Shown in pieces: positions 1 to 64,000 of a stretch of 64,000 bases of DNA. The DNA comes from Pedobacter faecalis (GTDB taxonomy: Bacteria > Bacteroidota > Bacteroidia > Sphingobacteriales > Sphingobacteriaceae): contig NZ_JARXOW010000001.1 in NCBI RefSeq assembly GCF_030182585.1, positions 1,116,001 through 1,180,000 on the forward strand, in the 5' to 3' direction. The number at the start of each line of letters is the position of its first letter. Position 1 is the stretch's first letter. The notes beneath the pieces were generated by a model. That model was not told the origin of the DNA, did no database searches, and worked only from the letters and a program-made list of their open reading frames with translations. Position numbers and translations under genes: made by a program.

Positions 1-256
1 CGCGCTGTGTAGACTCATCTTCAATCAGCAGATCGTACCCGGCTGACTGCATCGCCTTTTGCAGTTGTTCTACGCCAATACGTTTAGGCATATATTCTAC
101 CAACAGGTTACCCGTGGCAAAATTCACAGATGCACTAACAACACCAGGCTGGTGACTGGTAATGCTTTCGGCACTGCTTGCACAGGAGGCGCAGGTCATT
201 CCGAGCACGGGAAAAGTCCTCTTGATCGTTTTTTCATTGCTATTATCTGTTGCCAT
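1..256 (-). CDS. Heavy-metal (copper-type) P-type ATPase, N-terminal part
   Basis: Only the first 85 codons are inside the window; the gene runs off the left edge. The translation starts at ATG (complement of 254-256) and carries an HMA metal-binding domain with the motif GMTCASC at residues 19-25. Its two cysteines bind Cu(I) or a similar soft metal in the family. Such a domain at the extreme N-terminus is usual for CopA/ZntA-type exporters, which sit in the inner membrane. The ATPase core is not visible, so a stand-alone metallochaperone is possible, but the reading frame continuing to the edge past the usual ~70-residue domain favours an ATPase. The downstream 3' part cannot be checked. 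Confidence 0.75.
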   Translation of the reverse strand, partial: MATDNSNEKTIKRTFPVLGMTCASCASSAESITSHQPGVVSASVNFATGNLLVEYMPKRIGVEQLQKAMQSAGYDLLIEDESTQR

Positions 257-744
257 GATTTGATTGTTTAAATTTGCAATACAAATCTCAGGACAAAAAG
301 CTAAATAACACTTACAGAATTTTGGGATTGATTTGCAGAATTTACAGCTTATCCAGAGATATCTTCTCATAGTCAGTGATCTCCTTACCCTTAAGTGTTT
401 TTCTTCTAAGTGCCTATGCTGTACCTAGTGGCCAATAAATACGTAATCAATAGAATCTAATTAGATAATAAGTAGATAAATAACATATGGTCAAGATATC
501 ATTGACATATCGTTGGCATATCAAAAAGATATATCAAGGATATACCAACGATATAGGAAGGATATACCAAGGATATACCAACCCTCTATTTATATTGTAT
601 TTAATATGTACTTATTTTCTAATCAATCGCCACGAAGTAGCCAGGATGTAGGGAACACTCCAGAAAATCTTGCCTGACTTTCCAGTTTCCAAAACAAACC
701 GATAGCGATATACCGTATCCTTATGAAGTAAGTTTGGAATGAAC
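257..744. other. 488-bp gap between the ATPase and the DUF1080 gene
   Basis: AT-rich gap without a convincing gene. It must hold the promoter of the leftward metal ATPase. I see no clear TAnnTTTG box close to that start. The main structure is an array of eight 11-bp tandem repeats (496-583). A minus-strand reading frame over 612-744 runs past the end of the DUF1080 gene out of frame; I do not recognise it. Confidence 0.5.
496..583. repeat. Eight tandem 11-bp repeats
   Basis: Eight consecutive 11-nt units, each beginning ATAT, run without gaps. The last four are close to ATATACCAAGG (variants ATATACCAACG, ATATAGGAAGG, ATATACCAAGG, ATATACCAACC); the first four are more diverged (ATATCATTGAC, ATATCGTTGGC, ATATCAAAAAG, ATATATCAAGG). 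The period puts the ATAT tracts roughly one helical turn apart, which could give curved DNA. There are no spacers, so it is not CRISPR. Function is unknown. Confidence 0.9.
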
Positions 745-3700
745 TTAGGTACCCTCCTTCTTAGCCAGGTCTTTGATCCTGATGTTGCGGAACTCCAGCG
801 GAGAACCATGACCAAGGAAGCCAATATGGCCACTATCCCTTGACAGTCCCGGATGGTCTTTATGGTCAGGTGCACCATTCTTCCTGAAAGGAGTCAGGTC
901 GCCGTCGAGGATTACCGTACCATTTAAGATCACTTTTATCTTAGGGCCGTTGGCAATTACCTCTTGATAGTTCCACTCACCTACCGGTTTCAGGAAACCT
1001 CGTTTCGCCGGAATTGTGCCATATACAGAACCATGATACTGGTACACATGCAGGTCTTTATAAATCGGCGCCTCATTGTCCAGTATCTGGAGTTCCATAC
1101 CTGTATAAGCCGCATCACCTTCCAGAGGTGCCCTGATACCCAAACCATTATTGGCGCCCGGAGTCAGCTTAAACTCAAAACGGAATACGAAATCACTGAA
1201 CTCTTCTTTGGTAAATAAATTGCCGCCAGAGCCCTGACCCGGCTTTGGCCTGATCGCGATATTGCCGTCTTCGATCACGTAATCAGTCGTGTTACCGGTC
1301 CAGCTGTGCATGTTAGTACCATCAAACAGGACCTTATACCCTTCTTTCTTCTCCTTAGCGCTCAGTTCAAAAGGCTTCGGACGCGGGATTTCCCGGATAA
1401 AAATGTCTCTGTATGCAACCGGTGAACCATGCGCCTGCAGTTCAATCTGTTCTTCAGCAAAGATAGGCAGGTTCCTGTCCCAGTAGTTTTCCAGGATCAC
1501 ATTATCCGTCACCAGTACCCCGTTCAACCACACCGTAACGCGGTCACCTTTCATCAGGATCCTAAAAGTATTCCATTCATCCAGTTTATTATCTGCAACA
1601 ACCAAAGGCTTGCTTGGATTGGACTGGTTGTTGTACAAACCACCAGAGCCCACCTGTGCACCCACATTGGTACGGGCATTGTCCCAGATCTGAACCTGGG
1701 GAGTACCACGCAAATAAATACCGGCATCACCCTCGCCCTTCTTGTCATCAATGATCTTCCAGTCAACCAGCATCTCAAAATCACCATATTTCTTTACGGT
1801 GGCCAGGTTATCACCATGGCTCTGGAACACCAGTTCTCCGTTAATCACCTTCCAGCTGTCCTTTGCGGCAGCATCAGCCTTAGCTTGTGCATCAGCCAGT
1901 GTTTGTGCATCCATTTTGGACCGTTTGATCGGATCAGCTACCAAACCTTTCCATCCTGTAAGGTCCTTTCCATTGAATACCTGAACAAAACCCTCACCCG
2001 GTTTCATAGAAGAAATATACTTACGCATTCCTTCCTTCTGATAACCTGCATCACCGCCAGTGATCACAGCGATGGTTTTGTTGAGCAGGTTCTTTACAAT
2101 ATCACCATGGTACTCACCAGCCATGGTAATATGCATAACTGCATTGGCTGCAGCCTGCCGTGTAGCAGGATTGTCGAGGTACTGACCGGCAAATACTATT
2201 GCATTAAAACACTTCGCTCCCTCGATATCCTTTAAAATCCTTTGCTGCTGAGCCGGAGTTTTAGCTACTGCCATCGCATTGCGCAGCAACAACAACCTTT
2301 GCTCGTCAGCGTAATCCGCATTCCTTACCAGACGCAGATAGCCGTTAACAGCCTGGTTTAAAAAATCAGGGTTATTCGTTGTCCTGGCTATTTTGATCAG
2401 CTCATCAGCCGAACCCGCATCAGCCCAGGAAGACAATGCATCCAAAGCAGCCTTTTTGACCGCATCATTGCCAGTATTAAAAGCTGATGAAACAGCACTC
2501 AGTGACTTCTTGCCGCCAATGCTTCCCAACACCTTATAATACAGCAACTTCTTGTCCTCAGCAGATTTATCCATCTGCGCCATGATTTCTGCAGTCTGTG
2601 CATCAGCGTTGCTACCCTGCTTGTTTACAGCAATAATTGCCGCCTGTATATCGTTTAGTTCAGCCGGGTCGGTAGTTTTATCCATTAAAGCAAACAATTC
2701 CGCTTTACTTTCCGGCGTATAAACACTCTTTAAAGCTGCAAAAGCTGCTTTCCTTACTTCAGGTTTGTTGCTGGTCAGTGCAGCAGATATAACATTACGC
2801 TGGCCACTTGCAGCACGCGCCGCCAGGACATTGATCAAAGCCACCTGCACTTCTGTTTTTGCACCTGCAATGCTACTACTGATTGACGCAGTGACATCAT
2901 TGCCCCTGATCCGTTGCAGGACTTCAGATACCGCAGCCAAATTTGCCGTATCCTTGCCCATTACCTTTGCCATTGGCTCAATTGCTTTTTCTTGCCCCGT
3001 CCATGCAGCCGCAGAAAATGCAGCACTACGCACCTCTGCATCCTTATCCTTAAATAACTTCAGAAAAACCGGGTATGCAGATTTTGCGTGGGCCCTGCCC
3101 AGCATATCAATAATCAAAACCTTTGTAGGCGCGTCCGCCTTCCTGAGTCTCTTCACCCATTCCGCACTATTTGCATCAGTCAAACCAGCAGCTGCCAGTC
3201 TTACCGCCGCTGCGCGGAATTCAAACTGCTTATCATTCATAGCATCCAGCAAAGCCTGCTGACCAGTCTGCGTTTCCGCGATCAGTTTGAGTGCAGCAAT
3301 GCGCTGTTCAACCTGATCATCTCCGGTTGCTTTTTCCAGAATAGCCTTTGCGATCTTTTCCACACCAGCCTTGTCGCTGGCAACCCTGTTTTCCGCGTAA
3401 ACCAGTAAAGAAGCCACCGCATTGGTCTTGTCATATTTATAACCAGCATCTTCTGCAGCCTTAACCAATACATCAGCAGAAGAGGCATCTGCAATATGCG
3501 CCAGCGCATATAAAGCAGTTTTTGCCAGATCCTTATCAGAACCCGCAGCAAGCGGCCCTATCGCGTCAGCAGCGGCCTTAGAAGTGGTATGTCCCAACGC
3601 TTCAACGACAGCAACCTTAGCCTTGCCGTTTGCCTTGCCTAATCCGGTTACCAATGCAGAAACCGCAGCAGGAGATCCAATCTTTGCTAATGCCCTTGAA

Positions 3701-4173
3701 GCCTCATCAGCAAGCTGATCATCAGTTATATAAGCCTCCAGACAAGGCACAGCAGCATCATTGCCAACCAGGTCAAACTGACTGATGATAAAAGCCTTGT
3801 TCTGCTTATCAGAAAGTTTCGCCAGGGCCTTACAGTATGCGCTAACCGCCATAGACCGCCAGGCCTGCTGTCCGGATTTGGTAGAAGCAGCGGTAAAACC
3901 ACCCACCGCATACTCAATTAATGAATTATTGCCCTTGCCCGGCGCAGTCAGCCCGCTGATCAGCGTCACATAACCGTCCTCACCAAGATCAGTAATCTCC
4001 TTCATGTTCCGGGCGAGCTGGGCAGCATCCCTGGCAGGCAACTGGGCCAGCAGGTCGGCTATTTTGGTCGTAACAGTTCGTTCATCTTTTTTGTCCTGGG
4101 CAAAAACCATATTGCCGGTCATACTGGTCAGCAGAGCAACCGGCAGCAGGACAAATAATAATTTCTTTATCAT
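745..4173 (-). CDS. Exported HEAT-repeat protein with two C-terminal DUF1080 domains
   Basis: A 1142-residue protein with a Sec signal peptide (residues 1-25, hydrophobic core LLFVLLPVALL, then VFA-QD). Residues ~30-700 are Ala-rich helical repeats of the HEAT/PBS-lyase type, probably a protein- or ligand-binding solenoid. Two DUF1080 (3-keto-disaccharide hydrolase/concanavalin-like) domains follow at ~728-930 and ~940-1140, each starting with a V-F-(N/D)-G-(K/T)-(D/N) motif and a conserved Trp. DUF1080 proteins act in periplasmic cleavage of 3-keto-glycosides. The gene lies 44 bp downstream of a Tat-exported Gfo/Idh/MocA oxidoreductase, which could make the 3-keto substrate. Fusion of a long solenoid to two hydrolase domains is larger than the common single-domain form. 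Substrate unknown. Confidence 0.85.
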   Translation of the reverse strand: MIKKLLFVLLPVALLTSMTGNMVFAQDKKDERTVTTKIADLLAQLPARDAAQLARNMKEITDLGEDGYVTLISGLTAPGKGNNSLIEYAVGGFTAASTKSGQQAWRSMAVSAYCKALAKLSDKQNKAFIISQFDLVGNDAAVPCLEAYITDDQLADEASRALAKIGSPAAVSALVTGLGKANGKAKVAVVEALGHTTSKAAADAIGPLAAGSDKDLAKTALYALAHIADASSADVLVKAAEDAGYKYDKTNAVASLLVYAENRVASDKAGVEKIAKAILEKATGDDQVEQRIAALKLIAETQTGQQALLDAMNDKQFEFRAAAVRLAAAGLTDANSAEWVKRLRKADAPTKVLIIDMLGRAHAKSAYPVFLKLFKDKDAEVRSAAFSAAAWTGQEKAIEPMAKVMGKDTANLAAVSEVLQRIRGNDVTASISSSIAGAKTEVQVALINVLAARAASGQRNVISAALTSNKPEVRKAAFAALKSVYTPESKAELFALMDKTTDPAELNDIQAAIIAVNKQGSNADAQTAEIMAQMDKSAEDKKLLYYKVLGSIGGKKSLSAVSSAFNTGNDAVKKAALDALSSWADAGSADELIKIARTTNNPDFLNQAVNGYLRLVRNADYADEQRLLLLRNAMAVAKTPAQQQRILKDIEGAKCFNAIVFAGQYLDNPATRQAAANAVMHITMAGEYHGDIVKNLLNKTIAVITGGDAGYQKEGMRKYISSMKPGEGFVQVFNGKDLTGWKGLVADPIKRSKMDAQTLADAQAKADAAAKDSWKVINGELVFQSHGDNLATVKKYGDFEMLVDWKIIDDKKGEGDAGIYLRGTPQVQIWDNARTNVGAQVGSGGLYNNQSNPSKPLVVADNKLDEWNTFRILMKGDRVTVWLNGVLVTDNVILENYWDRNLPIFAEEQIELQAHGSPVAYRDIFIREIPRPKPFELSAKEKKEGYKVLFDGTNMHSWTGNTTDYVIEDGNIAIRPKPGQGSGGNLFTKEEFSDFVFRFEFKLTPGANNGLGIRAPLEGDAAYTGMELQILDNEAPIYKDLHVYQYHGSVYGTIPAKRGFLKPVGEWNYQEVIANGPKIKVILNGTVILDGDLTPFRKNGAPDHKDHPGLSRDSGHIGFLGHGSPLEFRNIRIKDLAKKEGT

Positions 4174-4217
4174 GATTTATTAATCAAATTTTTTGTTTGA
4201 AACAGTTCTCCTGATGG

Positions 4218-5510
4218 TTAAATAGAAAAAGGCGCGCGCATTACCGGGTTGATGAGCCTGTTGGCCGCCTCATCATCCACAAACTCCTGGTTTACCGGAT
4301 CAAACTTCAGCGACCTTCCGAGTCTCAAAGCCGCCAGGCCAATATTTACAATATTACAGGAACGGTGTCCGTTCTCCTCGTTCAAAGCAAACTTCTTCCT
4401 GGTCCTCACCGACTCTGAAAATTCCACGATTTCCGGATCAGGATCAGGGAACTGCGCCAGCTTGCGTTCCAGATCAGGAATATCGGACTTAAACCCAGGG
4501 TAGAGTTTACCCTTAGGGCCTTCAATATAAGGAACATTCGTATCCTTGCCCTCTCCATCCAGGATGATCTGGCAGCCATCCGCATAAGTATAAGTGATCC
4601 TGCGCCAGATGCCCACAGCATCCGTATGCTGTTGCGGAGCATCCACCTCAACAGAAACCGGGTTGGTATCATCTTTACCCAGGAAATACTGGATCGGGTC
4701 AATATAATGCTGGCCCATATCGCTCAGACCACCACCATCATAATCCCAGTAACCCCTGAAAGTCTGGTGTACGCGGTGCGGATGGTATGGCCTATAAGGA
4801 GCAGGCCCTAACCATGAATTGTAGTCCAGTTCCGGCGGTACAGGCTGGGGCTCCAGATTGTCTTTACCCACCCAGTAAAACTTCCAGTCATAACCTGTAT
4901 GCTTGCCCACCGTCACTTTTAGCGGCCAGCCCAGCATACCACTGTCAACCAGTTTCTTAATGGGTTTCACAGTCGTGCCCATACCATAAAATGTATCTTT
5001 AAACCTGAACCAGGTATTCAACCTGAACATGCGGCCGTGCTGCTTTACAGCTTCCACAACCCTTTTTCCCTCGCCTATCGTATGGGTCATTGGCTTTTCA
5101 CACCAGATATCCTTACCCGCGCTGGCCGCATCAACAGCCATAATCCCGTGCCAGTGCGGCGGAGTAGCAATGTGTACAATATCCACTTCGGGCAACTGGA
5201 TCAGCTCACGGTAATCACTAAAAGTCTTTACACCCTTGTCCAGCATGGACGCAGCCTGCTGCAGGTGGTTTTTGTCAACGTCACAAATGGCCACCACCTG
5301 GGTGCCCTCATATCCAAAGTGGCCGCGGCCCATACCGCCTACCCCAATTACCGCTTTTGTCAGCTTATCGCTGGGTGCAAGAAAGCCCTGTCCGCCGAGC
5401 ACATAACGGGGAACAATAGTAAAAGCGGCCACACCGACCGCAGACTTCTTAATGAAATCTCTCCTGGTGTTTTTTTGTTGTGGTTCTTCCGGTTTCATAT
5501 AAATGGTCAA
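4218..5510 (-). CDS. Tat-exported Gfo/Idh/MocA family oxidoreductase
   Basis: A 430-residue NAD(P)-dependent oxidoreductase. A twin-arginine signal (RRDFIKKS, residues 16-23, then a hydrophobic stretch) points to folded export to the periplasm. The Rossmann glycine motif GVGGMGRGH follows at about residue 56, and the family EKP motif (CEKPMTH) lies near residue 138. Family members oxidise or reduce sugars, often at C3, with a bound cofactor. The likely start is TTG at 5510: an AAGGAG element (complement of 5520-5525) is 9 nt upstream, whereas ATG at 5498 would be about 21 nt from it. It heads a two-gene unit with the HEAT/DUF1080 gene and is divergent from a ROK regulator, suggesting glycoside catabolism through a 3-keto intermediate. 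Confidence 0.88.
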   Translation of the reverse strand: MTIYMKPEEPQQKNTRRDFIKKSAVGVAAFTIVPRYVLGGQGFLAPSDKLTKAVIGVGGMGRGHFGYEGTQVVAICDVDKNHLQQAASMLDKGVKTFSDYRELIQLPEVDIVHIATPPHWHGIMAVDAASAGKDIWCEKPMTHTIGEGKRVVEAVKQHGRMFRLNTWFRFKDTFYGMGTTVKPIKKLVDSGMLGWPLKVTVGKHTGYDWKFYWVGKDNLEPQPVPPELDYNSWLGPAPYRPYHPHRVHQTFRGYWDYDGGGLSDMGQHYIDPIQYFLGKDDTNPVSVEVDAPQQHTDAVGIWRRITYTYADGCQIILDGEGKDTNVPYIEGPKGKLYPGFKSDIPDLERKLAQFPDPDPEIVEFSESVRTRKKFALNEENGHRSCNIVNIGLAALRLGRSLKFDPVNQEFVDDEAANRLINPVMRAPFSI

Positions 5511-5687
5511 GTTTGGGTTCTCCTTATCGCGCCCTTACAGCACAAAAAATCGAATGCTTGTATGGTTAATATTAGCGAGAAATTGTCGAAAAGTCAAAAC
5601 ATCGTGTAATTATTTACGGAATAAAAATACTTCTATAAAATTTTAATATAAGTTGTCTATATTTACCAAAATTGAAAGATTAAATAA

Positions 5688-6953
5688 ATGAATCTTCATC
5701 TATTAAATAACATAACCAAACCGGCGCGCGATAAACAGCTGCTGTACAAATTCCAGCTTGTCAAACACCTTTTCAACCTCGGGCCGTGCTCAGTTTCCAC
5801 CCTGTGCCATACCATGAACATGAGCACCCCAAGCATTTTGAAGCTCATCAGCAACCTGACCGACGAAGACTGGATAGAAAAGAAAGGCTATGGGGTTTCG
5901 ATGGGCGGCAGAAAACCCGATCTATATGGGCTAAAGGACAAAAAGATACTTATTATATGTATAGATATAGAACTGTTCCGTACAAAAATAGCCGTTATGG
6001 ACAACAACTATAACTATGTAGCCGAACCCAAAACCATTACCCTGCCCATATCAAAAAGCAGCAGATCGGACTTCTTTAGTATTTTAACCACAAATGTCCA
6101 GGAAATACTCAAAGAACACCACATCAGCAACGATCAGCTGATCGGCTGCAGCGTAGGCATGCCCGGCCTGGTCGATTCCGAAAAAGGACAAAGCTACAGC
6201 TACTTTTTAAGTGATGCAGAAAATACATCCCTTGCAGCCGCATTTGAAAAAATGCTGCAGCTGCCCGTGGTTATACAGAACGATGTAAATGGATCATCAA
6301 TGGCAGAATTCACACACGGAATGGCAAAAGGCAAACAAAACGCACTTATATTATTAATGGACTGGGGCGTCGGCCTGGGTATCATTATGGACGGGCAGCT
6401 GAGAAAAGGGGCCTGCGGCTTTTCCGGAGAACTCGGACATATCCCATTCGTCGAAAACGGTGCCCTTTGTTATTGCGGAAAGCACGGCTGCCTGGAAACT
6501 ATCGCCTCAGGCAATGCCCTGTCAGAAATGGCCAAGGAAGGCATTTTATCAGGCAAAAACTCCATGCTCAATAAACTCAGTAAAGAAGAACTGCAAAGAA
6601 TTGAACCTGCCGTGATCATCGAAGCAGCAAACAAAGGAGATCAGTACGCCATACAGCTGCTTTCCAACATAGGCACCTATATGGGCAAAGGAATTGCCGT
6701 GTTGATACAGCTGTTCAATCCGGAACTGATCATCCTTAGCGGAAAGATAGCTGAAGCCAAACAGTACATTACCCTGCCCATGCAGCAGGCCATCAATACT
6801 TACTGTATGACCCAGATCAGGGAGCGCACAACAATCGTGTCTTCAGAACTCGGTGAAAATTCCCGGCTTTTGGGTTATGCTACGACAGGCATTGACCATT
6901 TCCTGGGTGCCTGTATCCAAAAAGCAGGAAAGCACAAGATGCCGCTGCGCTGA
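5688..6953 (+). CDS. ROK family transcriptional regulator
   Basis: A 421-residue protein. Residues ~15-80 form a winged helix-turn-helix, and the rest is a ROK sugar-kinase-like domain. The ROK zinc site is present (C261, C263, C268 in the form CxCGxxGCxE), as is the conserved GHxxF histidine H251. The first phosphate-binding motif near residue 92 is degenerate (the usual DxGxT reads DIELFRT), so it is probably a sugar-sensing repressor of the NagC/XylR type and not a kinase. It is divergent from the oxidoreductase/DUF1080 pair across 177 bp and is the likely regulator of that pair. The inducer is unknown. A perfect hairpin overlaps its stop codon. Confidence 0.88.
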   Translation: MNLHLLNNITKPARDKQLLYKFQLVKHLFNLGPCSVSTLCHTMNMSTPSILKLISNLTDEDWIEKKGYGVSMGGRKPDLYGLKDKKILIICIDIELFRTKIAVMDNNYNYVAEPKTITLPISKSSRSDFFSILTTNVQEILKEHHISNDQLIGCSVGMPGLVDSEKGQSYSYFLSDAENTSLAAAFEKMLQLPVVIQNDVNGSSMAEFTHGMAKGKQNALILLMDWGVGLGIIMDGQLRKGACGFSGELGHIPFVENGALCYCGKHGCLETIASGNALSEMAKEGILSGKNSMLNKLSKEELQRIEPAVIIEAANKGDQYAIQLLSNIGTYMGKGIAVLIQLFNPELIILSGKIAEAKQYITLPMQQAINTYCMTQIRERTTIVSSELGENSRLLGYATTGIDHFLGACIQKAGKHKMPLR

Positions 6954-6967
6954 GGAAGCGGCATCTT
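6936..6967 (+). terminator. Rho-independent terminator overlapping the ROK stop codon
   Basis: Perfect 11-bp inverted repeat AAGATGCCGCT (6936-6946) and AGCGGCATCTT (6957-6967) with a 10-nt loop that contains the TGA stop. A short T-rich stretch follows (TAGTCTTT). The terminal codons of the ROK gene therefore form the left arm. Confidence 0.75.
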
Positions 6968-7015
6968 TAGTCTTTGGCTTTTCCATAGGAGCTGAAGTTA
7001 CGGCTCCCGCTGGTT

Positions 7016-7211
7016 TTATACTGGCGTAATGCTGTACAACTCTTCGGTATTGATTTCTATTTCCTGCTGGTTATCTTCTCTGAAAAACAAGTATCTGCTC
7101 GTTGCTGTCTTGTTGATGAATCTGCCCGTCATTTGCAAGCCGCGTGCAAAGACCAGGTTGACTTGCCGGTCAGTGCGGATTGATTTTGAGAAGGGATCCT
7201 TTGAGGTCCAT
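7016..7211 (-). pseudogene. Small hypothetical gene broken by a one-base frameshift
   Basis: On the minus strand an ATG at 7211 reads MDLKGSLLKINPH and hits TGA. Reading on in the next frame gives a protein-like stretch beginning DRQVNLVFARGLQMTGRF and ending EELYSITPV before TAA at 7016-7018. Removing one base near the TGA joins both parts into about 64 residues. The intact C-terminal part alone could start at ATG 7132 (38 aa). I do not recognise the family. It lies just upstream (leftward) of a pair of nested inverted repeats that could be its control region. It could be a pseudogene, a sequencing error, or two unrelated short frames. Confidence 0.4.
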
Positions 7212-7267
7212 GCGTATCATAATTCCTATTTAATCAAACTTAGCAATAAATTGCCAGTCAAACAGGA

Positions 7268-7353
7268 AAATAAGAATTATAGTTCTTATTTGAATGTAAA
7301 GCAGTAGCAAACCTATTCGAGAAAAGGACAAATACGAACTATAATTCTTATTT
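7268..7353. repeat. 25-bp inverted repeats, each arm itself a palindrome
   Basis: Arms at 7268-7292 and 7329-7353 match as inverted copies at 24 of 25 positions. Each arm is also a dyad: the left one reads AAATAAGAA, TTATAG, TTCTTATTT. Two near-identical palindromes 61 bp apart (start to start) look like paired operators for a dimeric regulator, or the ends of a tiny non-autonomous element. The 36 bp between them hold nothing recognisable. Confidence 0.8.
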
Positions 7354-7556
7354 ATAGAAAATCAAGCAACGATGGTGTGAACTCCTTACATGGCAATACT
7401 ATATCCAGCCTCATCGCTTAGCTCATTGATAATCAAATAAAAAGGGCTCATCAAAATTGAAGAACCCTTGAATTTTTTGAGCTTACTCTCAATCAGTACT
7501 CCTAGACAACCTGCTCTCACTGGATTTTGTGAAGGATTTGGAGAAATTAGCCAACA
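7354..7556. other. Gap with an imperfect hairpin and a truncated coding remnant
   Basis: No complete gene. An imperfect stem AAGGG/CCCTT (7442-7446 and 7465-7469) followed by six T residues could be a weak rightward terminator. From about 7500 a plus-strand frame without its own start reads LLSLDFVKDLEKLANIAG and ends at TGA 7631-7633 (last residues YQRKTAPA). It looks like the tail of a lost gene; family not recognised. Confidence 0.35.
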
Positions 7557-7811
7557 TTGCAGGCGGTATGGTTGCAGAACCTCTCAGTAGGGACTTTAAG
7601 AAAAAATACCAGCGTAAGACTGCTCCAGCATGAGAAACCCAGAAAAGTCAGCCGGTCATTACTGCTGGAACATGGATTTGATTTCAGGTATCACACAGGT
7701 ATACTGAACACCAAGAACGGCACCTATTATTTTTGTTATCGCTATGGATGGCGGGAACTCGAAGACGGGAAATTTCTGCTGGTGGAAAATGACGATCAGG
7801 TAGATATTTAA
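7557..7811 (+). CDS. Small hypothetical protein or gene remnant
   Basis: The frame opens at a TTG (7557), but only its second half looks like protein: from about 7644 it reads KVSRSLLLEHGFDFRYHTG, then TKNGTYYFCYRYGW and ELEDGKFLLVEND. This resembles a small aromatic-rich conserved domain of unknown function. The first part overlaps a different protein-like frame, so the true start is doubtful and a frameshift between the two pieces is possible. It lies in the decayed left end of the accessory island, upstream of the RES gene. Confidence 0.4.
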   Translation: MQAVWLQNLSVGTLRKNTSVRLLQHEKPRKVSRSLLLEHGFDFRYHTGILNTKNGTYYFCYRYGWRELEDGKFLLVENDDQVDI

Positions 7812-7888
7812 TAATGGCGCATACCAAGCTTTATTAAATTGCGATCTTAGATATCACCTAATAGAATACTACTAATTGTTCATAAATT

Positions 7889-8464
7889 ATGTTACCTGAA
7901 TTTCCAGAGATTCCCCCCGCAAAAATCTATAATGATAAAATGACTCCTGAGCAGGAAGTTACCTTTAAATTAGTTAGAGGAGAGAAAATCACGGAGGAGG
8001 AGGAAGCAATTTTGAACGAAGCCATCGAGTTTTACGAACGAGCTTATCCATTTTTGAAATCAATTGATCTTTCTCAAATCAATGATGAAGAAGCACAGAC
8101 GATTGTCGCATTTATGAAGACTGTTTTCAATATGCAAATTCAGGTGCAAAATAAAATCACATTTGAGAACATATACAGAGTTAGTTTTGTACGAGAGTCA
8201 TTTCTTGAAAAAGGAAAAGTACGAAACCTGGGCTATTTAATACACCCGCCCGTGGCAGTCAATCTAGCAAACGGCGTTTATGGCCGCGCCAATTCCCCTA
8301 GAACCACACTTTTTTACGCCGCTTCTCACCTTGATGTTGCTATTTTGGAGACCAAACCTCAAGTAGGTGACAGAATTATTCTTGGTCACTGGAAGCATCG
8401 TCCAGATGAAAAATTTGTGACCTATCCCTTAATGAATGAAAAAAAGTACAAACTGAAGAGTTGA
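7889..8464 (+). CDS. RES-domain protein, N-terminal part (0 frame)
   Basis: A 191-residue product. An N-terminal helical extension of ~85 residues, rich in Glu, is followed by the first two thirds of a RES domain: the Arg in IYRVSF (about residue 97) and the Glu in VAILETK. RES domains of this type degrade NAD+ in toxin-antitoxin pairs. The frame ends at TGA 8462-8464 just after a run of seven A. The missing third of the domain continues in the -1 frame (8461-8910). A -1 slip at A_AAA_AAG (8440-8446) would fuse both parts into a 340-residue protein. No Xre/MbcA-like antitoxin gene is adjacent. It is either a frameshifted pseudogene, a programmed frameshift, or a homopolymer error. Confidence 0.75.
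   Translation: MLPEFPEIPPAKIYNDKMTPEQEVTFKLVRGEKITEEEEAILNEAIEFYERAYPFLKSIDLSQINDEEAQTIVAFMKTVFNMQIQVQNKITFENIYRVSFVRESFLEKGKVRNLGYLIHPPVAVNLANGVYGRANSPRTTLFYAASHLDVAILETKPQVGDRIILGHWKHRPDEKFVTYPLMNEKKYKLKS
8440..8446 (+). other. Candidate -1 slippery heptamer A_AAA_AAG
   Basis: The zero-frame codons are GAA-AAA-AAG, so the heptamer A_AAA_AAG is phased exactly as in the dnaX type of programmed -1 frameshift site. After slipping, reading continues GTA CAA ACT GAA GAG into the downstream RES part. I see no strong Shine-Dalgarno-like element 10-14 nt upstream and no clear stable hairpin just downstream, so the stimulatory parts are missing or weak. Confidence 0.5.
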
Positions 8465-8910
8465 TCAAAGCCAAGGGAAAATTCGAGGAGAGAATGAAAT
8501 ATAACCATCCCCTTTTTGCTAGGATACTGGATTTACTGCTTGAATTTATCAGTTCCGAATTTGTTAAAAATACACCGGTGATTAGTCCGAAGCGCTACGA
8601 ATATTTATACAGTGCCTACTTCGCCGACGAGATGTTGGATAATTCGTTTGAACCGGTGCCACACCCAGTTGAAGAACTTGCGCGTTATGATGCCTTAGTC
8701 TACCCCAGTATTGCCAATAAATATGAGACGGAGAATTTAGCAATAATGCCTGAATCGGTGAAAAAGCTAATTCCCCACCAATTTCTCGATTGCCAAGTTT
8801 TAAGTCTTGAACCTTCTGAATTAAATGGGGAGCCAATACCGATTACGGTCTCCATTTTACGGAAATCGTATTATATAGAAGGTGACCTGGTCATTTGGGA
8901 AGATGATTGA
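8461..8910 (+). CDS. RES-domain protein, C-terminal part (-1 frame)
   Basis: 149 codons from a nominal TTG. The protein-like reading extends further upstream to 8446 in the same frame (VQTEELIKAKGKF), with no good start codon there. This supports synthesis as part of the upstream protein. It holds the last conserved RES element, YDALVYPSIANKYETENLAI, whose Ser completes the R-E-S triad. The two pieces overlap by 4 nt. Alone it would lack the Arg and Glu and could not be an active NADase. Confidence 0.65.
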   Translation: MIKAKGKFEERMKYNHPLFARILDLLLEFISSEFVKNTPVISPKRYEYLYSAYFADEMLDNSFEPVPHPVEELARYDALVYPSIANKYETENLAIMPESVKKLIPHQFLDCQVLSLEPSELNGEPIPITVSILRKSYYIEGDLVIWEDD

Positions 8911-9090
8911 TTCCGTTTCAAGCACATTATTATTTAGGCTTATGTGCATATAACCAATCCTGAGCCTGCTCATCCAGCGAGCCAGATAATTCCCTTGGTT
9001 GATCTTTACTATTTATACACAGGGGATTGCACATTACCCCGGATAAGTATTTTCATATATATTAGTAAAATATTCTAAAAAACTTTCCTT
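8911..9090. other. Leader region of the vWA/PP2C/kinase triad
   Basis: 180 bp without a gene. A weak promoter of the Bacteroidota form may lie at 9027-9055: TTG at 9027-9029, an 18-nt spacer, then TATTTTCA at 9048-9055 (two mismatches to TAnnTTTG). Nothing else is visible. Confidence 0.3.
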
Positions 9091-9765
9091 ATGGATGAAT
9101 ACATATCTTTTGAACAGATCCCTTTTGGTTCCGATGATTTTGCCAACAATCCGGAGTCTCGCTGCCCATGTATGCTGTTACTCGACACTTCGGGTTCAAT
9201 GGGCGGCAGGCCCATACAAGAACTCAACGAAGGGATACAAATTTTAAAAAATGAGCTGGTACAGGACTCGCTCGCCTCAAAACGGGTTGAAGTAGCCATG
9301 ATAACTTTTGGACCTGTCTCACTTGAATCTGATTTCCAAACAGTTGACCATTTCTACCCAAAAACACTCTCGGCAAATGGCGATACGCCCATAGGCAGTG
9401 CAGTTACTTTAGGAATTGAGCTGATCAATAAAAGGAAACAACTCTACCGGGAAAACGGAGTAGGTTACTACAAGCCCTGGATTATCCTGATCACCGACGG
9501 CGGACCTACAGATAACTGGTCACATGCAGCTAAATTGATCCAGGATGGAGAAAACGAAAACAAATTCGCATTTTTTGCCATTGGTGTGGAAGGTGCCAAC
9601 ATGGACACTTTGAGCAAACTTTCGGTCAGGAGCCCTATTAAGTTAAAGGGACTCATGTTCCGCGAATTCTTTTTATGGCTATCTTCTTCCATGAAAATGG
9701 TATCCAGCAAAAATCCAGGCGAACAGACGAAGCTTTTACCACCAACGGGTTGGGCAAACCTATGA
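9091..9765 (+). CDS. TerY-like vWA domain protein
   Basis: A 224-residue von Willebrand A domain protein. The metal-ion-dependent adhesion (MIDAS) motif DTSGSM lies at residues 32-37, and a second loop reads ITDGGPTD about 100 residues later. No signal peptide or membrane segment, so cytoplasmic. It is the first gene of a tightly coupled three-gene run: its TGA overlaps the ATG of a PP2C phosphatase gene (ATGA), and a kinase follows. This arrangement matches the TerY-P triad described for Ter-type stress systems, where the vWA protein is thought to act as a metal-dependent scaffold. No other ter genes (terB/C/D/E) are in the window. Confidence 0.85.
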   Translation: MDEYISFEQIPFGSDDFANNPESRCPCMLLLDTSGSMGGRPIQELNEGIQILKNELVQDSLASKRVEVAMITFGPVSLESDFQTVDHFYPKTLSANGDTPIGSAVTLGIELINKRKQLYRENGVGYYKPWIILITDGGPTDNWSHAAKLIQDGENENKFAFFAIGVEGANMDTLSKLSVRSPIKLKGLMFREFFLWLSSSMKMVSSKNPGEQTKLLPPTGWANL

Positions 9766-10523
9766 TTTGGAAAATGATCGGTCAAAGCGTGATCGGCACC
9801 TCCCATATTCAATCTGGAAAAACGTGTGAGGACGCGGTTTACCATAAGATCATGTATTCTGATAAGCATGATGAAGTACTCCTATGCTTTGTCAGCGATG
9901 GTGCCGGAAGTGCCAAATATGCTGCAAAAGCTGCAGACGCCTCCGTCTTGAAAGGTGCCGAGTTCGTTGAAAAAGTTATTTATTCAGAAGATCAGCTGAC
10001 CGAATCCAATTTAATTGCGGTCGCCGAACAGATTTACGATCATCTCACTACCCTTGCAGCAGAGCAACAGGTGCCTAAAAACGAATTTTCCTGCACGCTA
10101 CTGGGATGTATAATTTTCCCAGACCGCGCAGGATTTATCCAGATTGGTGACGGAGCGATTGTAAGAAGTGTTGCTGGCCAACATCTTACAACTGTCTGGT
10201 GGCCTCACAATGGAGAATATCAAAATACTACAACATTTCTCATCGACGATCCGAATTTTCCGCATCTTAAGACAAAAGTGATTGACGAGACCATTACTGA
10301 AATCGGGATCTTTACTGATGGACTCCAGATGCTAACATTGAATAATGAAACCGAGGGCGTCCACCAGCCTTTTTTCAACAATCTTTTTCCGCTGCTCAGG
10401 CGTGCAACTGAGCCAGATCACCTCGCAATCTTGAACAATCGGCTCATCGAATACTTATCCGGAGATGTTATCAATAACCGGACGGATGACGATAAAACAC
10501 TATTCTTGGCCACACGATTGTAA
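9762..10523 (+). CDS. PP2C-like protein phosphatase of the triad
   Basis: A 253-residue protein. PP2C metal sites are visible: CEDAV (Asp24), SDGAGSA (Asp46-Gly47), IFTDGLQML further on, and DDKTLFLA at the C-terminus. This indicates a Mn/Mg-dependent Ser/Thr phosphatase that would reverse the partner kinase. I chose ATG 9762, which overlaps the vWA stop as ATGA. A longer in-frame version from 9675 would run inside the vWA gene and adds nothing domain-like. The stop overlaps the next start as TAATG. The interlocked starts and stops imply one transcript and coupled translation of phosphatase, kinase and vWA protein. Confidence 0.87.
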   Translation: MIWKMIGQSVIGTSHIQSGKTCEDAVYHKIMYSDKHDEVLLCFVSDGAGSAKYAAKAADASVLKGAEFVEKVIYSEDQLTESNLIAVAEQIYDHLTTLAAEQQVPKNEFSCTLLGCIIFPDRAGFIQIGDGAIVRSVAGQHLTTVWWPHNGEYQNTTTFLIDDPNFPHLKTKVIDETITEIGIFTDGLQMLTLNNETEGVHQPFFNNLFPLLRRATEPDHLAILNNRLIEYLSGDVINNRTDDDKTLFLATRL

Positions 10524-12472
10524 TGACCTCACAGATTTACCAAGGCATTCGGGGAAAGCATTACTCCGCCGGACCAAAAATCGGTCAGGGTGGAGAGGGT
10601 GCAGTGTTCGCCATTCAGGGCGAAGATACGCTGGTGATCAAAATCTACACTGAAAAACTCGATCCAGACAAATCAGAAAAACTGATCTACATGGCCTCCA
10701 TGGTAAGTGATGAGCTCACAAAATTTGCAGCCTGGCCATTGGACATTGTCAAAGATAGGCTCGGGCAGACATGCGGCTTTGTAATGCGCAAACTGGAAGG
10801 ATATGTCCCGTTACATAATCTGTTCAACCCAATGGACAGGAAAAAGCTCTTCCCTGACAAAGGCTATAACTTCTTAGTCCACGTATCGCGCAACCTGGCT
10901 ACCGCATTTCACCGGATACACCACTTAGGCATCGTTGTTGGAGACGTTAACGAAGCTAATATACTCGTAAGTGCGGCAGGCATGGTCGCCTTGATCGATT
11001 GCGATTCATTCCAAATAAAAAACGGCACCAAATATCACTACTGCGAAGTAGGCATTCCAAGATATACTCCCCCCGAGTTATTGCTCAAAGGCTCTTTCCA
11101 CCAAGTGATCCGCACCGTCAATACCGACAATTTTTCACTGGCTACACTGATATTTCAACTGCTTTTTCTAGGCCGAGCGCCTTTCACCGGCATCAATCCC
11201 GGCAGTCAGGAGATAGACGAGGAAACGGCCATAAAAACCCACGAGTTCGCCTACTCGCTAAGACGCCAGAACAAAAAACTGTTTCCTGCCAAACATAGCC
11301 TGGAACTTCATGCAATGCCCACTGGAATTTCTGCACTTTTCCATGCCGCGTTTGAACATACTTTGGACAGACCAACCGCGGCTGCCTGGCTTAATGAGCT
11401 TGCCGGCTTGAACAAAGTGATTGTGCAATGTGCCAATACTAAAATTCACTACTATCCTAAAGGTGTCGGCTATTGTCCATGGTGCAGATTTCGCGATAAA
11501 CACAACATCATTTACTTTCTGGATGATTCCTATCTCAAGGCACTTCCGCAAATGAACGACATCGACCAGTTTGTGAACGGCTTTAAACTGGACAAAATCG
11601 AACTTAAAACACTAACAGAATCTTACACCAAACCAGCTCTAAAAGCAGAACCCATAGAAGCAAAATTCCACACCTGGAGAGTAATGAATGTCAGTGTTAT
11701 TTCGCTGATAGTCCTAGCGACAATGGTCCTTTGCTTCCTATTCAACTGGCTGTGCTTATTTGGAGGTTATGTAGCCATATTAATTGTGAACCGCTTTTCA
11801 CCTGTTAAAAGGAAACTGGAAAGCGAATTTAAAAACAGGCAGGATAAGTTAACCAACCTGAAGCAGTCGTTATCCTCCTTGGTAAAACAGCACAACTATC
11901 CATCAGAACTGACCACCTACAATCAGGCTGCCAGACAATTGCAACTGTCAATAGACGCCTTCAAAGGTCTTCCCGGAGAATTCAATAAGCGAAAAAAGAA
12001 GATTGAAGAGGATCATTACAACGCAAAACTCCATCTGTTCTTGCAGCATTTCGATGTTACACGCCATCCCATTCCCTCCTTTGGCACTGCAAAAAAGACG
12101 CTCATTTATGGTAATGGCATTCGGACAGCAGCCGACATCACTAAACTCAGGTACACAAAAATTGCAGGTATCGGCCCAAAAAACATTCAAATATTAATGG
12201 ATTGGCGAAGGCACATTAGCACTGGATTTGCTTATACACCAGATAAAACCATCATTGATCAGCAAATCAATTCTGCCGCCCAGGAATTCACCGCAAAAAA
12301 ACAAAAGCTGGCCATAGATATCAAAAATCAGTACAAAGCAGTCGCAGCCCTCCAATCCAATATTTTATCAAGTTCCAACAGGCTGGAAACACAATACAAC
12401 AACCTTATTCCTATCCTTTACCAAGCCCAGCTAAACTTCGATGCCTTTAAGAAATTCAAAGGGAAACTTTAG
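10523..12472 (+). CDS. Membrane-linked protein kinase with zinc-ribbon-like and HhH segments
   Basis: A 649-residue protein. The kinase domain (~15-270) has the glycine loop GQGGEGAVF (21-29), ATP-binding Lys40 in VIKIY, a catalytic loop GDVNEANIL (~140), and DCD in place of DFG (~160). A C-H-CPWC cluster near 300-320 resembles a small zinc ribbon. Two adjacent hydrophobic segments (~387-426) probably form a membrane hairpin, followed by a ~100-residue coiled coil and a helix-hairpin-helix segment (~530-560, with IAGIGPKN) of the DNA-binding kind. Kinases of TerY-P triads are linked to zinc-binding and nucleic-acid-binding modules. Substrates are unknown; with the vWA and PP2C genes it would form a reversible phosphorylation switch. 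Confidence 0.87.
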   Translation: MTSQIYQGIRGKHYSAGPKIGQGGEGAVFAIQGEDTLVIKIYTEKLDPDKSEKLIYMASMVSDELTKFAAWPLDIVKDRLGQTCGFVMRKLEGYVPLHNLFNPMDRKKLFPDKGYNFLVHVSRNLATAFHRIHHLGIVVGDVNEANILVSAAGMVALIDCDSFQIKNGTKYHYCEVGIPRYTPPELLLKGSFHQVIRTVNTDNFSLATLIFQLLFLGRAPFTGINPGSQEIDEETAIKTHEFAYSLRRQNKKLFPAKHSLELHAMPTGISALFHAAFEHTLDRPTAAAWLNELAGLNKVIVQCANTKIHYYPKGVGYCPWCRFRDKHNIIYFLDDSYLKALPQMNDIDQFVNGFKLDKIELKTLTESYTKPALKAEPIEAKFHTWRVMNVSVISLIVLATMVLCFLFNWLCLFGGYVAILIVNRFSPVKRKLESEFKNRQDKLTNLKQSLSSLVKQHNYPSELTTYNQAARQLQLSIDAFKGLPGEFNKRKKKIEEDHYNAKLHLFLQHFDVTRHPIPSFGTAKKTLIYGNGIRTAADITKLRYTKIAGIGPKNIQILMDWRRHISTGFAYTPDKTIIDQQINSAAQEFTAKKQKLAIDIKNQYKAVAALQSNILSSSNRLETQYNNLIPILYQAQLNFDAFKKFKGKL

Positions 12473-12548
12473 ATTCGTCAAATGAAATTTGATTCTGAGA
12501 CTATCTATTCCATATTCTGAGTCCTTCAACTAGCTGTCAGTTCCACAC

Positions 12549-14297
12549 CTATTTACTTTTTGAGGATTGCTCCCATTGATTTTCTTCTATAACATCTTTC
12601 TTTTTTGGACTAAGCATACTTCTCCACGAGTCAGGGAAAAACTCATTTTTATAATACACGTGTGCAAGTGTTCTTAGATAGCTAAATCCAGCTCGATCTG
12701 TTCTATAATCAATTTTCTCAATAGGTTTTTCGCTCATCCAATCCCGAAATTCTTTAAAAGAGTTTTTAAGACTAAGACTGGTTTCGACATAAAACTCCTG
12801 ATCAAAGTGCTTTTCAAATAGCAATTGCTCGATGTCATATACGTTATAATTAGGATAAGCAGTTTGCAGATTAATTTTACCTTCAAATCCAACCTTAAAA
12901 CTGTCATAGATGTATTCCCCTGTTAGAATGGCTGTTAACTCAAATAATATCGTAATAAGCAATGAACTTCTATCCTCATACCCTTCTTTATTGTCACTTG
13001 CAATAGCTTTAATTAATATGGACGCGTCTTGTGAAAGTAAAGGGAAGCGATCAGTAATCTGATGGGTGATTATGATATTTTCGAAGATGCTAACCAAATA
13101 GTCTGCAACGAATCTAATGTCATCTTCATCGTATTGATCGAGGACAAATCGGAAAACATTGAGTACTGTAATAGAATGATAATCCATTATGGCCCTGTGA
13201 CAGCCATCGTTGTTCTCAATCAACTTTTTTAGAGCAGATTTTTGTTTGATCAACAACCGTGTCCGTTTTACATCCGATACCTTTGGTAAAAACTGCGGAT
13301 AATGCTGCCGGACCTGACAGTAATAAACAAAGTAATTCAAATATTCAAAGCTTCGTAATGGGAAGCCAGCCTCTTCGAAAAAACCCCCACGCTCCGAATA
13401 TAGCCCATTCTCTTTACACGCTGTAGGAAATGTGGTAGCAAAATACTTGTCAAGCATCTTGTAATGCAGCATGACGAGTTTTCTAAATTCTCTAATAACC
13501 GATGGTTTGGTTTCAAGTTTATGTGATAACACCCAGCTCCATGTCTTCAAAAGAAGATAGGTAAGACACTGCTTAGCAGGCTCTAAATTATTGTTTTCAA
13601 TACTGTAATGGGTGATTACATTACCCAAAAGAATCTGTGTGGCAAAGAACTTATGGAACGATCTTCCCTTATTATTTTCACCTATTTTTTCAATTTGTAG
13701 ATCAACAAGAGCTCTAAAATCGCTGAAGTCGTTTTCAGGGGCATCTAATAGAATAAGCGTTCGCTTGAATAATCTGAGGCTGTGCTCATCGGTTAGCAGG
13801 TTCTCATTAAATAGATATTGACTAAAGAGATCTGTTAAATAAAAAATATCCCACCTTTCAAACTCACCATCTTTGAATTCTCTGGCTATAAATCCTTCAA
13901 ACGTAGGCCTGATGTTGGTCTTCATAATGCCGTTGTGCACGAAAACAATCTTAATCGGTAGAGAATTAAATGCAGGAATAGAACTGTCGTTGAATGCCGT
14001 ATCCTTAGCTTCGATGATCGACTCACGAACGCCATCTTTGGAAGAATAGTTTTTGTCTGTGATGTCTTTATCAGCGTGTCCTTTTAACTCGAAATAATAA
14101 CGGTGCTTTACTCCAAACTCATCCTTACCGATAGCGATAATGTCTTTGCCATACTGGGATTGCCCTTTTGCTTCTTTGGCAGTAGCAACTATCCTAAAGC
14201 CCATCAAATTAATCAGTATTGGGAATAGGGCATCAAGCTCCCCGTCCTCCTTCAAATTCTCCAGATATTCTCTTACAATAATACTATTGCTTCCCAT
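12549..14297 (-). CDS. PD-(D/E)XK nuclease-like protein
   Basis: A 582-residue protein of unknown family. The first ~120 residues look like a restriction-endonuclease fold: GQSQYGKDIIAI (Asp52) and then RYYFELKGH (Glu70, Lys72), the pattern D-x(17)-ExK of PD-(D/E)XK nucleases and Mrr-like proteins. The remaining ~450 residues are mainly helical without a recognised domain. It has no signal peptide. Its ATG (14297) lies 25 nt inside the end of the upstream helical-repeat gene, so the two are very likely translationally coupled partners. Convergent with the kinase gene, 76 bp apart. Nuclease activity is inferred from the motif only. Confidence 0.6.
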   Translation of the reverse strand: MGSNSIIVREYLENLKEDGELDALFPILINLMGFRIVATAKEAKGQSQYGKDIIAIGKDEFGVKHRYYFELKGHADKDITDKNYSSKDGVRESIIEAKDTAFNDSSIPAFNSLPIKIVFVHNGIMKTNIRPTFEGFIAREFKDGEFERWDIFYLTDLFSQYLFNENLLTDEHSLRLFKRTLILLDAPENDFSDFRALVDLQIEKIGENNKGRSFHKFFATQILLGNVITHYSIENNNLEPAKQCLTYLLLKTWSWVLSHKLETKPSVIREFRKLVMLHYKMLDKYFATTFPTACKENGLYSERGGFFEEAGFPLRSFEYLNYFVYYCQVRQHYPQFLPKVSDVKRTRLLIKQKSALKKLIENNDGCHRAIMDYHSITVLNVFRFVLDQYDEDDIRFVADYLVSIFENIIITHQITDRFPLLSQDASILIKAIASDNKEGYEDRSSLLITILFELTAILTGEYIYDSFKVGFEGKINLQTAYPNYNVYDIEQLLFEKHFDQEFYVETSLSLKNSFKEFRDWMSEKPIEKIDYRTDRAGFSYLRTLAHVYYKNEFFPDSWRSMLSPKKKDVIEENQWEQSSKSK

Positions 14298-16249
14298 CTC
14301 TTAAAATCTTTTGTCCAATCTTCTATGTACCAGGTTCTCATCTCATAATCATATTTATTAGGTGATATTGAGTGCTGCCTCGGAAAAACCATACTTGCCC
14401 CAATTTTAGAAAGTTTGCCTATCCTACTGTCTACCTCCCCGTCCTGTTTCCAGCCCCCTCCCTTAGCCAATATTACTGTCGTTGCCAACTGACTGATGAC
14501 ACTACCTTTGTTAATCCCTTTTTGAATCGAGGTATTGAACTTCGAATTCCATATCTCGTTAAATTCCTTCATAAGCTTCGACTGCGTATAATACGGGTTC
14601 AATTCTTTGATCACCGATTTATGCCTCATCATCTCAGTAACGTATTCATTCTTTTCTTTTAATCTACTGATCAGCGCCTGATCCTCTGGGTCATTGGGAT
14701 CCGCGTATTTTTCAAAAATGTCAATGATCGGGACACCAAAGTTTTCAATTTCATATTCTAACTTCAGCTTGAAAACGTCAGCAACAAACGATGAACTGCT
14801 TTTTCGCAGAGGCAAAACGATTGGTAGCGCTCTTTCAATATCGTAGTCCATGTGAAGAATCGAAACCCAGAGTTTATACTGATCTAAAGGTGGCAATGTC
14901 AATAAATCAATTGCAAAATTGAAGGGTCGACGCGGGTGGTATATTGACTTCATTATTTTCCCGGCAGCTAATCTGACCCATCCAAGATCATGTATCAACA
15001 GCGAGATCAATTCACTAGAAAACTCCTCTGGCGCCTCATTGAGAAAATGATGTATTGGGTAATCAAATGAACTGACAGGGAATTTCTTTCCGTAAGCGAC
15101 GTACGCTTCCACAAAACGGAAGAAATATTTCGGGCTGCTCCGTCCAGCTAAGGCATTGCTGATCCCATCGTGAAGGTCCCCATTATTAATCTCTTCACCA
15201 ATTGAAAGGACCAGCTCATTTATTTTTTCATCATACCCATCAACCAACCTCAGGTTATGGAGTACCTGCTGTTTTACTCTTAAGTCTGAACCTTTTAGAA
15301 GCGCCTGTAGTGCAGAAAAACACTTGTCAATGACAGCGGTATCAATCAAGTTATTGTTTCCCAAAAGTTTAATATAAAATCTCGGTAATCCAATTGATAA
15401 CTCATATTTATGAGGACTTATTGACTCAATAACATTAATAACCGCATGCGCCTCCATTTCATCACGGATGCCAAATGCAGACACAGCTGTAATTATCGGC
15501 AGATGAGTCTTTGCTTCTACAATCATGGCCTTGAGAAAATCACATTTATTGCCAGTACTGTGGTATTTTCCAACGATAGCAGGGGCGAAGAGCATGACTG
15601 GAGCATTTGGCTCGGTCATACAGTAGCCTAGATATTCATCTGCGATATCCTCTCGTGAACTGCTGTGTCTTGAGATAGCATTGCCAATCTGTATCAAGGC
15701 GTCATTATGATAAAGACTGGTTTGAAGCTTTGAGATTAGAAAACTAGTGATTTTTATGATCTGCTCAACAGATAAGTTTAAATCTAATAAGTTCTCAAAG
15801 AACACTGTGTTGAATTGTCGAAGTAATGGCATCTCCTCCTGAGCTTCAAACATTGGAATAATTTCCTGAAAGTCGGTTCCATGTTTCTGTCTTGAGACTA
15901 TCAAAAGATACTTTAGCAAGGAGTTGATTTGCCTACTCATCCCAATCACACCCCGATCATCCTCCCTGTAATAATTCTCGACCCGCTGCGTAAAATCTAG
16001 TGTAGCTCTAAAATCTTGGTTAAGCTTAAATTTCAACTCAGACGACATGGATGAGAAAAAGATTTTGGTAAATTCTTCTATGGGGACGATGCTGATTATT
16101 TCCTCTTGTTCAGCTAGGATGCCTTTAGTGAGCAACTTAGCATAGTTATAATTAAAATCGCTTTTAGCGAATTGGAAGGTCTTTTGGGCAATGCTTGCTT
16201 TAGCCAATTCCTTTATGGTAAGCACTTTTGCTTTCTGCTGCGTTTTCAA
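14273..16249 (-). CDS. Large helical-repeat protein, partner of the nuclease-like gene
   Basis: A 658-residue, mostly alpha-helical protein without signal peptide or membrane segments. Periodic helix pairs in the middle (for example FVEAYVAYGKKF, ELISLLIHDLGWVRLAAGK) suggest an ARM/HEAT-like solenoid. No family recognised. The start is uncertain: TTG at 16249 is the first usable codon; the frame is open upstream to about 16335 without ATG, and GTG eight codons in is an alternative. It overlaps the nuclease-like gene by 25 nt. A solenoid next to a nuclease suggests a sensor/effector pair, as in many phage-defence modules. This is inference from context, not from homology. Confidence 0.6.
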   Translation of the reverse strand: MKTQQKAKVLTIKELAKASIAQKTFQFAKSDFNYNYAKLLTKGILAEQEEIISIVPIEEFTKIFFSSMSSELKFKLNQDFRATLDFTQRVENYYREDDRGVIGMSRQINSLLKYLLIVSRQKHGTDFQEIIPMFEAQEEMPLLRQFNTVFFENLLDLNLSVEQIIKITSFLISKLQTSLYHNDALIQIGNAISRHSSSREDIADEYLGYCMTEPNAPVMLFAPAIVGKYHSTGNKCDFLKAMIVEAKTHLPIITAVSAFGIRDEMEAHAVINVIESISPHKYELSIGLPRFYIKLLGNNNLIDTAVIDKCFSALQALLKGSDLRVKQQVLHNLRLVDGYDEKINELVLSIGEEINNGDLHDGISNALAGRSSPKYFFRFVEAYVAYGKKFPVSSFDYPIHHFLNEAPEEFSSELISLLIHDLGWVRLAAGKIMKSIYHPRRPFNFAIDLLTLPPLDQYKLWVSILHMDYDIERALPIVLPLRKSSSSFVADVFKLKLEYEIENFGVPIIDIFEKYADPNDPEDQALISRLKEKNEYVTEMMRHKSVIKELNPYYTQSKLMKEFNEIWNSKFNTSIQKGINKGSVISQLATTVILAKGGGWKQDGEVDSRIGKLSKIGASMVFPRQHSISPNKYDYEMRTWYIEDWTKDFKRWEAIVLL

Positions 16250-16350
16250 GCGTTCGTTGTATTTGGTTCCTATTTTTGGTGTAAAGATCGACTTAATATA
16301 AAGATAACTTTTTGTAGTAAAAAAGAAGATTTGAAACCTCTATTACAAAC

Positions 16351-16380
16351 AAAAGGCCACCGAAATATCCGGTAGCCCTT
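16351..16380 (-). terminator. Terminator after the histone-like gene
   Basis: On the minus strand AAGGGCTACCG, a short loop, then CGGTGGCCTT, followed by TTGTTTG. One A/C mismatch lies in the stem. It starts about 24 nt beyond the stop of the Hc1-like gene and separates it from the nuclease-system promoter region. Confidence 0.7.
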
Positions 16381-16403
16381 TCCCCAAAACAGTATTTCTC
16401 CTG

Positions 16404-16586
16404 TTATTTACTTGCTGTATTTTTTAGTTCAGTCACTTCGTTACGGCCTTCGCTTGCAAGGGTTTTGATCTCTAAGTAAGCTTTACGCAAACGCGTACCG
16501 GCCGCTTTATTCTGTTTACCGTAAAATGCCGCCGCATCAGCTTCTGTTGCAGCGATCAGTTCTTTGATTTTTTCAAATGAATTCAT
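16404..16586 (-). CDS. Histone H1-like protein (Hc1 family)
   Basis: A 60-residue basic/acidic protein starting MNSFEKIKELIAATEADAAA and containing NKAAGTRLRKAYLEIK. This matches the small Hc1-like DNA-associated proteins common in Bacteroidota, which carry the motif NKAAGTR.R. It probably binds the nucleoid. ATG 16586 is chosen over a longer frame to 16646, because the extra 20 residues are hydrophobic and unlike the family. It has its own terminator and lies between the accessory island and tRNA-Leu. Confidence 0.85.
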   Translation of the reverse strand: MNSFEKIKELIAATEADAAAFYGKQNKAAGTRLRKAYLEIKTLASEGRNEVTELKNTASK

Positions 16587-16647
16587 AAATTCTAATTTAA
16601 GGATGTAAAAATATAATTGAATACTGACAAGCAGCAGCTTAGCCAAA

Positions 16648-16788
16648 CTACATCGCCAGTTCGTTCTCCTGCTCCTTGGTTTTCGATTTGTCCTTGCCTT
16701 TACTCTTATTCAGATCCTGACCCACCTGCTGCTCCTTCTTATAATCCTCGCGGATAGCAGGTCTGGGGTAAGGGTTTATTTCGAACAA
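16648..16788 (-). CDS. Possible 46-residue charged peptide
   Basis: A minus-strand frame from TTG 16788 reads MFEINPYPRPAIREDYKKEQ, then a Lys/Glu/Gln-rich tail ending ENELAM. The frame is open upstream for ~13 more codons without an ATG, so it could be the tail of a lost gene. Composition is protein-like and not random AT-rich reading. It lies between the Hc1-like gene and tRNA-Leu. Not recognised. Confidence 0.35.
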   Translation of the reverse strand: MFEINPYPRPAIREDYKKEQQVGQDLNKSKGKDKSKTKEQENELAM

Positions 16789-16835
16789 GATACATCCACC
16801 CGGCCTTCCATGATAACCTACTGAAAATCAACAAA

Positions 16836-16865
16836 AAAGGATTGCTTTTTTATGAGCAATCCTTT
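16836..16865 (-). terminator. Terminator downstream of tRNA-Leu(GAG)
   Basis: Perfect 10-bp stem AAAGGATTGC (16836-16845) and GCAATCCTTT (16856-16865) with a 10-nt loop, flanked by A and T runs on both sides. It would stop leftward transcription leaving tRNA-Leu 27 bp away. Confidence 0.85.
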
Positions 16866-16891
16866 AAAAAATTCACCATGAATCTAGTTAG

Positions 16892-16974
16892 TACCCGGAA
16901 GCAGATTCGAACTGCCACGCCCGTAAGGCGCCACCCCCTCAAGATGGTGCGTCTACCAATTTCGCCACCCGGGT
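16892..16974 (-). tRNA. tRNA-Leu (anticodon GAG)
   Basis: Cloverleaf read on the minus strand. The acceptor stem ACCCGGG pairs with TCCGGGT, with discriminator A. The D-arm has AATTGGTAGAC. The anticodon stem CCATC/GGTGG encloses the loop TTGAGGG, giving anticodon GAG. A long variable arm typical of class II tRNAs is present, and the T-arm GGCAG-TTCGAAT-CTGCT is intact. CCA is not encoded. It starts 21 nt after the MBL hydrolase gene on the same strand and may share its transcript. Its 3' end faces the accessory island. Confidence 0.95.
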
Positions 16975-16995
16975 ATATTTCCTGCAAATATATAC

Positions 16996-17760
16996 TTATT
17001 CACAAGATAATGTCAAGCCATCATAAGCTAATTTCATATTTTCTGGCAATTCCTGCTCTACCTGGGTATGAAGACCCATATTGTGACTGATATGCGTGAA
17101 ATAGGTGGTCTCGGCCCCTACTTTCTTAGCAAAAGCAATGGCTTCTTCTAAAGTAAAGTGTGAGATATGATCTTCTTTTTGCAAGGCATTCAAAACCAAT
17201 ATTTTGCAGCCCCGGATCTTTTCCAGAGTTGCATCGGATATCGTCTTTGCATCGGTGATATAGACGAAGTCTTTGATCTTGAAGCCCAGAATGGGAAGCT
17301 TGTAATGCATAATTTCAAGCGGCGTGATTTCGGTTTGCCCGATATGGAACGGCGCTGCGTCTATGGTGTGCAGGGTTAATTGCGGCAGTCCGGGATATCG
17401 TATTTCTGAAAATATGTAGGAGAACTCCCGTTTCAGATTGTCCTGAACCTGTGTTGTTGCATAGATATCAATATCCTTCTTCAACAGATAGTTGAATGGC
17501 CTGATGTCGTCCAGTCCGGCTACATGGTCGCGATGCTCATGGGTGTAAATGATCGCGTCAAGATCTTTTACATTTGCCCGCAGCATCTGGTATCTGAAAT
17601 CGGGGCCGCTATCTATCACTATGGTCTTATCGCCGGTTTCTATAAGCACCGAAACACGTAGGCGTTTATCCCGGGCGTCGTCCGACTGGCATACGGCGCA
17701 GTTGCATGTGATAACGGGAATGCCTTGGGAAGTTCCGGATCCTAGAATAGTGATTTTCAA
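16996..17760 (-). CDS. MBL-fold metallo-hydrolase, PhnP-like
   Basis: A 254-residue cytoplasmic metallo-beta-lactamase fold protein. It begins MKITILGSGTSQGIP followed by C-N-C-x2-C, as in PhnP-type phosphodiesterases. The metal-binding motif THEHRDHVAGLDD, a later ITDAKT, and the histidine of FTHISHN complete the two-metal site. PhnP-type enzymes hydrolyse cyclic phosphodiesters, but the name here reflects fold and motif only; no phosphonate genes are nearby. It follows lolA on the same strand after 51 bp. Confidence 0.85.
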   Translation of the reverse strand: MKITILGSGTSQGIPVITCNCAVCQSDDARDKRLRVSVLIETGDKTIVIDSGPDFRYQMLRANVKDLDAIIYTHEHRDHVAGLDDIRPFNYLLKKDIDIYATTQVQDNLKREFSYIFSEIRYPGLPQLTLHTIDAAPFHIGQTEITPLEIMHYKLPILGFKIKDFVYITDAKTISDATLEKIRGCKILVLNALQKEDHISHFTLEEAIAFAKKVGAETTYFTHISHNMGLHTQVEQELPENMKLAYDGLTLSCE

Positions 17761-17811
17761 AACAAATGATCTGCTTAGCGCTCAAACATAGAAAAAATTG
17801 CCGAGATATAT

Positions 17812-18468
17812 TTATCTCAGATCAACAACTTCCACGCCCGGATATTTCTTGGCGTCGAAAGTGAATGTACTTTCTGGCACTTTAACATTGTGGACAAATG
17901 TTTTGATGTTATAATTATACTTATTGCCGTTTTTATCGAAGATCAGGACGTTAGCAATACGTTTTGCGAGCTTATCTATACTGAGCCGGATCTTGAAGTA
18001 AGCTTTTTTTGTGTCTATTGGCGCCAGATCTATCGTTTGATATACTTTGCCGGCCGACTTGCTTTCGCCGGTGTAAGTGTATTTAAAACCGCGCTCGTAA
18101 ATGGTAAACATCTTTGCCGGGTTTAAGGCGTCTGCACTTTGGTCGGCCTCCACAACCTGTACCTCTTTATCATCCTTCAAATAGGTCCACTGACTTTTAC
18201 CATCACTGATCAGGTGCTGACTGGTCATTTCGATGCGGTATTTATTGGTTTTGGCGCGCACATAAAGTGTGCCTTGCTGTGATTCCCTGGTTTTAGACTG
18301 GGGATTATCCATGGTGAATGTGAAATCACTTTTCACCACATCGTACGAGCGGTATTTTTTGCTTACCTGGTCTAGTATAGCCCTTGCTTTAGCATCATTT
18401 TGGCCGTAGACAGCCACGGAGGCCATCATCGAAACTGCGGTCGACATCAATAATAAGGTCCTTCTCAT
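17812..18468 (-). CDS. lolA: LolA-type outer-membrane lipoprotein carrier
   Basis: A 218-residue periplasmic protein with a signal peptide (MRRTLLLMS..., cleavage near VYG-QN). The LolA-fold core contains SDFTFTM, GTLYVRAKTNKYRI, SQWTYLKDDKEV and LNPAKMF. LolA shuttles lipoproteins from LolCDE to the outer membrane. The start at ATG 18468 is set by AAAGGAG (complement of 18474-18480), which overlaps the ftsK stop codon; a start 11 codons earlier inside ftsK would lose the signal peptide shape. It is 10 bp downstream of ftsK, a common Bacteroidota pairing. Confidence 0.88.
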   Translation of the reverse strand: MRRTLLLMSTAVSMMASVAVYGQNDAKARAILDQVSKKYRSYDVVKSDFTFTMDNPQSKTRESQQGTLYVRAKTNKYRIEMTSQHLISDGKSQWTYLKDDKEVQVVEADQSADALNPAKMFTIYERGFKYTYTGESKSAGKVYQTIDLAPIDTKKAYFKIRLSIDKLAKRIANVLIFDKNGNKYNYNIKTFVHNVKVPESTFTFDAKKYPGVEVVDLR

Positions 18469-18478
18469 CTTTTCTCCT

Positions 18479-21034
18479 TTATTTATTATTATCCAGGTCA
18501 TTCAAGAACTGTTCCAAAGCGTATTCGTCAGGAATCAGTACTTCGCGCGCCTTACTTCCCTCGAACGGGCCAACGATGCCTGCCGCTTCAAGCTGATCGA
18601 TGATACGACCTGCCCGGTTATAGCCGAGTTTAAGCTTGCGCTGTATGAGAGAGGTAGAGCCCTGCTGATGCATCACGATCAGTCTTGCTGCATCTTCAAA
18701 CATCCCATCCCGGTCATTGGGATCAAAGTCGAGTTTGGCGGATTCTGCCGCTTCGTCTATGTACTCCGGCAATTGATATGCTTCAGGATAGCCACGCTGT
18801 ACGCCGATAAAATCTGAAATACGATCTACCTCAGGGGTGTCCACGAATGCGCACTGTAGGCGGATAAGATCGTTGCCCGTAGAAAGCAGCATATCTCCCC
18901 GTCCGATAAGCTGGTCAGCCCCTCCGCTATCTAATATCGTCCTGGAATCTATTTTTGACAACACCCTAAAGGCAAGCCTCGCCGGGAAGTTGGCTTTAAT
19001 CGTTCCTGTAATAATGTTTACTGAAGGTCTTTGCGTAGCCAGAACAAGGTGAATACCTACCGCCCTGGCAAGCTGCGCGAGCCTGGCTATCGGGGTCTCA
19101 ACCTCTTTTCCGGCGGTCATCATCAGATCGGCAAATTCGTCTACAATAAGCACGATATATGGCAGGAAGCGGTGCGAATTGTTCGGGTTCAGCTTACGCT
19201 TGATAAATTTATCGTTGTATTCTTTCAGGTTCCTCACCTGTGCATCTTTAAGAAGATCGTAACGCTGGTCCATCTCAATGCACAGAGAGTTCAGCGTGTT
19301 GATCACCTTCTTGGTATCGGTAATAATGGCATCAGCTTCGCCGGGAAGTTTGGCCAGGAAGTGCCGCTCTATCTTGTTGAACAAGGTAAGTTCCACTTTT
19401 TTGGGGTCCACGAGCACCAGCTTAAGCTGCGATGGATGTTTTTTGTAAAGCAGGGATACCAAAATAGAGTTGATACCTACGGACTTACCCTGACCTGTGG
19501 CTCCGGCTACAAGCAGGTGAGGCATCTTAGACAGGTCGGCAATGTAGACCTCGTTTGATATCGTTTTACCCAAGGCAATAGGCAGGTCCATAGCGGTCTG
19601 CTGGAATTTCTCCGTGGCCAGTATGCTGCGCATCGAAACCATCTCCGGATGAAGGTTGGGCACTTCGATACCTATGGTTCCCTTTCCGGGCATTGGTGCA
19701 ATGATACGGATACCAAGGGCGGCCAGACTTAGTGCAATATCGTCTTCCAGGTTCTTGATCTTTGAAATTCTGACACCTGGTGCAGGGATAATCTCATACA
19801 GCGTAACGGTAGGCCCTATCGTTGCCTTGATCTTATCGATCTCTATATTATAGTGATTGAGTGTTTCTACGATCTTGTTTTTATTGGCTTCAAGCTCGTC
19901 TGCGTTTACCGAGATTTTGTTGGAGCCGTAGTTTTCGAGAAGATCCAGATGGGGATACCTGTAGCTGGCCAGGTCTAAGGTCGGATCGTAATGTCCGAAC
20001 TGTTCGATAAGTTCTTCAGATTTCTTCTCCTCCTCGGTTTTTTCTACCGTGAGTTCCGGCTCTGCTTTAACCAGGGTCTCGGCAACAGGCAGGTTAACTT
20101 CAACTGGTAAAGGCACTGCAGGCGCCACTGCTGCCGGTAGCACTGCATCAGGTTCAAGTTCCGGTTCCCGTTCCGGCTCAAACCTTGTGGGAGCGATCAC
20201 GACGTTCTGTTCCTTTTTACGCTGACTGCCCAGGCGGTCGTTCAGTGTAAATTCTACAGGCTCTGATCTGATTTCGTTTTCCAGTTCAACGTGTTCGGGA
20301 ACGTCAGGGACTATCTCATCCGCTTTGGGCTCCAATTTCCGCTCCGGCAATTTAAAATCGATGTTATAAGCGATAATTAAAACTGTGAGTGCCAGAAAGA
20401 TGATCAGTCCGCCCACGCCCGCTGTGCCAATCTGCGCAACAAGCAGCTTGTTGGCCCAGTAACCAAACTCCCCTTCCACAAAATGTGGCGTATTGCTCAT
20501 GAAGGCATGTAAAAAGCCGAGGGTCAGTGAAATGAAAATCAAAAAGAAAAGGCTGTAGGCGAGCATCTTTTCGATAGCAAAGATCTTTACCTTAAACAAA
20601 AGGCGGTATCCGATCACAAAGAAAATCATGATGAACAGGAACGAAGCCAGGCCAAACCATTCGTAAATGAACTGATGGGCCAGCAGGGCGCCAAGTTTGC
20701 CTAGCCAGTTTTGCACATCCGGATTGATATTTACGTTCTGCAGTTCTTCATAGGTTTTGAAAAGGTTGCCCCAGCCGCCGTTTGCATCAATCACATAACT
20801 ATGATCGTCTTGCCAGGTAAACAGGTAGGAAGTAAATGCGATGAGAAAGTAAAGGGAAAATATAATAAATACCAGCCCGATTATTTTTACCAGTCTTCCG
20901 TCCTGGAGGTCGAGCGTAGGCAAAATATCCCTTTTTTCCGTTGTCCTTCGGGTGCCGCCCGACCGTACGCTTTGCTTGTCAACAGCCTCATTTTTAAATG
21001 AATTAGACTTAAACTGGTTTCCTCTTACCGCCAT
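18479..21034 (-). CDS. ftsK: DNA translocase FtsK/SpoIIIE
   Basis: An 851-residue protein that moves chromosome termini through the closing septum. Residues ~45-240 hold four or more membrane helices, ~240-345 a low-complexity acidic/Pro linker, and ~370-750 the RecA-like motor with Walker A GATGQGKSVG (~508) and Walker B LLVLVDPKK/VDEFADLM. The C-terminal gamma winged helix begins near GSTSLIQRKLKLGYNRAG and reads the chromosome polarity sites. The family form is full length. A TAAGTTTG promoter box lies 26 bp upstream. First gene of an ftsK-lolA-MBL-tRNA run. Confidence 0.95.
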   Translation of the reverse strand: MAVRGNQFKSNSFKNEAVDKQSVRSGGTRRTTEKRDILPTLDLQDGRLVKIIGLVFIIFSLYFLIAFTSYLFTWQDDHSYVIDANGGWGNLFKTYEELQNVNINPDVQNWLGKLGALLAHQFIYEWFGLASFLFIMIFFVIGYRLLFKVKIFAIEKMLAYSLFFLIFISLTLGFLHAFMSNTPHFVEGEFGYWANKLLVAQIGTAGVGGLIIFLALTVLIIAYNIDFKLPERKLEPKADEIVPDVPEHVELENEIRSEPVEFTLNDRLGSQRKKEQNVVIAPTRFEPEREPELEPDAVLPAAVAPAVPLPVEVNLPVAETLVKAEPELTVEKTEEEKKSEELIEQFGHYDPTLDLASYRYPHLDLLENYGSNKISVNADELEANKNKIVETLNHYNIEIDKIKATIGPTVTLYEIIPAPGVRISKIKNLEDDIALSLAALGIRIIAPMPGKGTIGIEVPNLHPEMVSMRSILATEKFQQTAMDLPIALGKTISNEVYIADLSKMPHLLVAGATGQGKSVGINSILVSLLYKKHPSQLKLVLVDPKKVELTLFNKIERHFLAKLPGEADAIITDTKKVINTLNSLCIEMDQRYDLLKDAQVRNLKEYNDKFIKRKLNPNNSHRFLPYIVLIVDEFADLMMTAGKEVETPIARLAQLARAVGIHLVLATQRPSVNIITGTIKANFPARLAFRVLSKIDSRTILDSGGADQLIGRGDMLLSTGNDLIRLQCAFVDTPEVDRISDFIGVQRGYPEAYQLPEYIDEAAESAKLDFDPNDRDGMFEDAARLIVMHQQGSTSLIQRKLKLGYNRAGRIIDQLEAAGIVGPFEGSKAREVLIPDEYALEQFLNDLDNNK

Positions 21035-21059
21035 TTTTGGACTGAAAATAAATAATCAA

Positions 21060-21090
21060 CAAACTTAGATAAACTGTTCAAGCCAAGCAA
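21060..21090 (-). promoter_or_regulatory. Bacteroidota-type promoter of ftsK
   Basis: On the minus strand TTG (complement of 21088-21090), a 20-nt spacer, then TAAGTTTG (complement of 21060-21067), a full match to the -7 consensus TAnnTTTG. The predicted start gives a leader of about 20 nt before the ftsK ATG. Confidence 0.6.
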
Positions 21091-21206
21091 CTTTATAAAA
21101 ATAAATTAAAAACCTGGATAAGTCCTTTAAACCTTAGCATACGATGCCAGTCATATAAACAAAACACACAAAGTTTTTGAATTTTAGATATAGTTTTGTT
21201 TTAGGT

Positions 21207-21241
21207 AAAAAGCCCGCTTAATGGATGTTAAGCGGGCTTTT
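21207..21241 (-). terminator. Strong terminator after the pspC-like gene
   Basis: Perfect stem AAAAGCCCGCTTAA / TTAAGCGGGCTTTT with a 6-nt loop (21222-21227). It lies just beyond the stop of the PspC-domain gene on the minus strand and upstream of the ftsK promoter. It is symmetric enough to work in both directions. Confidence 0.9.
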
Positions 21242-21252
21242 ATTTACAGGTG

Positions 21253-21474
21253 TTAAATATCCCATACTTTTAGCCTGATCCTTTTCACATATCTTCTAAC
21301 ATCAAGTACGATAGCGGCCATGATATAAAAAATAATTGGAAAGCCAACGGCAAGGAAAGAGGAGTAGATAAAAAACAGCCTGATCTTACTTATAGACATA
21401 CCTAAATAGCCGGCAAGCTTTGTGCAAACGCCGAAACTTTGCTTTTCGAAAAACGTAAGGATTCTCTGGAACAT
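21253..21474 (-). CDS. PspC-domain membrane protein
   Basis: A 73-residue protein with one PspC domain: FGVCTKLAGYLGMSISKIRLFF, then a hydrophobic helix and a basic tail. PspC proteins sit in the inner membrane and sense envelope stress. ATG 21474 is chosen because it begins MFQRILTFFEKQSFGVC, family-like. It comes 2 nt after the stop of the DUF2851 gene, so the genes are coupled. The longer frame to 21519 lies inside the upstream gene. Confidence 0.82.
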   Translation of the reverse strand: MFQRILTFFEKQSFGVCTKLAGYLGMSISKIRLFFIYSSFLAVGFPIIFYIMAAIVLDVRRYVKRIRLKVWDI

Positions 21475-21476
21475 GC

Positions 21477-22757
21477 CTATTGCTTTAATATCTTTATTCC
21501 AATACCACAATTTAAACATTTCTTTTGTTTGCAGTAGTATTTATTTAATTGTAATAACGCCTGAGATTCGAATGCATTGTCCGGCGTCAGACCGGCATCG
21601 GCGTATTTTTTCAGGATGGCATTGCTTTCGGGCTGGATAGCGTCGAGAAAGTGCAGCGCACGATCTATGTATTTAGGCTGACTGGTATGTTTGCCAAAAG
21701 CAAACAGCACATAGCAGCAGGTGTTGATCGCAATGTTCTCAACAGAGCCTATGCCCGGCTGAAGGCTTCTCTCGGCCGCAGGTTTCCCGAAATGGCAGTG
21801 CGTACGCCAGTATGGGTCGACGGGCAGATCGCTGAACAACTTATATAAAGTCTTTAAGTCGCGGCAGGCAGTAACCTTTGAAAATATACCGGCTGATTTC
21901 CGGATGCAGGCTGAGAATTGTGCAAGACGAATGGTGGGAAAACTATGGGGACGCATCCTCAAAAATTTCCATAAGGACTTGTCGATACTGCAGAGCTGAT
22001 ACTTGGTCTTCAAGAAGCCATACATGCTCCTTAGCCGGGCCGGATAATCCTCGGAAAAGGATTGATCAAGAAAACCGGCCTGACCAAATATCAATGCTTC
22101 AATCTCGAGGGGCTGATTGGCGTGCCTGGCCAGAATGTGGCTGGGCAGGCTGCAGGCCAGAAGTTCAAAAGGCGCTGCATTTACGTTAAAACCAAAATTT
22201 CTGGCAAGTGTAACATAAAACGTCTCTTTCCAGTCGCCTTTGGTACGCTTCAAGGTATTCAGGATTTCAGCCGACTTTTCCTCAAGGCGGGTAACCATTG
22301 TTCTGGCCAATGTACTTTCTATAACGATCCGTGGAACCTGCCCAATTAAAGCCTCGCATGGAAAATTACTTGCCGCACCAATAAGCTGTTTGTATTTATA
22401 ACTAAGTGATTCATCGAACATTCCTCTGAGGCACAATACCGGGATTTCCGTTCCGTCCTGACGCAAGATCTTCATGTCGTGGTCGTACACCACATGCAGG
22501 ATAACGGAATCGTATGCTGCGTTTAAATGGTGACGGTGAGAAAGCCAGTCGGACGACCGGGTGTGCACTTCAACATCCCCTATCCAAAGGGTATTGGAAA
22601 TTACGATCCGGGCGTGACTGAAGTCGGGGCCCGCATGCTGATTGAGCATGCCGGGTCTCTGAATCTCCATTTGCCGGCCATCGACGCAGGAAAGTTGCCC
22701 GGGTCTGATCAATCTGTGCTGCCAGATAAACTGCAGCAGCCCTTCCGAGATATACAT
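21477..22757 (-). CDS. DUF2851 family protein
   Basis: A 426-residue soluble protein that matches DUF2851, a Bacteroidota family of unknown function (start MYISEGLLQFIWQHRLI, with HAGPDFSHARI and VEVHTRSSDW). The C-terminus ends with a Cys-rich KKCLNCGIGIKI segment that could bind a metal. It lies between pyrF and pspC-like genes on the same strand. No function is assigned. Confidence 0.8.
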   Translation of the reverse strand: MYISEGLLQFIWQHRLIRPGQLSCVDGRQMEIQRPGMLNQHAGPDFSHARIVISNTLWIGDVEVHTRSSDWLSHRHHLNAAYDSVILHVVYDHDMKILRQDGTEIPVLCLRGMFDESLSYKYKQLIGAASNFPCEALIGQVPRIVIESTLARTMVTRLEEKSAEILNTLKRTKGDWKETFYVTLARNFGFNVNAAPFELLACSLPSHILARHANQPLEIEALIFGQAGFLDQSFSEDYPARLRSMYGFLKTKYQLCSIDKSLWKFLRMRPHSFPTIRLAQFSACIRKSAGIFSKVTACRDLKTLYKLFSDLPVDPYWRTHCHFGKPAAERSLQPGIGSVENIAINTCCYVLFAFGKHTSQPKYIDRALHFLDAIQPESNAILKKYADAGLTPDNAFESQALLQLNKYYCKQKKCLNCGIGIKILKQ

Positions 22758-22802
22758 GCAGCGAACTTAATCGAATTGCATGTTTCGGAACAACCCGCCT
22801 GC

Positions 22803-23633
22803 CTACTTTATTCGAGCGGCCTCCAGGATTTGCTGCATTTCCTGCTGAAGTTTTAACGCCTCTTCACGGGCTTTCTCAGCGAAATCTTCCCCTTTGCCAG
22901 CATAGATGATGGAACGGGCAGCATTTACGAGCAAACCACAGTCGGGCGTAAGGCCATACTTGCACACCTCGCTAAGGCTTCCGCCCTGTGCACCCACGCC
23001 AGGTACGAGTAAAAAGTGATCGGGAGCCAGTTTACGAACCGCAGCAAATTCTGATCCCCGCGTAGCTCCTACCACGTACATCATCTGCTCACTCCCGCCC
23101 CAACTGGCCGAAGTGCGGATCACCTCTTCATACAATTTACCATTTTGCGATTCAAGCAACTGAAAATCGCTGTGCCCTGCATTGGAAGTTAGGGCCAGCA
23201 GGATGACCCATTTGTCTTTATAGTTGAGGAATGGCCCTACAGAATCATGTCCCATATATGGGGCTACCGTAACGGCATCAAAGCTCATTCCCGATTTCTC
23301 CTGATTGAAAAATGCTTCGGCATACATCGAAGAGGTGTTCCCGATGTCGCCCCGCTTGGCGTCTGCAATGGTTAATACATCTTTTGGAATGTATTCCCAA
23401 GTCTGCATAAGCGTCTGCCAACCCACTAAGCCCATACATTCGTAAAAAGCTGTATTGGGCTTATAGGCAACGCAAAGGTCTTTCGTAGCATCGATGATTT
23501 GTTTGTTAAACTCCAGAACAGGGTTGTCGTATTTCAGCAAATGCGGCGGCAGGTTTTCCTTAACCGGATCCAAACCTATGCATAAGAATGACTTTTTGAT
23601 TTTAATTTGTTCAATGAGTTGCTGCTTGTTCAT
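22803..23633 (-). CDS. pyrF: Orotidine 5'-phosphate decarboxylase
   Basis: A 276-residue enzyme of the last step of UMP synthesis, converting OMP to UMP. The catalytic motif [11 protein letters not shown] is intact, with YKPNTAFYE and the phosphate-binding VPGVGAQGG later. Length and motif fit the long (type 2) branch of PyrF. ATG 23633 is preferred over the GTG directly before it. It is 45 bp upstream of the DUF2851 gene and probably cotranscribed with it. Confidence 0.94.
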
Positions 23634-23887
23634 CACTTGCTTATTTTGCGCAAAGATGTCGATTTTAGAAATTATTTCGGGAGTTTACCGGAACTTTACA
23701 CCGAATTTATTTTCAGTTTTTCTTGGAGTTTCGGCGACAAATACATACAATTGCACCATAATTCTCTAAAAGTTTATCTGGGCATTCAGAAAATCTCATT
23801 AAAATCTTGTTATCAAAAATTTTTAATAACTGCATTTTCTGCCTTGTTCGCTGGTAAACCCTGAAAAAAATTCTCGACAACTACATA
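23634..23887. other. Divergent region between pyrF and rho
   Basis: About 250 bp without a gene between two divergent start codons. I see no full TAnnTTTG box on either strand. A near-palindrome made of A/T runs with GTTAT/ATAAC ends lies at 23809-23830; its meaning is unclear. Confidence 0.4.
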
Positions 23888-25558
23888 ATGTTTAACAAAA
23901 CGGAATTAAACGAAAAACTCACGGCTGAATTGCGTGAGATTGCAAAATCAAAAGGTATTCTTAACGCTGAGGAGCTTCGAAAAGCGGAGCTGGTTGAAAT
24001 CATTGCCCAGATATCTGAACAGGAATCTGGAAGCGACAAACAGGAAAGGGTTCCTGCAAGCAAACCTGTAAAAGCTGCGGCATCTGGCGAGGCTTCGGCC
24101 GAGAAGCCTGCCCGGAAGAGAATCCGCATAAACAAGGATGAGGACGGTCCGAAAACCAGGCCTTTCAACAACGCATCTTTATTTGAAGAACAGAAAGCAC
24201 CTGTTGCGGCCGAACGTGTTGCAGAACCTGCTGCTGCAATGGATGGATCTGCAGCCGGTGACGCACTTGAAATGCCGAGAGCGGAAGTCGCAGTTGACAA
24301 GACTGCTGAACCTGCAACTGAAGTAAACCGCGCGGCAGCACCTGAAAAAAAGCCAAACCCGAATAAAGACGGCAACAAACCTAAAGGTCAGCCAGGAAAC
24401 AATACCTCCAAACAGATCGAGAACAGCTACTCGAACCTGGATTTTGATAATACCATTACCAATGAGGGCGTATTGGAAATTATGCCTGATGGCTATGGCT
24501 TCCTGAGATCTGCCGATTATAACTATCTGTCGTCTCCTGATGATATATATGTATCTCAATCGCAGATAAAGCTATTCGGCTTAAAAACCGGTGATACTGT
24601 AAAAGGCAGCATCCGTCCGCCAAAAGAGGGTGAGAAGTATTTTCCTCTCGTCCGGGTTGAGACCATCAACGGACGCCTTCCTGCTGATGTGAGGGATCGT
24701 GTACCTTTTGACTATCTGACGCCTTTGTTCCCAACTGAGCGACTGAATTTGTTTACCGAGACCAACAACTATTCTACCCGGATTATAGACCTCTTTACCC
24801 CAATAGGTAAAGGGCAGCGCGGACTTATCGTGGCGCAGCCAAAAACGGGTAAGACCAATTTGCTTAAAGAGGTTGCCAACGCCATTGCGAAGAACCACCC
24901 GGAGGTGTATCTTATTATCTTATTGATAGATGAGCGTCCGGAAGAGGTTACCGACATGGCGCGCAGTGTACGTGCGGAGGTGATTGCGTCAACTTTTGAT
25001 GAACCGGCCGACAGGCACGTTAAGATTGCGAACATTGTTCTGGAGAAAGCTAAGCGTCTGGTTGAATGCGGTCATGATGTGGTCATCCTGCTCGACTCGA
25101 TCACCAGGCTGGCGCGTGCTTATAATACTACCGCTCCTGCTTCGGGTAAGATTTTGTCTGGTGGTGTAGACGCGAACGCTTTGCATAAGCCTAAGCGCTT
25201 CTTTGGTGCAGCAAGAAATATCGAAAAAGGCGGATCGCTAACCATACTGGCTACTGCGCTTACCGATACCGGTTCCAAAATGGATGAGGTTATCTTTGAG
25301 GAATTCAAAGGTACCGGTAACATGGAACTTCAACTGGATCGTAAACTATCGAACAAGCGTATTTTCCCTGCTGTGGATATTACCGCATCGAGCACAAGAC
25401 GCGACGACCTGCTGCATGACAGAGATACATTACAACGAGTTTGGATTTTGCGTAACCACCTGGCCGACATGAATTCACAGGAAGCTATGGAGTTTGTGCA
25501 GCAGCAGATTCGCGGTACAAAGAGCAACGAGGAGTTCCTTATTTCCATGAATAGCTAA
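23888..25558 (+). CDS. rho: Transcription termination factor Rho
   Basis: A 556-residue hexameric RNA helicase. An N-terminal Rho_N/SAP-like helical domain (1-45) is followed by a ~120-residue low-complexity insert rich in Ala, Pro, Lys and Glu. Then comes the RNA-binding cold-shock domain ([15 protein letters not shown], ~197) and the ATPase core with Walker [12 protein letters not shown] (~318), [13 protein letters not shown] and the Q-loop region [10 protein letters not shown]. coli Rho has 419 residues; the difference is the insert, common in Bacteroidota. It is preceded by 250 bp without a gene, where control of rho may reside. Confidence 0.96.
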
Positions 25559-25564
25559 CGCTGA

Positions 25565-26242
25565 ATGATAAAAAAACACATCCCGAATGCAATTACCTGT
25601 GCAAATCTTTTCTCAGGCTGCATCGGGATTATTTATGCCTTTAACGGCGCGCTGGAAACAGCCGCATATTTCGTGCTGCTGTCAGGCCTGTTCGATTTCT
25701 TCGACGGGATGGCGGCACGATTGCTCCATGTGAAGTCGGCCATCGGGAAAGAACTCGACTCTCTGGCCGACATGGTGAGCTTCGGTTTTCTTCCTGGTGT
25801 TGTCATGTACATGTTGCTTAAGGAGAGTGATTTCACGAGTGAATACCTGCCCTATCTGGGTTTTCTGATCACGATCTTTTCTGCCCTCAGACTTGCAAAG
25901 TTTAATATAGACACCAGGCAGACGGAAGATTTTATAGGGCTTAATACGCCTATGAATACCTTGTTTGTGATATCCCTGCCTTTCATTGGGCGGGACTATC
26001 CGGAAGTTACCGGCTCAACGCTGTTGCTTTTGGGCCTTACTGCTGTATTAAGCTGGCTGCTGGTCAGCGAGATCAGGATCTTCTCCCTGAAATTTAGTTC
26101 CACACAATGGCAGGCAAATAAGATAAAATACATTTTTCTGATCGTATCGGCTATTCTTGCTGTAGCACTTCAGTTTGTGGCAGTACCGTTTATCCTGCTA
26201 CTGTACATCGCGTCGTCGATGCTGCACTTCAGAAAGGCCTAG
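25565..26242 (+). CDS. pssA: CDP-diacylglycerol-serine O-phosphatidyltransferase
   Basis: A 225-residue inner-membrane enzyme that makes phosphatidylserine, the precursor of phosphatidylethanolamine. The CDP-alcohol phosphatidyltransferase signature D-G-x2-A-R-x8-G-x3-D-x3-D is complete in the stretch from FDGMAARLL to DSLADMVSFG. Six or so hydrophobic helices cover the protein. It starts 6 bp after the rho stop, so it is probably cotranscribed with rho. Convergent with the Hpt gene, separated by 1 bp. Confidence 0.93.
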   Translation: MIKKHIPNAITCANLFSGCIGIIYAFNGALETAAYFVLLSGLFDFFDGMAARLLHVKSAIGKELDSLADMVSFGFLPGVVMYMLLKESDFTSEYLPYLGFLITIFSALRLAKFNIDTRQTEDFIGLNTPMNTLFVISLPFIGRDYPEVTGSTLLLLGLTAVLSWLLVSEIRIFSLKFSSTQWQANKIKYIFLIVSAILAVALQFVAVPFILLLYIASSMLHFRKA

Positions 26243-26243
26243 G

Positions 26244-26621
26244 CTACAACTGACGCTGTAACTCGCTTCTGGTCTTGTCAAGCTGCGCGTATAAGATTTC
26301 TGTGAACGCGGAGATTTCCTGTATAGCGGCAGGAAGGCGGTCAAGATCTGAGCCTTCTTTTGCGCTGGTCTCAATCCACTGCATATATGTTTTGGCGTCG
26401 GCCCGTCCTACATAGGTAAAGGTAGGTTTAATTTTATGTGCACTAGCCGCTACCCTCGACCAGTCTTTAGCGGCCACAGCGCTCTGTAATTCTTCGATGT
26501 AAGCGGGCGTCTGCTGCTTAAAGAGATCGATCATTTCTATAATGAATTCAGGGCTATCGCCCGCCATTTCCCTTAAATAGGAAAGATCAAGGGGTTCGTT
26601 ATTCTTTTGCGCATCAATCAT
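26244..26621 (-). CDS. Hpt domain phosphotransfer protein
   Basis: A 125-residue helical bundle with the phospho-accepting histidine in AASAHKIKPT (about residue 60). It would relay phosphate between a hybrid histidine kinase and a response regulator; neither is in the window. ATG 26621 is preferred over a TTG two codons upstream. It begins 8 bp after the folK stop on the same strand. Confidence 0.85.
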   Translation of the reverse strand: MIDAQKNNEPLDLSYLREMAGDSPEFIIEMIDLFKQQTPAYIEELQSAVAAKDWSRVAASAHKIKPTFTYVGRADAKTYMQWIETSAKEGSDLDRLPAAIQEISAFTEILYAQLDKTRSELQRQL

Positions 26622-26629
26622 ATACAAAA

Positions 26630-27130
26630 CTATGAATTAATCCGGGACACATACAAATTATCTCCCAGGCCCTGTAATAATTCTGCGACAGACTTATTCA
26701 GCACCGGGTGCATGCGTTGCGGGGCAATTTCAGACAAGGGCTCGAGTACAAATCTCCGCCTTTGCATTTCCGGATGCGGGATTTGCAATCGGCCCGGCAG
26801 ATCAACAACCTCATTATCATACAAAATGATATCGATATCGATCAGCCTCGCTCCCCATTTCTCCTGCCTCACCCTTCCAAGCTCTTCTTCAATGAGAAGG
26901 GCAGCTTCTAATACAGCCAGCGGCGCTAGTGTGGTCTTCACCGCTACGGCTATATTCAGAAACGACTCCTGGTCTTCCTTGCCCCATGCGGCAGTATGAT
27001 ATACAGCAGAACGCGATACCACCGGACCGATAGTTTCTTCTACCTTTTTCACCGCATTTTCGATTAGCTTTTCCCTATCTCCCATGTTACTGCCAAGTAA
27101 CAAAAAGACATTTCCTGACTCCAATTTCAT
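26630..27130 (-). CDS. folK: Dihydropteridine pyrophosphokinase HPPK
   Basis: A 166-residue enzyme that transfers pyrophosphate from ATP to 6-hydroxymethyl-dihydropterin in folate synthesis. HPPK motifs: LLGSNMGDRE near the N-terminus, RxxEKWGARLIDIDIILYD with the metal-binding Asp pair, then IPHPEMQRRRFVLEPL. Divergent from sppA across 56 bp, and followed by an Hpt gene. Folate partners folP and folB are not in the window. Confidence 0.95.
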   Translation of the reverse strand: MKLESGNVFLLLGSNMGDREKLIENAVKKVEETIGPVVSRSAVYHTAAWGKEDQESFLNIAVAVKTTLAPLAVLEAALLIEEELGRVRQEKWGARLIDIDIILYDNEVVDLPGRLQIPHPEMQRRRFVLEPLSEIAPQRMHPVLNKSVAELLQGLGDNLYVSRINS

Positions 27131-27186
27131 ACAAGCCCTTGAGGGCGATTTTACTTATATTTACAAATTAAACATATAACCAGTAG

Positions 27187-28956
27187 ATGAGAGAATTTTT
27201 TAAGTACGTTTTTGCAACCATCGTTGGCGTGGCCATTTCAGGCGCAATACTATTTGCCATTGCTTTGGGTCTTTTTATCGGTCTGGTATCTACGCTGGAC
27301 GATGAGAGTGTATCGGTGGTCGACAACAATACGGTTTTGTATTTAAATCTCGATCAACAGATTCTGGAGCGTACGCCGAGTGATGCTTTTGCCAATCTCC
27401 CGATTATTGGTACCGACGGCGAAAAACGCATAGGTTTCTACGATATTGTTAAAGCCTTAAAAAAGGCGAAGGATGATGACCGGATTGAATGTGTTTACGT
27501 TAGCGCAAGTATGCCCCAGGCGGGCTTCGCGACGCTGAAGGAGATTCGCGATGCGCTGGCTGATTTTAGGAAGAGCGGTAAAAAAGTAATTGCGTACAGC
27601 GAAGTTTACACCCAAAATGCCTTTTATGTAGCCTCGGTGGCCGATAAAGTATACCTTAATCCGCAAGGTGCACTGGAGCTGAAGGGGTTTAGCAGTAAGA
27701 TCATGTTTTTTAAAGGTGCACTGGATAAGCTTGGTATCGAGGCGCAGATTGTTCGTGTGGGCAGCTATAAAAGCGCTGTAGAGCCCTTCATGGCCGAAGG
27801 CATGAGCGACAAAAACCGCGAACAGGTATCCGCTTATCTTAATGGCCTTTATAATACCTTCCTCCAGGGGATCGGGTCTGCAAGAAAAATAGCAGTAGCC
27901 GATCTGCATGATATGGCCGACAACTATAAGATTCAGCAGCCTTCCGATGCGCTGAGCGCTAAACTGGTAGACGGGCTGAAATATAAGGACGAAGTGCTTG
28001 ATGAATTAAGAACGCTTAGCGGTAAAGAAAAAGATAAGGATTTAAACACCATTACCATAAATGAGTATGCCAAAAACGCAAAAGCGGAGACTGGGGCTGG
28101 TAAAAAACGGGTAGCAGTAATTTACGCAAACGGAGATATCATGGGCGGCGAGGGGTCTAATGAGGAGATCGGATCTGAGCGGCTTTCCAGGGCAATCAGA
28201 AAAGCGCGAACGGATTCTATGGTTCATGCCATCGTTTTGAGAGTTAATTCCCCCGGTGGAAGTGCCCTGGCATCCGACGTGATCTGGCGCGAAGTCCTGC
28301 TTGCCAGGAAAGTGAAGCCTGTGATCGCTTCTTTTGGTGACGTTGCAGCTTCGGGCGGATACTATATTGCCTGTGCTGCAGATTCTATTTTTGTGCAGCC
28401 GAACACCATAACAGGTTCCATCGGCGTCTTCGGCGTTATCCCTAACCTTCAAAATCTGCTTAACAACAAGCTGGGCATCACTTTCGACGGGGTTAAAACC
28501 GGTAAATATGCAGATATTATGAGCATGGAAAGGCCGATGACATCGGGTGAGCGTCTTATTGTGCAAAACGATGTGAACCGGGTTTACGACAGTTTCCTGA
28601 GCAGGGTTGCAGAGGGACGTAAAAAGAGCAAATCTTATGTAGACAGCATTGCCGGCGGACGTGTGTGGGTGGGTACCGACGCCGTAAAGATTGGTCTGGC
28701 CGACCGCACAGGAAGTTTTAATGAGGCAATTGCTGCAGCTGCTAAGAAGGCTAACCTCAAGGAATACCGGGTTGTGGAATATCCTGAAATGCTTAGTCCG
28801 ATCAAATCACTGATGGATGGCGGCACAGATAAGGTTAAGGCCTATTTTGCGGAACGCGAACTGGGTGAACATTATTCTGTGTACCAGAAGGTTAAATCGG
28901 CCCTGTCGAGAACCGGCGTCCAAACGCGCTTGCCATTTAATATTTTCATTCAATAA
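27187..28956 (+). CDS. sppA: Signal peptide peptidase SppA, 67K type
   Basis: A 589-residue membrane-anchored serine protease that degrades cleaved signal peptides. An N-terminal membrane helix (~10-38) is followed by two tandem SppA/ClpP-like domains. The general-base Lys lies in the first domain (VGSYKSAVEPF, ~200), and the nucleophile Ser in the second (GDVAASGGYYIACAAD, ~395). This is the usual layout for the long form. It is followed after 16 bp by a PolX-like gene. Confidence 0.92.
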   Translation: MREFFKYVFATIVGVAISGAILFAIALGLFIGLVSTLDDESVSVVDNNTVLYLNLDQQILERTPSDAFANLPIIGTDGEKRIGFYDIVKALKKAKDDDRIECVYVSASMPQAGFATLKEIRDALADFRKSGKKVIAYSEVYTQNAFYVASVADKVYLNPQGALELKGFSSKIMFFKGALDKLGIEAQIVRVGSYKSAVEPFMAEGMSDKNREQVSAYLNGLYNTFLQGIGSARKIAVADLHDMADNYKIQQPSDALSAKLVDGLKYKDEVLDELRTLSGKEKDKDLNTITINEYAKNAKAETGAGKKRVAVIYANGDIMGGEGSNEEIGSERLSRAIRKARTDSMVHAIVLRVNSPGGSALASDVIWREVLLARKVKPVIASFGDVAASGGYYIACAADSIFVQPNTITGSIGVFGVIPNLQNLLNNKLGITFDGVKTGKYADIMSMERPMTSGERLIVQNDVNRVYDSFLSRVAEGRKKSKSYVDSIAGGRVWVGTDAVKIGLADRTGSFNEAIAAAAKKANLKEYRVVEYPEMLSPIKSLMDGGTDKVKAYFAERELGEHYSVYQKVKSALSRTGVQTRLPFNIFIQ

Positions 28957-28972
28957 TTTTTTCGTTTCCTGT

Positions 28973-30652
28973 ATGGAGAATAAGGCCATCGCCCGGACGC
29001 TCAAACTGCTTGCGCAGCTTATGGAGCTGCACGGCGAAAACTCATTTAAGGTAAAGACCGTGGCTAATGCCGCGTTCAAAGTCGACAAGCTCCCTTATGC
29101 GCTAAAGGATAAAAACCTGGATGAACTTGCCCAGGTAGACGGCTTGGGCAAGAGCACCTCGGGTAAAATATGGGAACTTCTGCAAAGCGGAAAGATCACC
29201 GATCTGGAGCAACTGCTGACGGATACCCCGGAGGGCGTAGTGGAAATGCTGTCGGTAAAAGGGATCGGGCCTAAAAAGGTACTCATCATCTGGAAGACGC
29301 TCGGCATTGAAAATATCGGGGAACTGTATTATGCCTGCAATGAAAACCGGCTGATAGAAGCCAAAGGCTTCGGTTTAAAAACCCAGGAAGAGATCAAGAA
29401 GGTCCTTGAGTTCCAGATGGCTTCGCATGGAAAATTCATTTATGCTCAGGCTGAACCGCTTGCCGCCAAGCTTTATGAAGATCTGGCTGTATGGCTCAAC
29501 GGCATCAGTGGGGAGCCTCTGTTGGGTCTGGCTGGCGCTTTCAGGCGCTGTGCGGAGGTTATTGAGGAACTCGAACTGGTGATCGGCGTAAACGACCCGG
29601 CCGAACTGATAGCCAGGATGGATGAATTTGCGCCGCTGACGCTTGAGCTTGAACCGGACGGAACAATTACCGGGAAAACGCCTTTTGGCCTCAACGTCAT
29701 ACTTCACATTGTACCACGCAAGGAGTTCTACCTGGAATGGTTCCGGCATACAGGTAATGCGGCGCATGTTGAGGAGATTCTGGCTTTGGCTGGTTCCGGA
29801 CCGTTTGATAGTGAGGAAGCTGTTTACCGAAGTGCAGGCCTGCCTTTTATAGAACCGGAGCTTCGCGAGGGCTTAGACGAACTTGACCTGGCCAGATCGG
29901 GCGACATGCGATCTTTGATTACGCTGCCGGAATTAAAGGGATGCCTGCACAATCATTCCACCTGGAGCGACGGCGTAAATACGCTTGAGGAAATGGCGCT
30001 GTACTCTCGCGATCATTTGCAACTCGAATATTTCGGTATCTGCGATCATTCCAGATCGGCCGTATACGCCAATGGACTCAATGAACTGCGTATTGATGCG
30101 CAGCACAGGGAAATTGATGCACTAAATGCTCAACTGGCGCCCTTCAGGATTTTCAAAGGAATCGAAAGCGATATATTGTCTGACGGTTCGCTCGACTATT
30201 CTGAAGATGTTCTTAAACGGTTCGACTTTGTAGTGGCCTCTGTGCACAGTAACCTGCGTATGGATAGCGACAAAGCCACTGCACGTTTGGTGAAGGCGGT
30301 AGAGAACCCTTATACGACTATACTGGGGCATCCTACCGGGCGATTGCTCCTTAGCCGAAAGGGTTATGACATCGACTACCGTAAGGTCATAGACGCCTGT
30401 GCGGCCAATGGCGTCGCCATAGAGATTAATTCCAATCCGCTGCGACTGGATCTGGACTGGCGGTGGCATCGCTATGCATTGCAGAAAGGGGTCATGCTTT
30501 CCATCAATCCAGATGCTCACCGTGCCGAAAAACTGAACGATATGCGCTATGGCGTATTGGTGGCCCGCAAAGGCGGCCTGCATGCCGGAGCGTGTCTTAA
30601 CGCCTTATCGCGCGAGGAAATATCGCAATACTTCAATAATAAAAATTCCTAA
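28973..30652 (+). CDS. PolX-like protein with PHP domain and altered polymerase site
   Basis: A 559-residue protein. Two helix-hairpin-helix segments (VDGLGKSTSGKI, ~55, and VKGIGPKKVLII, ~97) are followed by a polymerase-X region and a C-terminal PHP phosphoesterase domain from about 320. PHP metal ligands look complete: HNHSTWSDG, ICDHS, KGIESDIL, ASVHS, ILGHPTG, NPDAH. In the polymerase palm the expected GS..RR...DxD reads AGAFRR...ELE, and the third Asp site reads VILH. All three catalytic carboxylate positions are changed. It may be a DNA-binding 3'-5' nuclease or phosphatase without polymerase activity. ATG 28973 is chosen because earlier in-frame codons lie inside sppA. Confidence 0.85.
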   Translation: MENKAIARTLKLLAQLMELHGENSFKVKTVANAAFKVDKLPYALKDKNLDELAQVDGLGKSTSGKIWELLQSGKITDLEQLLTDTPEGVVEMLSVKGIGPKKVLIIWKTLGIENIGELYYACNENRLIEAKGFGLKTQEEIKKVLEFQMASHGKFIYAQAEPLAAKLYEDLAVWLNGISGEPLLGLAGAFRRCAEVIEELELVIGVNDPAELIARMDEFAPLTLELEPDGTITGKTPFGLNVILHIVPRKEFYLEWFRHTGNAAHVEEILALAGSGPFDSEEAVYRSAGLPFIEPELREGLDELDLARSGDMRSLITLPELKGCLHNHSTWSDGVNTLEEMALYSRDHLQLEYFGICDHSRSAVYANGLNELRIDAQHREIDALNAQLAPFRIFKGIESDILSDGSLDYSEDVLKRFDFVVASVHSNLRMDSDKATARLVKAVENPYTTILGHPTGRLLLSRKGYDIDYRKVIDACAANGVAIEINSNPLRLDLDWRWHRYALQKGVMLSINPDAHRAEKLNDMRYGVLVARKGGLHAGACLNALSREEISQYFNNKNS

Positions 30653-30668
30653 TGCTTACCTTTACCGG

Positions 30669-31271
30669 ATGATTAGTGAGCTTTGCAATAAAATCTTTCA
30701 GGAGGTGATCGATGAGTATCACGTGTACGACCATATCGATAAGCCGATTGAAAATCCTTATCGGGTGGGTACATTGGAGCACTTGTTGTATCTGAAGTGC
30801 TGGATAGACACCGCGCAGTGGCATATGGAAGATGTAGTGCGCAACCCGGAAATTGATCCTGTAGAGGGGCTGCAGTGGAAACGCCGGATCGATGCCTCTA
30901 ATCAGCAGCGGACGGATGTGGTTGAGTATATCGACAGCTATTTTCTGGAGGAATATAAAAGCGTGATACCAAAGCCAGACGCGAAGATCAATTCTGAGAG
31001 TCCCGCCTGGGTGGTAGACCGCCTCTCTATTCTGGCGCTGAAAGTCTATCACATGGAGGAGGAAACCCTCCGGACTGGTGTATCTGATGAACATATCGCA
31101 AGTTGCAAAGAGAAACTTGACATATTGCTGCTGCAGCGTGCCGACTTGTCGCTTAGTCTGGATGAGCTTCTTAGCGACATCGCTAACGGCGATAAGTACA
31201 TGAAGGTATACCGGCAGATGAAAATGTATAACGACCCTAACTTAAATCCGGTGCTGTATAAAGCCAGGTAA
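30669..31271 (+). CDS. DUF4254 family protein
   Basis: A 200-residue soluble, highly helical protein of the DUF4254 family, starting MISELCNKIFQEVIDEYH. Function is unknown, but the family regularly neighbours lipopolysaccharide glycosyltransferase genes, as here: the GT9 gene starts 2 bp after its stop. The start at ATG 30669 is 16 bp after the PolX-like stop; a longer frame overlaps that gene. Confidence 0.82.
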   Translation: MISELCNKIFQEVIDEYHVYDHIDKPIENPYRVGTLEHLLYLKCWIDTAQWHMEDVVRNPEIDPVEGLQWKRRIDASNQQRTDVVEYIDSYFLEEYKSVIPKPDAKINSESPAWVVDRLSILALKVYHMEEETLRTGVSDEHIASCKEKLDILLLQRADLSLSLDELLSDIANGDKYMKVYRQMKMYNDPNLNPVLYKAR

Positions 31272-31273
31272 GC

Positions 31274-32278
31274 ATGGCCCGGAATCCAAAAATACTGGTT
31301 ATCAGGCTTTCTGCGATGGGTGATGCTGCGATGGTAGCCCCGGTGCTCAAAGACTTTAAGGATAACTACCCTGGGGCTGAACTGGTCATGCTGAGCCGCT
31401 CCCTGCACAAGCCATTTTTCAGTTCAATTGAGGGGCTTACGTTTCATGACTTCCATGCCAAGGACCGGCACAAAGGGCTGTTGGGCATTTTCAGGCTATT
31501 CCTCGAGTTAAGGATGTACCGGGTGACTGCTGTAGCCGACCTGCATCAGAACATCAGAAGTACCTTACTAAGGATTTTATTTGCGCTCACGGGTGTAAAA
31601 GTCGCCGTGGTCGACAAAGGAAGAGCGGAAAAGAAACGTCTGACCAGAAAACGTCATAAAATACTGGCACCCTTAAAACCTACCGTAAACAGATACGCTG
31701 AGGTATTTGCGAAGCTGGGCTTCGCCTTTCAATTAAAGAACATACCAGTGCCTCGCAAGCGGGCTGCAGCGGCAGCCAAACGCATCGGCATTAGCCCCTT
31801 TGCTCAGCATCTTCAGAAAATTTATCCCCTGGATAAAATGTATCATGTCGTTTGCGCGCTTGCAGACATGGATCATGAAATCTTCGTTTTCGGGGGCACG
31901 CCGGAGGAAGCGGAAATCGCCGGCGACTGGTCAGGGCAACACCCGAACATCTCTTCAATGGTGAGAAAGATAACGCTGGAAGAGGAATTGGAGTTCATGA
32001 AGACCCTTGATCTTATGGTCAGCATGGACTCCTCAGGAATGCACCTGGCTTCACTGGCGGGTGTTCCCGTGGTATCTGTATGGGGCGCCACACATCCCTA
32101 TGCGGGTTTTTTGGGGTACGGACAATCAATGGATGATGCCGTGCAGCTAGACCTGTATTGCCGTCCATGTTCGGTCTACGGCAACAAGCCCTGCTACCGC
32201 GGCGATTTGGCCTGCATGAACAATCTGCCTGAAAATGTTGTTATTGATAAAATAGTCAATAAATTAAAGCATGTCTAA
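31274..32278 (+). CDS. Glycosyltransferase family 9 (heptosyltransferase-like)
   Basis: A 334-residue GT-B enzyme of the ADP-heptosyltransferase family, which adds core sugars to lipid A on the cytoplasmic face. It begins KILVIRLSAMGDAAMVAPVL, the family start, and has the donor-site pattern MVSMDSSGMHLASLAGVPVV. A basic segment (GRAEKKRLTRKRHK) is typical for membrane contact. It overlaps the following SixA-like gene by 8 bp and follows DUF4254. Confidence 0.9.
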   Translation: MARNPKILVIRLSAMGDAAMVAPVLKDFKDNYPGAELVMLSRSLHKPFFSSIEGLTFHDFHAKDRHKGLLGIFRLFLELRMYRVTAVADLHQNIRSTLLRILFALTGVKVAVVDKGRAEKKRLTRKRHKILAPLKPTVNRYAEVFAKLGFAFQLKNIPVPRKRAAAAAKRIGISPFAQHLQKIYPLDKMYHVVCALADMDHEIFVFGGTPEEAEIAGDWSGQHPNISSMVRKITLEEELEFMKTLDLMVSMDSSGMHLASLAGVPVVSVWGATHPYAGFLGYGQSMDDAVQLDLYCRPCSVYGNKPCYRGDLACMNNLPENVVIDKIVNKLKHV

Positions 32279-32771
32279 AAACCTGTTATTGGTCAGGCAC
32301 GGGAAGTCTGACTGGGGAAATGAATTTCTTTCGGACTTCGACCGGCCGTTAAACCCGCGTGGCCACGATAACGCGCCCATGATGGCAAGGCGTTTATTAT
32401 CCAAGGGCTATATCCCGGACCTGATCGTAAGCAGTCCGGCGCTGAGAGCACTAAGTACAGCTAAGCATTTTGCACAGGTTTGGGAGATTCCATTCAGCAG
32501 CATTTTATTGAAGGAGGATATCTATGAAGCCAGCGTTCCGGCGCTCCTCAACGTCGTGAATGAGTTGGGAGAAGATTTCAGCAAGGTAGCGCTGTTCGGT
32601 CATAACCCCGGGCTCACCGATTTCGTGAACTACCTGACGGATGCAAACCTTTACAGCCTGCCTACCTGTGGCGTTGCGCAGATCAGCTTCCCGGCCGAGC
32701 AATGGGCGGAGATCAGCCGAAATAGCGGAAGCTTGGTGTTCGCAGATTATCCGAAGAATGAACTTGCCTAG
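32271..32771 (+). CDS. SixA-like histidine phosphatase
   Basis: A 166-residue histidine-phosphatase superfamily protein. The catalytic RHGKSDW lies near residue 9, and the second histidine in FGHNPGLTDF. SixA members dephosphorylate Hpt domains, and an Hpt gene lies 6 kb away, but no link is shown. It is the last gene of the rightward run; its stop abuts the amn stop with no gap. Confidence 0.88.
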   Translation: MSKNLLLVRHGKSDWGNEFLSDFDRPLNPRGHDNAPMMARRLLSKGYIPDLIVSSPALRALSTAKHFAQVWEIPFSSILLKEDIYEASVPALLNVVNELGEDFSKVALFGHNPGLTDFVNYLTDANLYSLPTCGVAQISFPAEQWAEISRNSGSLVFADYPKNELA

Positions 32772-33641
32772 TTAAAACTGTAAATGCTTAACGGTTAATC
32801 CGTTGTTAATTAGTTGCTTTATCGAATCTATCCCGATCTTCAAATGTGTCTCCACATACTTAGTCGTGATAGTGCTATCGCTCTCAGTGGTTTTAACACC
32901 CTCCGGTATCATGGGCTGATCGGAAACCAGCAACAGCGCCCCCGTGGGTATCTTGTTGGCAAATCCAGCGGTGAAGATTGTGGCTGTTTCCATATCCACA
33001 GCCATGGCCCGAAGCGTTTTCAGATATTTTTTGAACGCTTTATCATGCTCCCATACACGTCGGTTGGTGGTATAACAGGTTCCGGTCCAGTAATCTCTTG
33101 AGTGTTCACGGATGGTCGTCGATATCGCTTTCTGCAAAGCAAACGCAGGCAGTGCCGGTACCTCGGCAGGTAAATAATCATTGGATGTTCCCTCACCTCT
33201 TATTGCCGCGATCGGCAAGATCAGGTCGCCAAGCTGATTCTTCTTCTTCAACCCGCCGCATTTACCTAAAAACAATACCGCCTTTGGCGCTATTGCACTG
33301 AGCAAATCCATCATGGTAGCCGCAAGCGGGCTTCCCATCCCGAAGTTTATAATCGTAATGCCGTTGGCGGTGACGCTTTGCATCGGCTTATCCAGGCCCA
33401 TAATAGGAGCATCGTCGTGCCACTCGGAAAATAGCTGCACGTACCGACTGAAGTTTGTAAGCAATATATAATTGCCAAACTGGTCCAGCGGTCTTCCGGT
33501 GTATCTCGGAAGCCAGTTCTTCACAATATCTTCCTTGGTTTTCAGTCCTTTCCTAACGGGAGATTCTACCTCGCGGACTTCCTTTACCTTCTTCTCTTTC
33601 TTCCCCTCACCCTCTTTCTTGATATCCAGTTCTTCATTCAT
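32772..33641 (-). CDS. amn: AMP nucleosidase
   Basis: A 289-residue nucleoside-phosphorylase-fold enzyme that cleaves AMP to adenine and ribose 5-phosphate. Motifs: INFGMGSPLAATMMDLL, VLFLGKCGGLK, and the late AVDMETATIF and LVSDQP. A ~35-residue N-terminal extension is rich in Lys and Glu. The length fits the short Bacteroidota branch and not the long E. coli form (484 aa). It lies downstream of clpX but behind a strong terminator, so it should have its own promoter or depend on read-through. Confidence 0.9.
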   Translation of the reverse strand: MNEELDIKKEGEGKKEKKVKEVREVESPVRKGLKTKEDIVKNWLPRYTGRPLDQFGNYILLTNFSRYVQLFSEWHDDAPIMGLDKPMQSVTANGITIINFGMGSPLAATMMDLLSAIAPKAVLFLGKCGGLKKKNQLGDLILPIAAIRGEGTSNDYLPAEVPALPAFALQKAISTTIREHSRDYWTGTCYTTNRRVWEHDKAFKKYLKTLRAMAVDMETATIFTAGFANKIPTGALLLVSDQPMIPEGVKTTESDSTITTKYVETHLKIGIDSIKQLINNGLTVKHLQF

Positions 33642-33661
33642 AGCTGTTCAATTCATAGCGT

Positions 33662-33690
33662 AAAAAAAATCCCCGGTGTTTCCGGGGATT
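33662..33690 (-). terminator. Terminator after clpX
   Basis: Perfect 9-bp stem AATCCCCGG (33668-33676) and CCGGGGATT (33682-33690) with loop TGTTT. On the minus strand a run of eight T follows. It lies 5 bp beyond the clpX stop and upstream of amn. Confidence 0.92.
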
Positions 33691-33694
33691 GTCA

Positions 33695-34933
33695 TCAGGC
33701 AGCCTTCAATTTTTTGAAGTCAGCCTTCTCAAATTTTTCTACGGCGTAGTCCAGCGTAACAACCAGCTCGCTGACATGCTTTTCTGACGGAATTTCAAAC
33801 ATAGCGTCGAGCATGATGGCCTCGCATATCGACCTCAGCCCCCTGGCGCCGAGGTTATATTCCATCGCCTTATCCACAATGAAATCCAGAACCTCGTCCT
33901 CAAAAATCAGTTTCACGTTTTCAATGGCAAACAACTTTTCGTATTGCTTCACCAGTGAATTTTTAGGCTCTGTTAAGATGTTTCTCAGTGCCGCTTTATC
34001 CAAAGGATTCAAGTGAGTAAGCACAGGGATACGGCCAATAAGCTCCGGGATCAGTCCGAACGACTTCAGGTCTTGGGGCGTGATATACTTATACAAGTTA
34101 TTCAAATCCAGTTCCTCTTCATCGCGGCGTACCTTATACCCTACGGCCTGTGTACGCAAACGGTTAGCTATCTTACGCTCAATGCCGTCAAACGCCCCCC
34201 CGCATATAAAAAGAATATTGTTGGTATTCACTGGGATCATCTTTTGGTCGGGATGCTTACGCCCGCCCTGCGGCGGCACATTAACAATTGTACCTTCAAG
34301 TATTTTAAGCAGGGCCTGCTGAACGCCCTCGCCAGATACATCCCTGGTAATTGAAGGATTATCGCTTTTACGGGCCACCTTATCTACCTCATCAATATAC
34401 ACGATACCGCGCTCGGCTGAAGTCACGTCATAATCAGCCGCCTGCAACAGCCTCGTCAGAATGCTCTCTACATCCTCGCCAACATATCCGGCCTCGGTAA
34501 GTACCGTTGCATCACAGATACAGAACGGAACATGCAGTATTTTGGCAATCGTTTTGGCCAAAAGCGTCTTACCGGTACCTGTTTCGCCAACCAGCATGAT
34601 GTTCGACTTCTCAATCTCTACTTCATCTCCCTCATCTTTCTGGCTCAGTCGTTTATAGTGATTATACACCGCGACAGCCAATACCTTCTTCGCGTCGCTC
34701 TGACCAATAACATACTGATCCATATGCTCCTTGATTTCCTGCGGTTTCAGCAGCGTAATCGAAGAATCAAGCGGTTTGGTTTTCTTGCTTCCCATCTCCT
34801 GAACCAGGAGTTGGTTTGCCTGGGTTACACACTTGTCGCATATAAACGCATCGAGGCCTTCAATAAGCATTAAAGTATCTTGCTTACCTGATCCGCAAAA
34901 CGAGCAACGGGATTCTTTGTTTTGTCTAGCCAT
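33695..34933 (-). CDS. clpX: ATP-dependent Clp protease ATPase subunit ClpX
   Basis: A 412-residue AAA+ unfoldase that feeds substrates to ClpP. The N-terminal zinc-binding domain has CSFCG...CDKC. Walker A is [13 protein letters not shown], Walker B is IVYIDEVDK, and the pore loop is GYVG. The IGF-type ClpP-binding loop reads [11 protein letters not shown] in part, with an IG-containing segment less clear. It starts 5 bp after clpP and ends at a strong terminator. Confidence 0.96.
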
Positions 34934-34938
34934 TCTAA

Positions 34939-35631
34939 TTAATCTTTCTTCGTACCGCCAAGCACTTCATCAATCATTCCAAAATCTTTCGCCTCTTCTG
35001 CTTTCATCCAGTAGTCGCGGTCCGATGCTTTCTCCACCCATTCATAAGTCTGACCTGAGTGCTTTGATATAATATCATACAATTCCTTTTTCAGTTTCAG
35101 CATTTCTCTCAGGTTGATCTCCATATCTGAAGCAACACCCTGCGCGCCACCGGAAGGCTGGTGGATCATTACCCTGGAATGCTGGAGTGCTGCACGCTTG
35201 CCCGCTGCTCCGGCTACCAGCAGAACGGCGCCCATAGAGGCTGCCATACCGGTACAAATCGTAGCCACATCAGGTGTAATGTACTGCATGGTATCATATA
35301 TACCTAAACCTGCATAAACAGATCCACCCGGAGAATTGATGTAGATTTGAATATCGCGGTTGTTGTCTACCGACTGAAGAAATAGCAACTGCGCCTGGAT
35401 AATATTAGCATTCTGATCGTAAATGGCATCTCCAAGGAATATAATGCGATCCATCATCAAACGTGAAAACACGTCCATCTGAGCCACATTAAGCTGGCGC
35501 TCCTCAATAATATAAGGCGTCATACTCTTTGGGCTATTATTTGTAGCCCCGATAAAGCGGTCCACGTTCAACCCGTTTATGCGATGATGTTTAACTGCGT
35601 ATTTTCTGAATTCGTCTTTATCAATTTTCAT
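34939..35631 (-). CDS. clpP: ATP-dependent Clp protease proteolytic subunit ClpP
   Basis: A 230-residue serine peptidase that forms the tetradecameric barrel for ClpX. The catalytic Ser lies in GMAASMGAVLL and the His in RVMIHQPSGG; the Asp lies in the C-terminal third (SDRDYWM). Slightly longer than E. coli ClpP because of the N-terminal ~35 residues. First gene of clpP-clpX, downstream of tig but separated by a terminator. Confidence 0.96.
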   Translation of the reverse strand: MKIDKDEFRKYAVKHHRINGLNVDRFIGATNNSPKSMTPYIIEERQLNVAQMDVFSRLMMDRIIFLGDAIYDQNANIIQAQLLFLQSVDNNRDIQIYINSPGGSVYAGLGIYDTMQYITPDVATICTGMAASMGAVLLVAGAAGKRAALQHSRVMIHQPSGGAQGVASDMEINLREMLKLKKELYDIISKHSGQTYEWVEKASDRDYWMKAEEAKDFGMIDEVLGGTKKD

Positions 35632-35761
35632 AATTAACTATTTTATCAATTTTTAACCCCTGTTACTATAAGATTGTTTGCCCTATGCACCACCAAAGTA
35701 ATCAAAACTAAATTGGTAATTTATTGTGGTATTGTAAAATTTAACTGATCCAACACAAACA

Positions 35762-35784
35762 AAGGCGGCCTGTTAAGCCGCCTT
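35762..35784 (-). terminator. Terminator after tig
   Basis: Perfect 8-bp stem AAGGCGGC (35762-35769) and GCCGCCTT (35777-35784) with a 7-nt loop; on the minus strand followed by TTGTTTG. It separates tig from clpP. Confidence 0.85.
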
Positions 35785-35828
35785 CTCCTGTTATTATTTT
35801 ATATCACCTGCTTGCACAGGGACAAATG

Positions 35829-37175
35829 CTACTTTAATTCGGTGAACTTATTGTAAGTGATTTCTTCCTCATTAAGGGTAGCTACCGATTTGATGTATTC
35901 AAACACCTTGAGTGCTTTCACTTCATCGAAAATACGGTTTGCATTGTCTTTTTCTTTCAGGAAGTTGGCGGTGTACTGAGCCAATTGGTCTTCCGGCAAT
36001 GGTGAAGGACTGTACATTCTGAACTGTGCATCAAGACGCTGTTTTGCGAGTGCAAATACGTCTTCATATTTAATCTCGATTTCGTTGTCCTTAATGATCT
36101 TGTTCTCGATCAGCGTCCACTTCAGGTTTTTAGCAAAGTCGTTATAACCTTCTTCCAGCTCCTCGTCGGTCAGCTTCTCATTCGTTGCCTTAAGCCATTT
36201 CCTTAAAAATGCATCAGGAAGTTCGATATTCACGCTCTCCATCAACTGGTTGTACATATCGTTCTGCAGTTTCCGGTCGGCATCCTGAGCAAACATGCTT
36301 TCAATCTCTTCAGTGATCTTAGCAGTAAATCCGGCCTCGTCGGTCACTGTACCTTCACCAAACAATTTATCAAAGAACTCCTGGTTCAGATCAGCTTCTT
36401 CAAGACGGTTCACATTTTTGACCGTCACGCGGAAATTAGACTTCACCTCTTTTGCATCTTCTTCCGAAATGTTCAGAAGCTTAGCAATGATAACCTCATC
36501 ATTATTAAAAGCCTTTTGAACATCCAGCTCAACAACATCATCCTTTTTGAGACCTACAAGTGACTTCAGGATTTTCTTGTCAGTCACCTGGTCCAAACGG
36601 ATAGAACCTGTATGGTTAATTCCACCTTCAAAAACTGAACCATCGGGAGAAAGCTGCGTTAGCTCCGAATAAAGCACGTCACCCTCTGCCGAAATTTCCG
36701 GATTTGTCATTTTGCCATAGCTTCTGCGGATATTCTTGATCCTGGCATCCAGCGTTTCCTGATCGGCCTTAACATTATACTTTTTAAACTGATTCTTGGA
36801 ACTAACAGAGATATCTATCGAGGGAGCAAGGCCCAGCTCGTAATCAAATTCAAATTCATCTGTATAATCCCACTTAAACTCGCGCTCGTCATCCATTTTA
36901 GGAAGCGGCTGACCCAAAATCTCTACTTTATTATCTGTCAGGTGTTTATTGATGGTATCGCTTAACAGGGTATTGATCTCTTCTACAAGAATGCTCTTGC
37001 CGTACATCCTTTTAATATGCGAAGCAGGAACCATTCCCTTACGAAAACCTGGAAGGTTTGCCTTTTTAGCCTGCTCTTTGATCGCTTTGTCAACCTTCTC
37101 TGTGTAATCCTCAGGCGCAATCTTTATTTTAACAACTGCGTTCAGATCATCAATTTTTTCCTGTGTAATATTCAT
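35829..37175 (-). CDS. tig: Trigger factor
   Basis: A 448-residue ribosome-bound chaperone. The N-terminal ribosome-docking segment contains LPGFRKGMVPASHIKRMYG (signature GFRxG). A weakly conserved FKBP-like domain follows (~150-240), then a long helical C-terminal domain. The length is standard. It lies upstream of clpP-clpX on the same strand, a common arrangement, with its own terminator and a TAAGTTTG promoter box. Confidence 0.93.
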   Translation of the reverse strand: MNITQEKIDDLNAVVKIKIAPEDYTEKVDKAIKEQAKKANLPGFRKGMVPASHIKRMYGKSILVEEINTLLSDTINKHLTDNKVEILGQPLPKMDDEREFKWDYTDEFEFDYELGLAPSIDISVSSKNQFKKYNVKADQETLDARIKNIRRSYGKMTNPEISAEGDVLYSELTQLSPDGSVFEGGINHTGSIRLDQVTDKKILKSLVGLKKDDVVELDVQKAFNNDEVIIAKLLNISEEDAKEVKSNFRVTVKNVNRLEEADLNQEFFDKLFGEGTVTDEAGFTAKITEEIESMFAQDADRKLQNDMYNQLMESVNIELPDAFLRKWLKATNEKLTDEELEEGYNDFAKNLKWTLIENKIIKDNEIEIKYEDVFALAKQRLDAQFRMYSPSPLPEDQLAQYTANFLKEKDNANRIFDEVKALKVFEYIKSVATLNEEEITYNKFTELK

Positions 37176-37197
37176 TTTGAATCAATATTTGTTTTGT

Positions 37198-37205
37198 CAA
37201 ACTTA
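37198..37205 (-). promoter_or_regulatory. Probable -7 promoter element of tig
   Basis: TAAGTTTG on the minus strand, 22 bp upstream of the tig ATG, matches TAnnTTTG and is identical to the ftsK box. No TTTG lies at the expected 19-nt distance upstream. Confidence 0.45.
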
Positions 37206-37231
37206 GCTCCGTACTCATCCTGCATCTAAAC

Positions 37232-37259
37232 CAAAAGCAGCCCAAACGAGCTGCTTTTG
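37232..37259 (-). terminator. Terminator after tRNA-Leu(UAG)
   Basis: Perfect 10-bp stem CAAAAGCAGC (37232-37241) and GCTGCTTTTG (37250-37259) with an 8-nt loop. It lies 7 bp beyond the tRNA 3' end in the direction of transcription. It also lies upstream of the tig box. Confidence 0.75.
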
Positions 37260-37266
37260 ATCAATG

Positions 37267-37348
37267 TGCGGAAGAAGGGACTCGAACCCCCACGCCGTGA
37301 AGCGCCAGATCCTAAGTCTGGTGCGGCTACCAATTACGCCACTTCCGC
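37267..37348 (-). tRNA. tRNA-Leu (anticodon UAG)
   Basis: Cloverleaf on the minus strand. The acceptor stem GCGGAAG pairs with CTTCCGC, with discriminator A. The D-arm has AATTGGTAGCC. The anticodon stem CCAGA/TCTGG encloses CTTAGGA, giving anticodon UAG. A long variable arm and a T-arm with GGTTCGAGTCC are present. CCA is not encoded. Second leucine tRNA in the window. Confidence 0.95.
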
Positions 37349-37434
37349 AGTTAGGATTATTTCGGACTGCAAAGATAGGTATTGGATTGAATTATCAAAA
37401 CAGTTTTCGATTTATTTCAAGAATAATTTCAGGT

Positions 37435-37475
37435 AAAAAATCAGTCCCGGGCCATATAGACTATGAACCGGGACT
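37435..37475 (-). terminator. Terminator after the DUF4397 gene
   Basis: Stem AGTCCCGG (37443-37450) with CCGGGACT (37468-37475) around a 17-nt loop. On the minus strand it is followed by GATTTTTT. It lies 36 bp beyond the stop of the DUF4397 lipoprotein gene. Confidence 0.8.
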
Positions 37476-37511
37476 TTAAATGCCTGAATGGCAAAAAATT
37501 ACATACTTATG

Positions 37512-38201
37512 TTAGTTATGTGAGATTTGTCTCACGGAAATGCTGTTTTCTGTAGATCCAGTCACATAAATGGTATAAATCCTGTTTTCTGCCAGCGCGG
37601 TAATATCAAATGCGGCATTTACGTTGGTATTCTGACCTGCTGGAAATACCTGCAGCGACACCACACCAGGGTTTACCTCAATGTAATTGCTCGCATTATC
37701 GCGCGAAAGTCCGGCAATCAGCGTTGTACCTGCACTGGTTCTGATATCGATGGCCGAAGGCGCGGCATCACTCAGGTGAGCAAACCTAACTTTAACTTTC
37801 CCGCTTGTTGGGGCCGACCTGTCGTCTTTGTACACTTTAACCCTTGCAGCCTGACCATCGCCTGCCAGGAATACGGTGTAGTAAGCACCATTATCAAGAT
37901 CCATCTGTGCACTGGCGTAATTAGAAGAAGATCCTTCATTTCTGAACTGCAACTGCAGATTGTTGCCTGAGTTCACCGAAATATAATCAGAAGCATTTCC
38001 GAAGGTCAATCCGCCCTGCACTACTGTTCTGCCGGCCAGGTAAAAGCCCTGTGCTGTAGACGCCGTAGAGGCATTCACTACCTTCACATTCGCTGATCCG
38101 GATTCGTCTATGTCATCTTTCTTACAAGATGACACCGTTGTTGCTAGCGCCAGTACTATGGCACCCATAAACATTCCTTTTGATAAAAATTTGTTTTTCA
38201 T
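37512..38201 (-). CDS. DUF4397 domain lipoprotein
   Basis: A 229-residue exported lipoprotein. The signal peptide ends in the lipobox-like TVSSC with an acidic sequence after it (KKDDIDES), typical of Bacteroidota lipoproteins that may reach the cell surface. The mature part matches DUF4397, with two repeats: VKVVNAST...GFYLAGRTV and VKVRFAHLSDAAPSAIDI. The role is unknown; beta-sandwich extracellular protein is likely. It stands alone with its own terminator. Confidence 0.85.
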   Translation of the reverse strand: MKNKFLSKGMFMGAIVLALATTVSSCKKDDIDESGSANVKVVNASTASTAQGFYLAGRTVVQGGLTFGNASDYISVNSGNNLQLQFRNEGSSSNYASAQMDLDNGAYYTVFLAGDGQAARVKVYKDDRSAPTSGKVKVRFAHLSDAAPSAIDIRTSAGTTLIAGLSRDNASNYIEVNPGVVSLQVFPAGQNTNVNAAFDITALAENRIYTIYVTGSTENSISVRQISHN

Positions 38202-38404
38202 TGTCTTAAAGTTTTATTGATCATTTAACCCTCAACCAGGTAGATGGTTGCATTCAAGAACTCACAAAAAACACACCTTTTTTAACAATTTCTTAAACTT
38301 CGCTTACAATTAACATCAAACAATTGCTTGGTTTTCAGATACATACAACATAATAGCCGCCAACAAGCGTGAGGCCGAAAAGAAAAGAAAAAATGTACTT
38401 AAAA
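38202..38404. other. Gap upstream of the DUF4397 gene
   Basis: About 200 bp without a gene. A small dyad CAACCA/TGGTTG (38233-38250) lies about 30 bp upstream of the DUF4397 start and could be an operator. No terminator is obvious after the leftward metal-receptor gene on this side. Confidence 0.35.
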
Positions 38405-39208
38405 CTATACAGAAGCTAATTCCTGCTGTAAATGAAAAAGATATTCCACCGCCTTAACCAGCCGGCTACCATACCAGGAAAACATCTCTCCGTCCACAAG
38501 CATTACTTTGGCATCAGGCAATGCGCGAGCTATCTCAAGCACGTGTTTCTCTTTAAAGGGATATGGCTCCGAAGATAAAAACACCAGATCAGGTTGTAAA
38601 TCAGATAACTTTTCCAGCGTCACTTCCGGGTAACGCAGGTCCCTGATCACGTTAACGAAACCGTTCAGTCTAAGCAAATGGTCGATAAACGTATCCCGGG
38701 CAGCGGCCATATATGGATCCTTCCAGATCAGATAGGCCACACGTTTAATCGTTCCCCTTTGCTCCGCAAGTCTTTGCAGATCGTCAAATCCGGCACGTAT
38801 AAGATGCGTCAGATAGCCTGCTTCGGGACTGCGGTTTACCATCGCGCCAATATCACGGATCATAGAAATTGCATCGCCGAGGGTATAAATATCACTCATC
38901 CATACCGGAAACTCCCGCTCCAGGAGTTCAATCTGATCTTGCTGGTTCTCCTCCTTGTTTCCAATGATCAGGTCTGGCTTCAGATCCCTGATCCGGTCCA
39001 TATGAAGTGTTTTGGTACCCCCCACCTTTGTACGTGCGGCAAACTTATCGATTGGGTGGATACAAAATTTAGTCAGCCCAACCACCTCCTCGTTCAAACC
39101 CAGATCGAACAGCAGTTCAGTCTGCGACGGTACAAGCGAAACAATACGACGGGGCGGGAAGTTAATAGAAACCTCCCGCCCCATCTGATCCGTAAATAGC
39201 TGATGCAT
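38405..39208 (-). CDS. Helical-backbone metal receptor (BtuF/FhuD-type), no signal peptide
   Basis: A 267-residue periplasmic-binding-protein fold of the class that binds cobalamin, haem or siderophores (RRIVSLVPSQTELLFDLGL start, LKPDLIIGNKEEN, DLQPDLVFLSSEPYPFKEKH). Unlike transporter receptors it starts directly with the fold (MHQLFTDQMG), with no signal peptide or lipobox. It is therefore likely cytoplasmic or starts elsewhere. No permease or ATPase is nearby. It follows glgC after 12 bp on the same strand. The ligand is unknown. Confidence 0.82.
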   Translation of the reverse strand: MHQLFTDQMGREVSINFPPRRIVSLVPSQTELLFDLGLNEEVVGLTKFCIHPIDKFAARTKVGGTKTLHMDRIRDLKPDLIIGNKEENQQDQIELLEREFPVWMSDIYTLGDAISMIRDIGAMVNRSPEAGYLTHLIRAGFDDLQRLAEQRGTIKRVAYLIWKDPYMAAARDTFIDHLLRLNGFVNVIRDLRYPEVTLEKLSDLQPDLVFLSSEPYPFKEKHVLEIARALPDAKVMLVDGEMFSWYGSRLVKAVEYLFHLQQELASV

Positions 39209-39220
39209 TACGTATTCGCC

Positions 39221-40495
39221 TTACTCGATCGTTGTACCGCTCGGAACAACAGCACCTTTTTTCACCACAACAATACCATCCTTAATGGTATAAAGTTCAA
39301 AGTCGCCATCCTCCAGATGGTCACCGCCTACAATCCGTACATCATCACCGATGCGGCTGTTTTTGTCGATAATCGCATTCTTAATAAAACACCTGTCGCC
39401 GATACCGATCATCGGAACACCGTTCGCCTTATCATCAGCAATTTCTTCCAGCGTCTGGTATTTATCGTTACCCATCACATAACAGCTTTCGATCTGCGTT
39501 TCCACGCCGATTCTTGCCCTGATGCCGATCACCGCATGTTTAATGCTCTCGGCCTGCAGGATACAACCCTCCGCAATGACGGTTTTATCGAGTGTTGTGC
39601 CCAGCAGTTTTGACGGAGGAAGCATACGCGCCCGGGTAAAGATGCTATGATTATGATCGAACAGGTTAAACTTCGGAATGTCGTCAGTCAGGCCCAGATT
39701 GGCCTCGAAGAACGAAGAAATATTACCTATGTCGGTCCAGTACCCCTCATACTGGAAGCTGAGCACATCGTACTCGTTCAGCAGGCGCGGAATGATCTCC
39801 TTCCCAAAATCCTTTTCCTCTTCATTTTCAGAGAAGATTCTGATCAGCAAATCCCTGTTAAAGATATAAATCCCCATAGAAGCAAGATAGTCCCTGCCCT
39901 CCGCCTGCATTTCCGGACCAGTGTCGGAGGCCCAGTCGACCAGCAACTCGGTTTTAGGTTTCTCTATGAAAGATGTAATGATGTTCTGCTCATTCGCCTT
40001 CAAGATACCGAAGCTTGGCGCATCTTTGGCGTTTACCGGTATGGTCGCCAGCGTCATCTCTACCCCGCTTTCAATATGTGCGTCTACCATCTCATTGAAA
40101 TCCATCTGGTAGAGCTGGTCGCCCGAAAGGATCAACACGTATTCAAACTCGTGGTTCAGCAGGTGATGCATGGTTTGGCGCACCGCATCCGCAGTTCCCT
40201 GGAACCAGGTGGGATTATCCGGTGTCTGCTCTGCCGCAAGTATGTCTACAAAGGCCGTACTGAAATGACTGAAATGATAGGTATTCTTGATATGCTTATT
40301 GAGCGACGCAGAGTTGAACTGCGTGAGTACAAACATACGGTGTATGCCCGAGTTTAAGCAATTAGAGATCGGAATATCAACCAATCTGTATTTGCCTGCA
40401 ATCGGCACTGCAGGCTTAGAGCGAGTTTGTGTAAGAGGAGCTAACCTTGAGCCCTGGCCCCCGCCAAGAATTACACCTAGAACTTTTTCAGTCAT
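39221..40495 (-). CDS. glgC: Glucose-1-phosphate adenylyltransferase
   Basis: A 424-residue enzyme that makes ADP-glucose, the donor for glycogen. The nucleotidyltransferase start VLGVILGGGQGSRLAPLTQ and the sugar-site motif FIEKPK are present. The C-terminal left-handed beta-helix begins near residue 300. The length fits the bacterial family. Cotranscribed with glgA, 11 bp apart. Confidence 0.95.
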   Translation of the reverse strand: MTEKVLGVILGGGQGSRLAPLTQTRSKPAVPIAGKYRLVDIPISNCLNSGIHRMFVLTQFNSASLNKHIKNTYHFSHFSTAFVDILAAEQTPDNPTWFQGTADAVRQTMHHLLNHEFEYVLILSGDQLYQMDFNEMVDAHIESGVEMTLATIPVNAKDAPSFGILKANEQNIITSFIEKPKTELLVDWASDTGPEMQAEGRDYLASMGIYIFNRDLLIRIFSENEEEKDFGKEIIPRLLNEYDVLSFQYEGYWTDIGNISSFFEANLGLTDDIPKFNLFDHNHSIFTRARMLPPSKLLGTTLDKTVIAEGCILQAESIKHAVIGIRARIGVETQIESCYVMGNDKYQTLEEIADDKANGVPMIGIGDRCFIKNAIIDKNSRIGDDVRIVGGDHLEDGDFELYTIKDGIVVVKKGAVVPSGTTIE

Positions 40496-40506
40496 TAAAT
40501 TTCCTA

Positions 40507-41913
40507 TTAAATATGGTACAGATTAATATATTCCTGCGCAGCCTTGTCCCACGAGTGGTCCAGCTGCATCATAAACTTACGAATTTCTTTCATCTTCTTT
40601 TTATCACGATACAGATCCATCGCCCTTCCCATCGCATGGTTCACGTCCCACACACTGGTCTGATCGTGGCATATGCCAAAACCTTCGTCGCCTATGTCTA
40701 TAATCGTGTCTTTCAAACCGCCAATTCTTCTCACAATAGGCACAGTACCGTAACGGAGCGCATACATCTGGTTCAGTCCGCAAGGCTCTACTCTGCTAGG
40801 CATCAGCAGAAAATCTGCTCCCGCGTACATTTGGTGTGATAACTGCTCATTGTAACCTATAAAAACGTTATAATGTCCCGGAAACACGCCCTTGAGTTCA
40901 TTGAGCCTTCCTTCCACAGCAGGCTCTCCCGAGCCCAGCACCAATATATTCATTTCTGCACCATGCTCACGCAGCGCGTTATAGAAAATATCAGGTAAAA
41001 GATCTGCCCCTTTCTCACCTACCAGTCGACCAATAAAGGTAAACAGCGGCTTGTCCGGATCCAGGCTAAAAACATCGCATAAGGCCGCTTTGTTTGCTAT
41101 TTTTCCACTTTCGATGGTGCGTAAATTATATTTTTTGGGGAGCATTGCATCCGTAGCAGGATTCCATACATCGGTATCAATTCCATTGAGTATTCCGGCC
41201 GACTTCCCGCGTTCTCTGGTAAGGAGGCTTTCCAGTCCGTTGGCCTGGTAACTGATCTCGTCCAGGTAGCTCGGCGACACCGTAGTAACCCTCCAGGCGC
41301 ACTTGATTGCCGCAGCAAGCGGATTAATCGCCCCGTTCCAGTCGAGCATGCCCGACTTCCATAAATCAAATGCAGGAATATAACCTAAACGGTCCCAGCC
41401 AAACTGCCCCTGATACTGCGCGTTATGTATGGTAAGAATTGTAGGAATATGACTCAGACTGGCAAACTGCCGGCAGTAAGCCGTCATGAAAGGAATAAGA
41501 CCGGTATGGTGATCGTGACAATGGATCACATCGGGCCGGTGCTTCCACTGCGCAATCCAGTCGAGCGCCGCTATCTGAAAAGCCAGGAACCGCTCCGTAT
41601 CGTCGCCATACCCATAAACCCGGTCGCGGTTCATCAGTCCGTCTACCTGCACCAGAAACAGATCGAAGCCCAGTTTATTACTAACCTCCCGGAGTACCCT
41701 GGCCTGAAAATTACCAATGCCCACACGCACCCAGCCATTGTACACCACTTCAAATTCATTGTTGTGTAGAAAGCTGTTTTCATAGGCCGGCATCACCACC
41801 TTTGCTATATGTCCGAGCTTATTCTGGTATTTCGGCAGCGCCCCCACCACATCACCCAAACCGCCAACTTTAGCTACCGGGTAGCACTCCGCACTGAAGT
41901 GTATTATCTCCAT
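40507..41913 (-). CDS. glgA: Glycogen synthase
   Basis: A 468-residue GT5 enzyme that extends alpha-1,4-glucan from ADP-glucose. The donor-binding KVGGLGDVVGALP lies at the N-terminus, with HDHHTGL and the C-terminal MPSRVEPCGLNQMYALRYG. The length is typical. It precedes glgC on the same strand. A weak stem TGAGGT/ACCTCA lies just upstream of its start. No branching enzyme is in the window. Confidence 0.94.
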   Translation of the reverse strand: MEIIHFSAECYPVAKVGGLGDVVGALPKYQNKLGHIAKVVMPAYENSFLHNNEFEVVYNGWVRVGIGNFQARVLREVSNKLGFDLFLVQVDGLMNRDRVYGYGDDTERFLAFQIAALDWIAQWKHRPDVIHCHDHHTGLIPFMTAYCRQFASLSHIPTILTIHNAQYQGQFGWDRLGYIPAFDLWKSGMLDWNGAINPLAAAIKCAWRVTTVSPSYLDEISYQANGLESLLTRERGKSAGILNGIDTDVWNPATDAMLPKKYNLRTIESGKIANKAALCDVFSLDPDKPLFTFIGRLVGEKGADLLPDIFYNALREHGAEMNILVLGSGEPAVEGRLNELKGVFPGHYNVFIGYNEQLSHQMYAGADFLLMPSRVEPCGLNQMYALRYGTVPIVRRIGGLKDTIIDIGDEGFGICHDQTSVWDVNHAMGRAMDLYRDKKKMKEIRKFMMQLDHSWDKAAQEYINLYHI

Positions 41914-41991
41914 AATCTGAGGTTTTAAAAATCACCTCAAATTAGGGATAAGAATACACAAAGCAAATAAATAATGGATGAATAATCGCGC

Positions 41992-43239
41992 TTAGTCGGC
42001 CGCCCGCCTAAACATCAGAGCTGCAACGGTTAAGTTCGTCCGGCTGTCTATCAAAATGGCCGCACCATTAGCCTTATTCTCATGATAAAGATCAAAAGGA
42101 AGGGCGTCCGCCGTCTTAATAAGCACCCGACCGATGTCATTCAGCTTAAATTCGTAGGCCGGCTGCTTGTCGAGCGTATTAATATCCACCCGGTAAATGA
42201 TCTCTTTGATCTTGCATTTGGTGATCTTGCTGTTGTGCTGAAGCAGGTAAGTGATGCTATCATCGAGCGGACGCGTATCCATCCAGCAGATGTCGGCCTC
42301 AATCTCCTGCGTATGCTGAGGCAATTGTGCCGAATTGACCAGTACATCTCCCCTGCTGATGTCGATATCGTCTTGCAGATGCAGCGTTACCGATTGCCCC
42401 GCATGTGCGGTTTCGGGCGTCTGATCAAAGATCTCGATACGCTCTATCACCGAGCTGTAGCCTGAAGGAAGTACCGTCACGCGGTCGTTCACATGAAAAG
42501 CCCCGCTCAGTATCCGGCCTGCATAGCCCCTGTAGTCGTGCAGTTCTTCTGTCTGCGGACGAACAACCCATTGCACGGGCATCCTCGCCAAATCATTGTC
42601 GTCGGCCGATACATCCACGCTTTCCAGGAAATGAAGCAGGCTTCGTCCGTCGTACCAGGGCATATTCTCCGACTCATGAACAATATTATCGCCCTTCAGT
42701 GCGCTCACCGGAATAAAGTTCACATCCTTTAGTTTCAGTTCAGCGGCTAGCGACTGGTACTTTTCCCGGATTGCATTAAACACCGTTTCGCTGTAGCCCA
42801 CCATGTCCATCTTATTTAAACATACCACCACATGCTCAATGCCCAGCAGCGACACCAGATAAGAGTGCCTGATGGTTTGCTCAACCACCCCATTCCGCGC
42901 GTCTATTAATATAATAGCCAGTTTGGCCGTAGAAGCACCGGTAACCATATTGCGCGTATACTGAATATGTCCGGGTGTATCCGCTATAATAAACTTCCTT
43001 TTGTCTGTCTGAAAGTACTTATAGGCTACGTCAATGGTAATTCCCTGTTCACGCTCAGCGCGCAGGCCATCGGTCAGTATCGCCAGATCAATCGAGCCGT
43101 CATCATTCTTGCGGTTGCTCGCCTGCAGCGCCTCCAGCTGGTCGGCCAAAATAGAGCCGGTATCGTATAATAACCTGCCGATGAGCGTACTCTTTCCGTC
43201 GTCGACACTCCCTGCAGTAAAAAACTTCAATATATTCAT
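41992..43239 (-). CDS. cysN: Sulfate adenylyltransferase subunit 1 (GTPase)
   Basis: A 415-residue EF-Tu-like GTPase that drives APS formation by CysD. G1 is GSVDDGKST, the G3 motif is DTPGH, and G4 is NKMD. No APS kinase domain is fused, as the length stops after the beta-barrel domains. It shares one base with cysD. Last gene of the sulfate-reduction run; 78 bp separate it from glgA. Confidence 0.95.
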   Translation of the reverse strand: MNILKFFTAGSVDDGKSTLIGRLLYDTGSILADQLEALQASNRKNDDGSIDLAILTDGLRAEREQGITIDVAYKYFQTDKRKFIIADTPGHIQYTRNMVTGASTAKLAIILIDARNGVVEQTIRHSYLVSLLGIEHVVVCLNKMDMVGYSETVFNAIREKYQSLAAELKLKDVNFIPVSALKGDNIVHESENMPWYDGRSLLHFLESVDVSADDNDLARMPVQWVVRPQTEELHDYRGYAGRILSGAFHVNDRVTVLPSGYSSVIERIEIFDQTPETAHAGQSVTLHLQDDIDISRGDVLVNSAQLPQHTQEIEADICWMDTRPLDDSITYLLQHNSKITKCKIKEIIYRVDINTLDKQPAYEFKLNDIGRVLIKTADALPFDLYHENKANGAAILIDSRTNLTVAALMFRRAAD

Positions 43240-44144
43240 TAGAAATACCCTCCTTTCTTACGGTCTTCCATAGCAGCCTCCGATACCTTATCGTCCATAC
43301 GGGCGCCGCGTTCACTTATTTTAGATGCGCTGATCTCAGCAATAATATCGTCCAGCTGGTCGGCCTCCGATTCCACCGCAGCCGTGCAACTCATGTCGCC
43401 CACCGTTCTGAATCTGACTTTCCTACGCTCCACCACATCTTCATGGTCCATATTTAAAAAAGGTGATGCGGCCATGAGCTGACCATTGCGGGTAATCACC
43501 TCACGCTCATGCGCAAAATAGATCGAAGGCAGCTCAATGCCCTCGCGTTTTATGTAGTTCCAAACATCAAGTTCCGTCCAGTTGCTGATCGGGAATACCC
43601 GCACATTCTCGCCCTTGTGGATTTTACCGTTATAGATGTTCCACAGCTCCGGGCGCTGGCGTTTAGGGTCCCACTGACCAAACTCGTCGCGCACCGAAAA
43701 AATGCGTTCTTTTGCCCTGGCCTTTTCCTCGTCGCGGCGTGCACCGCCAATACAGGCATCAAAACCATGCAGCGCAATCGTATCCAGCAAAGTTACCGTT
43801 TGCAGGGCATTGCGACTGGCATTCTTGCCGGTCTGCTCCACCACCTTGCCCTGATCTATAGACTCCTGCACATAACCCACGATCAGTCGCTCGCCAATAC
43901 GCTCAATCATCTTGTCGCGATAAGCAATCGTTTCCTCAAAATTATGCCCGGTGTCTATATGCACCAGGGGAAATGGGAATTTTCCCGGCCTGAAAGCCTT
44001 TTCGGCCAGTCTCACCAGGGTGATAGAGTCCTTACCACCCGAAAAAAGCAGGGCAGGTTTCTCGAACTGGCCTGCCACCTCCCGGAGGATATGAATCGCT
44101 TCGGCCTCAAGCTCATCTAAATAATCTAAATTATATTTACTCAT
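43239..44144 (-). CDS. cysD: Sulfate adenylyltransferase subunit 2
   Basis: A 301-residue PP-loop enzyme that joins sulfate and ATP to APS. The PP-loop SGGKDSITLV lies near residue 34, with IGGARRDEEKARAKER and the C-terminal MDDKVSEAAMEDRKKGGYF typical of CysD. ATG 44144 (MSKYNLDYLDEL) is used; a frame extending to 44264 overlaps cysH and is not family-like. It follows cysH after 13 bp. Confidence 0.95.
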   Translation of the reverse strand: MSKYNLDYLDELEAEAIHILREVAGQFEKPALLFSGGKDSITLVRLAEKAFRPGKFPFPLVHIDTGHNFEETIAYRDKMIERIGERLIVGYVQESIDQGKVVEQTGKNASRNALQTVTLLDTIALHGFDACIGGARRDEEKARAKERIFSVRDEFGQWDPKRQRPELWNIYNGKIHKGENVRVFPISNWTELDVWNYIKREGIELPSIYFAHEREVITRNGQLMAASPFLNMDHEDVVERRKVRFRTVGDMSCTAAVESEADQLDDIIAEISASKISERGARMDDKVSEAAMEDRKKGGYF

Positions 44145-44157
44145 AAGTGTTCTGCAA

Positions 44158-44862
44158 TTATGTTGTGGCATGTAAGCCGCATTCCTTTTTCGACTGGTCT
44201 TCCCACCACCAGCGGCCCGCCCTGAAATCTTCACCCTCAAGCACCGCGCGTGTACACGGCGCACATCCTATACTCGGAAAGCCCCTGTCGTGAAGGGTAT
44301 TATATACAATATTGTGCTTCTTTATAAAGTCTTTTACCTCGTTGAGCGACCACTCGAAGAGCGGGTGATACTTCATCATCTGATTGCCTTCATCCCATTC
44401 CAGGTTACGCATGTCGTGGCGGTTGGGCGACTGTTCCGCACGTATTCCTGTTACCCATATTTTATGACCGCTCAGCGCGCGTTTCAGAGGTTCTATTTTC
44501 CTGATGTAACAGCATTCCTTTCTGTTCTCCACCGAGGTGTAGAAACTGCTAGGCCCTTTGGCGTCTACCATGCGCTGTAAAGCTGCGGCCTCCGGAAAAT
44601 AGGCTTTGATAGGTTTGTTGTAGATTTCCAGTGTCCGGTTCCATACATAATAGGTCTCCGGAAACAGGCGCCCTGTCTCGAGCGTAAATACCTCGATCGG
44701 CAGATCGTTTGAAAAAATAAGATGTGTAATCACCTGATCTTCCCAACCAAAGCTTGTCGAGAAAACCACACGGCCCGGATACTGCTCTGTTAGGCGCCTT
44801 AACGCCGCCACCGGATCCATACCTGCAATCTGCCCTGATATCAGTTCCAACTGTTCATTCAT
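44158..44862 (-). CDS. cysH: Adenylyl-sulfate (APS) reductase
   Basis: A 234-residue PAPS/APS reductase family protein that yields sulfite. It has the C-terminal catalytic cysteine in KKECGLH. The extra cysteine pairs ECCYIRK and GCAPCTRA mark the 4Fe-4S form that uses APS directly. This fits the lack of an APS kinase gene in the run. It overlaps the siroheme gene by 4 bp. Confidence 0.92.
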   Translation of the reverse strand: MNEQLELISGQIAGMDPVAALRRLTEQYPGRVVFSTSFGWEDQVITHLIFSNDLPIEVFTLETGRLFPETYYVWNRTLEIYNKPIKAYFPEAAALQRMVDAKGPSSFYTSVENRKECCYIRKIEPLKRALSGHKIWVTGIRAEQSPNRHDMRNLEWDEGNQMMKYHPLFEWSLNEVKDFIKKHNIVYNTLHDRGFPSIGCAPCTRAVLEGEDFRAGRWWWEDQSKKECGLHATT

Positions 44863-45452
44863 TTCCCATCCCCCTTATTATGCGCCAAGACAGCAGTTAT
44901 TTCGTTCAGCTGCCTAACCTTTTCATTAAAATCGCCTTTAAGCGTTTCTCTCAATGCACTCATTTGCTGAAGCGTGGTATCCAGTTCTGCCGGAATGCCT
45001 TCGTTCAGTACCTCTTTAAGTCTTTTTGCGATGGTGGGCGATTTCCCATTGGTGGAAATGGCCACCTTAAGATCACCCTTGCGCACCACCGAACCCAGAT
45101 AGAAATCGCACAGATCAGGCTTATCCGCCACATTGATCAGCAAACGCCGTGATTTTGCAGAGGCTCTGATCAATACATTAAGCTCCGGATTGTTCGTTGC
45201 AGCCACCACCAGATCCGCCTCGTCCAGGTCGGCCGGCTCAAAACTTTTACATACCAGCGTCACCCTCGGATATTGCTCCGCCAATTCATATACCGCGTCA
45301 ATAATCTCACGTGCCACCACCGTAACCCTTGCTTCAGCGCTGTTTTGTAAAATAGCGTTCAGCTTTTCCAGACCTACCGGTCCGCCGCCGATCAGCACCG
45401 TATGAAGCTCATTTAACTTAAGAAATACCGGGAATAACTGATTACCTTCCAT
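44859..45452 (-). CDS. Precorrin-2 dehydrogenase / sirohydrochlorin ferrochelatase-like
   Basis: A 197-residue protein matching the N-terminal (CysG-B/Met8-like) part of siroheme synthase. It has the NAD-binding VLIGGGPVGLEKL, the conserved FEPADLDEADLVVAATN, and the phosphorylation-loop region ISTNGKSPTIAKRLKE. It oxidises precorrin-2 and probably inserts iron to make siroheme for the sulfite reductase two genes upstream. Separate from its methyltransferase partner, which lies 48 bp upstream. Confidence 0.9.
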   Translation of the reverse strand: MEGNQLFPVFLKLNELHTVLIGGGPVGLEKLNAILQNSAEARVTVVAREIIDAVYELAEQYPRVTLVCKSFEPADLDEADLVVAATNNPELNVLIRASAKSRRLLINVADKPDLCDFYLGSVVRKGDLKVAISTNGKSPTIAKRLKEVLNEGIPAELDTTLQQMSALRETLKGDFNEKVRQLNEITAVLAHNKGDGK

Positions 45453-45500
45453 CTTCGTTCATTTACATGCAAAATATCGATATATTTTGTCTTGCGGCAG

Positions 45501-46292
45501 TTAAATCTCCTCTTTTAAAGCCTCAAAGAAATCCCGTATGGGCTGAAAGGAAGGATGCAATGATACCACCTCACCAAAAACCAGCAAGGCCGGGGCCTCG
45601 ATCTGCTTCTCTTCTACCACCTCCACAATCGTATCTACGATGCCTACGGCAAGCTTTTCGTTCTCTGTGGAACCGCTTTGAATAGCCGCTACCGGAAGTT
45701 TGCCTTTACCTTCATGCTGATACAATTTTACAATTTCCTTCAGCTTACCCAAACCCATCAGCACTACTACCGTAGCCTTAGAGCGCGCCGCCTCGTACAG
45801 GTCGTTCGACAACTTGCCGGAGGCCGTAGTACCTGTAACCACCCAGAAACTCTCGGCCAGACCGCGATGTGTTACCGGGATCTGCTGCAATCCCGGAACC
45901 GAGATAGAACTCGATAAACCAGGAATAACCGATGCCGGAATACTATAATCGGCCGCATAGTCCAGTTCTTCGTAGCCCCGGCCAAACACAAAAGGATCAC
46001 CGCCTTTTAAGCGAACCACATGTCCGTAATTCAGTGCGTAGTCGACCATCAGTTTATTGATCGCCTCCTGCCCGAACGAATGCTCGCCCGATCTTTTACC
46101 TACATATACTTTAATAGCCCCAGGCTTTGCGTAATCGAGCAAAACCTCGTTCACCAAAGCATCGTACAGGATTACGTCGGCCGATTTCAATGCATTCACC
46201 GCTTTAAGCGTGATCAGTTCCGGATCGCCGGGACCCGCGCCAACCAGCGTAATACGCGGCTCTTTTATATTTGTTTCTTTTACTGCGCTCAT
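45501..46292 (-). CDS. cobA: Uroporphyrinogen-III C-methyltransferase
   Basis: A 263-residue SAM-dependent enzyme that makes precorrin-2, the first step to siroheme. It has the signature VGAGPGDPELITLKA and the conserved RLKGGDPFVFGRGYEEL. The last ~20 residues are a short tail. Overlaps the sulfite reductase stop by 4 bp. Named cobA-like; here it serves siroheme, since no cobalamin genes are present. Confidence 0.94.
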   Translation of the reverse strand: MSAVKETNIKEPRITLVGAGPGDPELITLKAVNALKSADVILYDALVNEVLLDYAKPGAIKVYVGKRSGEHSFGQEAINKLMVDYALNYGHVVRLKGGDPFVFGRGYEELDYAADYSIPASVIPGLSSSISVPGLQQIPVTHRGLAESFWVVTGTTASGKLSNDLYEAARSKATVVVLMGLGKLKEIVKLYQHEGKGKLPVAAIQSGSTENEKLAVGIVDTIVEVVEEKQIEAPALLVFGEVVSLHPSFQPIRDFFEALKEEI

Positions 46293-48379
46293 ACCAGTTG
46301 CCCTCCACGTTTTGCTTTAACTACCTGCAGAAACTCTTCCACTGAAGCCAGATAGGCCGTGGCAAATTCCTGAGAAGGTTCGTTCTTATTGATTTGCAGC
46401 ACCAGGTCGTTAAACGAACCCGTCAAAGGAATTTCTCCGGTCTGCACATAATGATTCTCAAATTCCCTGATCACACCGATCTGGGTACTGCTGTTTACCC
46501 CCTTATCCAGAAGCAAGGCTTTCGCCGCGCTCACATAAACCGCATAGGTATGGTATATCGCATCAGCCCATGCACCCGCATCATAAGACGCCCGTGCCCA
46601 GCCAAGCTTTTCTTCCGACTCAAGCAGCAGGGTAGCCACCAGGTCTATCACCACACCGGCACATTCGCCCACCCCTATAGCGGTCTCAAACGTTTCTTCA
46701 TGGCCCCAGTCTACATACTCCTCATCCACCAGGTTGGTCAGATCGGCCAGCGGCTTCAGCAACTGGTAAAAGTGGTCCTTCGTTTTGCGGTCGTAATACT
46801 GATGGAAGCTTTCTCCCTCACCCGAGTTTGCCGCGAAGTCATTCAGGATCATCCGCAGCACACCGGTAGCACGCTTAGATGGCGCTTTAATTACCCGTTC
46901 CGCTACACGGCCTTCGCCATTGCCGATCGTTCCGCCGCCAAGCATCACCTGTACTGCAGGAACCACCTTGCCATTCGCCTTCAGCGAACTGCCGTGGAAG
47001 CCAATATGCGCCAGACCGTGTTGTCCGCAGGAATTCATACACCCGCTTATTTTAATTTTCAGATCCTTATCATACACCAGTTCCGGATACTCTTCATAGA
47101 TCACCTCCTCGAGGGCTACCGACAAAGACATACTGTTGGATATCCCGAGGTTACAGGTGTCGGTACCGGGACAAGTGGTTACATCGGCTACACTATCGAA
47201 GCCCGGCCGGGCCATACCCAAGGCAGACAATTCCTGATACAATGCAGGCAGCGCCCCTTCCGGCACAAACTTCAGCAGCAAGCCCTGGTTTTGCGTAATC
47301 CGCAGCTCGTCGGCCACAAATGACCTTACCGCCGATACAAACGCCCTGGCTAGATCTGTTTTAATATCGCCTTTAGCCACTTTGATGTAGACACCGAAGT
47401 ACCCGTCCTGCTTTTGTGCAACAACGTTGGTTGCCCGCCAGTGCTTGTATTCAACCGTGTCGGCCACCTCCAATTGCGGATAATCCTGCAATTGCGGCGG
47501 CTCTGGTTGCAGCACCTTGTTGCGGTCGACCACAAACGACTTTACCTTGTTTGCGGTACGCTCTTCTTCAACCAGGCGAAGCACCTCTTCCAAACCCAGC
47601 TTCTGCACCAGGTATTTCAGTCGAGCCTTATTCCTGTTGTTGCGCTCACCGTAACGGTCGAACACCCGTAACAGCGCTTCGGCATAAGGAATGATCTGAT
47701 CTTCGGGCAAAAAGTCGTGCACTATGCTGGCTAGGAAGGGCTGCGCCCCTAAACCTCCGCCCAGCATGACCTTAAAACCACGCTCGCCCTCCGCATTGAT
47801 CTTAGGTATAAAACCCAGATCGTGTATATAACTAAAAGCGGTATCGCGGTCATCAGAGGAAAACGAAAACTTGATCTTCCGTCCCATTTCCTGACAAATC
47901 GGATTGCGCAGGAAATAAGCAAAGAACGCATGTGCATAAGGCGATACATCGAAAGGCTCATTCGGGTTAATGCCCGCATCAGGCGATGAAGTCACATTCC
48001 TGACTGTATTGCCGCAGGCCTCACGCAGGGTAATGTCATCCTGTTCCAGCTCCTGCCACAACTGCGGCGTACGATCCAGGCTTACATAATGAATCTGAAT
48101 ATCCTGACGCGTGGTTAAATGCAGGTTGCCGCTTCCGTATTCGTCGGCCACATCGGCTATACGCAGAAGCTGCTTAAAAGTAACCTTCCCGAAAGGAAGC
48201 TTGATCCGCACCATCTGCACACCCGGCTGACGTTGTCCGTATACGCCCCTGGCCAAACGCAGGCTTCTGAATTTCTCCTCATGGATGGTACCCTCCCGAA
48301 AAGCCCTGATCTTTTTTTCAAGATCAATAATATCTTTTTCGACGACCGGATTTTCCAGTTCTGTCCTAAAACTTTGCAT
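46289..48379 (-). CDS. Siroheme sulfite/nitrite reductase with a C-terminal HEPN-like domain
   Basis: A 696-residue protein. Residues ~1-530 are a ferredoxin-type sulfite/nitrite reductase: ferredoxin-like halves, siroheme/4Fe-4S ligands CPGTDTC (~397-403) and SGCMNSCGQHG (~443-450). In this run it reduces sulfite to sulfide. Residues ~540-696 are extra. The part around 590-640 (AWADAIYHTYAVYVSAAKAL, then VIREFENHYV) looks like a HEPN/UPF0332 helical domain without the RNase R-x(4-6)-H motif. First gene of the operon, whose order matches siroheme supply plus sulfate activation. Confidence 0.9.
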   Translation of the reverse strand: MQSFRTELENPVVEKDIIDLEKKIRAFREGTIHEEKFRSLRLARGVYGQRQPGVQMVRIKLPFGKVTFKQLLRIADVADEYGSGNLHLTTRQDIQIHYVSLDRTPQLWQELEQDDITLREACGNTVRNVTSSPDAGINPNEPFDVSPYAHAFFAYFLRNPICQEMGRKIKFSFSSDDRDTAFSYIHDLGFIPKINAEGERGFKVMLGGGLGAQPFLASIVHDFLPEDQIIPYAEALLRVFDRYGERNNRNKARLKYLVQKLGLEEVLRLVEEERTANKVKSFVVDRNKVLQPEPPQLQDYPQLEVADTVEYKHWRATNVVAQKQDGYFGVYIKVAKGDIKTDLARAFVSAVRSFVADELRITQNQGLLLKFVPEGALPALYQELSALGMARPGFDSVADVTTCPGTDTCNLGISNSMSLSVALEEVIYEEYPELVYDKDLKIKISGCMNSCGQHGLAHIGFHGSSLKANGKVVPAVQVMLGGGTIGNGEGRVAERVIKAPSKRATGVLRMILNDFAANSGEGESFHQYYDRKTKDHFYQLLKPLADLTNLVDEEYVDWGHEETFETAIGVGECAGVVIDLVATLLLESEEKLGWARASYDAGAWADAIYHTYAVYVSAAKALLLDKGVNSSTQIGVIREFENHYVQTGEIPLTGSFNDLVLQINKNEPSQEFATAYLASVEEFLQVVKAKRGGQLV

Positions 48380-48423
48380 TGCTAAACTCTTTTAATTTGG
48401 TGCAATTGCCGAAGCAACAACAG

Positions 48424-48431
48424 CAAATATA
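48424..48431 (-). promoter_or_regulatory. Probable -7 promoter element of the sulfate-reduction operon
   Basis: TATATTTG on the minus strand (matches TAnnTTTG), about 44 bp upstream of the sulfite reductase ATG. No TTTG lies at the usual 19-nt distance. The leader contains a small GC stem (TTGC-TTCG-GCAA). Confidence 0.45.
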
Positions 48432-48577
48432 TAAAGTATAGGGATTTAGTAGTATATTTAGTTTGTAATATATATGTAATATGTTGTAAATTAGCATGTT
48501 AATTTCTTATCGAGAATTGATCTATCTCAAGGATCAGCGCCGGGCCAAGTTGGGCATTTGCGGCCACCAAGAAGCTA

Positions 48578-48647
48578 GTGAGTCCGCCATGAGTCCGCCA
48601 TGAGTCCGGGGTGAGTCCGCCTTTTCCCTGAAAAAAGGCGGACTCAT
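48578..48647. repeat. Four 11-bp tandem repeats plus an inverted copy
   Basis: Units GTGAGTCCGCC (48578-48588), ATGAGTCCGCC (48589-48599), ATGAGTCCGGG (48600-48610) and GTGAGTCCGCC (48611-48621). An inverted copy GGCGGACTCAT follows at 48637-48647. The last direct unit and the inverted one form a 14-bp perfect stem (48612-48625 with 48633-48646) around a 7-nt loop. No T-run follows the stem in either direction, so it is a poor terminator. Confidence 0.9.
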
Positions 48648-48653
48648 GACGGT

Positions 48654-48675
48654 AGCACTGTGCAAGCACTGTGCA
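48654..48675. repeat. Two 11-bp tandem repeats AGCACTGTGCA
   Basis: Perfect duplicate units at 48654-48664 and 48665-48675. Each unit contains the dyad GCAC-T-GTGC. It lies 31 bp from the end of the M20 peptidase gene and 7 bp after the GAGTCCGCC array; the unit length is the same but the sequence differs. Confidence 0.85.
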
Positions 48676-48705
48676 TTCATGCCGAACCTGGTATCTACTG
48701 TGTGG

Positions 48706-50076
48706 CTACTTGCTTAGTTCAGCAAAGTACTTATGAAACAGGGGAAGGGTTTCAATCCCTTTGTAGTAATTGTAAACGTCGTATTTTTCGTTTGGTGAGT
48801 GAAGTGCATCGCTGTCGAGGCCAAAACCGAACAACACAGACTTAATACCCAATGCGCTTTCAAACAAGGCCACAATGGGAATGCTCCCTCCACCCCTTGT
48901 TGGAATCGGGGCTTTACCAAATGAATCTACAATAGCCTGCTCGGCCGCACGATAAGCCACGCTGTCGGTCGGCGTAACCACCGGCTCACCTCCATGGTGC
49001 GCTGTGACCTTCACCTTTACATTATCAGGCGCGATGCTTTCGAAATGCTTTGCAAAGATCTCCGATATTTCCTCTGAACTCTGGTTAGGTACCAGGCGCA
49101 TGGAGATTTTAGCGTTTGCTTTAGAAGGAAGCACCGTTTTTGCGCCCTCGCCGATATATCCGCTCCAGATCCCATTTACTTCCAGTGTAGGTCGGGTGCC
49201 GGTCCGCTCCAGGGTAGAGTAACCTTTTTCACCCCACTCCGCGTTGATATCAAGATCCTTTTTATACTCTTCCAGGTCAAACGGCGCGGCATTTAAGGCC
49301 TTCTTTTCTTCTTCTGTCAGGTCGACCACCTTATCGTAAAACGCCGGTATAGTGATATGGTTGTTTTCGTCGTGCAGCGAAGCGATCATTTTGCAAAGGA
49401 TGGTGGCCGGGTTGGCTACAGCGCCACCGTAAACCCCCGAGTGCAGGTCGCGGTTAGGCCCGGTTACCTCAACTTCCATGTAGGCGAGTCCGCGCAGGCC
49501 CGTTTCAATGGATGGATTTTCCATACTGATCATGGAGGTATCTGAGATCAGCACTACATCAGCTTTCAGCCGTTCTTTGTTGTTATTAACAAAAATGCCA
49601 AGGTTGGCCGACCCGACTTCCTCTTCACCTTCGATCATGAACTTTACGTTGCAGGCCAGGGTATTGGTCTGCATCATCAGTTCAAACGCCTTTACATGCA
49701 TATAAAACTGTCCTTTATCATCGCAGGCACCACGTGCATAGATCTTGCCGTCGCGCAGCGTAGGCTCAAAAGGAGGTGTCTTCCAAAGTTCCAGCGGATC
49801 CGGCGGCTGTACATCGTAATGACCGTACACGAGCACTGTAGGCAGGCTAGGGTCAATGATTTTCTCGCCATACACGATGGGATAACCGGCGGTAGGGCAA
49901 ACCTCTACCTGCTCTGCTCCTGCTTCGCGGAGTTTAGCGGCCACATATTCTGCCGTTTTCAGCACATCGTCTTTATACTTTGGGTCGGCACTTACCGAAG
50001 GAAAACGAAGCAACTCAAACAGTTCGTCGAGAAAGCGCTGTTTGTTTTCCGCTACATATTTTTTAATCTCTTGCAT
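48706..50076 (-). CDS. M20 family dipeptidase
   Basis: A 456-residue zinc peptidase of the M20 (CNDP/DapE-like) family. Metal and catalytic motifs: VYGHYDVQPPD, ARGACDDKGQFY, MIEGEEEVGS, a dimerisation lid in the middle, and the last ligand near DALHSPNE. No signal peptide, so it probably cleaves imported dipeptides in the cytoplasm. It stands alone between two gaps. Confidence 0.92.
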   Translation of the reverse strand: MQEIKKYVAENKQRFLDELFELLRFPSVSADPKYKDDVLKTAEYVAAKLREAGAEQVEVCPTAGYPIVYGEKIIDPSLPTVLVYGHYDVQPPDPLELWKTPPFEPTLRDGKIYARGACDDKGQFYMHVKAFELMMQTNTLACNVKFMIEGEEEVGSANLGIFVNNNKERLKADVVLISDTSMISMENPSIETGLRGLAYMEVEVTGPNRDLHSGVYGGAVANPATILCKMIASLHDENNHITIPAFYDKVVDLTEEEKKALNAAPFDLEEYKKDLDINAEWGEKGYSTLERTGTRPTLEVNGIWSGYIGEGAKTVLPSKANAKISMRLVPNQSSEEISEIFAKHFESIAPDNVKVKVTAHHGGEPVVTPTDSVAYRAAEQAIVDSFGKAPIPTRGGGSIPIVALFESALGIKSVLFGFGLDSDALHSPNEKYDVYNYYKGIETLPLFHKYFAELSK

Positions 50077-50186
50077 AATAATAAGTTATCTAGTTAGAAC
50101 CAAGGATGTAATCCGCGGCTAAACTAGAAAAATTTCATTAGTTGCCGGTAGCGCGAACGTATATTTTTCAATTCCCAGACCTAAGC

Positions 50187-50459
50187 TTAAGCCTGTTCCT
50201 TATTGTTGCGGTACTTGAACTTGAGAATCAGCATGGCGATGTTTAGTGCGAGCGATAAAAAGTTGGTTGAGATGATGGGTATGTCGGACTTATCGAACCC
50301 GTAGTAGATCCAGAGACTGTTTCCGGTCATCATGACAATAAACATAAACACGGCCACATCGTTAGCCTGCTTGGTTTTAAAGGTTTTGATAAGTTGAGGC
50401 AATATTGATGAAGAGGTACATATCCCCGCTACCAGGCCCAGTATCTGAATAAAATCCAT
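50187..50459 (-). CDS. SemiSWEET sugar transporter
   Basis: A 90-residue three-helix membrane protein of the SemiSWEET/MtN3 family that dimerises to carry sugars. The conserved PQ motif is in SSSILPQLIKT, with the third-helix element FLSLALNIAML. The ATG at 50459 (MDFIQILGL) gives the usual start; an upstream ATG at 50474 adds MRKRY and cannot be excluded. The tail is basic (KFKYRNNKEQA). Confidence 0.85.
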   Translation of the reverse strand: MDFIQILGLVAGICTSSSILPQLIKTFKTKQANDVAVFMFIVMMTGNSLWIYYGFDKSDIPIISTNFLSLALNIAMLILKFKYRNNKEQA

Positions 50460-50558
50460 ATATCTTTTTCTCATACTACATACAAGAGGAAGAATAGTTT
50501 ATCAAAAAAGACTTATTCCGGCAGGGGAAACTACCTGTTTAATTCTGCCTCCTCTCCT

Positions 50559-50589
50559 TTTGAAACAAGCCTTAAAACATGTAACTTTG
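50559..50589 (+). promoter_or_regulatory. Consensus Bacteroidota promoter of uvrD
   Basis: TTTG at 50559-50562, exactly 19 nt, then TAACTTTG at 50582-50589. Both elements match TTTG/TAnnTTTG without mismatch. The leader to the uvrD start would be about 50 nt. Confidence 0.8.
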
Positions 50590-50644
50590 CAAGCCCCCGT
50601 AGAAAATACCGGGCAAAATCGCATATTAAACAGCAGAACGTATT

Positions 50645-52948
50645 TTGGATTATTTAGCAGGCTTAAACCCCCAACAGCGCGCCGCAGTAGAGAATACCGA
50701 AGGGCCGTCGATGATCGTGGCTGGTGCCGGATCGGGTAAAACCCGGGTGATTACCTATCGGGTAGCTCACTTAATACAGAAGGGCGTCGATCCTTTCAAT
50801 ATTCTTGTGCTTACTTTTACGAATAAAGCGGCCAAGGAAATGCGCGAGCGTATCATGAAGGTGGTGGGTAATGAAGCTAAAAACATCTGGATGGGCACTT
50901 TCCACTCTGTATTTGCAAAGATTTTGCGGGTAGAGGCTGAGAAGATCGGCTATCCTTCCAATTTTACAATTTATGACACGGACGACAGCAAGAGCCTGAT
51001 CCGCTCCATTTTGAGGGAGATGCAGCTTGACGATAAGCTGTACAATGCCAATTTTGTGTACAACAGGATTTCGTCTGCAAAGAACAATTTGATTTCGTAT
51101 ACAGAATACCTCGAAAACCCGGAGATACAGGCAGAGGACGTGAGCAATAAACGGCCCCTGCTGGGTGTGATTTACGAGACTTACACAAAACGCTGCTTTA
51201 AAGCCGGGGCAATGGACTTTGACGATCTCTTGTTTAAAACCAATGTGCTGCTTAAAACGCATCCGGACGTATTAAATAAATACCAGCATAAATTCCGCTA
51301 CCTGATGGTCGATGAGTATCAGGATACCAACTTTTCGCAGTACACGATTGTGAAAAAGCTGGCGGCGGTTTACCAGAACATCTGTGTGGTGGGCGATGAT
51401 GCGCAGAGTATCTATGCCTTTCGGGGTGCCAACATCCAGAACATCCTCAATTTTGAGCGGGATTATCCTGAGCTTCAGGTGTACAAACTGGAACAGAATT
51501 ACCGGTCGACACAAAACATCGTTGAAGTGGCGAACAGCATCATTGCCAACAACAAGAACCAACTGGAAAAGAACGTGTTTTCGGAGAATGAGGCGGGCGA
51601 CCGCATTAAGGTGCAGCGTGCTTTTACCGATAACGAGGAGGGAAAGCTGGTGGCCGAAGCCATTGTACAGGAGCGTTCGTTGAAGGGTTACAACTACCAG
51701 GACTTTGCCATCCTGTACCGTACCAACGCGCAATCGAGGGCGATGGAAGAAGCTTTGCGTAAGCTGAACGTGCCTTACAAGATCTATGGCGGCTTGTCGT
51801 TTTATCAGCGTAAGGAGATTAAGGACCTGATCGCTTATTTCAGGCTAACCTTTAATCCGGCCGATGAGGAGGCGATCAAGCGTGTGATCAATTATCCGAG
51901 GCGGGGTTTGGGTGATACCACGGTAGAGAAAATCATCGTTGCGGCTGACAAGCACAACATCACGATGTGGCAGGTCATCTGCAACCCTCAGGCTTATATT
52001 GAAGGACGTATCGCAAGTCAGCTGAATGACTTTGCGATGCTGATTCAGAGCTTTGCGGCCGAATCTAAGAAACTGGATGCTTATGAGACTGCGCTTTATA
52101 TCGCACAGCATTCGGGTATGCTGAAAGAACTGCACACGGACGACAGTATTGAGGGCCGCGCGCGCTATGAAAACATCCAGGAATTGCTGAACGGAGTAAA
52201 GGAATTTGCGGAGCGCGAAGATATTGAAGACCGCAGCCTGGCCGTGTTTATGCAGGATATCGCGCTGCTTACGAACGACGACCGTGAAAACGACAAGGAA
52301 AAGGATACGGTGTCGATGATGACAATACACTCGGCCAAAGGTCTGGAGTTTAAAAATGTATTCGTGGTTGGCCTCGAGGAGAATCTTTTCCCTTCGCAAA
52401 TGAGTTTGAATTCGCGGAGCGATCTGGAAGAGGAGCGGCGACTGTTTTATGTGGCCATTACCCGTGCGGAGAAAAAACTTACGCTGACTTACGCTACATC
52501 AAGGTACCGCTGGGGAACGCTAACCAGTTGCGAACCAAGCCGGTTCATCAACGAGATTAGTCCGAGATACCTCGAAATTGAGGTCGTCAAACCTTCGAAA
52601 AGTGTACTGGGTGCAGATAGTTTTGACTCGGAGCGTAAGAGCTGGAGCCAGCAGCGCGATTCGTTTTCAAAACCTAAACCGGCAGCTTCGGCTGGGACGG
52701 CAGGCGGCGCACCCAAACCTAAGACAACGAGTTTGCTTCCTAAAGCGCATGTTCCAACACCGGGCTTTGCACCGGATGCGGCGGGCGACTTCCAGAACGG
52801 CATGGATGTTGAACATGAGAAGTTTGGTTTTGGAAAAATTGTGAATTTGGAGGGCAGTTTGCCCGATGTAAAGGCTACGGTATTTTTCCAGGGACTGGGC
52901 AACAAACAGCTATTGTTAAAATTTGCTAAATTGCGAATTGTTAAATAA
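50645..52948 (+). CDS. UvrD/PcrA-type DNA helicase
   Basis: A 767-residue superfamily 1A 3'-5' helicase for repair and replication. The Q motif LNPQQRAAVENTEGP and Walker A VAGAGSGKTRV lie at the very N-terminus, DEYQDTN is motif II, and QNYRSTQN and VGLEENLFPS are motifs IV/V-like. The C-terminal ~100 residues are a low-complexity linker and a Tudor-like end (FGFGKIVNLEG...KQLLLKFAKLRIV). The start must be TTG 50645: the next Met lies beyond the Q motif. Confidence 0.94.
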   Translation: MDYLAGLNPQQRAAVENTEGPSMIVAGAGSGKTRVITYRVAHLIQKGVDPFNILVLTFTNKAAKEMRERIMKVVGNEAKNIWMGTFHSVFAKILRVEAEKIGYPSNFTIYDTDDSKSLIRSILREMQLDDKLYNANFVYNRISSAKNNLISYTEYLENPEIQAEDVSNKRPLLGVIYETYTKRCFKAGAMDFDDLLFKTNVLLKTHPDVLNKYQHKFRYLMVDEYQDTNFSQYTIVKKLAAVYQNICVVGDDAQSIYAFRGANIQNILNFERDYPELQVYKLEQNYRSTQNIVEVANSIIANNKNQLEKNVFSENEAGDRIKVQRAFTDNEEGKLVAEAIVQERSLKGYNYQDFAILYRTNAQSRAMEEALRKLNVPYKIYGGLSFYQRKEIKDLIAYFRLTFNPADEEAIKRVINYPRRGLGDTTVEKIIVAADKHNITMWQVICNPQAYIEGRIASQLNDFAMLIQSFAAESKKLDAYETALYIAQHSGMLKELHTDDSIEGRARYENIQELLNGVKEFAEREDIEDRSLAVFMQDIALLTNDDRENDKEKDTVSMMTIHSAKGLEFKNVFVVGLEENLFPSQMSLNSRSDLEEERRLFYVAITRAEKKLTLTYATSRYRWGTLTSCEPSRFINEISPRYLEIEVVKPSKSVLGADSFDSERKSWSQQRDSFSKPKPAASAGTAGGAPKPKTTSLLPKAHVPTPGFAPDAAGDFQNGMDVEHEKFGFGKIVNLEGSLPDVKATVFFQGLGNKQLLLKFAKLRIVK

Positions 52949-52971
52949 CATCTATCAGAGATAAAGAGTAC

Positions 52972-53628
52972 ATGAATTTCGATTATAATACTACTAGAAA
53001 CGAGCTCATTCTGGCCGAATACGGCCGGAACGTGCAAAATATGGTTAAGTACATTATTGAGCTTGAGGACCGTGAAGAGCGGAACAGATATGCTCAGGCG
53101 GTGATTGACCTGATGGGCTTCCTGAATCCGCATCTTCGTGATGTGGCCGACTTCAAGCATAAATTATGGGATCACCTGCACATCATATCAGGCTATAAAA
53201 TTGATGTGGACAGTCCCTACCCAAAGCCTACGCCTGAAGCTGCGCTGGTTAAACCAAAACATATCGGCTATCCGCAAAAAAGGATCCGTTATAAGCACTA
53301 CGGCAAAACCGTGGAAGTGCTGATCGAAAAAGCACAAGCAATTGAAGATGAAGAGGCTAAAGCAGCAATGGTGCATAATATTGCCAACTTCATGAAGATG
53401 TCGTACGTGACCTGGAACAAAGACACGGTGGCCGATGAAACGATCCTTAAGAACCTGAATGAATTGTCGGAAGGCCAGCTGAAGCTTGCCGACAATATTA
53501 ACCTTGCCAAAGTGGAAGTTAAGCCGGTACAAGCACGTCCGCAAAACAACAGCAAGCAGGGCAAAAACAAGAACAAGCAGAACAACAACAATAACAAGAA
53601 GCACAATAACGGTAAGCAAAGACACTAA
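52972..53628 (+). CDS. DUF4290 family protein
   Basis: A 218-residue Bacteroidota-specific protein. Helical domain (~1-170, starting MNFDYNTTRNELILAEYGRN) followed by a strongly basic, Asn/Lys-rich low-complexity tail that may bind nucleic acid. Function unknown. Its stop overlaps the murA start as TAATG, a pairing typical of the phylum. Confidence 0.88.
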   Translation: MNFDYNTTRNELILAEYGRNVQNMVKYIIELEDREERNRYAQAVIDLMGFLNPHLRDVADFKHKLWDHLHIISGYKIDVDSPYPKPTPEAALVKPKHIGYPQKRIRYKHYGKTVEVLIEKAQAIEDEEAKAAMVHNIANFMKMSYVTWNKDTVADETILKNLNELSEGQLKLADNINLAKVEVKPVQARPQNNSKQGKNKNKQNNNNNKKHNNGKQRH

Positions 53629-54953
53629 TGAACGCATTTGAAATTATCGGCGGAAAGAAGCTGAAGGGCGAAATCCATCCTCAGGGTGCTAAAAACGAGG
53701 CGCTTCAGATCATTGCAGCCGTTTTGCTGACCGATCAGAAGGTTACCATAAGCAATATCCCCGACATTAAGGACGTAAACAAGCTGATTGAACTGCTTGG
53801 CGACCTGGGTGTACTGGTAGAACGCTTATCGAAGGATACTTACACGTTTGAAGCTAAAGACATCAATCTGGACTATTTCTTGTCTGACTCTTTTAAAGCA
53901 AAAGGCGGCGGCTTAAGAGGTTCTATAATGATTGTTGGTCCGCTTCTGGGACGTTTTGGAAAAGCGGCCATTCCGAAACCGGGTGGCGACAAGATAGGAC
54001 GACGCAGACTGGACACGCATTTCCTGGGCTTCGAGAAACTTGGGGCCAAGTTTGTGTACGATACCAAGAAGGAGTTCTTTAATGTAGATGCAACAAATCT
54101 GAGAGGAGCTTATATCCTTTTAGATGAGGCATCTGTAACCGGTACGGCCAACATTGTGATGGCTGCTGTACTGGCCAAGGGAACAACGACCATTTATAAT
54201 GCGGCCTGCGAGCCTTACCTGCAGCAGTTGTGCAAGATGCTGAACCGTATGGGCGCTAAAATTAGTGGCGTGGGCTCTAACCTCCTCACCATTGAAGGTG
54301 TTGAGAAACTGGGGGGTACCGAGCACCGTATGCTTCCGGATATGATTGAGATAGGTTCATTCATTGGTCTGGCGGCTATGACAGAATCTGAGATCACGAT
54401 CAAGAATGTCTGCTATCAGGAGCTTGGTGTTATTCCGGATGTATTTAAAAAGCTGGGAATCAAGTTTGAACTGCGTGGCGACGACATCTATATCCCTTCT
54501 CAGAAAAACTACGTCATTGAGTCATTCATCGATGGTTCTATGCTGACCATTGCTGATGCGCCATGGCCGGGTTTTACACCAGACTTGCTTAGCATTGTAT
54601 TGGTAGTGGCTACCCAGGCACGCGGAAATGTGCTGATCCATCAGAAAATGTTTGAGAGCCGTTTGTTCTTTGTGGATAAGCTGATAGATATGGGTGCACA
54701 GATCATTCTTTGCGACCCGCACCGTGCTACGGTAAACGGAATTGATAAGAAATACAAACTAAGGGGCATCAGCATGACCTCTCCGGATATACGGGCGGGT
54801 GTATCACTGCTCATTGCTGCACTTTCGGCCGAAGGCAAATCGACCATCTTTAATATAGAACAGATTGAAAGGGGTTATCAGGATATTGACATCCGTTTGC
54901 GGGCACTCGGTGCACAGATAAAACGGGTAGAAGCCAACGCACCCGGACATTAA
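53628..54953 (+). CDS. murA: UDP-N-acetylglucosamine 1-carboxyvinyltransferase
   Basis: A 441-residue enzyme for the first committed step of peptidoglycan synthesis. It has the two-domain EPSP-synthase-like fold with the N-terminal GAKNEALQIIAA motif. In the catalytic loop the sequence PKPGGDKIGRRRLD has Asp121 where E. coli has Cys115 (PGGCTIGARPVD). Cys-to-Asp variants stay active and do not react with fosfomycin in known cases. It forms a unit with DUF4290 and ends in a terminator. Confidence 0.95.
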   Translation: MNAFEIIGGKKLKGEIHPQGAKNEALQIIAAVLLTDQKVTISNIPDIKDVNKLIELLGDLGVLVERLSKDTYTFEAKDINLDYFLSDSFKAKGGGLRGSIMIVGPLLGRFGKAAIPKPGGDKIGRRRLDTHFLGFEKLGAKFVYDTKKEFFNVDATNLRGAYILLDEASVTGTANIVMAAVLAKGTTTIYNAACEPYLQQLCKMLNRMGAKISGVGSNLLTIEGVEKLGGTEHRMLPDMIEIGSFIGLAAMTESEITIKNVCYQELGVIPDVFKKLGIKFELRGDDIYIPSQKNYVIESFIDGSMLTIADAPWPGFTPDLLSIVLVVATQARGNVLIHQKMFESRLFFVDKLIDMGAQIILCDPHRATVNGIDKKYKLRGISMTSPDIRAGVSLLIAALSAEGKSTIFNIEQIERGYQDIDIRLRALGAQIKRVEANAPGH

Positions 54954-54956
54954 ACA

Positions 54957-54978
54957 AAAAGCCCCGTAAGGGGCTTTT
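54957..54978 (+). terminator. Terminator after murA
   Basis: Perfect 9-bp stem AAAAGCCCC (54957-54965) and GGGGCTTTT (54970-54978) with a GTAA loop, starting 3 bp after the murA stop. The A and T runs make it usable from both sides, also for the convergent cystathionine beta-synthase gene. Confidence 0.92.
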
Positions 54979-55018
54979 CTGGTTTTAGTTATTAGGTGTT
55001 TTTGTCTCGGTTCTCTAA

Positions 55019-56380
55019 TTATCCCGATATCGCATTGATGATATCGTATTGTGTAATGATTTCGATCCTGCCCTGCTCATCTTCTACCAGCACAGCACTG
55101 TTGTCCTTATTGATAAGCCCTGAAATTCGGTCGATAGAGGTATTCAGATCTACAAAGGGGAAACCTGCGGTCATGATTTCAGCTACTTTGGCCGATTTAA
55201 GCGAGGGATTTTCCATGAGGACCCGCAATATATCGCGCTCTTCCAGCTTGCCTACCACCATGTCTTTTTGCGTAACAGGTATCTGCGATATATTGAGCGT
55301 ATGCATGGTATTGATTGCCTCCTGCACGGTCTGTTCACAGTCGACCATAACCAGTTCAGGGTTACTTTTCTTGGAAAGAATAGAACGGGCGGTAAGTTTT
55401 TCATCCTTTAAAAAGCCACGCTCACGCAGCCAGTCTTCGTTATACATCTTACCCATATAACGGCTGCCATGATCGTGAAAGATGATGACAACTACGTCTT
55501 CCGGCTTAAGTTTATCTTTCAGCTGCAGCAAACCGGCCAGGGCGGCGCCTGCTGAGTTACCCACAAAAATGCCTTCTTTGCGCGCAATTTCACGGGTCAT
55601 AAGCGCTGCGTCCTTATCCGTAACCTTCTCAAACAGATCTATAACATCAAAATCCACATTCTTGGGCAGGAAGTCCTCTCCTATACCTTCTGTGATATAC
55701 GGATAGATTTCGTTTTTATCCATAATACCGGTCTCCTTGTATTTTTTGAATACGGAACCGTAGGTATCGATACCCCAAACGCGGATGTTAGGATTTTGTT
55801 CCTTAAGGTATTTGCCTGCTCCAGATATGGTCCCTCCTGTACCCACGCCAACCACCAGGTGAGTGATCTTACCTTCAGTCTGCGCCCATATTTCAGGACC
55901 AGTCTGCTCGTAGTGCGCCTGCGAATTGGCAAGGTTGTCGTATTGGTTTGGCTTCCAGGAGTTCGGGACTTCACGCTCGAGCCGCGAGGATACAGAGTAA
56001 TAGGAACGCGGATCTTCGGGTTCAACATTGGTGGGGCAGACAATAACCTCCGCACCAAAAGCCCGAAGTGCATCAACCTTTTCCTTCGATTGTTTATCTG
56101 TTGTGGTAAAAATACACTTATACCCTTTGATAATAGCCGCCATGGCCAGGCCCATACCGGTATTTCCCGATGTACCTTCAATGATGGTACCGCCGGGTTT
56201 AAGCTTGCCACTCTTCTCGGCCTCCTCAATCATCTTGACCGCCATTCTGTCCTTAATTGAGTTACCGGGATTGGTGGTCTCAATCTTAGCAAGGATGGTG
56301 CCTGGTACACCTTTAGTAATAGAATTGAGCTTCACAAGTGGCGTATTGCCGATCGTCTCCAATATATTATTGTACCACAT
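55019..56380 (-). CDS. Cystathionine beta-synthase (PLP domain plus CBS pair)
   Basis: A 453-residue PLP enzyme. The lysine is in NPGNSIKDRMA, the phosphate loop is EGTSGNTGMG and the glycine loop is VVGVGTGGTISGAG. The C-terminal ~130 residues hold two CBS motifs, as in regulated cystathionine beta-synthases. It could serve transsulfuration or cysteine synthesis; the cys operon is 7 kb away. ATG 56380 (MWYNNILETIGNTPLV) is chosen over a TTG five codons upstream. A TACTTTTG box ends only 4 bp before it. Confidence 0.9.
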   Translation of the reverse strand: MWYNNILETIGNTPLVKLNSITKGVPGTILAKIETTNPGNSIKDRMAVKMIEEAEKSGKLKPGGTIIEGTSGNTGMGLAMAAIIKGYKCIFTTTDKQSKEKVDALRAFGAEVIVCPTNVEPEDPRSYYSVSSRLEREVPNSWKPNQYDNLANSQAHYEQTGPEIWAQTEGKITHLVVGVGTGGTISGAGKYLKEQNPNIRVWGIDTYGSVFKKYKETGIMDKNEIYPYITEGIGEDFLPKNVDFDVIDLFEKVTDKDAALMTREIARKEGIFVGNSAGAALAGLLQLKDKLKPEDVVVIIFHDHGSRYMGKMYNEDWLRERGFLKDEKLTARSILSKKSNPELVMVDCEQTVQEAINTMHTLNISQIPVTQKDMVVGKLEERDILRVLMENPSLKSAKVAEIMTAGFPFVDLNTSIDRISGLINKDNSAVLVEDEQGRIEIITQYDIINAISG

Positions 56381-56384
56381 GGCA

Positions 56385-56392
56385 CAAAAGTA
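56385..56392 (-). promoter_or_regulatory. TACTTTTG box abutting the cystathionine beta-synthase start
   Basis: Full match to TAnnTTTG on the minus strand, ending 4 bp before the ATG at 56380. If used, transcription would start at or near the A of ATG. No TTTG is seen 19 nt upstream. Confidence 0.3.
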
Positions 56393-56456
56393 CAAATATT
56401 ATTTTATACTACTTATTCTCTAGATTTAAACAATCAACAATTTTATCCACATCCGG

Positions 56457-57551
56457 TCAACCCGCGAGTTGATACAAACTCCCAGGCAAAGCAATCAGAA
56501 ACCCCTGAATCTCTAGGTTGAGCAAATGCATAGCGAGCTGACTTTGCGGAATACCGGAACGTACGGCAAGCTCATCGACCCGCGCCGGCCCGGCCCGAAG
56601 CACGTCTACCACCCGCTGCTCTTCATGAGAAAGTCCGACAGGCAACTGTATTTGTAGCGCAGCTGCGTGTACCTGCTCCTTCTCCCAGCCCATGTAATAT
56701 GGAATGTCTTGCGCATGTGTGATCAGTCCCGCCCGGTTCGTTTTGATCAGGAAATTGCATCCCTCAGAACTTTTATCGCCCGTACGCCCTGGAAAAGCGA
56801 ACACATCCCTGCTATAAGAGCTTGCAATATCTGCGGTGATCAGCGCGCCGCCTTTCGCAATGGCTTCTACAACGATGGTAGCATCGGCAAGTCCGGCAAT
56901 AATGCGGTTGCGTTTAGGGAAGTTCTTCTTGTCGGGCGCAGTATTTAACGGAAACTCTGTAAGCAGGCCACCTTCGGAAACCATTTGCCGGGCAACAGGA
57001 AGGTGCGCAGGCGGATAAATACGGTCGAGCCCATGCGCCAGCACCCCTACGGTGGGAATATTGAAGTTCAGACTCTCCTTATGTGCCGCAATATCGATGC
57101 CGTATGCCATCCCGCTAACAATAGTGACCCCATAAGGTTCAAGCGTTTCGGCAAGGTGTCGACAAAGCTGCCGGCCGTATTCAGTGGCACGGCGGGTACC
57201 GACCACACTGATGATCCGCTGGCGGTTCAGATCGGCACCGCCCTTATAATAGAGTACCATTGGTGCGTCGTAACAATGCCTTAGCCGATGAGGATAGTCG
57301 TCGTCGGTATAAAAAAGCACCTTCACCTGATGCTTTTCAATAAAATGTAATTGCTCCTCCGCACGCCTCAGTGCATCGGTTTTTATTATGTTACCCGCCG
57401 TTACCTTGCCTATCCCGGGGATTTCCATTAATGCACCTAAAGAGGCGCTAAATACTGCTTCGGCGGAGCCAAAATGTTCAACAAGTTGCTTTGCATGGAC
57501 ATGCCCTACCGAGTCGATCAAGGTAAGCGCAATTTTGTGGATTAAACTCAT
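56457..57551 (-). CDS. dprA: DNA-processing protein DprA
   Basis: A 364-residue ssDNA-binding protein that loads RecA on incoming DNA in transformation. It has an N-terminal SAM/HhH-like part (EIPGIGKVTAGN), the Rossmann DprA core (VVGTRRATEYG, IVSGMAYGIDIAAH, KRNRIIAGLADATIVVEA), and a C-terminal winged helix (~305-364). The length is standard. Leftward, near the BlaI/M56 operator on its other side. Confidence 0.94.
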   Translation of the reverse strand: MSLIHKIALTLIDSVGHVHAKQLVEHFGSAEAVFSASLGALMEIPGIGKVTAGNIIKTDALRRAEEQLHFIEKHQVKVLFYTDDDYPHRLRHCYDAPMVLYYKGGADLNRQRIISVVGTRRATEYGRQLCRHLAETLEPYGVTIVSGMAYGIDIAAHKESLNFNIPTVGVLAHGLDRIYPPAHLPVARQMVSEGGLLTEFPLNTAPDKKNFPKRNRIIAGLADATIVVEAIAKGGALITADIASSYSRDVFAFPGRTGDKSSEGCNFLIKTNRAGLITHAQDIPYYMGWEKEQVHAAALQIQLPVGLSHEEQRVVDVLRAGPARVDELAVRSGIPQSQLAMHLLNLEIQGFLIALPGSLYQLAG

Positions 57552-57627
57552 AGGCTAAGTTATTCAAAACGTCAGGTTGCAAACAACTCCCCTGTTCTAC
57601 ATCATTAAAAACCAACAAAATAAAATA

Positions 57628-57663
57628 AACTATAAAAATAGTTTGCAAACTATTTTTATAGTT
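57628..57663. promoter_or_regulatory. 36-bp perfect palindromic operator of the BlaI/M56 pair
   Basis: Perfect palindrome centred between 57645 and 57646. Each half (AACTAT-AAAA-ATAGTT and its mirror) is itself a dyad, so two dimer sites are joined head to head. The central TTTG (57642-57645) lies 19 nt from TAACTTAG (57665-57672), a one-mismatch TAnnTTTG box. The palindrome therefore covers the -33 element, as expected for a repressor such as BlaI, whose gene starts 31 bp downstream. Confidence 0.8.
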
Positions 57664-57693
57664 GTAACTTAGGAAAACAAAAAGGATATTTAG

Positions 57694-58068
57694 ATGCTAA
57701 GAGAACTAACAAAAGCAGAAGAACAGGTGATGCTTATCCTATGGGAGATCGGGGAAGGTCTAGTAAAAGACGTGATAGATCGTATGCCATCGCCCAAGCC
57801 TGCTTACAATACGGTGTCGACCGTAGTACGGGTGCTGGAAGGCAAGGGCTTCCTGGACCATAAGGCAGTTGGCAATACCCATATCTATTTCCCGGTGGTA
57901 TCTGAAGACCAGTACAAGCATTTCGCGCTGGACAAAGTAATGAACAATTACTTCGAGAACTCTTATCAGAGCCTGGTCTCCTTTCTAGTGAACGAGAAGA
58001 AAATGGACATTGATGAGCTTGACGAACTCATCAAGCTTGCAGATAAACTTAAAAACGAGAGGTCATGA
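57694..58068 (+). CDS. BlaI/MecI/CopY family repressor
   Basis: A 124-residue winged-helix protein starting MLRELTKAEEQVMLILWEIG, with YNTVSTVVRVLEGKGF as the recognition helix region. Members dimerise, bind palindromes and are cleaved by a partner M56 protease. The last bases overlap the M56 gene (ATGA). The 36-bp palindrome upstream is its likely own operator. No beta-lactamase gene is adjacent in the window, so the controlled response is unknown. Confidence 0.93.
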   Translation: MLRELTKAEEQVMLILWEIGEGLVKDVIDRMPSPKPAYNTVSTVVRVLEGKGFLDHKAVGNTHIYFPVVSEDQYKHFALDKVMNNYFENSYQSLVSFLVNEKKMDIDELDELIKLADKLKNERS

Positions 58069-59597
58069 ACTGGGTCTATTATTTATTGGAGGCGAACGTC
58101 TATCTGGCCATATTTTATGGGTTCTACAGGTTAATATTGGCTAGGGAGACTTTCTATACCTTAAGCCGTTTCTTCCTTCTCGCCAGCGTAGCAGCGGCTT
58201 TTATACTGCCTCTCTTACAGGTCAGTTACCTGCGCGCCTTGTCGGAACCTTTGGACCAACAAACATTTGTTCTGCAGACGCCGGAATTGACAAATGTCGT
58301 AGTACAAAACCAGGAGGGGCTTGACTGGAGCCTGATATTGTTTGTTGCCTATGGCCTGGTCAGTATATTCTTTCTGTCGCGACTGGCCCGTTCGGTTTTC
58401 CAAATTATAAGTATATACAGACGCGCTCGCTGGCATGACCATAATGGTGTCCGTTACCTCGGCTCACCTCAATCCGGCCTGGCATTTTCCTTCTTTGGCC
58501 TGCTTTTCATGGATCCAAATGCTGATCAGAAAGATGTGATCATAGGTCATGAGCTAACTCATATAAAACAAGGACACAGCCTAGATATCATGTTACTTGA
58601 ATTGGTTCACGCGTTGAACTGGTTTAATCCGGTAACATGGACAATGAGGCGCAATATAAAACTCATTCATGAATACATTGCAGACGAAGCAACGATCGGC
58701 GGAAGCGTAACCAAACATTACTATGCGATGTTCTTAATCCAGAATTCGATACAATCTGGTGTCGGACAACTGGCCAACCAGGTATTCAATCAATCTATAC
58801 TAAAACCAAGAATCATGATGTTAAACAAGAAAAAGTCGGCAGGACGGATCAGATTCCGCCTCCTGTTCCTTCTCCCGCTCATCGGTATAATGCCTTGCGT
58901 TTCGACGTTAGGCTTTACCAAAGACTACGCATTCGTTGACCTCTATGCCAAAAAGCACCCACCCTTCTTGTCTGTTACACCTCAGGAACCAAAACAAGGA
59001 AAACCTCAGGAACCAAAAATGGAAAAGAGAAATCGCTTCATCATCGAAAGCAGGTACAATCCGCAGACAGGCAACAATAGTCCCATTAAACTGATCGTGA
59101 TAAACGGCAAAGTATCGAAGGCTGAGAATATCCGGTCTGTGGAGGGCTATGACCGGCTCGTACAGCTCAATGGTAGCGAAGCCACGGCAAAATACGGTAA
59201 ACGTGCTGCAAAAGGCGCATTGGAATTTGAGGGTAAAAACACCAGGTTATCTGTCACTTTTCCACCACCAGCCCAGATCAAAAAACCAGGCGTTCCTCCA
59301 ACTCCGCCGTTAGTGAAAAAACAGTATAAACGAAAAGCGGTTAAATTTCCGCCGCCTTCCATCAAATCAATGAGCCAGTATGATGAAAAGACAAAAGATG
59401 AAATGGAATTGGGCCCAAATCCCATCTATGTAAATAATGGGGAAGTTGTAACAATACCGGCCGGTAAGAAATTTCGCTTTGAAGCCCAATCTGTTTCCAT
59501 ACATCCGAAGAACACAGACAAGTTAATTGAATTCTATGGGGAACAAGCCAGGGACGGGGTTATCGAACTCAAAAAGGGCAAAATTATTATGGAATAA
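58065..59597 (+). CDS. M56 (BlaR1-like) membrane metalloprotease with TonB-plug-like tail
   Basis: A 510-residue protein. Four or so N-terminal helices enclose the protease domain, with the zinc motif GHELTHIKQGH (~160) and the Glu ligand in HEYIADEA (~205). The C-terminal part is not a penicillin-binding sensor. It has two segments like TonB-receptor plugs (LNGSEATAKYGKRAAKGALEF, ~368-390, and IEFYGEQARDGVIEL, near the end), separated by Pro/Lys-rich linkers. It pairs with BlaI and would cleave it on an envelope signal. The ligand is unknown. Confidence 0.9.
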   Translation: MNWVYYLLEANVYLAIFYGFYRLILARETFYTLSRFFLLASVAAAFILPLLQVSYLRALSEPLDQQTFVLQTPELTNVVVQNQEGLDWSLILFVAYGLVSIFFLSRLARSVFQIISIYRRARWHDHNGVRYLGSPQSGLAFSFFGLLFMDPNADQKDVIIGHELTHIKQGHSLDIMLLELVHALNWFNPVTWTMRRNIKLIHEYIADEATIGGSVTKHYYAMFLIQNSIQSGVGQLANQVFNQSILKPRIMMLNKKKSAGRIRFRLLFLLPLIGIMPCVSTLGFTKDYAFVDLYAKKHPPFLSVTPQEPKQGKPQEPKMEKRNRFIIESRYNPQTGNNSPIKLIVINGKVSKAENIRSVEGYDRLVQLNGSEATAKYGKRAAKGALEFEGKNTRLSVTFPPPAQIKKPGVPPTPPLVKKQYKRKAVKFPPPSIKSMSQYDEKTKDEMELGPNPIYVNNGEVVTIPAGKKFRFEAQSVSIHPKNTDKLIEFYGEQARDGVIELKKGKIIME

Positions 59598-59600
59598 AAA

Positions 59601-60233
59601 TTACTGTGGGATATAAACCACGTATTTAGTCTCGAAAAATTCTTCTTCGAAATAGTAAGAAAGCGGATACAATTCCGCTTTCAGGCGTGATTCAGCAATC
59701 TCTTCTGTAAGATCACCCCCTTTAAGATACAGGACTCCGTTCGGGATAGCATGGGTTGATGCTTTCTTGAATTTACCTTTCACCCATGGATAAAAATCGA
59801 TAAGCCGGGTAACCGCACGGGATACGACAAAATCGAACTGCCCTTCTACCTGCTCGGCCCGCAGGTGACTGGCCTGGACGTTTTTAAGGCTTAAAGCCTC
59901 GGCGACTTCTTTAACCACCTTGATCTTCTTGCCTATGGAATCGACCAGATGAAACTGCGTTTCAGGAAACAAGATAGCAAGAGGAATGCCTGGAAAACCT
60001 CCACCGGTACCTACGTCGAGAACCCTTGCTCCGGCATTAAAACTGCAGAATTTGGCTATACCCAGGGAGTGAAGCACATGCCGCGTGTATAACTCATCGA
60101 TATCCTTTCTGGAAATTACATTGATCTGGGCATTCCAATGGTTGTACAGTTCAAATAACTGACCAAACTGATCAATCTGTCCCACACTGAGGTCTTTGAA
60201 ATACTTTTGTATGATTGCTGCGCTTATTTCCAC
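59601..60233 (-). CDS. rsmG: 16S rRNA (guanine-527-N7) methyltransferase
   Basis: A 210-residue SAM-dependent enzyme that methylates G527 of 16S rRNA. It has the SAM-binding LDVGTGGGFPGIPLAI and the following FHLVDSIGKKI, plus the late RAVTRL. The length fits. It overlaps the GT2 gene by 10 bp and is convergent with the M56 gene, 3 bp apart. Confidence 0.95.
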   Translation of the reverse strand: MEISAAIIQKYFKDLSVGQIDQFGQLFELYNHWNAQINVISRKDIDELYTRHVLHSLGIAKFCSFNAGARVLDVGTGGGFPGIPLAILFPETQFHLVDSIGKKIKVVKEVAEALSLKNVQASHLRAEQVEGQFDFVVSRAVTRLIDFYPWVKGKFKKASTHAIPNGVLYLKGGDLTEEIAESRLKAELYPLSYYFEEEFFETKYVVYIPQ

Positions 60234-61381
60234 TGTACTTTTTTGACAAATATAGACACTACGGCATTAAACACTAGAAAAATGAAGAGCAGGAGATCCA
60301 GGAGCGGAAACCACCAGCGCAGGCCGGCGTAATTCAGCTTACGAAGCAATCGCGGATACACCAGGCAGCGGATGATAATGCTCAGCGCCAATACGCCCAG
60401 AGCTATGTAGACTGCCAGGGGCTGAAAGAATAGTGCTGCGATAAGGGTTACGTAAAACATAAACTGGAAAAAGATCTGAGCAGAAAGGATAAACTTATGC
60501 TTGCCTTTGTAAAATTTACCAGCCCCCAGATGCCGTTTCTTTTGCCTCAGATAGGCGATAAAGCCAGTCTTGGGCTCCGACCATACGTGTGCATCAGGGT
60601 GAATAGCTATCCTGGTATTTTTGTGGTGTGCATTGGCATTGATAAACAGATCGTCATCACCTGATGGAATGTGCATATGTGCCGCAAAGCCTTTGCTTTT
60701 GAAAAAGAGCGATTTTTTATAGGCCATGTTTCGGCCAACACCCATGTATGGCATGCCCTTCAAGGCAAAGGACAGATAGTTGACGGCCGTAAAAAAAGTC
60801 TCAAAACGAATCAGGGCATTAAGCAATCCTCTTTTACGGAGATAAGGCGAATAGCCCAGCACAATCTCGGTTGCCTCGTCTGCCGGCTGTTGCATGCCCA
60901 GCAACCAGTTTTCCGTGGCAGGCATACAATCTGCGTCTGTGAATACCAGCCATTCATGTTTAGCGGCCTTGATGCCCATGGTGACGGCAAACTTCTTTCC
61001 GGCAAGGAATTTCTGACCGTCGTTAACGTTGACGACCCTGAGATGGGGATAGCGTGCAGAAATATCTTTCAGAATGTCTTCTGTAGCGTCCCATGAACGG
61101 TCGTTTACTACGATCACCTCGTAATCGGGATATTTCTGCTCCAGCACAAGCGGAAGGTATTTTTGTAGATTGGCGGCCTCGTTCCTTGCACATATGATCA
61201 CGCTGATCGGGCGAAGCCCTTCAGAAAAAACGGGTTCTACTTTGTACAGGGCAAGTTTTAGATGCACGCCGAGCGTGAACCATAGCTGTATAATGAAGCA
61301 AAAGGCTAAACCGCCCAACAGGCAGCTTTCCACTAAGGTTAATTCCACGATGTATTGGTTGTAAGGCGGCAAATCTCTCAA
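60224..61381 (-). CDS. Membrane glycosyltransferase family 2
   Basis: A 385-residue GT-A protein. One N-terminal helix is followed by the GT2 domain (ISVIICARNEA, VNDRSWDATE, FTDADCMPA) with acceptor-site features, then two or three C-terminal helices. It probably extends a lipid-linked or envelope glycan; substrate unknown. The start is uncertain: TTG 61381 has GGAG 5 nt upstream, and a GTG eleven codons on (about 61348) is an alternative. Divergent from tgt. Confidence 0.86.
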   Translation of the reverse strand: MRDLPPYNQYIVELTLVESCLLGGLAFCFIIQLWFTLGVHLKLALYKVEPVFSEGLRPISVIICARNEAANLQKYLPLVLEQKYPDYEVIVVNDRSWDATEDILKDISARYPHLRVVNVNDGQKFLAGKKFAVTMGIKAAKHEWLVFTDADCMPATENWLLGMQQPADEATEIVLGYSPYLRKRGLLNALIRFETFFTAVNYLSFALKGMPYMGVGRNMAYKKSLFFKSKGFAAHMHIPSGDDDLFINANAHHKNTRIAIHPDAHVWSEPKTGFIAYLRQKKRHLGAGKFYKGKHKFILSAQIFFQFMFYVTLIAALFFQPLAVYIALGVLALSIIIRCLVYPRLLRKLNYAGLRWWFPLLDLLLFIFLVFNAVVSIFVKKVQWK

Positions 61382-61400
61382 TTTTCTCCGGCTTTTTTGC

Positions 61401-61408
61401 TACTTTTG
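61401..61408 (+). promoter_or_regulatory. Probable -7 promoter element of tgt
   Basis: TACTTTTG, a full match to TAnnTTTG, 30 bp upstream of the tgt ATG. No TTTG is found 19 nt upstream; the sequence there is T-rich. Confidence 0.5.
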
Positions 61409-61438
61409 GGCAGATTTTTAGCGGGCACACATTAATAC

Positions 61439-62569
61439 ATGAAATTTAGTTTACAGGCAAAAGACCCTCTCTCCAAAGCGAGGGCAGGAACAGTAACAAC
61501 CGCACACGGCGAGATACAGACACCTATTTTCATGCCCGTGGGGACAGCAGGTACGGTTAAGGCAGTGCATCAGCGTGAACTGAAAGACGATATAAAAGCC
61601 CAGATCATCCTGGGAAACACCTATCATTTGTATCTACGGCCGGGGCTGGACGTACTGGAGGGTGCGGGTGGCCTGCATAAATTTATTGGCTGGGACAGAC
61701 CGATTCTGACCGATAGTGGGGGCTACCAGGTTTACTCCCTGAGCAAGGTCCGAAAGATCAGGGAAGAAGGCGTTACGTTCAACTCACACATAGATGGCTC
61801 AAAACATTTGTTTACGCCCGAATATGCGATGGACATCCAGCGCAGCATCGGTGCCGATATCATCATGGCTTTTGATGAATGCACGCCTTACCCGTGCGAC
61901 TATAAGTATGCCGCTTCATCTATAGAAATGACGCATCGCTGGCTTAAACGCTGCTGCGAGCGGGTTGACACTACCGAACCTAAGTATGGTTTTGAGCAGA
62001 CGCTGTTTCCGATTGTACAGGGATCCGTGTATAAGGACCTGAGGGTTAAATCGGCTGAGTTCATTGCCTCAATGAATCGTGAAGGCAATGCCATCGGCGG
62101 TCTTTCTGTTGGCGAGCCTGCGGAAGAGATGTATGGCATGACCGAAGTGGTTTGCGATATACTTCCGGCCGATAAACCGCGTTATCTGATGGGTGTAGGG
62201 ACACCTGTCAATATTCTGGAAAACATTGCCCTCGGGGTAGACATGTTTGACTGCGTAATGCCGACCCGGAATGCCCGGAACGGGATGCTGTTTACGCGAA
62301 ACGGGATCATCAACATCGGCAACAAAAAATGGGCGAACGATTATTCTCCTATCGATGCAGACAGTGATCTTGAAGCCGACAGGGTGTACTCCAAAGCTTA
62401 TTTAAGACACCTGATGCACTCTAAAGAGATCCTTGGTGCACAGATTGCTACGCTGCATAACCTCCACTTTTACTTGTGGCTGGTTCAGGAGGCACGGGCG
62501 AAGATCATCAGCGGTGAATTTTATGACTGGAAGAACAAAATGGTGAGTATATTAGGCAACAAATTGTAG
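61439..62569 (+). CDS. tgt: Queuine tRNA-ribosyltransferase without zinc cysteines
   Basis: A 376-residue enzyme that exchanges G34 of tRNAs for preQ1. It has the catalytic and substrate motifs ILTDSGGYQVYSL, DECTPYPC, IGGLSVGEP and DCVMPTRNARNG. In E. coli the zinc site is C-x-C-x2-C shortly after that motif. Here the matching residues are S309, L311 and D314 in DSDLEADRVYSKAYL, so no cysteine remains; the later LHNL histidine is kept. It is 15 bp from the LptF/G-like gene. Confidence 0.94.
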   Translation: MKFSLQAKDPLSKARAGTVTTAHGEIQTPIFMPVGTAGTVKAVHQRELKDDIKAQIILGNTYHLYLRPGLDVLEGAGGLHKFIGWDRPILTDSGGYQVYSLSKVRKIREEGVTFNSHIDGSKHLFTPEYAMDIQRSIGADIIMAFDECTPYPCDYKYAASSIEMTHRWLKRCCERVDTTEPKYGFEQTLFPIVQGSVYKDLRVKSAEFIASMNREGNAIGGLSVGEPAEEMYGMTEVVCDILPADKPRYLMGVGTPVNILENIALGVDMFDCVMPTRNARNGMLFTRNGIINIGNKKWANDYSPIDADSDLEADRVYSKAYLRHLMHSKEILGAQIATLHNLHFYLWLVQEARAKIISGEFYDWKNKMVSILGNKL

Positions 62570-62584
62570 GACGATAACGGGTAA

Positions 62585-63688
62585 ATGAACTTTTTCAGGA
62601 GCAGAGTAAAAATCATCGATTGGTATATCATCAGTAAGTATCTGGGTACATTCCTGTATACCCTCACTTTGTTCGTGGTCATCATTATCATCTTCGACCT
62701 TTCCGAAAAACTGGACGACTTCCTAAGCGCCAAACTTACTTTCTGGCAGGTCATATCACTTTACTACGCGGGGTCTATCCCCTTTTACGTAAATATGTTA
62801 TCCCCGCTGATCAACTTCATTGCCGTGATCTTTTTTACGGCAAAGATGGCCGACCAGACGGAGATCGTACCTATATTGAGCGGGGGGGTAAGCTTCAACC
62901 GCTTCCTGCGCCCATACTTTATTTCGGCCTTTGTAATTTTTGCGGCCAACCTTGCCTCCAACCTCTATATTCTGCCCTACACCAATCGCTTAAAAAACAG
63001 TTTTGAGAACACTTATGTGAAGAAAAACAGTCCCTCAAGCAAGATGAACATACACATGAAGCTCGACAAGAACAGCTACATCTTTATGGACAATTTTGAC
63101 AACAGGACCAAGGTAGGCTACAAGTTCTCGCTGGATAACTTCAAGGGAGATGTACTTACTAAAAAACTTGTGGCAGACGAGATTAAGTGGGATTCGGTAA
63201 AGCGTCACTGGAAGCTGACCAACTATTCGGTACGTTATATAGACAGCCTGAAAGAGACTTTTGTGGAAGGCAGAGGCTTAACTAAAGACACCGTACTGGA
63301 TATGCGGCCCGACGACTTTTCGGCCTACGACAACATCTTTGAAAACCTGAGCAACAAGGAGCTTGCTGAGAAGATCCGTAAGGAAAAGATCAGGGGCACA
63401 GGTGTATGGAACGACCTGCTGTTTGAACAGTACAAACGATATCTGCACCCTTTGTCGGCTTTTGTGCTTACGCTGATCGGCGTGGCGCTTTCTTCAAGAA
63501 AGGTGCGTGGAGGTGTAGGTTTACCGCTTGGAATAGGAATCTTATTGAGCTTTGCCTATATCGTCTTCAATCAGTTCGCCAAAATGTTCTCCATAAAGGG
63601 AGGGATGCCGCCGTTGTTTGCTGTACTTGCACCCACATTGATATTCGGCGTCCTGGGCTATTACCTGCTCAGGAAAGCTCCTAAATAA
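62585..63688 (+). CDS. LptF/LptG family permease
   Basis: A 367-residue YjgP/YjgQ protein with six membrane helices split three and three around a periplasmic jellyroll (~115-270). It is a subunit of the transporter that lifts LPS out of the inner membrane. F and G cannot be told apart from this sequence. The stop overlaps the next gene's start as TAATG. Confidence 0.91.
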   Translation: MNFFRSRVKIIDWYIISKYLGTFLYTLTLFVVIIIIFDLSEKLDDFLSAKLTFWQVISLYYAGSIPFYVNMLSPLINFIAVIFFTAKMADQTEIVPILSGGVSFNRFLRPYFISAFVIFAANLASNLYILPYTNRLKNSFENTYVKKNSPSSKMNIHMKLDKNSYIFMDNFDNRTKVGYKFSLDNFKGDVLTKKLVADEIKWDSVKRHWKLTNYSVRYIDSLKETFVEGRGLTKDTVLDMRPDDFSAYDNIFENLSNKELAEKIRKEKIRGTGVWNDLLFEQYKRYLHPLSAFVLTLIGVALSSRKVRGGVGLPLGIGILLSFAYIVFNQFAKMFSIKGGMPPLFAVLAPTLIFGVLGYYLLRKAPK

Positions 63689-64000
63689 TGAAAAACAACC
63701 CGACCTCCGTTACCAGAAACCTGGTTATCCTCCACCTTACGGTATTTGTTTGGGGATTCACCGGTATCCTCGGCGCGTTGATTTCTGTAGACGCTATTCA
63801 GTTAGTTTGGTACCGGGTTCTGATTGCCAGCATTACACTCTTTGGCTACTTCATATTAACGAAAACGAACCTCAAAGTTACTGGCAGCGAATTCATAAAA
63901 TTCGTCGCCACCGGAGGGGTGGTTGCCATCCACTGGGTGCTTTTCTTCTACGCCATCAAGGCGTCAACCGTGTCGGTAGCACTCGTTTGTTTGTCCTCAT
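63688..64000 (+). CDS. EamA/DMT family transporter, N-terminal part
   Basis: 104 codons before the right edge; the gene runs out of the window. The start overlaps the permease stop. Hydrophobic helices begin NLVILHLTVFVWGFTGILG, followed by VWYRVLIASITL and VAIHWVLFFYAIKAST, the pattern of EamA drug/metabolite exporters. Substrate unknown. Confidence 0.82.
   Translation, partial: MKNNPTSVTRNLVILHLTVFVWGFTGILGALISVDAIQLVWYRVLIASITLFGYFILTKTNLKVTGSEFIKFVATGGVVAIHWVLFFYAIKASTVSVALVCLSS

Follow-up and report, generated by a model that had tools for sequence, protein, structure and literature searches.

The DNA stretch analysed here, hereafter the window, comprises 64,000 nucleotides of the Pedobacter faecalis genome and carries on its minus strand two overlapping genes. 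The first, oloA (14273..16249, minus strand), begins with TTG and encodes a protein of 658 residues that folds, according to its structure model, into a HEAT-type helical solenoid and is probably a sensor or scaffold. The second, oloB (12549..14297, minus strand), begins with ATG and encodes 582 residues, consisting of an N-terminal PD-(D/E)XK nuclease-like domain followed by a helical part. The end of oloA and the start of oloB have 25 nt in common (14273..14297, minus strand), just as the first-pass annotation had described, and translational coupling of the two genes is probable. The unusual start of oloA is credible because the two closest OloA relatives, those found by sequence, begin at the same residue. 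A terminator-like hairpin with a 14-pair stem (16351..16381, minus strand) is located 3' of the upstream Hc1-like gene; since it separates oloAB from that gene, the pair probably forms a transcript of its own. Terminator-like sites with such stems number five in the stretch as compared to 2.8 in shuffled sequences. A chance open reading frame was rejected on the basis of 507 OloB homologues at E ≤ 0.001 and of the two OloA relatives, the contigs of which equal in length those of two of the closest OloB relatives, and a frameshifted one because homologues of about equal length exist. Both genes are thus genuine and unbroken, and their structural reading in the first-pass annotation is correct.

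Both proteins are recognized by the PADLOC models for the Olokun system. OloB matches PDLC03926 with 388.7 bits (E 1.5e-116, residues 5-562 on model positions 2-554 of 556) and OloA matches PDLC03925 with 154.6 bits (E 1.5e-45, residues 145-646 on model positions 82-595 of 596). Olokun is defined by adjacent genes on the same strand with OloA first, and precisely this arrangement, with both genes present and tightly coupled, is found in the window. Membership of the pair in the Olokun anti-phage system is therefore very probable. The first-pass annotation had put forward a candidate new module without a named counterpart, and had assigned the solenoid protein to no recognised family. Novelty falls with the naming of both proteins as an Olokun pair in PADLOC-DB, and a new, unnamed system was rejected on the same two matches, while the description as a two-gene module of defence type, composed of a solenoid and a PD-(D/E)XK-like protein and residing near a tRNA gene, stands. 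Pfam and NCBIfam give nothing near cut-off: Pfam yields no family at E ≤ 1 in OloA or OloB, and the single NCBIfam match, at 14.9 bits for OloB against a cut-off of 238, was taken as noise. The window proteins differ from other Olokun members in that OloA matches its model from residue 145 onward only, in that the OloB structure model ends with 18 low-confidence residues, and in that OloB retains E70, which is replaced in three plasmid members read. The best-scoring pair read stems from an Agrobacterium plasmid (OloB 717.6 bits, OloA 417.3 bits); window OloB is a BLASTP homologue of this plasmid-encoded OloB with 22.5% identity over 608 columns (E 5e-26). oloAB is a further member of an already known, little understood defence system and does not add a new one. 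Millman et al. 2022 is the reference given for Olokun in two papers (PMC10121019; PMC10855318), and according to a 2025 paper the system is not yet thoroughly characterised (PMC12592470). Within the literature searched on Olokun and phage, no mechanism was found in the parts accessible.

The structure model of OloB (pLDDT 86.6) contains, in residues ~1-165 (13803..14297, minus strand), a predicted Mrr-like PD-(D/E)XK nuclease with an alpha-beta core fold, and consists beyond residue 165 of helix nearly throughout. Fold rows for residues 1-165 include, among the 50 matches listed, AF1548, MspJI, AspBHI, Avs4, NucS and EcoT38I. The putative catalytic residues D52, E70 and K72 (14082..14144, minus strand) sit at the positions originally reported and form a conserved block that is present in 121/121 sequences of a closer set. 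In a wider set of 77 OloB proteins, D52 and K72 are invariant (77/77 each) and E70 is found in 71, the substitutes being Q and I (two each) as well as T and S (one each). The N-terminus of OloB models as a predicted PD-(D/E)XK nuclease domain, and structure prediction and fold search led to the nuclease-type fold that had been anticipated and not to a different one. With Mrr-like/MspJI-family endonucleases OloB has the predicted core fold and the D-(E/Q)xK motif in common, but it differs from them by the lack of a detected modification-binding domain, and Pfam Mrr_cat is not reached by window OloB. Avs4 (AVAST type 4), on the other hand, is a single polypeptide with a STAND ATPase, whereas in Olokun sensing and cutting would be split between two proteins, neither of which has a Pfam match, and OloB is nearly all helix where it extends past residue 165. 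A STAND ATPase is not apparent in either protein, neither as a Pfam match at E ≤ 1 nor as a P-loop-like alpha/beta domain in the models.

For OloA, the model (pLDDT 87.6, pTM 0.76) predicts helices from about residue 58 to 546, and then a C-terminal part, likewise helical, in which residues 581-598 are of low confidence. The paired helices form a superhelix as is characteristic of HEAT repeats, such that the solenoid-like protein of the earlier description can be specified as a solenoid of the HEAT type. The top structural rows are the PP2A A-subunit, SF3B1 and karyopherins (Z to 11.6). Identity to these HEAT/armadillo solenoids amounts to ~6-12% with large rmsd, and the likeness may reflect just the common arrangement of repeat proteins rather than homology. 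Pfam HEAT does not match window OloA and HEAT_2 matches one out of 58 aligned OloA proteins (E 0.0011), while a profile built from these 58 matches designed armadillo proteins weakly (best E 2.8e-6).

When genome_contigs was scanned with the OloB alignment and loci were selected via two conserved peptides, 73 loci were obtained. In each of them an open reading frame on the same strand ends between -46 and +23 nt from the oloB start, and the 73 upstream proteins together with window OloA constitute one BLASTP-linked family. An OloA-family gene thus directly precedes oloB in 73/73 loci, and the genes occur together, often beside defence genes, rather than apart in housekeeping contexts. The OloB model matched in 9/395 genomes of the phylum and window OloB in 5/399 genomes of the family, the window genome being included in both counts. 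Twelve of the 15 loci from these phylum and family searches were profiled, L083 and L084 (the own locus again) and L140 (the second piece of a copy) being left out; nine had an OloB match, with an adjoining OloA in seven (window genome included), and in the remaining two, L138 and L139, the neighbours match PADLOC OloA at 139.7 and 133.6 bits. In five of seven close pairs, DNA similarity runs from the start of oloA to about the end of oloB and drops to chance level outside; L024 and L055 have the left flank in common, and L067 and L070 parts of both flanks. In the latter two, the first ~750 nt of oloA (~8018-8767 of L067) are 93-97% alike as compared to 72-83% in the rest of the pair, which suggests recombination within oloA. 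Some copies appear to be decaying: in L020 (8047-10022) OloA is encoded in two overlapping open reading frames, and in genome G559 (L137, L140) both genes are in pieces with stop codons. On a Tolypothrix plasmid (L114, 3802-4889), two ISAs1 transposase genes separate oloA from oloB. In L142, a gene for a 790-residue protein (6618-8990, plus strand) overlaps the end of oloB by 8 nt; the protein resembles HSDR_N (54-118) and STAND/AAA (195-313) at scores below cut-off, and its gene might be the third member of an Olokun operon. Phage-borne copies were not detected: tblastn found no match in 50,697 phage records, and of 32 stretches in viral_contigs that fit a pattern none was confirmed.

Sequence divergence is distributed unevenly over the pair. 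In comparison with the closest pair, from Pedobacter sp. N23S346, OloB is 98% identical in residues 1-190 and 80% in the rest, while OloA is 54% identical in residues 1-370 (15140..16249, minus strand) and 80% in residues 371-658 (14273..15139, minus strand). The OloA alignment used for the wider comparison comprised window OloA, P0122, P0123 and the proteins from 55 of the 73 loci; ten short OloA proteins, L013, L017, L038, L044, L053 and L071 (cut by contig ends), L020 with its two reading frames, and L049, a near copy of L047, were left out. When the comparisons among these 58 pairs were grouped into five bands of identity, which together hold 1,643 of the 1,653 comparisons, the mean values in every band put conservation in the order nuclease part > rest of OloB > C-terminal half of OloA > N-terminal half of OloA. 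Values of dN/dS, determined for 23 hand-picked loci in pairs with at least 62% OloB identity, are below 1 wherever estimable; for the three pairs that are not identical and in which every dS is < 1 they are 0.24, 0.41 and 0.25 for the N-terminal half of OloA and 0.04, 0.07 and 0.07 for the nuclease part. The N-terminal half of OloA therefore appears to be under less constraint, and dN/dS lends no support to positive selection. Rank correlation of pairwise identity is highest between the C-terminal half of OloA and the helical part of OloB (0.81), followed by the two halves of OloA (0.72), the N-terminal half of OloA and the helical part of OloB (0.70), and the two parts of OloB (0.60). None of 500 permutations reached any of these values, to all of which common descent contributes. 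That the first correlation is the highest fits a docking of the C-terminal half of OloA on the helical part of OloB. The pair would accordingly combine a half that varies and senses, a half that docks and a nuclease that stays constant.

A rival reading is direct restriction, in which the pair itself would scan phage DNA as it enters; the OloA solenoid would grip this DNA or a modification thereon and OloB would cut it while the cell is spared. MspJI and AspBHI, the latter designated as modification-dependent in its entry title, are among the rows for the nuclease domain, and a table in PMC10855318 places Olokun under nucleic-acid degradation on grounds given there as validated or predicted. 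Since no modification-reader or methylase domain is matched in either protein, the top structural rows of OloA are protein scaffolds and it is the N-terminal half of the solenoid that changes fastest, we consider this alternative unlikely.

In ten of the 73 loci, complete OloA proteins have a length of only 285-330 residues, and an eleventh (L038) is cut at a contig end. These short proteins retain the C-terminal half only. Of four that were scanned, three match just model positions 280-578 or less, and that of L054 gives no match to the OloA model at E ≤ 1. A 300-residue OloA from a Klebsiella michiganensis plasmid covers model positions 313-589 of 596, and relatives of this short-OloA pair are present in 2/5,426 E. 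coli genomes. When a profile of the N-terminal half was run against all open reading frames of at least 60 residues, it found nothing at E ≤ 0.1 in 10/10 short loci, as compared to matches in 13/13 long loci that were themselves part of the profile. A split OloA as the origin of the short type was considered but finds no support, as no gene for the N-terminal half was detected in any of the ten. In a tree of 75 of the 77 OloB sequences (two of less than 450 residues were left out), the ten short-OloA loci and L038 form a single clade with a support of 100/100, the members of which all belong, by their labels, to Bacteroidales families. The Klebsiella michiganensis plasmid sequence groups with other plasmid sequences on long branches, and the short/long label changes three times on the tree, one change being due to the cut L038. 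Short OloA proteins carry Q457 (10/11), S484 (10/11), Y at 504 (11/11) and G597 (8/11) and mostly lack P552 (0) and P630 (1/11). A description of a half-length OloA type was not found in the accessible parts of the literature searched. Such a short protein would suit an inhibitor as well as a sensor. In a second rival reading the pair would work in the manner of a toxin-antitoxin system, OloA holding an active OloB nuclease in check until phage infection removes or inactivates it. The order of the genes and their overlap link the amounts of the two proteins, and an OloA-family neighbour never fails in the 73 loci, but OloA is larger than OloB and its long variable half would be superfluous for mere inhibition, which renders this explanation rather improbable.

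The Olokun models also pick up pairs of a different build. In L143 (2169-6162), a 492-residue protein scores 170.2 bits and an 856-residue protein 211.2 bits, and L144 (2457-6423) and L145 (49-3740) encode proteins of 490 and 498 residues with partial OloB matches. The partners in the three loci are long helical or HEAT-like proteins of 856, 834 and 732 residues. Their OloB-matching proteins match the end of the Lamassu LmuA model as well, have ELKVEK conserved close to the C-terminus and are without real similarity to window OloB by BLASTP or hhalign. These loci are identical to L079, L081 and L082, the three of the twelve profiled loci that gave no OloB profile match, and their upstream neighbours score 211.2 bits, nothing (with HEAT_2 below cut-off) and 21.6 bits, respectively, against OloA. 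As they match in part, yet without real similarity to window OloB, the PADLOC model spans more than one architecture, and what these pairs represent is perhaps a system of their own, or a related one, that shares the Olokun label.

Within the genus, OloB occurs in 1/40 genomes, namely that of the window, and a divergent copy is present in one more genus-mate from the separate family sample. The neighbouring MBL-fold gene was present in 21/21 cases, and in 20/20 loci (window genome included) it is followed on its 3' side, at a distance of up to ~1.1 kb, by a match to tRNA-Leu. In the window, a tRNA-Leu (gag) gene (16891..16974, minus strand) is positioned between this core gene and the variable site. 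In seven relatives, the 14-15 kb read past this point gave no match to any other window gene located beyond the tRNA (tblastn, E ≤ 1e-8); two of the seven, L107 and L108, have genes in common with each other. With the MBL-fold gene and the tRNA constant and the genes beyond undetected in these relatives, the pair occupies a variable site close to a tRNA gene, as had been noted for the tRNA. No direct repeat of at least 16 nt (seed 12) in positions 1-18000 involves the tRNA end as a tRNA-derived att site would.

Relatives of the pair are often located beside defence genes. When at most one gene per side was considered, 128 neighbour proteins from 69 of the 73 loci matched 169 PADLOC families at E ≤ 1e-10, as compared to 29 families for 97 control proteins drawn from 20 stretches, a single one of which contributed no protein; this is a rough comparison because families rather than proteins are counted and models overlap. 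The neighbour families include, among the matches listed, LmuB, HerA, TmtA and type II restriction proteins; 25 of the 29 control families are listed, mostly of the DpdF and BrxH helicase type, together with PbeA, PsyrT, SngC, PD-T4-6, mad3 and the Cas3 type. In the genus-mate (L141, 575-8244), the divergent Olokun pair is arranged back to back with the Gabija genes gajA and gajB. This agrees with the defence-type setting proposed at the outset. A repair nuclease (2vld) among the fold rows of OloB might point to a DNA repair or housekeeping pair without a role in defence, but the rarity of OloB (1/40 genomes in the genus and 5/399 in the family, own included, with both genes broken in G559), the variable site and the defence genes beside relatives make this exceedingly improbable.

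Other features of the window may be mentioned. A vWA protein, a PP2C phosphatase and a kinase whose C-terminal part is long are encoded in a row convergent to oloB (9091-12472, plus strand), which we take to resemble a TerY-P type triad; as the kinase gene occurs in 1/40 genomes of the genus, its own, the row probably belongs to the same variable region. At 7889-8910 (plus strand), two overlapping open reading frames contain parts of a RES domain (profile positions 21-51 and 86-142 of 157, below cut-off) and appear to represent a split or broken RES-type gene. An 11-nt tandem repeat of ~4.9 copies is found at 528-581.

Taken as a whole, the evidence is on balance best explained by an Olokun pair that works by OloA sensing and OloB cutting. 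In the mechanism that we propose, and to which we lean slightly, OloA and OloB would be produced together and form a complex in which the C-terminal half of OloA contacts the helical part of OloB. A phage product made in infection would be recognised by the N-terminal half of the OloA solenoid, and recognition would switch on the Mrr-like PD-(D/E)XK domain of OloB such that DNA is cut. Cutting would stop the phage, and the cell would probably be sacrificed in the process. A more tentative extension regards OloA as a two-part switch, in which a constant C-terminal half, present also in the short proteins, docks the nuclease, and an N-terminal half, absent from them, changes fast, can be exchanged and determines the phage product that is recognised. 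Half-length OloA would then mark a separate, so far unrecognised class of Olokun, in which sensing may be achieved by the docking half alone or by a borrowed sensor.

The pair studied here yields predictions for a sensing half, a docking half and cutting residues, and nature provides with the half-length OloA a test of these predictions that does not require engineering. The half-length type, the gradient of divergence along the two proteins and the mixed architectures united under one label may be of use to specialists on the system.
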